In this document: positions 1-39,405 of the stretch, piece after piece
Layout of the letters: each line of letters starts with the position of its first letter
Position numbering within the stretch: position 1 is the stretch's first letter
NCBI RefSeq assembly: GCF_018918045.1
Contig: NZ_JAHLPU010000068.1
Span: 1 to 39,405, forward strand
Source of the DNA: Pseudoflavonifractor sp. MSJ-30
Lineage (GTDB): Bacteria; Bacillota; Clostridia; Oscillospirales; Oscillospiraceae
Length of the DNA: 39,405 nucleotides
Direction: 5' to 3'
Translations under genes and position numbers: made by a program
The notes under the pieces: generated by a model
Told to the model about the DNA's origin: nothing
Seen by the model: the letters and a program-made list of their open reading frames with translations, nothing else
The model's database searches: none

Positions 1-129
1 GGAAAAGATTTCCCGTGAGAGCCGCCTACACGCCTCCATTCCGCTCTCACGGGATGGCAGGCAACCGTCTTTTACCGCGCACCGTCTACAAGGAGGACAA
101 AACTCAACCGTGGACGGTGGATTTCCACG
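1..129 (-). promoter_or_regulatory. Probable structured leader RNA with attenuator-like hairpin
   Basis: The transcript from the promoter at 136-163 contains a perfect 11-bp stem (arms 12-22 and 43-53, 20-nt loop), followed on the minus strand by a short T-containing run at the edge. Upstream of the stem is an unpaired-looking stretch with GTAGACGG and AAAAGACGG. Layout and size recall a regulated leader such as a ribosomal-protein or T-box-type attenuator, or a small RNA ending in a terminator. I could not match it confidently to a known RNA family, and no ORF starts before the edge. Confidence 0.35.
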
Positions 130-135
130 CTGTCT

Positions 136-163
136 ATTATACAGGTGATCGCTCGAATGTCAA
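136..163 (-). promoter_or_regulatory. Strong consensus promoter reading leftward
   Basis: On the minus strand this reads TTGACA, 16 bp, TATAAT, both hexamers perfect. The -35 begins 17 bp beyond the stop of the truncated phosphatase gene. Transcription should start near 129 and run off the left edge, so the gene it serves lies outside the window. A perfect promoter with a leader of at least 129 nt suggests a highly expressed gene or a stable RNA. Confidence 0.75.
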
Positions 164-179
164 ACAAATTTGCGAGCCC

Positions 180-554
180 TCATTCCGCGTCCATGTACCG
201 GATCCCGCGCAGGGCCGCTGTCATTCTCTTCCCGGCATCATTCAGCGATTCGCCGTTTTTGTAGGCATGATCCGCGTACTGTATGCCCCAGAAAGCCGCG
301 TCCAGCGTTTGCGGATCCCCCAGCTCCCGTTCCCGGAGCCGGTCATCTGTCATCGCGCCTTCACGCAGCTCCCGGGCAGTGTACCGGGCTCTCCTGTACG
401 GCGAGGTGTAAACCGCGTCAACGGTACGAAAAACATCCCGCCGGAACAGCTCCCGCGCCTTTTCATACCCCCGTTCGGACAGCGGCAGCATGGCTGTCGG
501 CACTATCCTGTCCCTGATGGGTTCGGAATGTCTGATCAATAGGATCGTTTTCAT
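180..554 (-). pseudogene. C-terminally truncated histidine phosphatase family protein
   Basis: Residues 1-9 (MKTILLIRH) carry the RH motif with the phospho-accepting histidine of the phosphoglycerate mutase-like superfamily, followed by the expected LSERGYEKA and YTSPYRRARYTA segments. The frame stops after 124 residues, whereas family members usually have about 170-200. The distal region with the second catalytic histidine (an SHG-like motif) is absent, and I see no continuation in another frame: a strong promoter begins right after the stop. The start is put at the ATG at 554, preceded by GGTGAGG; a GTG at 569 is possible. It lies 34 bp after the ATPase gene and probably shares its transcript. 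It is likely inactive as a phosphatase, so a decayed gene is the best reading. Confidence 0.65.
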
Positions 555-588
555 TTGCTGTTGCCTCACCGGCCTTTCATACGGAAAA

Positions 589-1887
589 TTATATTCTGGC
601 GATCTGATCTATGGCATACAGCGGCAGATTCACAAGCCAGTCTTCCTTTTTGTAATCTGCCATAGAGGTGCGGATAGAAATCTCAGGAGAAAATTTCTCC
701 CGATAAGTCCTCAGACTTTTTGCTTTCAGGTTTGTTTCCGCCTTGACTTCAACCGGAATGATCCGCTCACCCGTATCCACAATAAAGTCCACTTCGCAGG
801 AGCCTCTGTCATTGGTATAATAATAGACATCCAGATCCTCTATGGTTTGCAGCTGCTGGCAGACATACTGTTCCGTCAGCGCGCCCTTGAATTCCACAAA
901 AAGGTCGTTTCCATCAAGCAAGGTGCGCTGGCGCAGTCCGGTCATACAGCCAAGGAGGCCAACATCCAGCACAAACAGTTTGAACGCTTTCAGGTCCTCG
1001 TAGGCCCGTAGGGGGATTCCCGCCGCGTTGACCCGGCTGACCTTATGCACAAGGCCGCAGTCGCTGAGCCAAAGGATGGCAGTTTCATAGTCTTTTGCGC
1101 GGCCGCCTTCCCGGACAAGGCCGTAGATAAACTTCTTGTTTTCCTTTGCCAGCTGGGAGGGTATGCTGTTCCACAGCATCCGCAGCCTCGGCACGATCTC
1201 GTTTGGCGCATGCTTGGAAAAGTCCTGCTCATAGGCCGCAAGGATCCGCTTCTGAATTTCACGGACCTCATTAAAGTCCTTGCTTTCCGCAAAGCACGCC
1301 ACCGCTTCCGGCATGCCGCCGACAAAGTAATAGTACCTCAACGCATCGATATATGTTTGCTTAAAGCTCGTGATCATCTGGAAATCCTGCTTATCCAGCA
1401 ATTCAGCAAACTGCTCCTGCCCAGTGGCCATCAGGAATTCCCGAAAGGACAGCGGATAGAGCTTCAGAAAATCTACTTTGCCCACAGGAAAAGACGTACC
1501 CTGATGCAAGGCGATCCCAAGCAGGGAACCCGCGCACACAATATGATACTGCGGTGCGTTTTCATAAAAGTATTTCAAAGAGGCCAGCGCCCTCGGGACC
1601 TCCTGGACTTCATCAAATATCAGCAGAGAGCTCTCCGGGTCAATTTTATGCCCTACATACAACTCCAGCCCCAGGATCAGGCGATCTGTATTCAAGTCCG
1701 AGGCAAACAGCTCCGCCATTCTGGAGTTGGCATCAAAGTTGATATACACGGTATCCGCATAGGCCTGTCTGCCGAACTCCTTCATCAGCCAGGTTTTGCC
1801 GACCTGCCGGGCACCTTCAATAATCAAGGGTTTCCGACGCTTGCCTTGCTTCCAGTTTAACAGCTTTTCCATGGCAATTCGATACAT
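589..1887 (-). CDS. AAA-family ATPase with C-terminal DUF4143 domain
   Basis: A 432-residue protein of the common prokaryotic AAA_14/DUF4143 family. The P-loop GARQVGKT lies near residue 27 and the Walker B LLIFDEVQ near residue 90, followed by an AGSLLG sensor-like segment. The C-terminal part has VDFIVDTGERIIPVEVK, the D...ExK pattern of a PD-(D/E)XK-like fold that gives the family its nuclease-like annotation. Its cellular role is not established. The start is the ATG at 1887, 7 nt after GGAGG, in preference to the GTG at 1893 that overlaps this site. The promoter overlaps a long palindrome, suggesting autoregulation or a DNA-binding partner. Such genes are often mobile between genomes. 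Confidence 0.88.
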   Translation of the reverse strand: MYRIAMEKLLNWKQGKRRKPLIIEGARQVGKTWLMKEFGRQAYADTVYINFDANSRMAELFASDLNTDRLILGLELYVGHKIDPESSLLIFDEVQEVPRALASLKYFYENAPQYHIVCAGSLLGIALHQGTSFPVGKVDFLKLYPLSFREFLMATGQEQFAELLDKQDFQMITSFKQTYIDALRYYYFVGGMPEAVACFAESKDFNEVREIQKRILAAYEQDFSKHAPNEIVPRLRMLWNSIPSQLAKENKKFIYGLVREGGRAKDYETAILWLSDCGLVHKVSRVNAAGIPLRAYEDLKAFKLFVLDVGLLGCMTGLRQRTLLDGNDLFVEFKGALTEQYVCQQLQTIEDLDVYYYTNDRGSCEVDFIVDTGERIIPVEVKAETNLKAKSLRTYREKFSPEISIRTSMADYKKEDWLVNLPLYAIDQIARI

Positions 1888-1918
1888 AAGCACACCTCCG
1901 TTACCATTGTCTCTCTAT

Positions 1919-1966
1919 ACTATAACATCATACCGCAAAAATTACAACGAATTTTTGCGGTATGAT
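1919..1966 (-). promoter_or_regulatory. ATPase promoter overlapping a 17-bp-arm palindrome
   Basis: The minus strand shows TTGTAA (1942-1947), a 17-bp spacer and TATAGT (1919-1924). A perfect inverted repeat has arms 1927-1943 and 1950-1966 around a 6-nt loop and covers the spacer and -35, as expected for a repressor operator. It could also act as a hairpin or a target site, since the arms contain CCGCAAAAATT and lack a U tract for leftward termination. Confidence 0.6.
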
Positions 1967-2020
1967 TACATTTTTTACGCTGAATAATTGCCTAATGCAG
2001 CAGCTCTTCCCCACAGATAC

Positions 2021-2070
2021 AAAAGCCGCCGTTGGGCATCCCTCCTGACAGGAGGAGCCCAACGGCGGCT
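2021..2070 (-). terminator. Rho-independent terminator of pnp
   Basis: A long GC-rich stem has arms 2024-2037 and 2057-2070, with a further CTCC/GGAG helix in the loop. On the minus strand it is followed by TTTTG. It lies 17 bp after the pnp stop. Confidence 0.85.
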
Positions 2071-2086
2071 GTATTGTTATTGCGGC

Positions 2087-4207
2087 TTACTTGCCTTCCA
2101 TTTCCTTCAGGGCGTCCTTGCGGCTGAAGTTGGCGCGGCCCTTTTCGTCGAAACCCATGAACTTGACCCAGGTCATGTCGCCCAGATTCAGCACGTCCTC
2201 GACCTTTTCCACACGGCGGTTTTCCAGCTTGGAAATGTGAACCATGCCGTCGTGGCCCGGGGCGATCTCAACGAAAGCACCGATGGGCAGGATGCGGACC
2301 ACCTTGCCGTAGTAGAGCTTGCCCACCTCGGGAACGAAGCAGATGTCGTCTACCATCTTCTTGGCGGCGTAGGCGGCGGCAGCGTCCACGGCGGAGATGA
2401 AGACGGAGCCGTCGTCATCGATGTCCACCTTGGCGCCGGTGTCGGCGCAGATCTTCTGGATGGTCTTTCCGCCGGAGCCGATGACTTCCCGGATCTTGTC
2501 CACGGGGATCTTCAGGCTCAGCATCTTGGGAGCATACTCGGAAACCTCGGCACGGGGCGCGGGGATGCAGGGGAGCATGATCTCATTGAGGATCTCCAGA
2601 CGGGCCTTCCGGCAGCGTTCCAGAGCGTCGGCAATGATCTCCATGGTGAGCCCACGGTTCTTCAGGTCCATCTGAATGGCGGTAATGCCCTCGGTGGTAC
2701 CGGCCACCTTGAAGTCCATTTCGCCGTGGAAGTCTTCCACGCCCTGAATGTCGGTAAAGGTTCTCCATTCGCCGGTCTCCTGGTCGGAGATCAGGCCGCA
2801 GGAAATACCGGCCACAGGCCGCTTGATGGGCACACCGGCATCCATCAGGGCCAGAGTAGAGCCGCAGATGGAGCCCTGAGAGGTGGAGCCGTTGGAGGAC
2901 AGCACCTCGGAAACCACCCGGATGGCATAGGGGAACTCCTCCACGCTGGGAATCACAGGCAGCAGGGCCTTTTCAGCCAGAGCGCCGTGGCCGATCTCCC
3001 GGCGGGAGGTGGAACGGGCGGCACGGGCCTCGCCGGTGGAGTAGGCGGGGAAGTTATAGTGGTGGATATAACGCTTGGTGTCCTCGGGGTAGATGGTGTC
3101 CAGCTTCTGGGCGGCGGACAGGGTATTCAGGGTGCAGACGGACAGCACCTGCGTCTGGCCACGGGTGAACAGGCCGCTGCCGTGGACTCTGGGCAGCACA
3201 CCAACCTCGGCATCCAGGGGACGAATTTCGTCCATGCCGCGGCCGTCTACACGCTTGCCCTGGAGCAGCCACTTCTTGACGACCTTCTTCTGCATCTTGT
3301 ACAGGCACACCTCAATATGGGTATCGAAGTCCTCGTACTTGTCGGCAAACTTCTCGGCAAAGTCCAGCCGGGCGGCGGTGAGCCGCTCCTCCCGGACATT
3401 CTTGTCGGGGGTATCCAGAGCGTACTCGATCTGGTCCAGGCCGTAGTTCATCAGGTCGTCCAGCAGCTCATGGTTGACGGCAGCCTTTTCAAAGGTGAAC
3501 TTGGGCTTGCCGATCTCGGCCACGATGCCATTGATGAACTTCACGATCTCCATGTTGGTCTCGTGGGCAATGCGGATAGCCTCCAGCACCACGCCCTCGG
3601 GGGCCTCATTGGCCTCAGTCTCGATCATGACCACCTTTTCGAAGGTGGAGGAAATGCAGACGAAGCAGTCGCAGGCATTGCGCTGATCCGCGGAGGGGTT
3701 GATGATATACTCGCCGTTCAGGTGGCACACATTGGTGGTGGCCACAGGTCCGTTCCAGGGCACATCGGAGGAAGCGATGGCGATGGAAGCGCCCAGAGAG
3801 GCCACGATCTCCACGGGGTTGTCGTAGTCGTTGGCCAGAACGGTGCAGGTCACAACGGTGTCGTTGCGCAGCTCCTCGTCGAAGAGGGGACGCATGGGCC
3901 GGTCAATGATCCGGCTGTTGAGGATGCCCCGCTCAGAGGGCTTGCCCTCCCGGCGGTTGAAGGAGCCGGGGATCCGGCCTACGGAGTACATACGCTCCTC
4001 AAACTCGATGGTCAGAGGAAAGTAGTCAATACCGGCCTTGGGGATGGGGTTGGAAGTGCAGGTCGTCAGCACCACGGTGTCGCCATAGCGGCAGATGCAC
4101 TCGGCATTGGCCAGCTCAGCCACCTTACCGGTCTCCACGGTAAAGGGACGGCCGCCGATTTCCATTTCGTACACCTTGTGGTTGGGGAACTGCTTGTGAG
4201 TAATCAT
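2087..4207 (-). CDS. pnp: Polyribonucleotide nucleotidyltransferase (PNPase)
   Basis: A full-length 706-residue 3'-5' phosphorolytic exoribonuclease that degrades mRNA to nucleoside diphosphates. It has two RNase PH domains (about 10-145 and 320-550) joined by a helical linker, then a KH domain (IREVIGSGGKTI, near 570) and an S1 domain (GKVVRILPIGAFVEI to the C terminus). The RNA-binding GRIPGSFNRREGKP is present in the first core, and the metal-binding Asp pair (EMDFK, QMDLK) in the second. The start is set by AGGAGG spaced 8 nt from ATG. It follows rpsO in the classic order, but a terminator and a palindromic repeat lie between them. No separate promoter is evident, so expression may depend on read-through or RNA processing. 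Confidence 0.98.
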   Translation of the reverse strand: MITHKQFPNHKVYEMEIGGRPFTVETGKVAELANAECICRYGDTVVLTTCTSNPIPKAGIDYFPLTIEFEERMYSVGRIPGSFNRREGKPSERGILNSRIIDRPMRPLFDEELRNDTVVTCTVLANDYDNPVEIVASLGASIAIASSDVPWNGPVATTNVCHLNGEYIINPSADQRNACDCFVCISSTFEKVVMIETEANEAPEGVVLEAIRIAHETNMEIVKFINGIVAEIGKPKFTFEKAAVNHELLDDLMNYGLDQIEYALDTPDKNVREERLTAARLDFAEKFADKYEDFDTHIEVCLYKMQKKVVKKWLLQGKRVDGRGMDEIRPLDAEVGVLPRVHGSGLFTRGQTQVLSVCTLNTLSAAQKLDTIYPEDTKRYIHHYNFPAYSTGEARAARSTSRREIGHGALAEKALLPVIPSVEEFPYAIRVVSEVLSSNGSTSQGSICGSTLALMDAGVPIKRPVAGISCGLISDQETGEWRTFTDIQGVEDFHGEMDFKVAGTTEGITAIQMDLKNRGLTMEIIADALERCRKARLEILNEIMLPCIPAPRAEVSEYAPKMLSLKIPVDKIREVIGSGGKTIQKICADTGAKVDIDDDGSVFISAVDAAAAYAAKKMVDDICFVPEVGKLYYGKVVRILPIGAFVEIAPGHDGMVHISKLENRRVEKVEDVLNLGDMTWVKFMGFDEKGRANFSRKDALKEMEGK

Positions 4208-4278
4208 TGGTGAACCTCCTGTTGTGATTTTTTATTTTCTCGGGAGGTTTAGCACTTGAAACTGGTGGGATAACATTC

Positions 4279-4388
4279 TGTCATTGCGAACCAGCGCGCA
4301 CGCTGGTGTGGCAATCCCCCCCGTTAAACGCACAATCTGAAAACCCGGGGGATTGCCACGGCAGTGTGCGCACTGCCTCGCAATGACA
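4279..4388. repeat. Dispersed palindromic repeat, family A copy 1
   Basis: Bounded by an 11-bp perfect terminal inverted repeat, TGTCATTGCGA (4279-4289) and TCGCAATGACA (4378-4388). Internal palindromes are CCAGCG/CGCTGG and GGCAGTG/CACTGCC, plus a GGCAATCCCCC/GGGGGATTGCC pair, so the whole 110 bp can fold on itself. There is no ORF. A related 161-bp copy lies at 39233-39393. It resembles MITE- or REP-like intergenic elements and here sits in the rpsO-pnp intercistronic region. Confidence 0.85.
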
Positions 4389-4458
4389 CCGGTTGGGGGA
4401 AGGTTTGAAAACCCATCACTTTCAAACGCTAAAGGGACTCCCGAAAATTTGAGATGTG

Positions 4459-4486
4459 AAAAAGGGGCGACGGATTCCGTCGCCCC
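4459..4486 (-). terminator. Terminator directly after rpsO
   Basis: A perfect 10-bp stem GGGGCGACGG/CCGTCGCCCC (4464-4473 and 4477-4486) with a 3-nt loop, followed on the minus strand by TTTTTC. It starts 8 bp after the rpsO stop and would limit transcription into pnp. Confidence 0.85.
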
Positions 4487-4494
4487 GGGGAATA

Positions 4495-4761
4495 TTACTT
4501 ACGGATACCCAGCTTGGCGATCAGAGCACGGTAGCGGTTGATGTCCTTCTTTGCCAGATAGTCCAGCATCTTGCGGCGCTTACCAACCATCATCAGCAGA
4601 CCACGGCGGGAGTGGTTGTCATGCTTGTGCACGCGCAGGTGATCGGTCAGCTCGTTGATGCGGGCGGTCAGGATGGCGATCTGAACCTCGGGAGAACCGG
4701 TGTCGCCCTCGTGGGTAGCGTTGTCCAGGATAACCTGGGTCTTCTTTTCCTTCTGGATCAT
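4495..4761 (-). CDS. rpsO: 30S ribosomal protein S15
   Basis: An 88-residue small-subunit protein that binds 16S rRNA directly. Recognisable S15 segments are [35 protein letters not shown] and [17 protein letters not shown], with the usual basic C terminus. The start is the ATG at 4761, 8 nt after AGGTGG, giving the family's normal length; a GTG at 4773 would overlap the ribosome binding site. It has its own promoter at 4883-4911 and a leader of about 115 nt that can form long-range pairs, consistent with S15 autoregulation known in other bacteria. Confidence 0.97.
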
Positions 4762-4882
4762 TGTGTTTTCCACCTTTTTATTGTATTTTCTCAGGGGCTA
4801 AGTATGGGGTCTGGTGAAATACCCGTAGGTTTTCTCCCGCAACTGAGCCCGGGGAATATGCCGACCCATAGTCAGCAGTCGC

Positions 4883-4911
4883 ATTGTATCACAAGTATTT
4901 CCAAAAGTAAA
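4883..4911 (-). promoter_or_regulatory. rpsO promoter
   Basis: Minus strand TTTACT, 17 bp, TACAAT, with TGTGA just before the -10. Transcription should start near 4876. In the leader, TATGGGTC just after the start can pair with GACCCCATA about 70 nt downstream, and GGGCTCAG with a later CTTAGCCC/CTGAG segment: a possible pseudoknot-like S15 binding site. The structure is inferred by eye. Confidence 0.6.
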
Positions 4912-4964
4912 GAGTTTCTTTCGCGCAATGCTATTTTTGTGCGTTACACGCCCCACTCTTTTGC

Positions 4965-4993
4965 TTGCAATTTGTCAAATCCTGTGCTATGCT
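4965..4993 (+). promoter_or_regulatory. Promoter of toxin-like peptide 1
   Basis: Plus strand TTGCAA, 17 bp, TATGCT. It is back to back with the rpsO promoter and gives a leader of about 90 nt before the small ORF at 5092. In that leader the run GCCCCC (from about 5061) can pair with the GGGGG of the ribosome binding site just before 5086, which would mask translation initiation. Confidence 0.6.
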
Positions 4994-5091
4994 GTCTGCG
5001 GTGCTACCAGTACCCCGGTAGGCGGTTCCCTCGGATCTTTTTTCGGGGGTGATACTTCTTGCCCCCAATCGAAAGAGAGGGGGTGACAGGC

Positions 5092-5184
5092 ATGGACGTT
5101 ACATGGGAAGGAATTTTTCAATTCTGCATGGTCATTATTGCTGTCATTACCCTGGTTCGCCAGGATAACAACAAGAAGAGATAA
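5092..5184 (+). CDS. Putative type I toxin, 30-residue holin-like membrane peptide
   Basis: The peptide has one hydrophobic segment (GIFQFCMVIIAVITLV, residues 7-22) and ends in the polar, basic RQDNNKKR, like the small holin-like toxins (TxpA/Fst-like) of Firmicutes. The ribosome binding site GAGAGGGGGTG is strong, with ATG at 5092. The last codons lie inside a perfect 12-bp hairpin (5176-5187/5205-5216), so the hairpin is part of both the mRNA end and the converging antisense RNA. A second hairpin with TTT follows (5230-5257). Family membership is judged from size, topology and architecture rather than from a specific homologue. Toxicity is inference. Confidence 0.65.
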   Translation: MDVTWEGIFQFCMVIIAVITLVRQDNNKKR

Positions 5185-5259
5185 TCGCCAGCTCTCCAAA
5201 GTTACGATTATCTCTTCGTGACATATACAGGGAGCCGACCTACTGGCAGCACCCTTTGT
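5165..5259 (-). ncRNA. Putative antisense RNA (type I antitoxin) 1
   Basis: A promoter at 5266-5294 fires leftward into the 3' end of the toxin-like mRNA. The transcript would start near 5259, form a 5' stem over 5230-5254, and end at the 5176-5216 hairpin followed by CTTGTTGTTAT. It would be about 95 nt and complementary to the last codons and 3' UTR of the peptide mRNA, the arrangement of the TxpA/RatA pair in Bacillus subtilis. Confidence 0.6.
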
Positions 5260-5265
5260 ATCTAC

Positions 5266-5294
5266 AGTATACCCCAGTTTTATTTTTTTGTCAA
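5266..5294 (-). promoter_or_regulatory. Antisense RNA promoter 1
   Basis: Minus strand TTGACA (5289-5294), 17-bp spacer, TATACT (5266-5271): near-perfect and stronger than the toxin promoter. The -35 ends an 8-bp inverted repeat TCAACTGC/GCAGTTGA. Between it and the degV remnant (5295-5437) I see no further gene. Confidence 0.75.
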
Positions 5295-5437
5295 CTGCTT
5301 CGCTGCTTTGCGGGGCAGTTGATTCTCTTATAACCGGAACATTGCGGATTTGTTGTGCAGCCCCGCCTGTGACCTCATGGGAAGTGACATCCGGGATGGT
5401 CCCGCCATGGATTTACAGGGGGTGGGACGGTCGAGTT

Positions 5438-6311
5438 TCATTTTGCCTCCCCCTCCGTCAGAATATCCCGTGCGATGCCGACGCCCAGAGCGCCGTAGCC
5501 CACATGGCAGCAGACGCTGATGGGCAGAGGGTCCAGACCGATCTCATATTCCGGGAAGGCCTCCCGCAGAGCAGCCTGCCAGTTTTCTCCCGCCTGCCGG
5601 TCCCCGGCATAGGCGGCCCGGATGAAAAGACGCTCTCCCTCCAGACGCCGGCTGTCCTCCCGCAAGCCCTCGATCATGGCCTGCATGGCGGAGCGCATGC
5701 CCCTTACCTTCCGGTAGGCGTCCAGCTTTCCGCTCCGGATGCACAGCACGGGCTTGATGCTCAGCATACTGCCCAGAGCCGCCCCCGCCGCCGTCACCCG
5801 GCCGCTCTTTTTCAGCAGATCCAGGGTGTTGACCGCAATGAAGATATCAGAGTTTCCCCCGTCCTGTTCCAGATATTCCCGGATTTCCGCCCCGGTTTTT
5901 CCCTGCCGGGCCAGAAAGGCTCCGTCCAGAGCCGCCTGCCGCTGGGTAACGGAGATCCGGCGGGTATCCGCCACCAGAACCCGGCCGTCATAGTCGCCCG
6001 ACAGCATGGCGGCGGTCTGGTAGCCGCCGGAGAGTCCCCGCGGACATGGGGATATAGACCACCTGGTCACAGTCTTCCAGCAGCCGCTCCCAGCAGTCCG
6101 TCAGTGCCCCGGGGGCTGGCTGGGACGTGGAAACCTCCGCTCCGGAACCCAGGCAGGAGAAGATCTCCGCCTGGGTAATGGTGTCATATTCAAAATAGCA
6201 CGCCCCGGCCAGATTGACAGGCATGGGGATCAGATCGATTCCCAGCCCCGCCGCCTCTTCCGGGCGCAGGCCGCTGTTGGTATCCGTGACTATGGCTGTT
6301 TGTTTGCGCAT
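5438..6311 (-). pseudogene. DegV family fatty acid-binding protein, single-base frameshift
   Basis: The N-terminal 90 residues (MRKQTAIVTDTNSGL..., with STSQPAPG, the lipid-binding TSQP region) and the remainder (LSGGYQTAAMLSG to the C terminus) lie in different frames. They join if one G is removed from the GGGG run read on the minus strand (CCCC at 6036-6039), giving a normal SAGLSGGY junction and a normal length near 290. DegV (FakB) proteins bind fatty acids and present them to FakA kinase for membrane lipid synthesis. A homopolymer length error in sequencing, a phase-variable tract or a true mutation would all look the same. The start at 6311 follows AGGAG. Confidence 0.85.
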
Positions 6312-6341
6312 GGGTTGTTCTCCTATCTGTCAGGGCGGCTG

Positions 6342-6373
6342 AAAAACGGGCCGTCCGGGGTATGGGACGGTCC
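6342..6373 (-). terminator. Terminator after the radical SAM gene
   Basis: On the minus strand GGACCGTCCC pairs with GGACGGCCC around a short loop, followed by GTTTTTC. It lies between the radical SAM stop and the degV start, so degV expression would need read-through or an unseen promoter. Confidence 0.7.
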
Positions 6374-6402
6374 GTTGGAGCGATCAAAACCGGGCTTGAA
6401 GA

Positions 6403-7815
6403 TCAGTTCCTGGGCTTCCAGTCCTTGTAGTTTTCGTAGTTGTGTACGGGATGCTTTTCCTCCGCCCAGAGCTTTTCGGCACAGGGCTTCCAGTTCTCGG
6501 CGTATTCCCGGCACTTGCCGCACAGATGCTCGGCAGACTCCGGGGATTGCAGGTCCGTGGACTTGGCACCGGTCTGGGCCACCATCTTCTGCAAAATTTC
6601 CGGGTTTTCCAGCATGGGGCAGGGCCGCAGGTGGTTTTCGTTGAAGGGCTGGTTGTCCCGGTAGGCCATGAACAGGGGGCTCTTGAGGATTTCCAGCAGG
6701 GTGTGGGTGCGGATATTGGCATTGGAGTAGTGGATGAACACACAGGGCTCCGCGTCGCCGTTGGCGTTGATGTGGAAGTAGTTCCGGCCACCGGCAATGC
6801 AGCCGCCTACAAACTCGCCATCGTTCTGGAAGTCCATGGTGAACAGGCCCTCGCCGTCCTGGAGCTTCCGGATCTGACGGATGCGGTCTTTCAAATACAT
6901 CCGCTGCTCCGGGGTGGGCAGCAGATCCACGGAAGCCTCATTGCCCACGGGCATATAGTGGAAGTACATGGCGTAGCGGCAGCCCTTGTCTACCATGAGC
7001 TTTACAAACTCCGGGCTGGTGACGGACATGCAGTTCTTGGAGGTGTAGCAGATGGAGGTGCCGAAAATCAGGCCGTTGGCTTTCAGCAAATCCATGGCGT
7101 GCATGACCTTGCCGTAAACGCCCTGGCCCCGGCGCAGGTCGTTGACCTCCGGGTCGCCCTCCAGAGAGATGGCAAGCATCAGGTTGCCCACCCGCTTCAT
7201 GTCGGCGCAGAAGGCCTCGTCTACCAGAGTACCGTTGGTGAAGGCCAGAAACTGGCAGTCGTTAAACTCCTGGCACAGCCGGATGACATCCTTTTTCCGC
7301 ACCAGAGGTTCGCCGCCGGTGAACATATAGAAGTAGACGCCCAGATCCCGGCCCTGCCGAACCACGCCGGCAAGCTCTTCATAGGTCAGGTTCAGCTTGT
7401 TGCCGTACTCCGCGGCCCAGCAGCCGGTGCAGTGCAGGTTGCAGGCGGAGGTGGGGTCCATGAGGATCAGCCAGGGAATGTTGCACTGGTGTACTTCCCG
7501 CATTTTGCGGATGGTCATGGTGCCGTTCAGCATGGCCTCAAAGCCGAAGTTCAGCACAGTGGTCCGCAGTACATTGTGGTCCACCTCATCCAGCGCCCGG
7601 TTGATATAGCGGCTCAGGGCACTGTTTTCGTCTTTGATCAGATTCCGGTAGGCGTCTCCATTGACCTGGATGCTGCTTCCGGCAACATACTTTTCCATCA
7701 GGTCGATGAGCTTCAGCAGTTCCGTCTCCCGGTCTCCCCGGCTCACCTTTTTCAGGGTCTGGTCAATGCCGATGCCCGCGGCGGTTCTGGCCGCGATGTG
7801 CGTCAAACTTCCCAT
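6403..7815 (-). CDS. Radical SAM protein with SPASM-like C terminus, function unknown
   Basis: This 470-residue protein has the CxxxCxxC cluster motif CNLHCTGC (C125, C129, C132) that ligates the SAM-binding 4Fe-4S cluster, followed by the GGEP motif (FTGGEPL). About 110 residues precede the core and are probably helical. The C-terminal half has further cysteines (GGCIAGG, EPC, RPCP, CGKC) and an INANGDAEPC segment like the SPASM regions that bind auxiliary clusters. The substrate is not evident, and no precursor peptide gene is adjacent. The start follows AGGAGG and overlaps the end of the DUF308 gene by 13 bp, so the two are translationally linked. Confidence 0.9.
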   Translation of the reverse strand: MGSLTHIAARTAAGIGIDQTLKKVSRGDRETELLKLIDLMEKYVAGSSIQVNGDAYRNLIKDENSALSRYINRALDEVDHNVLRTTVLNFGFEAMLNGTMTIRKMREVHQCNIPWLILMDPTSACNLHCTGCWAAEYGNKLNLTYEELAGVVRQGRDLGVYFYMFTGGEPLVRKKDVIRLCQEFNDCQFLAFTNGTLVDEAFCADMKRVGNLMLAISLEGDPEVNDLRRGQGVYGKVMHAMDLLKANGLIFGTSICYTSKNCMSVTSPEFVKLMVDKGCRYAMYFHYMPVGNEASVDLLPTPEQRMYLKDRIRQIRKLQDGEGLFTMDFQNDGEFVGGCIAGGRNYFHINANGDAEPCVFIHYSNANIRTHTLLEILKSPLFMAYRDNQPFNENHLRPCPMLENPEILQKMVAQTGAKSTDLQSPESAEHLCGKCREYAENWKPCAEKLWAEEKHPVHNYENYKDWKPRN

Positions 7816-8357
7816 TCTTTTTTCCTCCTAATTGTATTTACGGTACTTTGGGTAACGTACAGGTTGAGCACGCCGTCAGCGGCCAGATTGGCCCCGATCA
7901 GGCGGCTGACTATATGAAAGTCCTGAAACTCCGTCAGAACCACCAGCACGCCAATGGCCACCGCCACCAGTGCCATGCCCAGAATCAGCCGCCAGCGCTC
8001 CATGCCGACGCGTCTGGCGTCAATGGCCGTCTGCACCTTGGACAGGGCATCGATCAGGAAAAACACGCCCAGTACCATGACGATATGCCCCGCCGCCTGG
8101 GGATTCCAGATCATATAGCAGCCCAGCACCGCGGAAGCAATGCCCAGAATCAGATCGAACTGAAAGGCCAGCTGCAGGATGTCCCTGGAGAAATACCCCA
8201 GAATCCGCACAATGCCGAAGCCGATCATCAGCAGTCCCCCCGCAAGCATAAACGCGTGCTCCGGCACCCGGGCCCGGATCAGCACCGTCAGCCCGAAGGC
8301 AATCAGCGCGCAGGCGAAAACGCTGTAGGCGTACTTCACAGCTTTCAGCTTCTTCAA
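7803..8357 (-). CDS. DUF308 (HdeD-like) integral membrane protein
   Basis: This 184-residue protein has about six hydrophobic segments (near 8-26, 36-54, 65-85, 88-106, 123-142 and 148-168), the usual shape of DUF308/HdeD-like proteins, whose biochemical role is unclear. The start is a TTG at 8357 after AAAGGGGGCAGG; no in-frame ATG lies closer. Its tail overlaps the radical SAM start by 13 bp, making a tight two-gene unit. A strong bidirectional terminator separates it from the TetR gene, so it should have its own promoter; only a weak candidate (TAGAAA, 17 bp, TAGAAT) is visible. Confidence 0.8.
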   Translation of the reverse strand: MKKLKAVKYAYSVFACALIAFGLTVLIRARVPEHAFMLAGGLLMIGFGIVRILGYFSRDILQLAFQFDLILGIASAVLGCYMIWNPQAAGHIVMVLGVFFLIDALSKVQTAIDARRVGMERWRLILGMALVAVAIGVLVVLTEFQDFHIVSRLIGANLAADGVLNLYVTQSTVNTIRRKKEWEV

Positions 8358-8424
8358 CTGCCTGCCCCCTTTCCTGTTTCGGATGTCTGGATTCTATCCT
8401 TTTTGGGGGTGGTTTTCTACGGGC

Positions 8425-8466
8425 AAAAAAGCGGAACCGTCCGAATTCGGATGGTTCCGCTTTTTT
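8425..8466. terminator. Bidirectional terminator between tetR-type and DUF308 genes
   Basis: The stem GCGGAACC/GGTTCCGC (8431-8438 and 8453-8460) has an inner GTCCGAATTCGGAT palindrome and is flanked by A6 and T6 runs, so it works on either strand. It follows the TetR stop by 20 bp. Confidence 0.9.
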
Positions 8467-8486
8467 GTCTGAATTTCAGAGGTTCC

Positions 8487-9059
8487 TTAGGGATGCTCTT
8501 TGGAAAACTGAATGTAATTCTGAATGACATCATCCACAGAGGCGTAGAAGGAGCCCTCGATCCGCTCTGCCAGATTCTGATCCTCGGTCGGGATATTCTC
8601 CCGGATTCTGTGCATGGTCAGGCCCACCACGGCGTAGCTGTAGAAATGGGTCACATAGTGAATGCCCTCCTCGCTGAGGCCGTAGGGCGCCGCGGCCTTT
8701 CGGACGAACCGCTCCACAAACAGCTCCGCGCCGGTCTCCATATACCGGGAAATCCGCTCCCGGTCCTCGGACTGGTAGATATGGTAAATGGCCCGGCGGT
8801 TGTTCCGCACCACGGCGCTGAGCCGCCGGTACTCCTCCACAAAGGAATCGCTTCTCTCCGTGCTCTCCGAAAAGTTCCGGATCTCCTGAGCAAAAAGCGC
8901 GTCCAGCAGGGCAGGGATATTCTCATAGTAATAGTAAAACGTATTCCGGTTGATATCCGCTTCCTCTATGACATCCTTCACCGTGATCTTGTCCAGAGGC
9001 TTCCGGGTCAGCAGATCCATAAATGCCTGCATAATGACTGCCTGCGTCCGTCTTGCCAT
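8487..9059 (-). CDS. TetR/AcrR family transcriptional regulator
   Basis: The 190-residue protein has an N-terminal helix-turn-helix (ITVKDVIEEADINRNTFYYYYEN, about residues 24-46) typical of TetR, with the TFYYYY recognition-helix end. The C-terminal ligand domain is not recognisable. AGGAG precedes the ATG. It has its own promoter at 9136-9164 and lies upstream of the DUF308/radical SAM pair in the same orientation. Control of that pair is plausible but not shown. A short inverted repeat GCGG...CCGC at 9087-9107 in its leader is a weak operator candidate. Confidence 0.9.
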   Translation of the reverse strand: MARRTQAVIMQAFMDLLTRKPLDKITVKDVIEEADINRNTFYYYYENIPALLDALFAQEIRNFSESTERSDSFVEEYRRLSAVVRNNRRAIYHIYQSEDRERISRYMETGAELFVERFVRKAAAPYGLSEEGIHYVTHFYSYAVVGLTMHRIRENIPTEDQNLAERIEGSFYASVDDVIQNYIQFSKEHP

Positions 9060-9135
9060 GGAAAATCTCCTTGTCGAAATAATAGGCGGGTAACGAAAAT
9101 GTCCGCTTCCAAAGTCAGTCCATTCTTTCGCTATA

Positions 9136-9164
9136 ATTATATCGTTTTTCCCCTTTTATTTCAA
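9136..9164 (-). promoter_or_regulatory. Promoter of the TetR-type gene
   Basis: Minus strand TTGAAA (9159-9164), 17-bp spacer, TATAAT (9136-9141). The leader is about 70 nt. Confidence 0.75.
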
Positions 9165-9205
9165 GAAGATTCTGGTCTTCTCCGTGGCAATCACATGTGT
9201 TTCCC

Positions 9206-9853
9206 CTACCGCAGCCCCTTCACGATCTCCGGCAGCTCCGAAAAAGCGGACATATTGAAGTCCCCCGCCTTCGCTTTGGCGGCATCGCCTACGCAGGCTA
9301 CCCGAAAACCGCCGGCGTGACCGGCCTGGACTCCGGAGATTGCGTCCTCCACCACCAGGCAGACCTCCGGTTCTTCTCCCAGATACTCCGCCGCCTTCAG
9401 GAACACCTCCGGGTCCGGCTTGCTGCGGGTAATATTGTTTCCGTCCGAAAGGGCGTCGAAATAGTCCTTCAGGCCGATGCGCTCCAGAATATAAGGCGTA
9501 TTTTTGCTGGAGGAGCCAATGGCCAGTTTCAGCCCCGAAGCCCGGAGAGCATCCAGAGTGGCGCGGACCTCCGGCGTCAGATCCTTGGGCCCCATGTTTG
9601 CCAGAAGCGCGCGGTAGGCGTCGTTTTTCATTGCTGCCAGCTGCTGCTTCCGCTCACCGCTCAGGGGTTCGCCGGTGTATTTCTCCAGAATGATATTCAG
9701 ACTGTCCATGCGGCTGACGCCCCGGAGGCGGTTGTTGATCTCCCGGTCAAAGGGGACGCCCAGGGCGTCCGCCATTTTCTTCCAGGCGAGATAGTGGTAT
9801 TCATCTGTGGAGCAGATGACACCGTCCAAATCAAAAATAATTGCTTTCAGCAT
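9206..9853 (-). CDS. HAD-superfamily sugar phosphatase / beta-phosphoglucomutase-like
   Basis: A 215-residue HAD hydrolase of the beta-phosphoglucomutase subfamily. Motif I is FDLDG, with nucleophile D8 and acid/base D10. A helical cap domain follows (about 15-90, with RLRGVSRMDSL), then motif II IGSSSKN, the lysine of SKPDPEVF, and motif IV VVEDAISG. RLRGVSR fits the cap signature of beta-PGM, which interconverts beta-glucose-1-P and glucose-6-P, but a general sugar phosphatase cannot be excluded. The start is the ATG at 9853, where the conserved MLKAIIFDLDG begins; the longer frame has no ribosome binding site. No maltose or trehalose phosphorylase gene is adjacent. Confidence 0.85.
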   Translation of the reverse strand: MLKAIIFDLDGVICSTDEYHYLAWKKMADALGVPFDREINNRLRGVSRMDSLNIILEKYTGEPLSGERKQQLAAMKNDAYRALLANMGPKDLTPEVRATLDALRASGLKLAIGSSSKNTPYILERIGLKDYFDALSDGNNITRSKPDPEVFLKAAEYLGEEPEVCLVVEDAISGVQAGHAGGFRVACVGDAAKAKAGDFNMSAFSELPEIVKGLR

Positions 9854-9886
9854 TTTTCTCTCTTCTTTCTTTGCAGCCCTGTCCAT

Positions 9887-10106
9887 CCGTCGGCTGGGTG
9901 CCTCCGGCGGGGAGCTTCTTGTCCAGCTAAGAAGCTCCCCAAGAATGCGGTTTAAGGGGGCGCTGCGCGACGCACCGCTCTCCTTAAGAATTCTTCCGGC
10001 CTCAAAACCAACAGAGTCTCTGCTTGCGTAGCTTACCGGGCCTGCTGGCTGTCATTCGATGAGGCGATTGCAAAATTATGATTCTTAAACGGATGACCTT
10101 GCTGTA
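9887..10106. repeat. Intergenic region with nested palindromes
   Basis: No ORF is supported here. The region holds a perfect 12-bp inverted repeat GGGGAGCTTCTT/AAGAAGCTCCCC (9909-9920, 9929-9940) and an imperfect TTAAGGGGG/TCTCCTTAA pair enclosing a GC-rich centre (about 9952-9988). It separates the PQ-loop gene from the HAD gene and may end the upstream operon, though there is no U tract. It may be a dispersed element, but no second copy is in the window. Confidence 0.5.
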
Positions 10107-10403
10107 TTACCGCAGGACCTGTGTGAAATTCACGCAGATCCCCTGACGGATTTCCTTTTTGCGGTTCACAAAATACAGAATATAATCCGCCAGCACCATG
10201 GCTTCGTTCAGAAGGTAAAAATACACCGCCCCGTCTACGGAAACCAGCAGCTTATTCAGGATGCCGAAAATATAGGCCAGGACAATGAAGCTCATGAACA
10301 GCAGATTCTTTCCCTTTGTGGTCCCGTTTTTCCAGCTGTTATACAGGTTGATGGGCCAGGCCAGGCCGAAGCATACAATCATCAGCACTTCCAGGATCGA
10401 CAT
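10107..10403 (-). CDS. Small PQ-loop (SemiSWEET-like) membrane protein
   Basis: A 98-residue protein with three hydrophobic segments (about 3-19, 34-54 and 60-80) and a WPINLYNSWKNGTTKGK stretch after the first, matching the PQ-loop pattern (P...S...G/TTKG) of SemiSWEET and related transporters, which form dimers to pass small sugars. It is the last gene of the sugar operon, 12 bp after the GH3 gene, with ribosome binding site AAGGGGGG. Sugar transport or export is inferred from fold and context; the substrate is unknown. Confidence 0.65.
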   Translation of the reverse strand: MSILEVLMIVCFGLAWPINLYNSWKNGTTKGKNLLFMSFIVLAYIFGILNKLLVSVDGAVYFYLLNEAMVLADYILYFVNRKKEIRQGICVNFTQVLR

Positions 10404-10415
10404 GCCGCGCCCCCC

Positions 10416-12110
10416 TTACAGCCGGGTATCCCACAGCCCCGCGAAGGGATCCACAGGGCTGATGCCCTTGAATTCGCTGCGGCCCATGAGCTTTTCCACC
10501 ACCGCGCGGACCGTGTCGGCGTTGCAGTAATAGGCGTTGATGTATGTACGGATCATGGGCACATCCACCAGATGGTAGGGATTGGAGAAGGACAGGAACA
10601 GGGACGGGAAGTCGCGGACATATTTGGGAGAGCTTTCCCCAAGAAAATCATCCCAGGTGATCCGGATGGTGGTCTGGTTGCTGCCGACCTTCATATTGGC
10701 AAAATAAATCACAAGATCTGTCTCTTTCTGATAGTCCGCCAGACTGAAATCCACATCCGGGTAGCGTCCGTCCTTGAAATAGGTAACGTGGAAGCCCTCT
10801 TTTTCCAGCAGGGCTTTCAGCAGCTCCAGCTCCGGCAAATAGCCGCTCTCCGGGAGGTTTTCGTTGGTGATCTGGATCAGCTTGACATTCGGGGTCTTCG
10901 CCGGGGAGAGCGGGAGCAGGTTTTCTTTGTTCTTGACCAGCGTGACGCAGCGGTCCGCCACGTCCGCGGCGATGGCCCGATGCTCCGGACAGCGGAGGCA
11001 GGACAGGGCCGACGCCTCCGGCACGGCGGGCTTTCTGTCCAGATGGATGCTGGCCTTCAGGGCAAGAATCCGGGTAACGGCCTCGTCCAGCCGCTTGTGG
11101 CTGAGCAGGCCCTTTTCAAGGCCCTCCAGCATGAAGCCCACGTCCTCCTTCTGGTTGATGGTGAACAGGAACATATCCGCGCCGTTTTCAATGGCGGTGG
11201 GAACCGCCAGATGCCGGGGCATGCTGCAGGTAAAGCCCACCATCTGGGTGGCATCCGTGACGATTACGCCATTAAAGCCCATTTTCTCCCGGAGGACGCC
11301 CTGCATCAGCTCCCGGCTCAGGGAGCCGGGAAGGATATCCTCATCCCGGATATCCGGGTTGATTTCCCGGCACAGAGCGGGCTGCCGGATGTGGGCGCAC
11401 ATGACCGTAGGCGCGCCGTAGTCGATGAGGGTCTGGTAGATGTGGCCGTAGGTGGCGTACCACTCCTCCGCCGACAGACTGTTGACGCTGCTCATCAGGT
11501 GCTGATCCCGGTAGTCCACGCCGTCGCCGGGGAAGTGCTTGATGGTGGTGACCACCTCATGCTCCCGGCAGGCGTCCATATAGCCCTTGGCCATGGCAAT
11601 GATCCGCTCCGGGTCGCTGCCGTAGGTCCGGACATTGGTAATGGGGTTTTCCGGATTTCTGTCAATGTCCACAATGGGCTCAAAGGTCCAGTTGACGCCC
11701 CCGGCGCCGCCCTCCCGGCAGGCAACCTGAGCAAGCTGATAGGCAGTTTGGGGGTCGTCCGTCGCGGCGCAGCCCATGGGGCTGGCAATGTAGGTGCCGT
11801 CCGTCAGGCCGCCGTTGCCGCCGGAGCCGCCCCGCTCCAAGTTGCAGGCCACCAGCAGAGGAATCTTCGCCTTTGCCTGAAGCCGCCGGGAAAAGGCGTG
11901 CATCTTCTCCCCGGGGAAGGGCCGGTACATAACGCCGCCGGGCTCGATGAAGTCGAAGAGCTTTTCCGGCGCGGAGCCGGGGCGGTCCCACAGAATTTCG
12001 CAGAACAGCTGTCCGACCTTTTCCCTGTCGGTCATTCCCGCCAGGGTCTTTTCCACCCATTCGCAGCCCGCGTCGTCCAGACAGAAGGGCTTCTTTCTCA
12101 AATCAATCAT
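10416..12110 (-). CDS. Glycoside hydrolase family 3, probable beta-N-acetylhexosaminidase
   Basis: A 564-residue GH3 enzyme. KHFPGDG (K191, H192, D196) is the NagZ-type motif whose histidine acts in catalysis, and VTDAT contains the probable nucleophile D286. The first 340 residues form the TIM barrel; the remainder matches the extra alpha/beta domain of longer GH3 enzymes. There is no signal peptide, so it should act in the cytosol on imported or recycled glycosides carrying N-acetylhexosamine. It starts 3 bp after the permease stop, with its own AAGGAG site, in an operon with a ribose-type ABC importer. Beta-glucosidase activity is less likely given the NagZ motif. Confidence 0.85.
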   Translation of the reverse strand: MIDLRKKPFCLDDAGCEWVEKTLAGMTDREKVGQLFCEILWDRPGSAPEKLFDFIEPGGVMYRPFPGEKMHAFSRRLQAKAKIPLLVACNLERGGSGGNGGLTDGTYIASPMGCAATDDPQTAYQLAQVACREGGAGGVNWTFEPIVDIDRNPENPITNVRTYGSDPERIIAMAKGYMDACREHEVVTTIKHFPGDGVDYRDQHLMSSVNSLSAEEWYATYGHIYQTLIDYGAPTVMCAHIRQPALCREINPDIRDEDILPGSLSRELMQGVLREKMGFNGVIVTDATQMVGFTCSMPRHLAVPTAIENGADMFLFTINQKEDVGFMLEGLEKGLLSHKRLDEAVTRILALKASIHLDRKPAVPEASALSCLRCPEHRAIAADVADRCVTLVKNKENLLPLSPAKTPNVKLIQITNENLPESGYLPELELLKALLEKEGFHVTYFKDGRYPDVDFSLADYQKETDLVIYFANMKVGSNQTTIRITWDDFLGESSPKYVRDFPSLFLSFSNPYHLVDVPMIRTYINAYYCNADTVRAVVEKLMGRSEFKGISPVDPFAGLWDTRL

Positions 12111-12113
12111 GAA

Positions 12114-13103
12114 TTACTCCTTATTCCGCATCCGGTCGTAAATGCGCTCGCTGTACACGTCCAGAATCACGGCGACCAGAATAATAACGCCCTTGGAGAC
12201 CATCTGCCAATAGCTGGAGACGTGCAGCAGGTTCAGGCCGTTGCTGATCAGACCGATGACCAGGCAGCCGAACAGGGTGCCCACCACGGTGCCGGAGCCG
12301 CCGCCCATGGGCGTGCCGCCGATGACCACCGCGGCGATAATATCCATAACGGTGTCGCCGCCCAGAGTCGTCTGGGCAGAGGCCACACGGCCACAGCTGA
12401 CCAGCGCCATAATGGCAATGGTAAAGCCCAGCAGCGCCGCCACGTAGATCCGGGTGCGCTTCACGTCAATGCCGGAGACCCGGGCCGCGTCGGGGTTGCC
12501 GCCGATGGCGATCACATTCCGGCCGAACTGGGTGCGGCTGAAAATCACATGGCCAATCAGAATGAACACCAGCATCAGCAGCACCGAGAAGGGAATGGGC
12601 CCCAGGAAGCCCTGGCCCATGAAGATGATGCCGGGATTCAGGTTGCTGATGGGAGAGCCGTTGGACAGCAGCATCAGCGCGCCCCGGAAAATCTGCTGCA
12701 TGGCCAGGGTGACCAGGAAGGGCGGCAGGCCGAATTTGTTCTCGATCACGGCGTTCACACTGGAGCAGGCCATGGCGACCACAACGCAGATCAGCAATAT
12801 CACCGGGAAAGGCAATCCCGTCTGGCTCAGCAGACCGGAGACAATGCCGGTCATGCACATCAGATAGCCCGCGGAAAGGTCAACACTGTCCGAGGCCAGC
12901 AGGAAGGTATAACCCACGCCGATGATGCCGTTGGCGGCAATCTGCCTTGCCAGACTCATCAGGTTGCCGGAGGTGGCAAAGGTTCTGGTCGTCAGCGTCA
13001 GCAAAGTGGAGAAAACCAGCACCAGCAGCAGCGCCCGGTTTTTCAGAAAAAATATCAGGATGCTGTCCCTGGACAGCTTTTTCTTGTTTGCTTTGGTTTC
13101 CAT
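12114..13103 (-). CDS. Ribose-type (RbsC family) ABC transporter permease
   Basis: This 329-residue membrane protein has about eight to ten hydrophobic segments. Family landmarks are DLSAGYLM (the DLSVG motif of CUT2 permeases), GRNVIAIGGNPDAARVSGI and the NGLNLLHVSSYWQMVSKG C-terminal segment. It forms the channel of a carbohydrate importer with the ATPase encoded 20 bp upstream and the lipoprotein at 14882. CUT2 systems usually carry monosaccharides, which is odd beside an intracellular GH3 enzyme. GGAGG precedes the ATG. Confidence 0.93.
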   Translation of the reverse strand: METKANKKKLSRDSILIFFLKNRALLLVLVFSTLLTLTTRTFATSGNLMSLARQIAANGIIGVGYTFLLASDSVDLSAGYLMCMTGIVSGLLSQTGLPFPVILLICVVVAMACSSVNAVIENKFGLPPFLVTLAMQQIFRGALMLLSNGSPISNLNPGIIFMGQGFLGPIPFSVLLMLVFILIGHVIFSRTQFGRNVIAIGGNPDAARVSGIDVKRTRIYVAALLGFTIAIMALVSCGRVASAQTTLGGDTVMDIIAAVVIGGTPMGGGSGTVVGTLFGCLVIGLISNGLNLLHVSSYWQMVSKGVIILVAVILDVYSERIYDRMRNKE

Positions 13104-13123
13104 CGTTTATGTCCTCCGATCTC

Positions 13124-14614
13124 CTACTGGGCAATGCCGAACATCTCGCCCATGATCTGTTCCGCCGTCGCCCCATTGCGTTTGTGCTCCGCGACGATCT
13201 CTCCGCCCCGGACCACCATGACCCGATCACTCATTCCCATGACCTCAGGCAGGTCGCTGGAGATCAGGATAATTGCCATTCCCTGGGCCGCAAGCATATT
13301 GCAGTATTCGTAAATTTCACTTTTCGCGCCCACATCCACGCCCCGGGTGGGCTCATCCAGAATCAGGATTCTGGGCTCGTTCAGCAGTGCCCGGCCAACC
13401 ATGACCTTCTGCTGGTTTCCGCCGGACAGGGACCAGATGGGCGCGTCGCTGCCCGCCGTCTTCACATGGAGCTTGCGGATCATGTCCTCCGTGTCCGCCC
13501 GCTCCCGGGCGAAATTCACAACGCCGAATTTGCAGATTTTATAGAAATAGGCCAGCGTCATATTCAGCCGGAGGTTCATCTTCTTCACAACGCCCTGCCG
13601 CAGGCGGTCCTCCGTAACCATGGCGATGCCATGGCTCAGGCCCTGTCGGGGCGTCCGGTTTTCCACCTTTTTTCCGTCAATATAGATTTCGCCGGTATCC
13701 GCCGGGACAATGCCGTAGATGCCCTGCATGATCTCCGTTCTTCCCGCGCCGACCAGCCCCGCAAAGCCCAGCACCTCTCCGGCCCGAACCCGGAAGCTGA
13801 CGCCGTCGTACACGCCGCTCTTGCCCAGATTCTTTACCTCCAGAAGGACCTCCCCCGGCTCCTGCTGGATCTTGGGGTAGAGGTTCTCCACCTTTCTTCC
13901 GGCAATGCCGTTGATGAGATCGTCCATGGTCAGCTCACTGACCTTGTGCAGGCCCACCATATGGCCGTCCCGGAAAATCGTGACCCTGTCCGCCAGGTCG
14001 AAGACCTCCTCCAGCTTATGGCTGATGAAGAGCACCGAAACGCCGTTTTTCGTCAGCTGCCGGATGATCTTATAGAGCACCTTCACCTCTTTATCAGAAA
14101 GGGCGCTGGTAGGCTCGTCCATAATGACGATCTGGGAACCATAGGAAATGGCGCGGGCGATCTCCACCATCTGCATCTGGGCGGTACTCAGGTTCTTCAC
14201 CTGTTCTTTGGGGTTCAACTCAATGCCGTATTCGTCAAAAAGCCGTTGGGTCTCCTCCTCGCAGAGCCTGGGGAAGTAGATGCCGCCCTTGGAAAACCGG
14301 CCGCACCGGCCGATCCATACATTATCCGCCACCGTCATGCTGGGAACAAGGCACAGCTCCTGATGGATCATGGAAATGCCTTTTTTCAGGGCGTCGCTGG
14401 GACTTTTGGGCTCATAGGGCTCCCCGTTCAGAAGCATGGAGCCCCTGCTGGGCGGAAAGCTGCCCAGCAGGATATTCATCATGGTGGATTTGCCCGCGCC
14501 GTTTTCACCTGCCAGCGCCAGTACCTCGCCCTTCTCCAGATCAAAGCTCACGCCGGAGAGCGCGTGGGTCGAGTAGAAATTCTTGCTGACGTCTTTAACT
14601 TCCAGTACCTTCAT
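13124..14614 (-). CDS. Sugar ABC transporter ATP-binding protein (RbsA/MglA type)
   Basis: A 496-residue protein with two fused ABC domains, as in CUT2 importers. Domain 1 has Walker A GENGAGKST, the unusual signature LSTAQMQ and Walker B IVIMDEPTSAL. Domain 2 has a degenerate P-loop (GLVGAGRTE), signature LSGGNQQK and Walker B ILILDEPTRGVD; such asymmetry is normal for RbsA. The start is the ATG at 14614 (MKVLEVKDVSKNF) after AAGGTGAG; the frame upstream of it is the palindromic repeat and not part of the gene. It is separated from the lipoprotein gene by that 165-bp repeat. Confidence 0.95.
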   Translation of the reverse strand: MKVLEVKDVSKNFYSTHALSGVSFDLEKGEVLALAGENGAGKSTMMNILLGSFPPSRGSMLLNGEPYEPKSPSDALKKGISMIHQELCLVPSMTVADNVWIGRCGRFSKGGIYFPRLCEEETQRLFDEYGIELNPKEQVKNLSTAQMQMVEIARAISYGSQIVIMDEPTSALSDKEVKVLYKIIRQLTKNGVSVLFISHKLEEVFDLADRVTIFRDGHMVGLHKVSELTMDDLINGIAGRKVENLYPKIQQEPGEVLLEVKNLGKSGVYDGVSFRVRAGEVLGFAGLVGAGRTEIMQGIYGIVPADTGEIYIDGKKVENRTPRQGLSHGIAMVTEDRLRQGVVKKMNLRLNMTLAYFYKICKFGVVNFARERADTEDMIRKLHVKTAGSDAPIWSLSGGNQQKVMVGRALLNEPRILILDEPTRGVDVGAKSEIYEYCNMLAAQGMAIILISSDLPEVMGMSDRVMVVRGGEIVAEHKRNGATAEQIMGEMFGIAQ

Positions 14615-14663
14615 TGTATCTCTCACCTTATCTCGTTTCCCGGCCTGTCCTCCGGGGGAATAA

Positions 14664-14828
14664 AAGGCAGCACCGCACAATTCGGCAAGAAGGCTCAGAC
14701 AGGATTTTTGCCTCAATTCAAGGTTCCGAAAATGGAGGAATACTGTATGTATTTCCCATTTTGGGAACTGCAGAAGTGGGGTAAAAAGACGGCTGAGACT
14801 CGCAGACGCAATTATGCGGTGCTGCCTT
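14664..14828. repeat. Dispersed palindromic repeat, family B copy 1
   Basis: This 165-bp element has perfect 13-bp terminal inverted repeats, AAGGCAGCACCGC and GCGGTGCTGCCTT. Its centre (14729-14762) contains, in reverse orientation, the same stretch found at 23067-23102. The two copies are nearly the same length but have unrelated ends. There is no ORF. It sits inside the sugar operon, between the lipoprotein and ATPase genes, and should be present in the mRNA. Confidence 0.75.
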
Positions 14829-14831
14829 AGG

Positions 14832-14870
14832 ATCTCACGCGCCATTTTCCGTATTTCCGGCGCGTGAGAT
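14832..14870 (-). other. Intercistronic hairpin after the lipoprotein gene
   Basis: A 12-bp perfect stem, ATCTCACGCGCC/GGCGCGTGAGAT, lies 11 bp after the lipoprotein stop with no U tract. Such stems often protect upstream mRNA and raise binding-protein levels over the membrane components; that role is inferred here. Confidence 0.55.
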
Positions 14871-14881
14871 TCTTTGGCATA

Positions 14882-15946
14882 TTACGCGACGGGCTCCATA
14901 CCGGCGGCCTTCATGACCTCCACATAGGTCTCCGGGGTAACCAGCTGGTAGTAGCCGACCACCTGATTGGTCTTCTCAACGGTCTCGCCGTTCAGAGCGG
15001 CCTCCACATAGTCCGCGGAGGAGACGGCCAGCTGCCGCATGGCCATCAGCACGGAGGCATCCAGTTCACCGCTCTTCAGGTAGCTCTGGCCCGTGGTGGA
15101 GCAGTCGATGGAGACCACGATATAGTCGTCCAGGCTGCCGCCCTTGGCCTTGATGGCGTTGATGATGCCGGCGGCCTGCTCGTCGGACTGGGTCACGAAG
15201 CAGTTGATATTCTCATAGGAGGTCAGCATATCGGTGGTGATGTCGTAGGCCTTCTGGGTATCGAACTCGGCGTACTGGCTGGCGATCAGATGCACCCGGT
15301 CCGCGTACTGGCCATTCAGGCAGTCGCTCTCGAAGCCCTCGTAGCGCTGCTGCACGGAGGAGGAACCGGACTGGCCGTAGATGAAAGCCACATTCAGCTC
15401 CAGCGCCGGATCCTTTTCCAGCAGACCGTTCAGATAACCGGCCTGAGCCTTGCCGGCCTCGTGGTGGTCGCCGGCAACATAGGTGTAGTAGCTGTCTTCC
15501 TTGGCCTCGATCTTTCTGCCGGCAATGATCACAGGGATGCCCGCGGCGCCCAGCTCCTCAATGGCGGCGGCGGAACCGGCGGTGTCGCAGCCCATGATGA
15601 CCACGGCCTCGCAGCCCATATTCATCAGAGATTCCATATTGTTCAGCTCGGTGGCCACGTCGCCGTTGGCGTTCAGCAGAACAGGCTCCCAGCCATGCTC
15701 TCTGGCAACGCTCTCAAAGTAGTCCGCCATGGTCTTCATGGTGGAGTCCATGGAGTTCAGAGAGTAGCCGATGAGGTGGGTCTGGGAATCTTCGGCGGCT
15801 TCTGTGGTCTCGGTCTTGTTTTCGGTCTGGGCGGCCTGGGTGGTGGAGGCCGTATTGGAATTGCCGCAGGCGGCCAGGCTCAGCACCAGGATGACCGTCA
15901 GCAGGAGCGCTGTCAGCGCCCGCCAGGAAGAATGGATCGCTTTCAT
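14882..15946 (-). CDS. Sugar-binding lipoprotein of a ribose-type ABC importer
   Basis: A 354-residue protein with a type II signal peptide: lysine near the N terminus, a hydrophobic core and lipobox LAAC, lipidated at C27. A Thr/Glu-rich linker (28-55) follows, then a two-lobed periplasmic-binding-protein fold of the RbsB class (IGYSLNSMDSTMKTMADYF; MGCDTAGSAAAIEELGAAGIPV; VVSIDCSTTGQSYLKSGELDASV). It should capture a sugar outside the membrane for the ATPase and permease encoded downstream. The start at 15946 follows AGGAGAG. It is the first gene of the operon, with a ROK-type operator candidate over its promoter. Confidence 0.93.
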   Translation of the reverse strand: MKAIHSSWRALTALLLTVILVLSLAACGNSNTASTTQAAQTENKTETTEAAEDSQTHLIGYSLNSMDSTMKTMADYFESVAREHGWEPVLLNANGDVATELNNMESLMNMGCEAVVIMGCDTAGSAAAIEELGAAGIPVIIAGRKIEAKEDSYYTYVAGDHHEAGKAQAGYLNGLLEKDPALELNVAFIYGQSGSSSVQQRYEGFESDCLNGQYADRVHLIASQYAEFDTQKAYDITTDMLTSYENINCFVTQSDEQAAGIINAIKAKGGSLDDYIVVSIDCSTTGQSYLKSGELDASVLMAMRQLAVSSADYVEAALNGETVEKTNQVVGYYQLVTPETYVEVMKAAGMEPVA

Positions 15947-16033
15947 AAAATGTTCTCTCCTTTTTGTCTTTTTTGTTTGTCTGTTTCGGCAGATCTGCAT
16001 CGGCTTATTTCTATGAATAACTTATGCAAATCT

Positions 16034-16074
16034 GTTTTGTAAATCTATTTTACTAAATGAGCGGCAATTGTCAA
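16034..16074 (-). promoter_or_regulatory. Sugar operon promoter with candidate ROK operator
   Basis: Minus strand TTGACA (16069-16074), 16-bp spacer, TAAAAT (16047-16052). An AT-rich box at 16034-16057 covers the -10; 20 of its 24 bases match 17852-17875 at the ROK gene promoter in the same orientation. Shared half-elements are GTTTTG and CTATTTTA. Confidence 0.6.
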
Positions 16075-16164
16075 TAGCCCCCGGGGATTTTCAGCGTTTA
16101 TCACACAAGCGGCTTTCGGCTTTTGGCGATATTGGATATTGCGCGCGAGATTTTTGCAAAAGTC

Positions 16165-16602
16165 TTACCTTCTCCAAAGCGTTTTGGCCTTGGCTTTCAG
16201 CTTGGGGAGCAGGTCTTTCTGAATTTCCGCTGTGCGGTCCGAGACCTGCTTCTCAACCGGCAGCGCATCCGGCGCCTCCGCTTCCAGACTCAGCTGGGCC
16301 AGAGCCAGCAGGGCCGCCCGGGCAGAATCCGGCCATTTTTTCAGCAGAGCGCCCCGATACCATTGTCCGAGCGTATCCTCCAGCTTCTCCGGCCTGGTCT
16401 GGGCATAGAGTCCCTTCACCACCAGCAGCTGGTACAGCTTCTCATTTTCATTCACCGGCGCCTGGACGCAGGTCTTCAGCAGCCCCTGTTCCAGCTGCTT
16501 CTGGGCCTCTCCAAAGGGGAACACCATTTGGAGGTACGCCTCCTCCCGTTCCTTCCGTTCCTCCGGGGAGGAAAAGGAAAACCATCTTCCAATATTCAGC
16601 AT
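16165..16602 (-). CDS. Hypothetical protein, charged and helical
   Basis: I do not recognise this 145-residue protein. It is rich in Glu, Lys, Leu and Ala, has no signal peptide or membrane segment, and is probably all-helical, with a region resembling helical repeats (residues 50-115) and a basic tail (KLKAKAKTLWRR). It begins 31 bp after the ROK gene stop with a modest site (AGGTAGGG), so it is probably cotranscribed with the regulator. Coding seems real because the frame is open, in operon position and in the strand's codon style. Confidence 0.6.
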   Translation of the reverse strand: MLNIGRWFSFSSPEERKEREEAYLQMVFPFGEAQKQLEQGLLKTCVQAPVNENEKLYQLLVVKGLYAQTRPEKLEDTLGQWYRGALLKKWPDSARAALLALAQLSLEAEAPDALPVEKQVSDRTAEIQKDLLPKLKAKAKTLWRR

Positions 16603-16633
16603 TGCTCTGCCCTACCTTTCCGTATAAACTCCG

Positions 16634-17800
16634 TTACAGATCGTCAAAATGCCGGCCCTCCAGGTTGTCATCCAGAAAGGACGACACCAGGGTCAGCGCC
16701 ACGCCCTCCGCGATTGGACTCAGGGAGGCCGTATCCGTTCGAATGCTCAGTTCCTCCTCGGACAGCACAGGATAATCCGCCACCCGGCGCCTCAGGTCCT
16801 CCATATAAGGCTCCAGCCAGGGAGCCAGCTTGCCGCCGATGACAATCCCCGTATCAAAGCTCAGGCTGATATTCGCCAGGGCCTGGGCAAACCGATTCAG
16901 ATAGTCCTCCCAGCGGCGGATATGGGCCTGACTTCCGGCCCGCAATTCTGTGAAAAACCGCTCCAGATCCGGCTCCTCGCTCTGGGTCAGATTCCGCAGA
17001 GAGCAGTAGGCGGACCAGCAGCCCCGGCCGCCGCAGAAGCAGGGCAGGCCGTTGGGGTCCAGCACAATGTGGCCAAAGGCCCCCGGCTTATTGGAGGTGC
17101 CCCGGTAGATCCGGTTGTCCACAATGACGGAGCCGGCCACGCCGCTGTTGGTCACGACAATGTACACCGCGTTTTGCAGGCTTGGCTCCCGCCAGACCAC
17201 GCCGAAGCCCGCCGCGCTGGCGCCATACTCCACGCTCAGCACATTTTCCACATTTTCCCGGGCGATGTTCAGCGGGATGTTCCTGCAGGCCAGAACCGTA
17301 GACCGGGACACCATGTTTTTGGATACGGATATTTCGCCGGGGAAAGCGATGCCCACCCCCAGCAGAGGCCGGGGGACCGGAGCGGCGGCGACGGTCTGCT
17401 TGATCAGCGCGTTGACCCGCTGCCAATATTCCGCGGTGTTTTCAAAGACCAGACGGTACACCTTTCCCACAACTACTGTTCCCCGCAGGTCGATCACCTG
17501 GATATCCACATGGTGGTGCCGAATCTCCACACCCGCGGAATAAAACGCATCGTAGCGGAACTCAATGAGCCGGGGCCTTCTGCCGCCGGAGGAGGGCATC
17601 TCGTCTCCCTCCCGCAGAAGCCCAAGGCCGGTAAAAAACTGCAATGCCTGGGTTACCGTCGGGCCGCTGAGCCCCAGCTGGTTTTTGATATCCATCTGCG
17701 TCAGACTCCCGGCACGAAACAGCAGTTTCAGCACCCGCACCCGATTGATCCTGCGGACAGACATATTGCTGACCGCCTGTTCCTGGTAATTTTCGTTCAC
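16634..17800 (-). CDS. ROK family transcriptional repressor (XylR/NagC-like)
   Basis: An N-terminal winged helix (RINRVRVLKLLFRAGSLTQMDIKNQLGLSGPTVTQAL) is followed by a ROK domain with the zinc-binding cysteine motif CFCGGRGC after GHIVLDPNG. The nucleotide-binding Asp-rich signature of ROK sugar kinases is missing (GVEIRHHHVDIQVIDLRG), so it is a regulator and not a kinase. It is likely released from DNA by a sugar or amino sugar. The start is placed at the GTG at 17800, 8 nt after GAGAGG; a GTG at 17809 is the alternative. It is upstream of, and oriented with, the sugar operon, and a near-identical operator candidate lies at both promoters. Confidence 0.9.
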   Translation of the reverse strand: MNENYQEQAVSNMSVRRINRVRVLKLLFRAGSLTQMDIKNQLGLSGPTVTQALQFFTGLGLLREGDEMPSSGGRRPRLIEFRYDAFYSAGVEIRHHHVDIQVIDLRGTVVVGKVYRLVFENTAEYWQRVNALIKQTVAAAPVPRPLLGVGIAFPGEISVSKNMVSRSTVLACRNIPLNIARENVENVLSVEYGASAAGFGVVWREPSLQNAVYIVVTNSGVAGSVIVDNRIYRGTSNKPGAFGHIVLDPNGLPCFCGGRGCWSAYCSLRNLTQSEEPDLERFFTELRAGSQAHIRRWEDYLNRFAQALANISLSFDTGIVIGGKLAPWLEPYMEDLRRRVADYPVLSEEELSIRTDTASLSPIAEGVALTLVSSFLDDNLEGRHFDDL

Positions 17801-17831
17801 AACAGACACCTCTCTTTTCCTTTACATGCCT

Positions 17832-17875
17832 ACTATATCATACTCTTCCACGTTTTGCAAAACTATTTTATAAAA
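17832..17875 (-). promoter_or_regulatory. ROK gene promoter with candidate operator
   Basis: Minus strand TTGCAA (17855-17860), 17-bp spacer, TATAGT (17832-17837). The box at 17852-17875 overlaps the -35. It contains GTTTTGCAAAAC, a perfect 12-bp palindrome, followed by TATTTTATAAAA; the pair is repeated over the sugar operon promoter at 16034-16057. This fits negative autoregulation. Confidence 0.6.
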
Positions 17876-17995
17876 GATTTCACCAAATGCGGCGGCAGCC
17901 CCATCGATCTGGGCGGCCAAGGCGGCGGCGGAGCGCTGACTGGGCAATTATGCAAAAAGTTTACAAAAGAATCCGCCGAAGGCGCGGCCGGCTTC

Positions 17996-18024
17996 TTGCG
18001 GAGGCACTTTCTCCATGTTACAAT
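17996..18024 (+). promoter_or_regulatory. Promoter of the TIM-barrel-like gene
   Basis: Plus strand TTGCGG, 17 bp, TACAAT, about 55 bp before the ATG at 18085. The -35 is weak. Confidence 0.5.
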
Positions 18025-18084
18025 GAGATATCCTGCATTCGGCTGCGAACCCAGGAAATCCATACCAAAACGGAGGAAACCGAC

Positions 18085-18906
18085 ATGAACGAAGAAATCA
18101 TGGAGCAGGTAGAAGAAACTGAAAAGACCGAAACCCGTTCGGCCTCTTCCGCCACGCCCGCAAGGCCCACCATCAACAGCAAGCTCCGGCACAATATCCT
18201 GCGGATGCCGGAGGTCATCCGGGAAGCCAGCGGCATTGTGATTTATGGAAAACGCATTAAAAGTCTGGCCTTTACCACCGACCTTGCCATTATCAAAAAC
18301 TGTGACGCGGACGCGGTGTTCGCGGTATACCCCTTTACCCCCCAGCAGTCCATCAGTGATGCCATTATCAAGCATTCCTCCATGCCCGTATTCTGCGGCA
18401 TTGGCGGCGGCACCACCAAGGGCCTGCGGACGGTGACGCTGGCCAAGGATGTAGAGAGTCAGGGCGCCCTTGGGGCGGTGCTCAATGCCCCGGTGTCCAA
18501 CCTGAATCTCAAAATGGTGGCGGAGTCCATCGACATTCCCACGGTAATCACCGTGGTGAACATGGATACGGACGTTGCCGAGCGCATCCGCTATGGCGCG
18601 GCCATCATCAATGTGGCCGGCGGCGCCCAGACCCCGGAAATCGTGAAAATGGTCCGGGATACGGCGCCGGACATCCCCATTATTGCCAGCGGCGGCAAGA
18701 CCGAGGAGTCCATCCGCCGGACCATTCAGGCGGGAGCCAACGCCATTACCTACACCCCGCCCACCACCCAGGAGCTGTTCAAATCCATGATGGAAAACTA
18801 CCGGGACAACGCCGTGACCAATACGGACTTCCTGCCCCTGGACGGGGACTATCGGGAGTATCTGCGGTCTCTGGGCAAAGCCCTGATTCAAAAGGCAGGG
18901 GAGTAA
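18085..18906 (+). CDS. TIM-barrel-like protein of unknown function (hydrolase-type annotation)
   Basis: A 273-residue soluble protein. After an acidic, Thr-rich N-terminal stretch of about 35 residues comes an alpha/beta fold. Its C-terminal IIASGGKTEESIRRTIQAGA resembles the glycine-rich phosphate-binding end of (beta/alpha)8 enzymes, and CGIGGGTTKG is a second Gly-rich loop. Relatives in Clostridia are often labelled simply as hydrolases; I cannot name a reaction. The start at 18085 is set by GGAGG 8 nt upstream; the frame open further upstream overlaps the promoter and is not translated. It is a single-gene unit followed by a hairpin. Confidence 0.7.
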   Translation: MNEEIMEQVEETEKTETRSASSATPARPTINSKLRHNILRMPEVIREASGIVIYGKRIKSLAFTTDLAIIKNCDADAVFAVYPFTPQQSISDAIIKHSSMPVFCGIGGGTTKGLRTVTLAKDVESQGALGAVLNAPVSNLNLKMVAESIDIPTVITVVNMDTDVAERIRYGAAIINVAGGAQTPEIVKMVRDTAPDIPIIASGGKTEESIRRTIQAGANAITYTPPTTQELFKSMMENYRDNAVTNTDFLPLDGDYREYLRSLGKALIQKAGE

Positions 18907-19236
18907 GACAGGAGGCAGCGGACAGCATACGTTAACGCCTTTTGTCTGTACCGCCGGGCGGGTTGATCATCAACAGCGAATTTGCTTTTATTCCGGAGCG
19001 CCGGTTTCAAACGGCGCTCCATTGTCTTCTGTTCATTGCACAGTGATTCTCTCCCAAACGCGGCCGGTTTTCTGTATGATCCAATAAGCAGTACGGTATT
19101 CTCATTCTCAGGAAGTTTCCGCGGTGTGTTCTTCCGGATTTTCGTCTGGACATCGATTCACGCGCGTTGTTTATATAAGGTTTAGTTTTTCGTATCATAA
19201 TACCCCTGTGAAGAAAGAAGAAAAAGAGGATTTTAC
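18907..19236 (+). terminator. Intergenic region with hairpin terminator at 18995-19020
   Basis: A perfect 9-bp stem GGAGCGCCG/CGGCGCTCC (18995-19003, 19012-19020), followed by ATTGTCTTCTGTT, is a moderate terminator for the TIM-barrel gene. The remaining bases (19021-19236) hold no supported gene and no clear promoter; AT-rich TATATAAGG and TATCATAAT near 19171-19201 are the only -10 candidates for the glycosyltransferase gene. Confidence 0.5.
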
Positions 19237-20367
19237 ATGAGAATTACCATTGTCTGTGACGTGCTGGGAGAGGAGAACAACGGTACCACCCTGGCGGCTA
19301 TGAATCTCATCCGCAGTCTGAAAGCAAAGGGACACACGCTTACGATTCTGTGCCCCGACGAACAGAAGCGGGGCGTACCCGGCTATGCCGTGGTGCCCAC
19401 CCGGAATCTTGGCATCTTCAACGGCTATGTGAAGAGCAACGGCGTACAGCTGGCAAAGCCGGACGACAATATCATCCGGCAGGCCATCGAAGGGGCCGAC
19501 ATCGTCCACGTCATGCTGCCCTTCATTCTGGGCCGCCGGGCGGCAAAGCTGGCAAAGCAGATGGGCATTCCCGTCAGCGCGGGCTTTCACGCCATGGCCG
19601 AGAACTTTACCAGCCATATCTTTCTGGAAAACTGCGCCCTCGCCAACCGTCTGACCTATTTTGCCTTTTCCAGAACCTACAAAATGGTGGACGCCATCCA
19701 CTATCCCACCCGGTTTCTCCGGGATCTGTACGAAAAGATGTATGGCCCCACCAACGGCTATGTGATCTCCAACGGCGTCAACGCCGAGTTCAAGCCCCGG
19801 CGCGCGGAAAAACCCGCGGAATATCAGGGCAGCTATGTCATCGTCGCCACAGGCCGGTATTCCAAGGAGAAGAATCAGGCCGTGCTGATTCAGGCCGTGA
19901 ACATGTCCAAATACCGGGCCAGAATCCAGCTGATCCTGGCAGGCTCCGGCCCCAAGGAGAAATCCCTGCGGAAGCTCGCGAAGCCCCTGCCCATACAGCC
20001 CCGGTTCGGCTTCTTCCCTCACGAGGACATGGTGAAGCTCTTAAACTACGCGGATCTGTACGTCCACAGCGCCGCCATGGAGGCCGAGGGCATCTCCTGT
20101 CTGGAGGCCATCTCCTGCGGTCTGGTGCCCATTATCTCCGATTCCCCCCGGTGCGCCACCCAGGCCTATGCCCTGACAGACAGGAGTAAGTTCCGGTTCA
20201 ACTCTCCTGCCGATCTGGCGGCGAAAATCGACTGGTGGCTGGACCACCCGGAAGAGCGGGCTGCCTGGAGCCGAAAATACGCGGAAAACGCCGCCGGGCA
20301 GTTTGATCAGGAAAAGTGCATGGACGCCATGGAGCGGATGCTCCTGGAAACGGCAGGAAAAGCATGA
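19237..20367 (+). CDS. GT4 family glycosyltransferase, probable diacylglycerol glycosyltransferase
   Basis: A 376-residue GT-B enzyme of family 4. The N-terminal Rossmann domain starts MRITIVCDVLGEENNGTT with the Gly-rich acceptor loop, and the C-terminal nucleotide-sugar domain has the EX7E motif EAEGISCLE and a GRYSKEKNQ start. No signal peptide or membrane helix is present; it would act at the inner membrane face. The next gene, an acyltransferase, overlaps its stop by 4 bp (ATGA), which supports glycolipid synthesis such as glucosylation of diacylglycerol. The sugar donor and acceptor are inferred. Confidence 0.88.
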   Translation: MRITIVCDVLGEENNGTTLAAMNLIRSLKAKGHTLTILCPDEQKRGVPGYAVVPTRNLGIFNGYVKSNGVQLAKPDDNIIRQAIEGADIVHVMLPFILGRRAAKLAKQMGIPVSAGFHAMAENFTSHIFLENCALANRLTYFAFSRTYKMVDAIHYPTRFLRDLYEKMYGPTNGYVISNGVNAEFKPRRAEKPAEYQGSYVIVATGRYSKEKNQAVLIQAVNMSKYRARIQLILAGSGPKEKSLRKLAKPLPIQPRFGFFPHEDMVKLLNYADLYVHSAAMEAEGISCLEAISCGLVPIISDSPRCATQAYALTDRSKFRFNSPADLAAKIDWWLDHPEERAAWSRKYAENAAGQFDQEKCMDAMERMLLETAGKA

Positions 20368-21140
20368 CACCGAAGAAGATTTTTACCTATCAGGACCCGG
20401 TGCATGACGACTTTGCCGGAACCAACATCCATACCAAGCCATTGCCCGACTGGTTTCTCTACCGCCACACAAACCCCATCTGGCGCTCTTTGGCCTGCTT
20501 TGTCTACCGGGGGCTGGCAAGGCCCATCGCCTTCTGCTTCCGGAAAATCTGGGGAGCGCACCGGTTCGAAAACCGGCAGGTGCTGGAGAAGACCGCCGGG
20601 CAGGGCGTTTACGTCTACGCCAACCACACCCAGCGGGTCATGGACGCCTTTCTGCCCTGCCAGCTGCGGCGAAAGGGGCGCAGCTATATCGTGGTGGGGC
20701 CGGACGCACTGTCCATCCCTTTGATCCACAATTTTATCCAGATGCTCGGGGCCATTCCCCTTGGTTCTACCATGAAGCAAAGCCGGGAAATGGCGGAAAG
20801 CGTCCACAGCCATATTGCCCGGGGGGATCTCATCACCATTTACCCCGAGGCGCACATCTGGCTGTTCTACACCGGCATCCGTCCCTTCCCCGCCGCCTCT
20901 TTCGGCTACCCCGCCCGGGACGGCGCTCCGGTCTACGCCATGACCAGCTGCTACCGGAAGCGGCGGTTCGGAGTCTTCCCGAAGGTCGTCACCTATCTGG
21001 ACGGCCCGTACTTCCCGGATATGTCCCTGTCCCTGCCGGAGCGGAAGCAAAAGCTCCGGGACCAGTGCCACACCGCCATGGTCCGGCGGGCAGAGGAGAA
21101 CTCCACCTATGTGTACTACGAGTACCGGGAAGAGGCGTAG
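20364..21140 (+). CDS. PlsC-like lysophospholipid/glycerolipid acyltransferase
   Basis: A 258-residue acyltransferase. NHTQRVMDA supplies the catalytic His and Asp but with five residues between them, unlike the usual HX4D of PlsC; this NHTQ...D form is, to my knowledge, shared by a Firmicute subfamily. VVGPDALSIPLIH and IYPEAHIW stand at the glycerol-phosphate-binding motif positions. The start is the ATG at 20364 that overlaps the glycosyltransferase stop (ATGA), indicating translational coupling. It probably acylates lysophosphatidate or a related lipid in the same pathway. A terminator follows. Confidence 0.85.
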   Translation: MTPKKIFTYQDPVHDDFAGTNIHTKPLPDWFLYRHTNPIWRSLACFVYRGLARPIAFCFRKIWGAHRFENRQVLEKTAGQGVYVYANHTQRVMDAFLPCQLRRKGRSYIVVGPDALSIPLIHNFIQMLGAIPLGSTMKQSREMAESVHSHIARGDLITIYPEAHIWLFYTGIRPFPAASFGYPARDGAPVYAMTSCYRKRRFGVFPKVVTYLDGPYFPDMSLSLPERKQKLRDQCHTAMVRRAEENSTYVYYEYREEA

Positions 21141-21154
21141 GGTAATCTTTCCAA

Positions 21155-21185
21155 AACACCCCCGGCGGTTTTCGCCGGGGGTGTT
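21155..21185. terminator. Hairpin terminator after the acyltransferase gene
   Basis: The stem AACACCCCCGGCG/CGCCGGGGGTGTT (21155-21167, 21173-21185) is perfect and symmetrical and lies between the converging acyltransferase and PucR genes. The U tract is poor on the plus strand; on the minus strand the stem is followed by TTGG. Confidence 0.65.
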
Positions 21186-21244
21186 CAGCGTATCAGAAAG
21201 CCTTGCGGAGTTTGCCGACGGAAGTCCGGTGTTTTTGCTGCTGC

Positions 21245-22765
21245 TCAATCCGCGGAACACTTCTCTGTCCGTTTCTGTTCCAATTCCGCTCTCAGAATAA
21301 TGCCGAGGGTCAGGCAGTAATCCGGGTCTTTGAGGTCGCTGCCCAGCATGGCGGTGATGTGGGCCAGACGGTCCAGCAGCGTGGAGCGGTGCAGAAACAG
21401 TGCCGCGGCGGTTTTTGCCACGGAGAGGTTGTTATCCAGATAGACCCGGAGGGTATGCAAATAGGACACCTGAGAGTGGTCATCATGTTCTTTCAGCCGC
21501 TTCAGCCCCTCCGTGTAAAAAACCCAGGTGGGACGTCCGGACAGCGCGCCGCTGAGAAGCTGGGGAAGCAGATAATTCTGGAAGTAGAAGATGGACGCGC
21601 CGTTTCCCTGACAAAGGCCGTTTTGCAGGGCCGCGGATGCCTGAAACCAGGCGTGATTCGCGTCGTACAGATTGGAAAAGGAAGAGGAAATGCCGCAGAC
21701 GACCCCCAGCTTTTCCAGAACCGGGCGCAGAGCGTCTATGGACTCTTTTTTTGCCTGATCCACAGGGAGAAACTCCGCCACGGCATCCTCAAATTCAAAG
21801 GCCAACGCGCCCGGATGCCGCTCCTCCAGAGCGGCTGAGAGATAGGCCCCCGGAAGATGCGTACTGCCGGATTCCGGAATCAGCTTGACACAGACCCAGT
21901 CCTGCTTTCCGCTTTCCGCGCTCAGGGCCCGGCGGTATTCAAAATCGATGCTTTGCCCGGAGATGACGCTGCGCAGCGCCCGGCGCACAGCGGTCCGGGT
22001 ACCGGCCAGCACCGGATTGAGCTGGATGGCCTGCCGCAGAAGCTTGGAGAAGAAAACAGCCAGAGCCTTGTCGGAATCCCGGAAAAGCCGGGTGCCTTCA
22101 AAAACGGTCAGGCAGCCCAGATACTCCTCCTGATCGAAGATATTCACAGAGAGGGTACGCTTCCCCTGCAATTCCAGCAGCAGCGGCTCCCGCACGTGGT
22201 TGGACATGTCATGCAGAGACAGGAATGTGGCCATTTTCTCCACGTCAAAGGACTGGGTATCCAGCTGTAACCCCAGCTCGTTTTGCAGATACCCCTCCTC
22301 TGTGACCCCCAGATAGCGGAAGTCCGAGCCGATGAGCAGCATGGGGTTTTCAAAAATGCTCCGGCTGGCATCCAGCATTTGCGGCAGGGCCGCGCCATGA
22401 CGCAGGATGGACCAGAGCCGTTCCTCCCAGGCATCGTACAGGTTGAATACCTCCTGCACCAGATTGAACACCCGGAAAATATCCCATTGGCCCTCTACCA
22501 GAATCACGCTGCACCGGTCATAACCGGCGTTGAGGTCCCGGCGCTGCCCCAGGCACACCAGGCATACGTTTTCCCCGAAGCGGGGGCTTTGGGGCAGATG
22601 GTCCGCGGAGCAGACATACACCCTGTTTTTTTCAAAGGACTGGGTGCGGTCCAGATAAAACTCCGGCCGGTTCAGCGTCAGTTCGCTGCCGGTTTTGCCC
22701 CGCAGCGTGACCGTTGTCAGTTTTTCTTTCAGCCGCCAATAGAGAATATCCGCGCACAGCTTCAT
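21245..22765 (-). CDS. PucR family transcriptional regulator
   Basis: A 506-residue regulator of the PucR/CdaR type. The C-terminal helix-turn-helix is clear: LRVYLDNNLSVAKTAAALFLHRSTLLDRL, the HTH_30 form. The central part resembles the GGDEF-like region of the family, and the N terminus is a poorly conserved sensory region, possibly GAF-like, that would detect a substrate. The start is the ATG at 22765, 7 nt after GGGAGG. It is transcribed divergently from the operon at 23188-27078, as expected for its regulator. Members usually activate catabolic genes in response to a small molecule. Confidence 0.88.
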   Translation of the reverse strand: MKLCADILYWRLKEKLTTVTLRGKTGSELTLNRPEFYLDRTQSFEKNRVYVCSADHLPQSPRFGENVCLVCLGQRRDLNAGYDRCSVILVEGQWDIFRVFNLVQEVFNLYDAWEERLWSILRHGAALPQMLDASRSIFENPMLLIGSDFRYLGVTEEGYLQNELGLQLDTQSFDVEKMATFLSLHDMSNHVREPLLLELQGKRTLSVNIFDQEEYLGCLTVFEGTRLFRDSDKALAVFFSKLLRQAIQLNPVLAGTRTAVRRALRSVISGQSIDFEYRRALSAESGKQDWVCVKLIPESGSTHLPGAYLSAALEERHPGALAFEFEDAVAEFLPVDQAKKESIDALRPVLEKLGVVCGISSSFSNLYDANHAWFQASAALQNGLCQGNGASIFYFQNYLLPQLLSGALSGRPTWVFYTEGLKRLKEHDDHSQVSYLHTLRVYLDNNLSVAKTAAALFLHRSTLLDRLAHITAMLGSDLKDPDYCLTLGIILRAELEQKRTEKCSAD

Positions 22766-22794
22766 AAGGCCGCCTCCCATAGAAGATTGCATTT

Positions 22795-22823
22795 ATTATA
22801 GTTTTTCTCCGGAACGCTGTCAA
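22795..22823 (-). promoter_or_regulatory. Promoter of the PucR-type gene
   Basis: Minus strand TTGACA (22818-22823), 17-bp spacer, TATAAT (22795-22800): perfect consensus. One of the three TACAAATTGTA-type boxes lies just upstream of the -35, which would allow autoregulation. Confidence 0.8.
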
Positions 22824-22833
22824 GGTACCTCCC

Positions 22834-22989
22834 GTACATTTTGTATGGGAGGTCCTTGCTTTATAGGGAATATTCACAAATTTCGCCCCTATAAATTGTA
22901 TGGTTTGGCGGAATACAAATTGTACGGTGCAGGGTGGGCAAAAACACCGTTTTTGTAGAATACCCTCTTCGGTGTTTTTTCACTATAAT
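22834..22989 (+). promoter_or_regulatory. Operon promoter with three repeated palindromic boxes
   Basis: Three copies of a TACAAATTGTA-like near-palindrome, each followed by TGG or CGG, lie at 22835-22845, 22890-22900 and 22914-22924 (centres 55 and 24 bp apart). The -10 of the operon promoter, TATAAT at 22984-22989, is perfect but no hexamer near TTGACA exists 16-18 bp upstream, so activation by a bound regulator is likely. An AACACCG/CGGTGTT inverted repeat (about 22943-22976) spans the -35 area. The boxes centre about 156, 101 and 77 bp before the expected start. Confidence 0.6.
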
Positions 22990-23000
22990 GGAGCTACAGC

Positions 23001-23166
23001 TAAGGAAACTCTGAATAAATCGTCTGCGGCTGAGCGGCGAATCTTTTGCTCCCAGTCTGCGGTTTGAAAAATGGGAAATACATACAGTATTCCCTCATTT
23101 TCCAAACCTTGCCTGGAACCAAAATCTTTCGCCGTCAGCTCTTGTCGATTTAATCAGAGCTTCCCT
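23001..23166. repeat. Dispersed palindromic repeat, family B copy 2
   Basis: This element of about 166 bp ends in imperfect inverted repeats (GGAAACTCTGAATAAATCG and CGATTTAATCAGAGCTTCC). Its centre (23067-23102) is nearly identical, in the opposite orientation, to 14729-14762. It begins about 5 bp after the predicted transcription start and ends about 20 bp before the first ATG, so it makes up most of the operon's 5' UTR. Confidence 0.75.
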
Positions 23167-23187
23167 AAAGAAGTTAGGAGGCACACC

Positions 23188-24408
23188 ATGCTGAAAGAAA
23201 AACTGGATACCAGAAAATGCTTCGCCACCGCCTGGGGCAAGCTTATCACGGAAGAAGAGGCCTACCGGCAGCTGAACCGGCAAATCGCCGCCATGACCGC
23301 CAACCTCTTCCAGGTCATGCGGATCTTTGAGCCAAGCTGGGAAAAGCGCACCGCCGCCATCTGCGACATTGCCAATATGATGAATATGGCAGTGGCCGGT
23401 TCCCCGGAGGAACAAAAGGCTTATGTAAACCAAGCCCTTTATGAAGCCTTCAACATCCCGGAGCTTTGCGAAAAGTCCAGCTGGCTGGGGGGCATCACCG
23501 GCGACTCCGGTGACGAATGGGAGAATATGGCCGGTCGTGTGGTACAATTCACCCGGAACCGGGTGGAAAAGGAGCTGGATACCTGCCCCTGGGACATTGT
23601 AGGCAGCGAGCTTTGCAACATGACCACCAGCATGTTCACCGCCAACTTTGACCTGGCCTCCTCCAACGGAACGGAGAATGAGGTGGCTCTGAACATGTGT
23701 CAGGCCCGTGGCTGCGGAAACAAGCATTGCCGGGTGGTGGCGGAGCGCCGGGATGTTTATAACCTGCCCAAGCAGGATTGGCTGGAGCATATGCAGCAGC
23801 CGGTAGACCCCATCCACGATACCCCCCGGGAGCGGATGGTCAAAGAGGGGCAGTGCCTGCGCAACGGCCAGTATACCCAGAACTTCGGAGAAGAGACCTC
23901 TCTGGAAACCGCCTACCACTGGGTCGCCCAGATGGGATGGGTCTGGTCCATCCAGTTCCCCATGATGGCCATTAAGGACATGGCCCCTGACGAAGAGGAG
24001 TTCCTGCGGGTATTCCGCATTGTGTTTGCCACGGCGGGCAAGAATCAGTTTATTGACCCCTTTGCCAAGGAGGGCCTGCGGAGCTTCCTGGGCGTTCCCC
24101 ACGAGATGGATGAAAACGACGGACGGCTTCTGGGCGGCTATATCCGCTATATGCTGGATGTACAGCAGGTCCCCTACGAAATGGTCCGCTGGACCAGGGA
24201 CGAGACCTGGATCAAGGTCAAGAGTGAAGACTTCACCGCCCGCTACGAAATGGCCCCGCTGGATGAACTGATCGACGCCTACGAGGCCCAGTGGAACGGT
24301 GCCGCCAAGACCCTGGTCAGCCCTGAGTGGTCCTGCGTCATTGAGGACCGGGAGGAAGAAGAAATGTACATCAAGGTCATCCGCAAAGAAGATCTGCGGA
24401 TGCTGTAA
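23188..24408 (+). CDS. Cysteine-motif protein, V4R/ATC-hydrolase-like, function unknown
   Basis: This 406-residue soluble protein begins at the ATG at 23188, 6 nt after AGGAGG. A central segment, MCQARGCGNKHCR (about residues 170-183), resembles the cysteine-rich end of V4R domains and the CxxGxxxC region of proteins annotated as 2-aminothiazoline-4-carboxylate hydrolases; I cannot choose between these. Preceding it is FDLASSNGTENEV. The second half (from about residue 230) is a separate, acidic domain without a motif I know. It heads the operon and is followed 14 bp later by the GcvT-like gene, so it may prepare the substrate or bind a ligand for that enzyme. Confidence 0.5.
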   Translation: MLKEKLDTRKCFATAWGKLITEEEAYRQLNRQIAAMTANLFQVMRIFEPSWEKRTAAICDIANMMNMAVAGSPEEQKAYVNQALYEAFNIPELCEKSSWLGGITGDSGDEWENMAGRVVQFTRNRVEKELDTCPWDIVGSELCNMTTSMFTANFDLASSNGTENEVALNMCQARGCGNKHCRVVAERRDVYNLPKQDWLEHMQQPVDPIHDTPRERMVKEGQCLRNGQYTQNFGEETSLETAYHWVAQMGWVWSIQFPMMAIKDMAPDEEEFLRVFRIVFATAGKNQFIDPFAKEGLRSFLGVPHEMDENDGRLLGGYIRYMLDVQQVPYEMVRWTRDETWIKVKSEDFTARYEMAPLDELIDAYEAQWNGAAKTLVSPEWSCVIEDREEEEMYIKVIRKEDLRML

Positions 24409-24422
24409 GGAGGTGCCGGAAT

Positions 24423-25412
24423 ATGCTGTTTAAAGAAGATACCGTTGCCCGCGCCGATGCCATGGCCATCCGTCAAGGCGTTGGCTTCTATCGATGGACC
24501 CATGATCTGGTGGAGATCACCGGTAAGGATGCCCTGGAGGTGCTGCAAAAAATCTACATCAGCGACCTGTCCAAGGTGCCTGTCGGAAAGTCCAAATACA
24601 CCGCCTCTCTGGATGAACAGGGAGAGATCATCGATGATGTGATCGTCATGCACATGGCTGACGGCCTGTACTGGGTCTCTGACCTGTATGGCCCCCGGCT
24701 GCTGCCCTGGATCGAAAAGCACAAGGGGAACGCCGACATTCAGGCGAAAATCATCACCTACAACTGGGACATGTACGCCGTGCAGGGCCCGGACAGCCTG
24801 AAGGCCATGAATGCCCTGCTGGACGCACCGGTGGACGAGCTGAAACGCTTTGCCATCTGTGAAAGAAAAATCGGGGATATTCCCGTTTATATCCACCGCT
24901 CCGGCTTCACCGGGGAAAACGGCTATGAGATTTACGCCGCCTTTGACCAGAGTCAGGCCATCCACGATGCCGCTTTGAAAGCCGTGGAAAGTGTTGGCGG
25001 CCGGGAACTGCAAACTTTGGAGGTCTATGTCCGCTCCATTCCCATGGAGAAGGGCTTCGCGCTGAAGCAGGATTTCAAGCACCTGAGTCCCTGCGAATGC
25101 GGCCTGGGCTGGGCTGTAGCCACCGAGAAAGACTTCATCGGCAAAGAGGCCGCCCTGGAACGGAAGGCCAACCCCAAATACCGGATGGTGGGTCTGGAAT
25201 TCTCCCGGGAATCCACGGAGGACATTTCCATCTGGGAGCGGGTGTACTGGTATGGCGTAGAGGTGGGCCGCTGCGCCCAGACCATCTACGGCTACACCGT
25301 GGAAAAGAATATCGGCTTCGCCACAGTCCGGGCAGATGTCCCCGACGGTGCGGAGCTGACCGTCGGCTGCAACGATTCGCCCGCTGTTGTCGTAAACAAG
25401 GTTTTCTGCTGA
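24423..25412 (+). CDS. GcvT-like aminomethyltransferase/demethylase paralogue
   Basis: A 329-residue protein of the GcvT fold. Landmarks are GEIIDDVIV (with the folate-site Asp of GcvT), the RSGFTGENGYEIY turn, PMEKGFALKQDF, CGLGWAV and DFIGKEAAL. Family members move one-carbon groups to tetrahydrofolate: the glycine cleavage T-protein, sarcosine and dimethylglycine oxidases, DMSP demethylase (DmdA) and aryl-ether demethylases (LigM, DesA). No gcvH or gcvP is nearby, so it is not the glycine cleavage T-protein of a local operon. Between a putative substrate-binding protein and two dehydrogenases, a THF-dependent demethylation role is plausible. AGGAGGTG precedes the start. Confidence 0.8.
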   Translation: MLFKEDTVARADAMAIRQGVGFYRWTHDLVEITGKDALEVLQKIYISDLSKVPVGKSKYTASLDEQGEIIDDVIVMHMADGLYWVSDLYGPRLLPWIEKHKGNADIQAKIITYNWDMYAVQGPDSLKAMNALLDAPVDELKRFAICERKIGDIPVYIHRSGFTGENGYEIYAAFDQSQAIHDAALKAVESVGGRELQTLEVYVRSIPMEKGFALKQDFKHLSPCECGLGWAVATEKDFIGKEAALERKANPKYRMVGLEFSRESTEDISIWERVYWYGVEVGRCAQTIYGYTVEKNIGFATVRADVPDGAELTVGCNDSPAVVVNKVFC

Positions 25413-25422
25413 GGAGGACATT

Positions 25423-26184
25423 ATGGGAAGATTAGATGGTAAAGTCTGCATCGTGACCGGCGCTTCCGCCGGGATCGGGCGCGCCACGGCGGAGCTGTTC
25501 TGCCGCGAGGGCGCGAAGGTCGTGGCGGTCGCCCGCCGCGAAGAATGCCTGAAGGAGTTGGCCGAGGAATGCAAGGATGCTCCCGGTGAAATGACGTGGT
25601 ACGCGGGCGACGTCGGCGCCACGGCGGTAGCCGTGGGCATGGTGAAAAAGGCAGTCGAGACGTTTGGACGGTTGGACGTTGCCGTCAACTGCGCGGGCGT
25701 GATGGACGACAATACCGCCATTGCCGATATGTCGGATGAAATGCTGGAAAAGACGTTCCGCATCAACACGTTCGGCCTGATGTACGGCCTGCGCGAGGAA
25801 TGCAAACAGTATCTAGCACAGGGCGACGGCGGTGTAATCGTCAACATCTGCTCCGTCGGCGCAACGCACCAGACCGCGGGCGCGGCCTACTGCGCGAGCA
25901 AGGGCGCGGTGCTGGCGGCGACGAAGAACACGGCGTTCATGTACATGGAGGAGGGCATCCGCTGCAACGCGCTCTCGCCCGGCGGCGTCGTGACCGATAT
26001 TCCGCTGGTCATGCCGCCCGCCGACGAGTTCGGCTTCGGCAGGACCAGCAAGCTGCTGGACTTCTCCGGGGAGCTTGCCATGCCGGAGGATCTGGCGGAT
26101 GCCATTTTGTTCCTGGCCAGTGACCAGTCCCGCTACGTCAACGGTGAAGAACTCAAGTGTGACGGCGGCTGGACCTGTTTCTAA
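25423..26184 (+). CDS. Short-chain dehydrogenase/reductase (classical SDR)
   Basis: A 253-residue classical SDR: TGASAGIG cofactor loop, NCAG structural motif, catalytic Ser in NICSVG, YCASK catalytic Tyr/Lys, and the usual C-terminal RYVNGEELKCDGGW. The residue pattern (VARREE after strand 2) leaves NAD or NADP preference unclear. It starts 10 bp after the GcvT-like stop, with AGGAGG. Arginine codons are mostly CGC, whereas neighbouring genes mix CGG and CGC, and GCG/CGC-rich wording dominates the first two thirds. This suggests a different origin or a mosaic gene. Substrate unknown; relatives include hydroxysteroid and polyol dehydrogenases. Confidence 0.9.
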   Translation: MGRLDGKVCIVTGASAGIGRATAELFCREGAKVVAVARREECLKELAEECKDAPGEMTWYAGDVGATAVAVGMVKKAVETFGRLDVAVNCAGVMDDNTAIADMSDEMLEKTFRINTFGLMYGLREECKQYLAQGDGGVIVNICSVGATHQTAGAAYCASKGAVLAATKNTAFMYMEEGIRCNALSPGGVVTDIPLVMPPADEFGFGRTSKLLDFSGELAMPEDLADAILFLASDQSRYVNGEELKCDGGWTCF

Positions 26185-26190
26185 CGTCCC

Positions 26191-26216
26191 GGGCCGCCCC
26201 CATAAGGGGGCGGCCC
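26191..26216 (+). other. Intercistronic hairpin inside the SDR operon
   Basis: A perfect 11-bp stem GGGCCGCCCCC/GGGGGCGGCCC with a 4-nt loop lies between the two SDR genes, followed by ATAAAAATC. With no real U tract it is more likely an mRNA-stability or partial-termination element that lowers expression of the second SDR. Confidence 0.55.
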
Positions 26217-26238
26217 ATAAAAATCAGGAGGTATCAAC

Positions 26239-27078
26239 ATGAAGAAAACCATCACAGTGGTAACCGGCGGTCACGGCGGCATGGGAAAGGCCATCTGCAA
26301 GGAGCTTGGCAAGGACTCTGCCATTGTCCTGGCCGGACGGAATGAAAAGAAAATGGCCGCCGCAAAGGAACAGTTTGAGGAACTAGGTATTGAAAGCTAC
26401 ATCTGCAAAACGGATATTTCGGATGCCGTCCAGGCAGAGGCTCTGGCGGCCTACGCCGCTTCTCTGGGCGAGGTCAGGCGGGTGATCCACACCTCCGGCG
26501 TTTCCCCCAGTGACACAGGTACGGAGAACATCATCCGGATCAACGCGGTGGGTACCGTGAACATGGTCAAGGCCTTTTATCCGGTTCTGGCCGAGGGCGG
26601 CGTCATGATCAATTTTTCCTCTGTGGCGGCCTATACCATGCCTCAGACAGAGGAATGGACCCAGGCCTTTGAATGCTGGGATCAGCCGGACTTCTACGAC
26701 AAAATGCTGGCTCTGGCCGGAGAAGCCGAGGATGAGGAAAGCGAGTTTTTCCGTGCCGGTCTGGCCTATGCCATGTCCAAAAAATTTGTGATCTACTTTA
26801 CCCAGAAGAATGTTTCCCGGTTTGCGGAAAAGCACTGCCGCATCCTCTCCATTTCTCCCGGCTGCTATCTGACCCCCATGCACCAAAAGCTCATTGACAA
26901 CCAGCCGGAAACCGCAGAAAACCAGCTGGAACTGATTCCGGCGGGACGCTGGGGCCATCCCTATGAAATGGGTGCGCTGACGGCGTTCCTGTGTTCTGCC
27001 GGTGCCGGATACATCAACGGCGTGGACATTCTCGCCGACGGCGGTCAGAACGCCGGGGTTTTTGTCCCGCAGATTTGA
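26239..27078 (+). CDS. Short-chain dehydrogenase/reductase, second paralogue
   Basis: A 279-residue SDR. The cofactor loop is TGGHGGMGKA, an unusual form of TGxxxGxG with two extra Gly-His positions; the active-site Tyr/Lys is YAMSK, and the C terminus has GAGYINGVDILADGGQ. A stretch of about 35 residues before the YxxxK (EWTQAFECWDQPDFYDKML) is longer than in classical SDRs and would line the substrate pocket. AGGAGG precedes the ATG at 26239. It closes the operon and is followed by a bidirectional terminator. Confidence 0.88.
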   Translation: MKKTITVVTGGHGGMGKAICKELGKDSAIVLAGRNEKKMAAAKEQFEELGIESYICKTDISDAVQAEALAAYAASLGEVRRVIHTSGVSPSDTGTENIIRINAVGTVNMVKAFYPVLAEGGVMINFSSVAAYTMPQTEEWTQAFECWDQPDFYDKMLALAGEAEDEESEFFRAGLAYAMSKKFVIYFTQKNVSRFAEKHCRILSISPGCYLTPMHQKLIDNQPETAENQLELIPAGRWGHPYEMGALTAFLCSAGAGYINGVDILADGGQNAGVFVPQI

Positions 27079-27087
27079 CAGGCACAT

Positions 27088-27125
27088 AAAACGGGCGGCG
27101 CTCCAATCGGAGTGCCGCCCATTTT
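27088..27125. terminator. Bidirectional terminator between converging SDR genes
   Basis: The stem GGGCGGCGCTCC/GGAGTGCCGCCC (27093-27104, 27109-27120) is flanked by AAAA and ATTTT and serves both the operon on the plus strand and the third SDR on the minus strand. Confidence 0.85.
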
Positions 27126-27146
27126 GAAGGGATGAACCGGGCAAAA

Positions 27147-28016
27147 TCAGTTGGGTGCGGCGTCCAGCGCATCTGTTTCCCAGACGCTGCTCATGCCGTA
27201 GTCAAAATAAATGATCTGACCACTCATATAAGAGAAGATCTGACTGCCGATGGCGACCAGAGGATAGCCCATTTCCTCCGCGGTTGCCCAGCGACCGTTC
27301 CAGCTGTCCAGAAAAATCGCCTCAATGACGGCCTTTCCCTCGGCTGCGTCGCCGTTTGGCGAGGTGTTCCGGTTAAACTCATCGGTCAGTCCCGTGATCG
27401 TATTGCCGGGATTGATGGCATTCAGGCGAATTTTGCGGTCGATGTATTCCGGCGCGTGGACTTTCATTTTGACATACGTGCACAGGCACTGCTTGGAGAA
27501 GACATAGCCGTTCTGAATGACATCAGGGTGCGCGGCATACCAGTCGAGCGCAGCCTCATAGCTCGGGGCATTTACGACTGCTGCGCAGTCTGCAAAGGCA
27601 TCCTGCCAGCCAAAGCCGCCGGTCGAGGCGATGATATTGACAGAGCCGTTCTCCGCAATTTTTGGCAGCGTCTTTTCCAGCAGATATTTGTGACCGAGGA
27701 AATTGACCTTCTGCACCTCCAGCGCATTGGAGGCATCCGCTTTCAGCGCGATACCGTGGCAGAGGAACATGGCATCGATCGTTTCCGGCAGCGCATCTGC
27801 AAGCGCATCCAGATCCGCCTTGACGCCGAAGTCGGCGTACAGCTCGCCTGCGACTGGAAAATCCAGCTTACTGTGCCGCCCGTTGCGGCGGCAGATCGTA
27901 TAAACGTTTGCCCCGAGCTCCTGCAGCAGCCGTGCCGCAGCCAGTCCCATGCCGGAGTATGCTCCGGAAACGACAACCGTTTTTCCCTCATATCCAAACA
28001 GGTTTTTCAGATCCAT
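27147..28016 (-). CDS. Third short-chain dehydrogenase/reductase (3-alpha-HSDH/coniferyl alcohol dehydrogenase-like)
   Basis: A 289-residue SDR beginning MDLKNLFGYEGKTVVVSGAYSGMG, with the TGxxxGxG loop varied to SGAYSGMG. The catalytic Tyr/Lys is GYVFSK, and FNRN plus an extended region before it match the group annotated as coniferyl-alcohol dehydrogenase or 3-alpha-hydroxysteroid dehydrogenase. The ending VWETDALDAAPN is polar. The ribosome binding site GAAAGGAAAAC is fair. It lies downstream of the small DUF1858-like gene beyond a strong terminator and has no obvious promoter, so expression may depend on termination control. Confidence 0.85.
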   Translation of the reverse strand: MDLKNLFGYEGKTVVVSGAYSGMGLAAARLLQELGANVYTICRRNGRHSKLDFPVAGELYADFGVKADLDALADALPETIDAMFLCHGIALKADASNALEVQKVNFLGHKYLLEKTLPKIAENGSVNIIASTGGFGWQDAFADCAAVVNAPSYEAALDWYAAHPDVIQNGYVFSKQCLCTYVKMKVHAPEYIDRKIRLNAINPGNTITGLTDEFNRNTSPNGDAAEGKAVIEAIFLDSWNGRWATAEEMGYPLVAIGSQIFSYMSGQIIYFDYGMSSVWETDALDAAPN

Positions 28017-28041
28017 ATTGTTTTCCTTTCATGCAGCATAC

Positions 28042-28071
28042 AAAAAGGAGCCTGTGGTCAGGCTCCTTTTT
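28042..28071 (-). terminator. Strong terminator between DUF1858-like and SDR genes
   Basis: The stem AAAAAGGAGCCTG/CAGGCTCCTTTTT (28042-28054, 28059-28071) has a 4-nt loop and a T5 tail. It sits 12 bp after the small gene's stop and 26 bp before the SDR start. Confidence 0.9.
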
Positions 28072-28082
28072 GGCTTCGGTAA

Positions 28083-28295
28083 TTACTCGATCGCCTGAAG
28101 CTCCTTGTCCAGTTCCTCCAGATGGGGCTTGAGGAACGCCGACTGCGGGAAGCTGGCGAGCTTGCGCAGCGTCAGGCCGCCAACCAGCTTCATCTGGGGA
28201 TTCTTGGAAGCATCAGGGCTGTACTTATCCAGAACCGCTGCCGCCGCCGGATTCTTCAGAATGTCCTTTACCTTGCTGTCGAGAGAAAATGCCAT
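28083..28295 (-). CDS. Small helical DUF1858-like domain protein
   Basis: A 70-residue protein: MAFSLDSKVKDILKNPAAAAVLDKY, then an NPQMKLVGGLTLRKLASFP segment and a helical tail. The first helix pair resembles DUF1858-type domains that in Clostridia occur alone or fused to hydrolases and oxidoreductases, but the CxxC-type cysteines of DUF1858 are absent, so metal or cluster binding is unlikely. AGGAGG precedes the ATG. It is the first gene on a transcript that may continue to the third SDR, suggesting an accessory or docking role. Confidence 0.65.
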   Translation of the reverse strand: MAFSLDSKVKDILKNPAAAAVLDKYSPDASKNPQMKLVGGLTLRKLASFPQSAFLKPHLEELDKELQAIE

Positions 28296-28328
28296 AATTG
28301 TTTACCTCCTGTTTCTGATTATGGTCAT

Positions 28329-28373
28329 ATTATACAAAACATTCTCCCAAAGTGACAGCCTGCAAAGTGCAGG
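28329..28373 (-). promoter_or_regulatory. Promoter of the DUF1858-like gene with palindrome
   Basis: The minus-strand -10 TATAAT (28329-28334) is perfect but the -35 position reads TGTCAC, a poor match. A palindrome CCTGCA/TGCAGG (28359-28373) lies just upstream. As at the divergent operon, this looks activator-dependent, but the palindrome is unlike the TACAAATTGTA boxes. Confidence 0.5.
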
Positions 28374-28440
28374 ATTTACAAACGCCCTGCCCCAACAATC
28401 TGACGGGTATCCCGTGGCATAAAAGCGCCGGGGCTGTGCT

Positions 28441-29415
28441 TTATTCCGTCAGATCGAATTCCTTCCAGAACTCCCGCATGGCTCTGCCGCAGGCTTCCGG
28501 GTTTACATAAAAGCTCATGGCGTGCCCCGCACCGGGGACCACCACCAGCCGCTTCCGGGCGGCGCAGGCCCGGTAGTTCCGGTAGGTCATCTCAATGGGC
28601 ACAAAATGGTCCTCCGTGCCGTGGATGAAGAGAACAGGGATGCCGGTCTGCTTCATAGCCGTCAGGGTGGAATAGCTGCTGGTGGTCATATGGATCTTCT
28701 TCCGGAAATTCCGGTCGATCATATAGCTGCGCAGCCATGTGTAATTCAGGTGCAGATTCTTTTTGGCCACATGGCCCACAATGTCTCTGGGAGAGGTAAA
28801 GCCGCAGTCGGCAATGATGCCGCGGACGCTTTCCGGCATGGACAGTCCCGCCGCCATGAGCACCGTGGTGGAACCCATGGAGATGCCGGCCAGGTAAATG
28901 GGCAGGCCGAAATTCTGCCTGTCGGCCCAGATGGCCCACTGCTGGCAGTCGCTGCGCTCCAGAAGGCCGAAGCCCAGATAATCCCCCTGACTGTCCCCAT
29001 GGGCCCGCTGCTCTACCAGCAGCACATTGCAGTGGTTTTCCAGCCAGAAGGGGGCTACGAGGCCAAAATCCCGACTCCAGGAGGAACGCCAGCCGTGGAA
29101 GGCGATAATCAGCCGCCGGGGGTATTTGCAGGTCAGCAAATGGCCCTTCAGGGTCAGGCCGTCCGCGGAGCGGATGGTCACATCCTGCCGGGGCAGGGCC
29201 TCCAGAGCCTCCATGGCCTTTTTCCGGGCCGCGGAGAATCCGCCGTCCGATTTTTTCTTGCCGGAGACATTGAAGAATCGGCTGTAGCCGGGAATCTTCC
29301 GGTCCATGGCCAGATCCGTCATGGCCTTGCTGGCCCCGCAGCTCACCGCCGCCGCGCCCACACCGATCCCGGCCAGGGCCCCCAAAGCGATGGCCGCCGC
29401 TGTCTTTTTCTGCAT
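28441..29415 (-). CDS. Alpha/beta hydrolase, N-terminally membrane-anchored
   Basis: A 324-residue alpha/beta-hydrolase. Serine nucleophile in GISMGS, acid in HGTEDHFVP, and catalytic His in GAGHAMS. The oxyanion region is FHGWRSS. The first 25 residues (KKTAAAIALGALAGIGVGAAAVSCG) form a hydrophobic signal anchor, or perhaps a lipoprotein signal ending near SCG. About 70 residues of linker follow before the core. It is probably a serine peptidase-, esterase- or acylase-like enzyme acting at or outside the membrane. The start at 29415 follows AAGGCGG; alternative starts at 29448 and 29484 lack good sites. Confidence 0.82.
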   Translation of the reverse strand: MQKKTAAAIALGALAGIGVGAAAVSCGASKAMTDLAMDRKIPGYSRFFNVSGKKKSDGGFSAARKKAMEALEALPRQDVTIRSADGLTLKGHLLTCKYPRRLIIAFHGWRSSWSRDFGLVAPFWLENHCNVLLVEQRAHGDSQGDYLGFGLLERSDCQQWAIWADRQNFGLPIYLAGISMGSTTVLMAAGLSMPESVRGIIADCGFTSPRDIVGHVAKKNLHLNYTWLRSYMIDRNFRKKIHMTTSSYSTLTAMKQTGIPVLFIHGTEDHFVPIEMTYRNYRACAARKRLVVVPGAGHAMSFYVNPEACGRAMREFWKEFDLTE

Positions 29416-29509
29416 GGTAGTACCGCCTTTCCGATTTTTCTTCAGCATACCGTTTCTTTCTAAACTGAGAAGAAAGTTTCGCATCGCGCTCTTTGCGTTT
29501 TTTAGATTT

Positions 29510-29538
29510 ATTATAAACGAAAAAGGTCAAAAAGGGAA
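29510..29538 (-). promoter_or_regulatory. Promoter of the alpha/beta hydrolase gene
   Basis: The minus-strand -10 TATAAT (29510-29515) is perfect; at 17 bp the -35 reads TTCCCT, weak. It is divergent from the toxin-like promoter at 29558. Confidence 0.5.
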
Positions 29539-29557
29539 TCCCATTCTCTGCCGGGAA

Positions 29558-29586
29558 TTGACAATTTCTTCATCCTCTGATAAAAT
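29558..29586 (+). promoter_or_regulatory. Promoter of toxin-like peptide 2
   Basis: Plus strand TTGACA, 17 bp, TAAAAT. The leader, about 85 nt long, includes a stable CCCGGTCC/GGGCCGGG hairpin before the ribosome binding site AAAGGGGGTGAG. Confidence 0.75.
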
Positions 29587-29675
29587 GATCCCGGTCCTTT
29601 ACAGGGCCGGGAAGGGCATTGCCATAATACGGATAAGGCGGTCTGCTACATCTCCTGCAAAAGGGGGTGAGCTCC

Positions 29676-29759
29676 ATGCCAATTACTTTGACTGTACATA
29701 TTGGTATTTTTACCATTACAATCACTGTAAAACGCGGAAACCGCCACTCTGCCAAGTGA
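29676..29759 (+). CDS. Putative type I toxin-like 27-residue peptide
   Basis: The peptide starts MPITLTVHIGIFTITITV, an uninterrupted beta-branched, hydrophobic stretch, and ends in the basic KRGNRHSAK. A strong site (AAAGGGGGTGAG) precedes the ATG. The last eight codons are inside an imperfect hairpin (29737-29766) that, read on the other strand, ends an antisense RNA; a second hairpin with TTTT follows (29794-29825). This is the layout of the locus at 4965-5294, though the two peptides are unlike in sequence and this one is less clearly a membrane helix. I do not recognise the family; a regulatory or attenuation leader peptide is the alternative. Confidence 0.5.
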   Translation: MPITLTVHIGIFTITITVKRGNRHSAK

Positions 29760-29827
29760 CGGTTTCTCATGTTTCGTGAAAAACTGAATCTCTGAGCAGA
29801 CCGCTTTTATCGGCAATGCTCTTTTCA
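29729..29827 (-). ncRNA. Putative antisense RNA (type I antitoxin) 2
   Basis: From the promoter at 29833-29861 a leftward RNA would start near 29827, form a 5' stem GAGCA/TGCTC (29794-29821), and end at the GAAACCG/CGGTTTC hairpin (29737-29766) followed by CGCGTTTTA. It would be about 100 nt and overlap the last third of the small ORF. Confidence 0.6.
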
Positions 29828-29832
29828 TATTT

Positions 29833-29861
29833 ACTATACCACACCCCGTCTGAAACGTCAA
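29833..29861 (-). promoter_or_regulatory. Antisense RNA promoter 2
   Basis: Minus strand TTGACG (29856-29861), 17-bp spacer, TATAGT (29833-29838). Confidence 0.7.
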
Positions 29862-29880
29862 GGCGGGGTGTTTGCTTTTT
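29841..29880 (+). terminator. Plus-strand terminator at the end of the toxin-like locus
   Basis: The stem ACACCCCG/CGGGGTGT (29841-29848, 29864-29871) is followed by TTTGCTTTTT on the plus strand. It would stop read-through into the opposing CYTH gene; its loop carries the antisense -35 region. Confidence 0.7.
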
Positions 29881-30452
29881 CACGGTCTCAGGGCCAAGGC
29901 CCGGGCCAGCTTGCTTTTGGGTTCGGGCGTCAGGCCGTAGGTCTCCGCCAGGAACGCGCCAAAGGCAAGGGTATCTTCCTTACTCCCCCGCTTCAGCTCG
30001 GCCTCCACCTCGCACAGAGGCTCTTCCCGTCCGCCGCCGAGCAGCGCGCCCTCGTCCAGCGCCAGCTCCATTTCCGAAGCGCCGTAGGCAACCCGGCAGG
30101 CGAGCCGGGTAAATCTTGCCCCGCAGGTCGGGGCGACGCCGCCGGACACCAGTTCCTCCAGCTCTTTGGGCGCGCCGGCAGCGATCAATGCCGGGACAGC
30201 CGACAGGATATCCCCGCAGGCGACCTCCCATTCGCCCCGCTCCAGCCCCCCGCCGGGGGTTTTCAGGGTGCAGACGCTTTTTCCGTTTTCCAGACGCCGC
30301 CGCAGCGTCCACCGGCGGGCGGACAGAGCGCCGTCAGCCGCGTCATAATAGGTCGTTTCCATGGTGATGGTCTCAAAGGGGCCGCAGGCCGCCTTCAGCG
30401 CCGCCATTGCTCTGGGGGAAGAACGGTATTTTACCTCAAATTCGCTTGCCAT
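29880..30452 (-). CDS. CYTH domain protein (triphosphate tunnel metalloenzyme)
   Basis: A 190-residue protein. EFEVKY at residues 4-9 is the ExExK signature of CYTH domains, which bind divalent metal and triphosphate. Basic and acidic strands follow as expected: TYYDAADGALSARRWTLRRRL, CTLKTP, EMELALDEG and CEVEAELKRG. Likely activities are hydrolysis of inorganic triphosphate or of a nucleoside triphosphate. It is a single-gene unit with a consensus promoter and AGGAGG site. Confidence 0.87.
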   Translation of the reverse strand: MASEFEVKYRSSPRAMAALKAACGPFETITMETTYYDAADGALSARRWTLRRRLENGKSVCTLKTPGGGLERGEWEVACGDILSAVPALIAAGAPKELEELVSGGVAPTCGARFTRLACRVAYGASEMELALDEGALLGGGREEPLCEVEAELKRGSKEDTLAFGAFLAETYGLTPEPKSKLARALALRP

Positions 30453-30487
30453 AAGGCCTCCTGAAGGGAAAAATTTGCTTTTCCCGT

Positions 30488-30516
30488 ATTATACCTCGGA
30501 GAATTTCCCATTGCAA
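30488..30516 (-). promoter_or_regulatory. Promoter of the CYTH gene
   Basis: Minus strand TTGCAA (30511-30516), 17-bp spacer, TATAAT (30488-30493). Confidence 0.75.
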
Positions 30517-30596
30517 GCATCTTGTTCCGACGGTTTTTCGATTCCCGGAATGCTACATTGGGCCTGTACGAAATCTATGAGAGGAGCGCTGTACTT

Positions 30597-32447
30597 ATGA
30601 CGGTAGCGGGATATCTTCGCAGGAAGAAACGGGATCTGGATCTGCTGGCGGCGTCCCCCTGGGCGGAGCGGCTCTGCAAGGGGATCGTGCTGGGCGGCGG
30701 GGCCATGCTGCTGGCGGCCATTCCGGGAAGGGGGCAGAGCCTCCCTTTCGGGGCGGCTCTGGCGGCGGCAAGCCCGGGGCCATGGTCCCTGCTGGCCGCT
30801 CTGGGCGCGGCGGCGGGCTACCGGCTCTTCTGGCAAAGCCAATGGCTGCCGGGGCTGTGCTGGACATTGCTGGCACTGGCCCTGAATTCCCTGCCGCGTG
30901 TGCTCAGGCAGGAAAATCTGCTGCTTCTTGGCGGCGGATTCGGGCTTTTCTGCGGACTGTCCGTCCCTTTCTTCCATGGGGATGCCCTTTCGGGCCTGTT
31001 CCGGGCCGCAAGCGGATGCCTGGGGGTCTGGATTCCGGGTTTCGCCCTGAAAACCGGCCACCCCACCGCGCTGCTGCTGAGCTTTGCCCTTGGGGTACGG
31101 GCTCTGGCCGCGGCGGGCCTGACCGGGCTGGCCTGCGCCGCCGCGGGGGCGGCCACGGCGGCCGGGCCCCTCCCGGCGGCGGTGCTCTCCGGGGCGGCGC
31201 TGGAATGGTCCGGCCTGCCGGGGCTGACCTTCGGGCTCTGCGCCGCCTGGATGCTGCGGCAGCTCCCTGTAAAAGAACCCTGGCGGCGGGGCCTCGGCCC
31301 CTGGGCGGGCTGCATTCTGGGCATGGCACTGGGCCGCAGCTGGAATATCGGAGCCTGGCTGGGGGTGAGTACCGGCGGGCTGCTGGGCGCGCTGATCCCC
31401 TGGAATTTATTGCTGCCCCCGGCCGTCCGGGGCACCGCCGGGGCGCAGGTGCAGCTGGAGCAGGAGGCACGGGTGCTGGCCAGAATGCAGGGGCTGCTTT
31501 TGGAGATCCCCGGCCCCGGAGACGCTTTTCCGGACCGGGCGGAACGGCTGAAGACCGCGGCCTGCGCCGACTGTCCCCGCACGGACAGCTGCCCTCAGAA
31601 GCTGTCCATGGACGACAGCGTTTTCACGGACCCGCTCTCCTTTTCCTGTCCCCATACGTCCCGGGTGCTGCGGGAGGCGGCACGGCTCCGGGACCAGCAA
31701 CGGCTTCTGGAGGGGCAGCACAGGCGCCTGACGGAATACCGCATGGCGGTGGCCCAGCAATACGGGATGCTCTCCCGCTACCTGCAGCGGCTGGCGGACA
31801 GCCTGCCCCTGCGGCTCACCATGGGCCAGATCCGCTATCGGGTCTCCGTCAGCGTCCGCAGCCGGGAAAAGCTCCGGACGGATGGCGACCGCTGCGCCGC
31901 CTTCCCCGGCGTGGGCCCCCGGTTCTATATTCTTCTGTGTGACGGCATGGGCACCGGTCTTCCCGCCGCCGCGGAGGCGGGGAAAGCCCTGAGGCTCCTG
32001 CAGGGAATGCTGACGGCGGGACTTCCCCCGGGCAGCGCCCTGAAAAGCCTGAACAGTCACCTGCTCCTGACCGGCGGCGCCGGGGCCGTCACCGCGGACC
32101 TGTGCGAAATTCGTCTGGACACCGGCTATGCCAGCCTCTACAAATGGGGGGCCGCCCCCAGCCTGCTTCTCAGCAGCAAAACCGTCCGCACCATCGGCAC
32201 GCCGGGGCTGCCCCCGGGCATGGAGATTGGGGCCTCCGGGGAACGGATCGCAAGGCTTTCCCTGCAAAAGGGGGAAACGCTGGTGCTTGCCAGCGACGGA
32301 GTGACCTTTGACGATCCCCCTGCGCCCCAGAGCGCCATCGAGCCCACAGGCCCCCTGGCCGAACGCCTGCTGGGCGCCTACGCCAGCGGCGAGGACGACG
32401 CCACCCTGGCCGTCATCCGTCTGGGGCCGCTGAATGTGAAGAATTGA
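30597..32447 (+). CDS. spoIIE: Stage II sporulation protein E (PP2C-type phosphatase)
   Basis: SpoIIE dephosphorylates SpoIIAA in the forespore and so releases sigma F; it also acts at the asymmetric septum. Here it has 616 residues, against about 830 in Bacillus. About ten hydrophobic segments fill residues 20-280, then comes a cytoplasmic linker with a cysteine cluster (CADCPRTDSC) and a heptad-like helix. The C-terminal PP2C domain has LLCDGMGTG, AVTADLCEI, ASDGVTF and GEDDATLAV metal-site Asp residues. The start at 30597 follows GAGAGGAG; the frame open upstream has no site. No Spo0A box is obvious. It marks the organism as a spore former. Confidence 0.9.
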   Translation: MTVAGYLRRKKRDLDLLAASPWAERLCKGIVLGGGAMLLAAIPGRGQSLPFGAALAAASPGPWSLLAALGAAAGYRLFWQSQWLPGLCWTLLALALNSLPRVLRQENLLLLGGGFGLFCGLSVPFFHGDALSGLFRAASGCLGVWIPGFALKTGHPTALLLSFALGVRALAAAGLTGLACAAAGAATAAGPLPAAVLSGAALEWSGLPGLTFGLCAAWMLRQLPVKEPWRRGLGPWAGCILGMALGRSWNIGAWLGVSTGGLLGALIPWNLLLPPAVRGTAGAQVQLEQEARVLARMQGLLLEIPGPGDAFPDRAERLKTAACADCPRTDSCPQKLSMDDSVFTDPLSFSCPHTSRVLREAARLRDQQRLLEGQHRRLTEYRMAVAQQYGMLSRYLQRLADSLPLRLTMGQIRYRVSVSVRSREKLRTDGDRCAAFPGVGPRFYILLCDGMGTGLPAAAEAGKALRLLQGMLTAGLPPGSALKSLNSHLLLTGGAGAVTADLCEIRLDTGYASLYKWGAAPSLLLSSKTVRTIGTPGLPPGMEIGASGERIARLSLQKGETLVLASDGVTFDDPPAPQSAIEPTGPLAERLLGAYASGEDDATLAVIRLGPLNVKN

Positions 32448-32456
32448 ATCCATCTG

Positions 32457-32487
32457 CCGGGCTGCCCTGCGGGGCGGCCCGGTTTTT
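32457..32487 (+). terminator. Terminator of spoIIE
   Basis: The stem CCGGGCTGCCC/GGGGCGGCCCGG, with a short loop and TTTTT, lies 10 bp after the stop. Confidence 0.88.
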
Positions 32488-32649
32488 GCGCAGCGGTTTT
32501 TGAAACGATTGCATTTTTTACGTTTCACTTTCCTTTCTTGCGGTATTTTCAGGGAATTACTATGGACATGGCGTTTCTTCTGTGTTATCATTGTATTCAT
32601 AAAAAATTCATGTTTTCAAGATACGGAAACAGAGAAAGAAGGAAACGCC

Positions 32650-35600
32650 ATGTTCAAACGCATCCTGTCTTCCCTGCTGGTTCTGGTGACGCTGGTCTCC
32701 TTCCTGCCGCCGAAGGTTTCGGCAGAGGGGACGGAGAACATCCAGAGCGAAAACGAAACCACCATGGAGGCCACCAATTCCTTCGGCAGCCTGCTGGTAA
32801 ATACGCTGGACGCGGACCCGTCTGCCGGCCAGCCTGTGGAAAGCGGCTCGGAGGAGCCCCAAAGCGGGATCAGCGATCTGCAGATCGAGGGCACCACGGC
32901 CTACGCGGAATACTATACCGAGCGGCCCGCCAAGCTGGTTGTCGCCATCTACACCGAGGACGGCGCCAGAATGCTGGGCTCCGGCGTCACGGAGGTCAGC
33001 CCGGAGGAAACTCAGGCTGAGGTGGACATCCAGATCAGCCCCATGCCCCGGTACTATTCCGCCGGCGCCTTCCTGCTGGACGCCGAGACGAATGAGCCTC
33101 TGTCTTCAGAGTTCCGGACCCAGCTGTACACCAAAGCGGTGCAGGACGTCCGGGAGGCCACGGTGGACGACTTCGACCCCGCCAGAGTTCTGAATCTGGA
33201 CGACAGCGACGAGACAAACTTCGCCGTTTTCGGAGAGAACACCCTGCTGCTGTACGAGAGCAGCACCTACGCGGACGACGAGCCCATGGCCTTCGCCCAG
33301 ACCGGCGAGGGCGTGTATGTCTTTGAAAACGCCGGACCTGAACTGCTGGCCCTGAAGCCCGGGGACTCCTTCGCCTACGCCAAGGCCGACGGGGATATCG
33401 TCATTGCCAAGGCCCTTGCCGTACAGGTGACCGGTACCACCGTCACCATTACGGAGGACCCTGACGCGGATCTGTCGGACGTGTTTGAGTTGGTGAAGAT
33501 CGAATCTGACGGCGACCCAAGTCAGGTCACCTATGATGACACCGACCTGGATCCCAGTCTCACGGTTTCCTCTGATGTTCAGGATTTTACTTTCCCGGAG
33601 AACGCCATTTGTTATGAGGGTGAACCTGAAACCTTTAGCAGCCGCGGGACAACAAAAGATACCTTCAGCCTCGGCTTTTCTGTGGATATGGGAGAAACCC
33701 TGAGCGGCAAGGTGTCCCTCAAAGGGACGACAGAAGTCCGCATGTACATCAAACTCAATTATGTCTATACCTCCTACAAACTGGATACATCCCTGGAATT
33801 CAGCGGCTCCGTCAATGCGAAGGTACCGATTCCGGATATTAAGTTCCCTGCTATCAAAATTCCATTGGCCTATGGCGCACGGCTGGAAATCAAGCCCAGC
33901 CTCGTCTTCGAAGTTACCGTCAGCGGCGCCGTCACCATTTCTCTCACGAAGACCGTAGGACACGCCTTTGACTCAGACCTGGGAACCACACAGGACCTTG
34001 GCAAGAAACCTACTCTGAAATTCTCCGTCACCGGCGGCGGAAAGCTGTTCGTCGGTCTGAAGATCATGATCCAAGTCGTATTCGCAAGCGAAAAGGTTTT
34101 TGCCATGGGCGGAAGTCTGAAATTTGGCGGGGAACTATCCCTGAATGATACATGGCAATCCGCATCTACAACCAGCTCTTCCGAAATCCATCTCTGCGCC
34201 GTCTGCTTGGAGGGCGAGATCGATTCCGTCATTGCGGTAGGTTTGGAAATCAAAGCATTGGGGGATTTTATAAAAGTCAATGTCACCCTTGCGGAGAAGA
34301 AAAGCAAGCTGTTTGACGCCTATGTTTCCGCCTCCTATCAGGACATGGGTCTGACCAAGTGTCCGCACAGGCTATACTGTGTGTCCATAACCGTGACCAA
34401 TACAGCGGGAATTCCCAGTTCCGGCCGTCAATATCAGCTGTATAATCAAGACGGCGGCAAAATTGACGAAGTTCAGTACAGAGGCGACTATGGGCAAATC
34501 GTAGGCGGCAGCATAAAGCCCAGTGACGTAAACGGTCAAGTCTCCTTCTACATACCCAACGGGAAGTATGACCTTTGCGAAGGCGATGTCGTTGTTAAGT
34601 CCTTTACCGTACATGATGCGGAGAAAAAGCTGAAGCTTCAGGTTGCTCCTTCTGAAGTTGTCGGCCGCCTGATGCTCTCCACGGACAGCGTCGGCCTCTA
34701 CGTGGGCGGCGACACCAAATCGCTTCGGGCCGTCTATAACGATACCATGGTCAACGCCAATGTGACCAACGCCTGCAGCTGGTCCTCCAGCAATCCGGGC
34801 GTTGTCCGGGTGGAGCAGGGTGTGCTCGTTCCGGTAAGTGCCGGTATGGCATGGGTAACCGCTACCTACCAGAACAGCAAGGGAACGGTAAGCGCCGCCT
34901 GTCAGGTGACCGTTGACGACCATGACCCCACCAAATGCGGCGACAACCTGTACTGGAACATTGACGACAGCGGTACCATGACCATCACCGGTACCGGCGA
35001 CATGTGGGACTATTACTATTACATGGGCGACCGTACCACCGCTCCCTGGTTTGACAAAAAGCCCAAAAAGCTGGTGGTCAGCGAGGGCTGTACCTCCATC
35101 GGCGCTTCCAGCTTCTCCGCCTGCGGCAGTCTGCGGAGCATCCAGCTGCCCGACACTCTGGAGACCATCTCCGATTTTGCCTTTGCGGACTGCACAGGGC
35201 TGACCCGCATCCAGCTGCCCCAAAACCTGACCTACCTTGGGATCAGAGCATTTATGAACTGCACCGGCCTCAGCGGCAATCTGGTCATCCCGGACGGTGT
35301 CTCCGTCATCCATGAGGGTACCTTTGAAGGCTGCACATCCCTGAGCGGAAAGCTGACCCTCCCCGCCAGCCTGGATTGGATCGATGAACGGGCTTTTTAC
35401 GACTGCCCGCTCACCGGCACCCTCAGCCTGCCGGACGGACTGGCCTCCATCTACAACGAGGCATTCAACGGCTGTAAATTCTCCGGCCCCCTGAAGCTGC
35501 CCGCAAGTCTGGACACAATCTACTACGACGCCTTTGCGGGCATCCATTTCACGGGAGATCTGGTCATTTCCGAAAAGCTTGCCCACACCAGCACCCGGTA

Positions 35601-38600
35601 TGCCTTCACCTATGCGCACTTCACCGGCGGGCTGAAACTGCCGGAAAGCACCGTCTCCATCCCGGATTCCGCGTTTGAAGGCGCCAGCTTCGGCGGAGAT
35701 GTGACGATTCCCGGCAAGGTGACCGTCATTGACAGCTGGGCATTCAACTCCTGCGATATTGACGGAAAGCTGACGCTTCCCGCCAGTCTGAAGGAAATCA
35801 AGGATCATGTCTTTGCCAATAGCTCCATTGGAGGCGATGTCTGGTACCTGGGCACGGCGGAAGACTGGGCCAAGGTGAAAATAGGAGAAGAAAACGAAAC
35901 CTTGACCACCGCCACCATCCACTTCTCCGACGGCACCACCAACAAGGATCCGGCCAACACCGATAACGCCGTCAAGACCCAGGGGCCGGAGGCGGATCCC
36001 GCGGATACGATTCCCGAGGAAGCCATTCCCGAAACCGTTGCCCCCGAGACCACTGTCCCGGAAACCACCGTCCCCGAAACCACCGTCCCCGAAACCACTG
36101 TCCCCGAAACCACTGTCCCCGAAACCACTGTCCCCGAAACCACCGCTCCCGCGGAAGAGACCGACCCGGAGACTACCGGGGAGCCGCCCGCAGAGGACGC
36201 GGATATCCAGGCGCTGGCGGCCAGAGGCTTCTGCATCGCCCCCCATGGCGCCAGACAGACCTTCGGCACAGTAACGCCGCTGGCGGCCTACACCGGCAAG
36301 GAAACCGTGAAAAACGGCCGACGGACCGCCGCCTTTACGGGGCTGGAGCCCGGCGAGGAATATGTACTCATTGTAAGCCTGCAGCCGGGCAGCGTGGCCC
36401 CGGAGGATCTGCAGTACATCGAGCAGGCCACCGCGGACGCCAACGGCGCGGCCCAGTTCACCTATATTCCCAGAACAGACGTCACCGCCCTGACCCAGCT
36501 CTACGGCATCAGCGCCCAGCGCTCCCTGACGCTGGACCGGGAATATCTGGCGCTGACCGCGGGCGCTCTGCCCGAACAGCTTACCGCGGACCTGACGCCC
36601 CCGGAGTGGGCCGGCGACCTCGTCTGGGCCTCTGACAACGAGGAGATTGCTGCCGTGGACGAAAACGGCAATGTGACCCCCGCTGCCGCAGGCACGACCT
36701 ACATTTCCGCCTCCGTCACCCACGGACGCTACACCCTCACCGCCCGGTGCCGGGTGGACGTCACGGAAGAGCTGCCCAATGAGGAGGTTCTGGGCGTAGA
36801 TCTGGGGGTAAAGAAGGTCACGGCGGAACTTTACAGCACGGATTACGCCGCTCTGGATATTCTGCCGCGGCTGGCCCAGAATGAGATTGCCGTCTTCCGC
36901 ATGGCGCCTCAGGACAACGGTGCGGCCGTTACCGGGGCTTACCTTGAGGACGAGGAAGCCCGGGCCCTGTTTGACCTGAAGGTCAAGGACGACCGGCAGC
37001 TGCTTCTGGTGCCCACCCGGCAGGCGCTGGACGCCCCGGCAAAGGAAATTAAGAACAGCTATACCAGCCGCCTGGTAGTGCTGATCGGCGGCGTGGAATA
37101 CCGGACGGAGGACGCCGTGACCATTGCGGTCAAAAAAAGCACCCCGAAGCTGAAGGGCACAAATCTGACCTTCAATTCCTTCTATACGAACCAAAGCCAG
37201 GCTCTGAATATCACAGGCGGCACCGTCACCCGCATTGAGGGCGAGCTTCCCCAGTGGCTGGCCATGGACGGCACCCGGCTGACCCTGCGGAACGCTCCGG
37301 CTTCCGGCAGCGCCGCACTGAACCTGCAGGTCTATACCGCGGAATGGGCCATTCCCGCTCAGGTAAAGCTCACCGTGAAGCTGAGCCAGAAAGCTCCCGC
37401 CGTCAAGCTCTCCAAGTCTTCCGTTGCCCTGTCCGATCAGGACAGCACCGGCGTGACCCTGAGGCTGAACTGCGGCAAGGAGACGCCGGAGTCTCTGGGC
37501 ATTCGGGATATTCTCCTGCCGGAGGGCTTCCTGAGCACCGAACTTGACCAGCTGACCGGCGAGTTCCGCCTGATTCCCACGGGCCAGGTTCCCACCGGAA
37601 AGCAGCAGATCGGCGTTCGATTCTACAACACCGACTCCGTGCTGTACCTGCCCCTTACCGTCACCGCCAAGGCTCCCGCGCTGAAGCTGAGCAAAAGCTC
37701 CGTCAGCCTGAACGGAGAGCTGGGAGACAGCATCACGCTGAAGGTGACCGCCGCTCCCGCTGACCTGGATCTGACCGCTGTCACCGTCCAAAATCCCTAT
37801 GACGAACTGACGGTCTCCCCGGTCCTTGCGGACGGTTCCTTTACCGTCTCCGTGAAACCGGGCACCGCCCCGAAAGCGACCTACGCGCTGTCCCTTCAGG
37901 CCCCCACCGGCAAGGCCGCAAAACTGACGGTGAAGACGCTGGCCGCCGGCCAGAAGGTGACCATGCGCCTGAAGGCCCTGGGCAGCTTCGACCTGACCTA
38001 TCCCGAAAAGGGTGTGGCGTTGGTGCCTGCCCTGAAAAACTACTCCGGCGCTCTGACGGACATCGCCTACAGCCTCTCTTTGAAGCGTGGCCGCGACACG
38101 CAGGACGTGGAACTGACTGACTACCTGACCGTAGGCGAGGACGGACTTCTCCGGCTCACCGGCCAGCTGGACGCCGGAACTGTCTGTCTGCTCACCGAAA
38201 CCGGAAAGCTGCCGGACGGCACCGCCGTTTCCGCCACGGTACAGGTGAAGGTCACCCAGACCGCCATTCCCCTGAAGCTCAGCAAAACCAGCCTGAGCCT
38301 GAACAGGGCTTTGAACGAATGGGCTCAGGTACAGGTCACCACGACCGCCAAAGGCTACACTCTGGGCACTCCGGGCATTCTGGTGACGGACAGCAGGAAT
38401 GTCCCCAGCGACGGCCTCACTGTTTCCTACACCCAAGGCACACTGACCCTTGCCGTCAATGACAGCACCCAGTACGGCGCTTCCTACAAAGTGCAGCTGT
38501 GGGCAACGGACAACAGGAAGTCCACGCTCACCGTAAAGGTTCCCGCGGAGAAGGCCTCCGCCGTTGTGGTAACCGCGAAAACCACCGGCTTCATCGATGT

Positions 38601-39171
38601 GATCCGGGACACCACCCAGATCGTGGTAACCCCCGGCTACAGGAACTATCTGGGCTATACGCCGCTGGAAAAACAGGCAAAGATCCTTTGGGCAGCGGAC
38701 GGGAAGAACTACACCCAGGACGTGACGAACCTGTTTGATCTGACCTGGGCCGATGACGGCAAGCTGAAGCTGAGCCGCGCCGGAGAATTGCAGCTTACGG
38801 GCAAGTACCGGCTGGAGCTGGCAGTTCAGGGCGCAGCCAAGCCCGCGCTGGTAAACCTGACCCTGAAATCCGGCACGGCCAAGGTGACCGCCGCCCCGGC
38901 GGTGCTCTACAGCAAGGACGCCAACACTCTGGCGATCCTGCAATTCACCAGCCCGGACGGGACATTGAACACCCTGCATTCCGTAGAGCTGAAGGACGCG
39001 AAGCAGAGGGCCAATTACGCCATCCTCGATTTCGGAAACGGCCAGTTTGCTCTGGTTCCCCAGCCCGGCGCAGCGCTGAAGTCCGGCAATGTTGCTCTGA
39101 ACCTGTTCTTCACCGGCAACACCACCGGAAAACCCAACGCAGCCGTAAACGTGAAGGTCGAGATCCGGTAA
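32650..39171 (+). CDS. Giant secreted repeat protein with BspA-type LRRs and Ig-like domains
   Basis: A 2173-residue exported protein. The signal peptide is MFKRILSSLLVLVTLVSFLPPKVSA. Residues about 30-310 form an acidic Ig-like part, and about 330-650 a beta-rich region of unknown type with clearly lower GC content. Next come a Big_2-like domain (about 679-760), about nine BspA-type leucine-rich repeats (775-1090), the PETTV linker (1127-1166), a second Big_2-like domain (about 1294-1370) and at least three KLSKSSV-started beta modules (about 1585, 1679 and 1876). There is no LPXTG, SLH or other anchor at the C terminus, so it may be released or bound non-covalently. BspA-like proteins bind host or microbial surfaces; that role is inferred. 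The start at 32650 follows AGAAGG. Confidence 0.88.
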   Translation: MFKRILSSLLVLVTLVSFLPPKVSAEGTENIQSENETTMEATNSFGSLLVNTLDADPSAGQPVESGSEEPQSGISDLQIEGTTAYAEYYTERPAKLVVAIYTEDGARMLGSGVTEVSPEETQAEVDIQISPMPRYYSAGAFLLDAETNEPLSSEFRTQLYTKAVQDVREATVDDFDPARVLNLDDSDETNFAVFGENTLLLYESSTYADDEPMAFAQTGEGVYVFENAGPELLALKPGDSFAYAKADGDIVIAKALAVQVTGTTVTITEDPDADLSDVFELVKIESDGDPSQVTYDDTDLDPSLTVSSDVQDFTFPENAICYEGEPETFSSRGTTKDTFSLGFSVDMGETLSGKVSLKGTTEVRMYIKLNYVYTSYKLDTSLEFSGSVNAKVPIPDIKFPAIKIPLAYGARLEIKPSLVFEVTVSGAVTISLTKTVGHAFDSDLGTTQDLGKKPTLKFSVTGGGKLFVGLKIMIQVVFASEKVFAMGGSLKFGGELSLNDTWQSASTTSSSEIHLCAVCLEGEIDSVIAVGLEIKALGDFIKVNVTLAEKKSKLFDAYVSASYQDMGLTKCPHRLYCVSITVTNTAGIPSSGRQYQLYNQDGGKIDEVQYRGDYGQIVGGSIKPSDVNGQVSFYIPNGKYDLCEGDVVVKSFTVHDAEKKLKLQVAPSEVVGRLMLSTDSVGLYVGGDTKSLRAVYNDTMVNANVTNACSWSSSNPGVVRVEQGVLVPVSAGMAWVTATYQNSKGTVSAACQVTVDDHDPTKCGDNLYWNIDDSGTMTITGTGDMWDYYYYMGDRTTAPWFDKKPKKLVVSEGCTSIGASSFSACGSLRSIQLPDTLETISDFAFADCTGLTRIQLPQNLTYLGIRAFMNCTGLSGNLVIPDGVSVIHEGTFEGCTSLSGKLTLPASLDWIDERAFYDCPLTGTLSLPDGLASIYNEAFNGCKFSGPLKLPASLDTIYYDAFAGIHFTGDLVISEKLAHTSTRYAFTYAHFTGGLKLPESTVSIPDSAFEGASFGGDVTIPGKVTVIDSWAFNSCDIDGKLTLPASLKEIKDHVFANSSIGGDVWYLGTAEDWAKVKIGEENETLTTATIHFSDGTTNKDPANTDNAVKTQGPEADPADTIPEEAIPETVAPETTVPETTVPETTVPETTVPETTVPETTVPETTAPAEETDPETTGEPPAEDADIQALAARGFCIAPHGARQTFGTVTPLAAYTGKETVKNGRRTAAFTGLEPGEEYVLIVSLQPGSVAPEDLQYIEQATADANGAAQFTYIPRTDVTALTQLYGISAQRSLTLDREYLALTAGALPEQLTADLTPPEWAGDLVWASDNEEIAAVDENGNVTPAAAGTTYISASVTHGRYTLTARCRVDVTEELPNEEVLGVDLGVKKVTAELYSTDYAALDILPRLAQNEIAVFRMAPQDNGAAVTGAYLEDEEARALFDLKVKDDRQLLLVPTRQALDAPAKEIKNSYTSRLVVLIGGVEYRTEDAVTIAVKKSTPKLKGTNLTFNSFYTNQSQALNITGGTVTRIEGELPQWLAMDGTRLTLRNAPASGSAALNLQVYTAEWAIPAQVKLTVKLSQKAPAVKLSKSSVALSDQDSTGVTLRLNCGKETPESLGIRDILLPEGFLSTELDQLTGEFRLIPTGQVPTGKQQIGVRFYNTDSVLYLPLTVTAKAPALKLSKSSVSLNGELGDSITLKVTAAPADLDLTAVTVQNPYDELTVSPVLADGSFTVSVKPGTAPKATYALSLQAPTGKAAKLTVKTLAAGQKVTMRLKALGSFDLTYPEKGVALVPALKNYSGALTDIAYSLSLKRGRDTQDVELTDYLTVGEDGLLRLTGQLDAGTVCLLTETGKLPDGTAVSATVQVKVTQTAIPLKLSKTSLSLNRALNEWAQVQVTTTAKGYTLGTPGILVTDSRNVPSDGLTVSYTQGTLTLAVNDSTQYGASYKVQLWATDNRKSTLTVKVPAEKASAVVVTAKTTGFIDVIRDTTQIVVTPGYRNYLGYTPLEKQAKILWAADGKNYTQDVTNLFDLTWADDGKLKLSRAGELQLTGKYRLELAVQGAAKPALVNLTLKSGTAKVTAAPAVLYSKDANTLAILQFTSPDGTLNTLHSVELKDAKQRANYAILDFGNGQFALVPQPGAALKSGNVALNLFFTGNTTGKPNAAVNVKVEIR
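36028..36147 (+). repeat. 15-bp tandem repeat encoding PETTV linker
   Basis: Eight consecutive 15-bp units (consensus CCCGAAACCACYGTC) encode PETVA, six PETTV and PETTA. Some adjacent units are identical, so the number may vary between strains by slippage. The Pro/Thr-rich linker separates the LRR half from the Ig-like half and would be extended and possibly glycosylated. Confidence 0.9.
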
Positions 39172-39232
39172 CGCAAATCAAAAGGGCTGTCTCACTAGGC
39201 ACTTTAATGGGTCAAAATAGCAAATAATGAAA

Positions 39233-39393
39233 TGTCATTGCGAGCCAGTGACCGAGTCACTGGTGTGGCAATCCCCCGGATAGACGTAAAATTCAGGATT
39301 TTCTAACGCAGATGTTTGAAAATCGGAGGGATTGTGCCCGAAGGAAATACCCTTGGGGTACCACACCAGCGTGCGCGCTGGTTCGCAATGACA
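39233..39393. repeat. Dispersed palindromic repeat, family A copy 2
   Basis: The terminal inverted repeats TGTCATTGCGA (39233-39243) and TCGCAATGACA (39383-39393) match the copy at 4279-4388. Shared internal blocks are CCAGYG...TGGTGTGGCAATCCCC and a TTTGAAAA...GGGATTG segment. This copy is about 50 bp longer, with an extra CCGAAGGAAATACCC/GGGGTA stretch. It follows the giant protein gene; the 61 bp between them show no clear terminator. Confidence 0.85.
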
Positions 39394-39405
39394 TTGTTCT
39401 TTTTG

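Follow-up and report, generated by a model that had tools for sequence, protein, structure and literature searches.

Here, I show that a small regulator-linked gene set, found in Pseudoflavonifractor sp. MSJ-30 and in numerous other bacteria of gut and rumen, forms a real, selected unit. Its core consists of a PucR-type regulator, a protein of an unnamed family (g1), a GcvT-fold transferase of the THF-dependent one-carbon type (g2), one SDR and a small helical protein (g6). The function proposed for it, to which an even chance is given, is a substrate-induced, THF-dependent removal of one-carbon groups, with g1 as a new V4R-fold partner. The window analysed is a whole stretch of 39,405 nt (GCF_018918045.1, contig NZ_JAHLPU010000068.1, positions 1-39,405, forward strand), in which the region under study spans positions 22834-28295.

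All the genes described by the first-pass annotation are present in the window. The PucR gene (21245-22792, minus strand; 21245-22780 with the best coding start) encodes a C-terminal HTH_30 domain (PF13556, E 2e-17; 63.1 bits, cut-off 27) and diverges from a plus-strand run of g1 (23188-24408, 406 aa), g2 (24423-25412, 329 aa) and the SDRs g3 (25423-26184) and g4 (26239-27078), with measured gaps of 14, 10 and 54 nt, in agreement with the 10-54 bp given earlier. A third SDR, g5 (27147-28016), and g6 (28083-28295; 70 aa, NPQMKLVGGLTLRKLASFPQ) lie on the minus strand. The earlier reading of g1 to g4 as one four-gene operon is doubtful because a perfect 11-bp hairpin (26191-26216) splits g3 from g4; the tight unit is g1-g2-g3. 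The convergent genes g4 and g5 also have a hairpin between them (27088-27125). That g6 and g5 form a joint unit is doubtful as well, because a perfect 14-bp hairpin (28041-28072) separates them. Rfam gave no match in 22700-28500.

The search for relatives found 127 loci, the best 80 of which were kept and, with the window and five further stretches, make up 86 loci with 87 g1 copies; many of these loci are near copies, therefore the counts are not independent events. Genes of the relatives were called by a codon-model caller rather than a standard gene finder, and each count is restricted to g1 genes with room (>500 nt downstream for g2, >2000 nt downstream for the SDR, >900 nt upstream for PucR, both sides for g6). 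Rare co-occurrence of the six genes had been named as evidence against the set, and the genes were found to travel together. In 79/80 cases g2 lies directly 3' of g1, at a median distance of 14 nt; an SDR, taken as any gene whose best match is g3, g4 or g5, is found no more than 2.6 kb 3' of g1 in 74/74; and g6 is near g1 in 43/47, its four misses (L094, L098, L102, L103) all belonging to the second g1 subfamily of a tree built from the 83 of 87 g1 genes longer than 350 aa. The divergent position of PucR, already noted for the window, recurs in 73/80, a lower bound because in L015, L083 and L090 the plain ORF list contains a PucR gene that the caller missed; the remaining loci with no called PucR are L034, L099, L102 and L103. 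Clustering of neighbours across the relatives added no other recurrent gene family to the core.

Three SDRs had been counted as part of the set, of which one stands as core, while the other two are accessory: g4 is the best match in 9/86 loci (some of these at only 25-35% identity) and g5 in 7/86, the window being counted in both. All three match adh_short (g3 E 4e-44, g4 E 6e-25, g5 E 3e-9) and carry the YxxxK motif, as YCASK, YAMSK and YVFSK, respectively. The core position is held in the window by g3 (adh_short_C2, E 2e-50) and in Coriobacteriia often by a different SDR, about 30-35% identical. A long loop precedes YxxxK in g4 (PRK06940, 161 bits, cut-off 280), and g5 is of a coniferyl-alcohol-dehydrogenase-like type (PRK12428, 150 bits, cut-off 242) with no PDB sequence match at 1e-10.

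The genes are under purifying selection. In comparison with the near relatives L014-L017, dN/dS values are 0.03-0.06 for g1, one of the most tightly constrained genes in the cluster, 0.05-0.08 for g2, 0.025-0.12 for g6 and 0.15-0.17 for PucR (three values each), and 0.03-0.07 for g3 (four values, one over 51 codons); dS is saturated for g1 and g2 of L015. Values against the more distant L025 are 0.10 (g1), 0.30 (g2), 0.16 (g3), 0.21 (g6) and 0.51 (PucR), and against L039 0.18 (g1), 0.28 (g2), 0.15 (g3), 0.05 (g4) and 0.37 (g6). Two fused g1-SDR proteins (P0042, P0112) look like assembly deletion chimeras, because both of their ends match genes lying two apart in the cluster, and were excluded from the alignments.

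According to record titles, most carriers are Oscillospiraceae, Lachnospiraceae and Coriobacteriia of the gut or rumen; the carriers come from two phyla. The cluster is present in 11/99 genomes and in 3/291 genomes of the class, the window's own being counted in each. Some of the carriers (a Blautia, a Lachnoclostridium and several Olsenella, again per record titles) are isolates, therefore the substrate can be sought directly.

Substrate induction, as first suggested, is consistent with a recurring putative operator next to PucR. An inverted repeat, ACCTCCCGTACA-TTT-TGTATGGGAGGT (22827-22853), adjoins the -35 box of a 12-of-12 sigma-70 promoter match for PucR (22823-22795, minus strand), although promoter-like matches in the region are at chance level (4 vs 3.5 expected). 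Two operator-like copies follow, CCCTATAAATTGTATGG (22887-22903) and GAATACAAATTGTACGG (22911-22927), and all three sites have counterparts in L014, L016 and L017. The palindromic pattern CCATACANNNTGTATGG was derived from the sequences of the window and of its near relatives. When at most 4 mismatches are allowed, it recurs between PucR and g1 in 46/72 loci (the shuffles for this count being first-order resamplings) and is absent there from the other 26, including all six Olsenella-type loci. It is not enriched in the window as a whole (11 matches vs 10.1 expected); the only sites window-wide with at most 2 mismatches are three in the PucR-g1 gap.

No family scored above cut-off for g1 in profile searches, and its relatives are called only 'hypothetical protein' among the best 120 of 254 and the best 120 of 398 matches. 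Across 104 members of the family, 32 positions are invariant. A V4R- or ATC-hydrolase-type fold had been guessed. The first half of this guess agrees with the predicted model (pLDDT 92), which resembles two V4R/TRAPP folds in tandem, a type seen in phenol-sensor domains: a V4R/TRAPP-like fold is found for each repeat, and the closest folds are sensor or scaffold domains, namely MopR, PoxR, H-NOX and TRAPP. This comparison drew on a 1000-chain VIA list and leaves room for other folds; in Foldseek, designed proteins rank first. The internal repeat likewise comes from the predicted model, the two halves not being alike by hhalign (P 0.17). Pfam V4R matches neither g1 nor appears among the 25 families shown of the 29 matched by the 104 members at E <=1, the commonest match being SAM_PNT (25/104 members, best E 5e-4; 13.3 bits on g1 itself, cut-off 24). 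With hhalign, g1 against 23 V4R proteins (those used out of 26 given, from 30 loci) gave P 0.03 for the whole protein, 0.09 for the N repeat and 0.01 for the C repeat (27 columns), at probabilities of 0.6-3.6%, compared with P 0.50-0.70 for g2 as an unrelated control and 90% for the related control, V4R against ATC. The weak alignment of the N repeat sets its G-D-x-H-C-R motif on the V4R motif; repeat 1 of the window's g1 carries the motif GCGNKHCR. The ATC hydrolase half of the guess gained no support: PF14196 is matched neither by g1 nor among the same 25 of 29 families, and hhalign gave P 0.07-0.34 (of 24 loci, 18 given and 17 used).

The DUF1858-like label that had been given to g6 does not hold up well. 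No Pfam family matches g6 at E <=1, the one DUF1858 match of the window's genome is another gene (C14:7909-8067), and hhalign against DUF1858 (29 used of 30 loci given) is not significant, with P 0.027 over 24 columns and 0.17-0.76 for unrelated controls. Foldseek with the g6 model (pLDDT 86.2, pTM 0.66) finds 2k5e and 2k53, which I take to be DUF1858 proteins, at TM 0.54-0.55 and E 2.5-3.8, ranked behind GH3 beta-glucosidases; g6 weakly resembles a GH3 C-terminal domain.

Both domains of the GcvT family score over their cut-offs in g2 (GCV_T, E 3e-40, 138.5 bits, cut-off 25.6; GCV_T_C, E 6e-8, 33 bits, cut-off 25.9). Its best NCBIfam score is with GcvT models, yet below their cut-offs (143/300 and 123.5/235.85 bits), and it also falls below the equivalog cut-offs of the demethylases LigM (67/580), DesA (76/800), DmdA (87/410) and Tdm, the TMAO demethylase (116.5/1100 bits). 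Of 74 family members, 90% or more have counterparts of TmGcvT Y83, D96 and E195, in an alignment limited to relatives of 300-345 aa with one LigM-like fragment kept. As judged from this alignment, g2 keeps the Asp and Glu of the GcvT folate site, and the ARD...RLE motif is altered. As had been said of the cluster, a gcvH partner is missing: PF01597 has 0 matches in the window's genome, a 94.5% complete assembly in which a gene may have been missed.

Neighbouring genes point towards one-carbon metabolism. In 10/86 loci, from three lineages, fhs, fchA or folD adjoins the cluster; PanB-like genes are near it in 6/86, folE is beside it in 5, and LigM-like genes are near it in 7/86, five of these with a second PucR. 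Together with the conserved residues and the lack of GcvH, these neighbours fit the one-carbon transfer to THF that the first-pass annotation had suggested for g2. The substrate class first put forward, a compound of plant, host or steroid origin, gained no support. For a link to steroids or bile acids, L098 has a BaiCD-like OYE (501 bits, cut-off 825) and a SnoaL-like gene close to its cluster, but a blast with these two proteins labelled no other of the 86 loci, and the idea was set aside.

The core may be pictured as an inducible module that removes a one-carbon unit from a small substrate, which is probably aromatic or hydrophobic in some other way. PucR would sense this substrate and act at the repeated palindromic CCNTACANNNTGTANGG-type sites, which are conserved, in the shared promoter region. 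The predicted fold of g1 suggests that it may bind or activate the substrate, and g2, by its family and conserved residues, could move a methyl or methylene carbon to tetrahydrofolate, with SDRs presumably carrying out oxidations or reductions at hydroxyl or keto groups, either ahead of this step or following it. Where FolD, FchA and Fhs adjoin the cluster, the one-carbon-folate would be oxidised through them for ATP; in the window's organism, whose genome has MetF and no Fhs above cut-off, it would go to biosynthesis. A more specific version, possible though doubtful, is that g1 founds a new one-carbon-releasing enzyme class, in which the tandem V4R fold would both hold and activate its substrate (an aromatic ether, a methylenedioxy or a hydroxymethyl compound) and present the carbon to g2. 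This would amount to a two-component, corrinoid-free and oxygen-free demethylation or demethylenation across gut Bacillota and Coriobacteriia.

The carbon could also flow the other way. In a route of biosynthesis or salvage, g2 would put the carbon of methylene-THF on an SDR-made acceptor, in a PanB/ketopantoate-like reaction leading to a hydroxymethylated or cyclised metabolite. The PanB-like neighbours speak for it, PanB normally running in the biosynthetic direction, as does folE. It is an unlikely reading nonetheless: a PucR gene that diverges from its neighbour and has conserved operators typically goes with a catabolic operon induced by its substrate, the patchy presence among genomes suits an accessory catabolic trait, and the adjoining fhs-fchA-folD suits C1 disposal at least equally. 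The same g1 constraint and spacing reported above (the low dN/dS and invariant positions; the median 14 nt before g2) argue against g2 being alone the THF-dependent enzyme, an ordinary demethylase, with g1 a non-catalytic ligand-binding sensor or chaperone; this is rather improbable, even if the closest folds to g1 are sensor and scaffold domains and LigM, DesA and SesA are not known to act with a g1-like partner.

Glycine cleavage was rejected as the role of g2, there being no GcvH found and scores under the GcvT cut-offs. A variant of it, or an N-methyl-amine route, would make g2 a T-protein acting on glycine, sarcosine or dimethylglycine, while g1 would replace GcvH or the flavoprotein. The best matches of g2 are of this kind (the GcvT models and, in the PDB, glycine cleavage T-protein chains), and so are the public names of its relatives, only general aminomethyltransferase ones among the best 120 of 787 matches. 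The same scores fall far short of the 300 and 235.85 bits required, GcvH is missing from the window's genome, the core has no flavoprotein family, and SDRs are not known to play a part in such routes, all of which makes this variant very unlikely.

The usual view is that demethylation by anaerobic gut bacteria relies on corrinoid proteins. If the proposed one-carbon removal is true, a conserved THF-linked module with its own regulator and no evident corrinoid part would be a new route for the gut handling of methylated plant, host and drug molecules, its carriers including bacteria of livestock and humans, and a testable role would be assigned to the g1 family, as yet unnamed. As anticipated, no described system with this gene set was found in the open-access literature, preprints being outside the scope.

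Among known systems, acetogen corrinoid O-demethylases share with the proposed role an anaerobic methyl transfer to THF; the cluster differs in that, as judged by clustering of neighbouring genes, its core has no additional recurrent gene family. LigM and DesA (vanillate and syringate O-demethylases) resemble g2 in the GCV_T domain and in its putative use of THF, and LigM-like genes occur near some clusters, but g2, at 329 aa, scores far under their cut-offs. The glycine cleavage T-protein is the best sequence match and has the same Tyr, Asp and Glu, but g2 scores below its cut-off, no GcvH was found in the window's genome, and the ARD...RLE motif is changed in g2. SesA and BrdA are GcvT-like THF-dependent demethylenases for sesamin and berberine (PMC5547118). 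They share with the cluster the GcvT relationship and, on their own side, have THF as acceptor, no need of oxidation and plant aromatic substrates; they come from Sinomonas, Rhodococcus, Sphingobium, Arthrobacter and Burkholderia, unlike the cluster, and no V4R-fold partner is mentioned in the passages on them (PMC5547118). D95 and E189 of SesA are reported as THF contacts (PMC5547118), and would correspond to D96 and E195 in Tm numbering. Finally, the V4R/XylR-N sensor domains (MopR, PoxR, DmpR), TRAPPC3/Bet3 and H-NOX resemble the model fold of each g1 repeat, whereas g1 itself joins two such repeats in one free-standing 406-aa protein with a different Cys spacing.

The six-gene cluster beside the PucR regulator (21245-22792, minus strand) is conserved far beyond chance. 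It comprises g1, encoding a 406-residue protein of no named family, the GcvT-like g2, three SDR genes (g3, g4 and g5) and g6. A genome scan for g1 gave 127 loci, of which 80 were kept; adding the window and five other stretches brought the neighbourhoods counted to 86 loci holding 87 g1 genes. Where the contig leaves room to judge, g2 lies directly 3' of g1 in 79 of 80 cases (the exception, L103, carries it on the opposite side of g1), the median gap being 14 nt; an SDR gene lies within 2.6 kb of g1 in all 74, a divergent PucR gene flanks g1 in 73 of 80, and g6 occurs within 6 kb of it in 43 of 47. The g1 family splits into two subfamilies, 27-39% alike, and the locus L058 holds both, its second copy being ordered g6-PucR-g1-g2-g5-g4; judging from this second-subfamily copy, g4 and g5, which are additional genes in the window, are part of the wider system but lie outside its core. 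The two divergent copies of L058 adjoin on a single Atopobiaceae contig (7131-19600), with g1 products 60% and 32% identical to that of the window. At another locus, L066 of Olsenella sp. Marseille-P4559, the PucR gene (8163-9708) is read as two overlapping ORFs, owing to a frameshift or a sequencing error.

All the genes that the first-pass annotation had placed at this locus are confirmed in the window, whose genome spans 2.46 Mb in 75 contigs and is 94.5% complete. The g1 product (23188-24408) has no match over cut-off in Pfam or NCBIfam and nothing better than E 0.63 among PDB sequences. As a protein-database query it retrieved 254 relatives, and a distant family member 398; among the best 120 of each, "hypothetical protein" is the only name. 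The g2 product (24423-25412) has both GcvT domains and scores below the curated cut-offs for GcvT, DmdA, LigM, DesA and TMAO-demethylase. YxxxK is present in all three SDRs, g3 and g4 matching many general SDRs in PDB sequence searches. No characterised orthologue of the set was found among the best listed protein matches, the PDB sequences or the literature searched. Predicted hairpins at 26191-26216, 27088-27125 and 28041-28072 suggest that g1-g2-g3 form a tight transcription unit, from which g4, g5 and g6 may be separate.

The last of these genes, g6 (28083-28295), encodes a 70-residue protein without a family. It bears a weak likeness to the C-terminal end of the GH3 beta-glucosidase 7ms2 (Foldseek probability 0.92, E 0.48; sequence profile against residues 678-755, E 3.9) and to that of the beta-glucuronidase chain 7kgz (E 0.49), and is possibly a free-standing version of a domain otherwise joined to enzymes. 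Elsewhere in the window, a 2173-residue ORF (32650-39171) probably encodes a large surface protein: by eye it has a signal-like start, repeats of PETT type and segments that look rich in leucine.

Carriers belong, by lineage or record title, to Oscillospiraceae, Lachnospiraceae (including Blautia), Anaerovoracaceae, Atopobiaceae (including Olsenella), Eggerthellaceae and Coriobacteriaceae, and, where the title gives a source, are mostly gut or rumen bacteria. The distribution of the g1 family is patchy: counting the window's own genome each time, it occurs in 11 of 99 genomes among relatives, 3 of 291 at class level and 3 of 398 at phylum level. In the g1 tree the window's gene has a Blautia gene as its sister (support 99/93), and most of the remaining members of that clade with a family label are Oscillospiraceae, a position which suggests transfer between families.

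The gap between PucR and g1 contains recurring inverted repeats. With up to four mismatches allowed, the pattern CCATACANNNTGTATGG gives 60 matches in 20,810 bp of these gaps (46 of 72 loci, none being found in the other 26), against a mean of 6.9 and a maximum of 14 in 50 first-order shuffles, and 53 per 123,253 bp in other gaps of the same loci. When the window and the relatives closest to it are left out, 42 of 68 loci still give 48 matches, against 5.7 by shuffling, and their other gaps give 46 over 113,537 bp. The window's first copy lies next to a sigma-70 promoter match for pucR (12-of-12). As candidate operators, the repeats fit autoregulation by PucR.

The neighbours of the cluster point to folate. 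With genes assigned through Pfam and NCBIfam matches in L073 and by blast at the other loci, folD occurs at 9 of the 86 loci, fchA at 9, fhs at 7 and folE at 5, ten loci altogether, against a chance level of about 1% per single-copy gene (at most 21 kb per locus, a genome of about 2 Mb), itself rough arithmetic over related loci. At six Olsenella-type loci g3 is followed by fhs, accompanied by fchA-folD-folE in five, the contig ending in the sixth; at three Eggerthellaceae-type loci (L032, L046, L053) g3 is followed by fchA-folD, and an Oscillospiraceae locus, L038, has folD-fchA-fhs and then g6. A LigM-like gene is present at seven loci (L079, L081, L084, L085, L086, L088, L089), five of which have a second PucR, and a PanB-like gene at six (L047, L052, L055, L084, L085, L098), that of L098 matching PF02548 at E 3e-32 yet falling far below the PanB cut-offs.

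Some of these neighbours form modules of their own. Coriobacteriaceae, and Clostridia from roe deer or goat, have a second recurring module close to the cluster (L084:16424-20877, L085:16424-21221, L052:450-5754, L055:306-4298). It comprises a PanB-like protein, adjoined or closely accompanied by an SDR in three of the four, and, labelled by eye, GroEL-paralogue-like and GAF/LuxR-like proteins; L052 has a second g6-like protein too. In rumen Coriobacteriaceae-type records, PucR stands with two LigM/DesA-like genes (L088:16751-20835, L089:14386-18733), the three tested of these four genes scoring 144-246 bits, below cut-offs; anaerobes may thus have a further THF-dependent demethylase locus, as yet uncharacterised. 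L098 (16635-18871) has a flavoenzyme of the OYE family that resembles BaiCD (501 bits against a cut-off of 825) next to a SnoaL-like protein; the pair lies some 4 kb away from the SDR in a cluster of the second subfamily.

In the simplest account, a substrate would induce the cluster, g2 would move a methyl or methylene carbon from that substrate onto THF, g1 would be the partner holding the substrate, and one or more SDRs would adjust a hydroxyl or keto group. The involvement of THF is very probable, and removal of the one-carbon unit is likelier than its addition; the chances of an aromatic or hydrophobic substrate are about even, and a direct engagement of g1 in the transfer is proposed tentatively. 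Searches of the genome that contains the window gave one MetF but no GCV_T protein besides g2, no GcvH and no FTHFS over cut-off (two fragments, 21 and 18 bits).

Aligned with the T-proteins of T. maritima and B. subtilis, at least 90% of the 74 g2-family members keep the counterparts of T. maritima Tyr83, Asp96 and Glu195, and the family has its own V.VRS.P..EKG-like stretch where T-proteins have the ARD...RLE motif. An Asp and a Glu of SesA, D95 and E189, are reported as THF contacts in the excerpted text of PMC5547118, and would correspond to D96 and E195 of the T. maritima protein.
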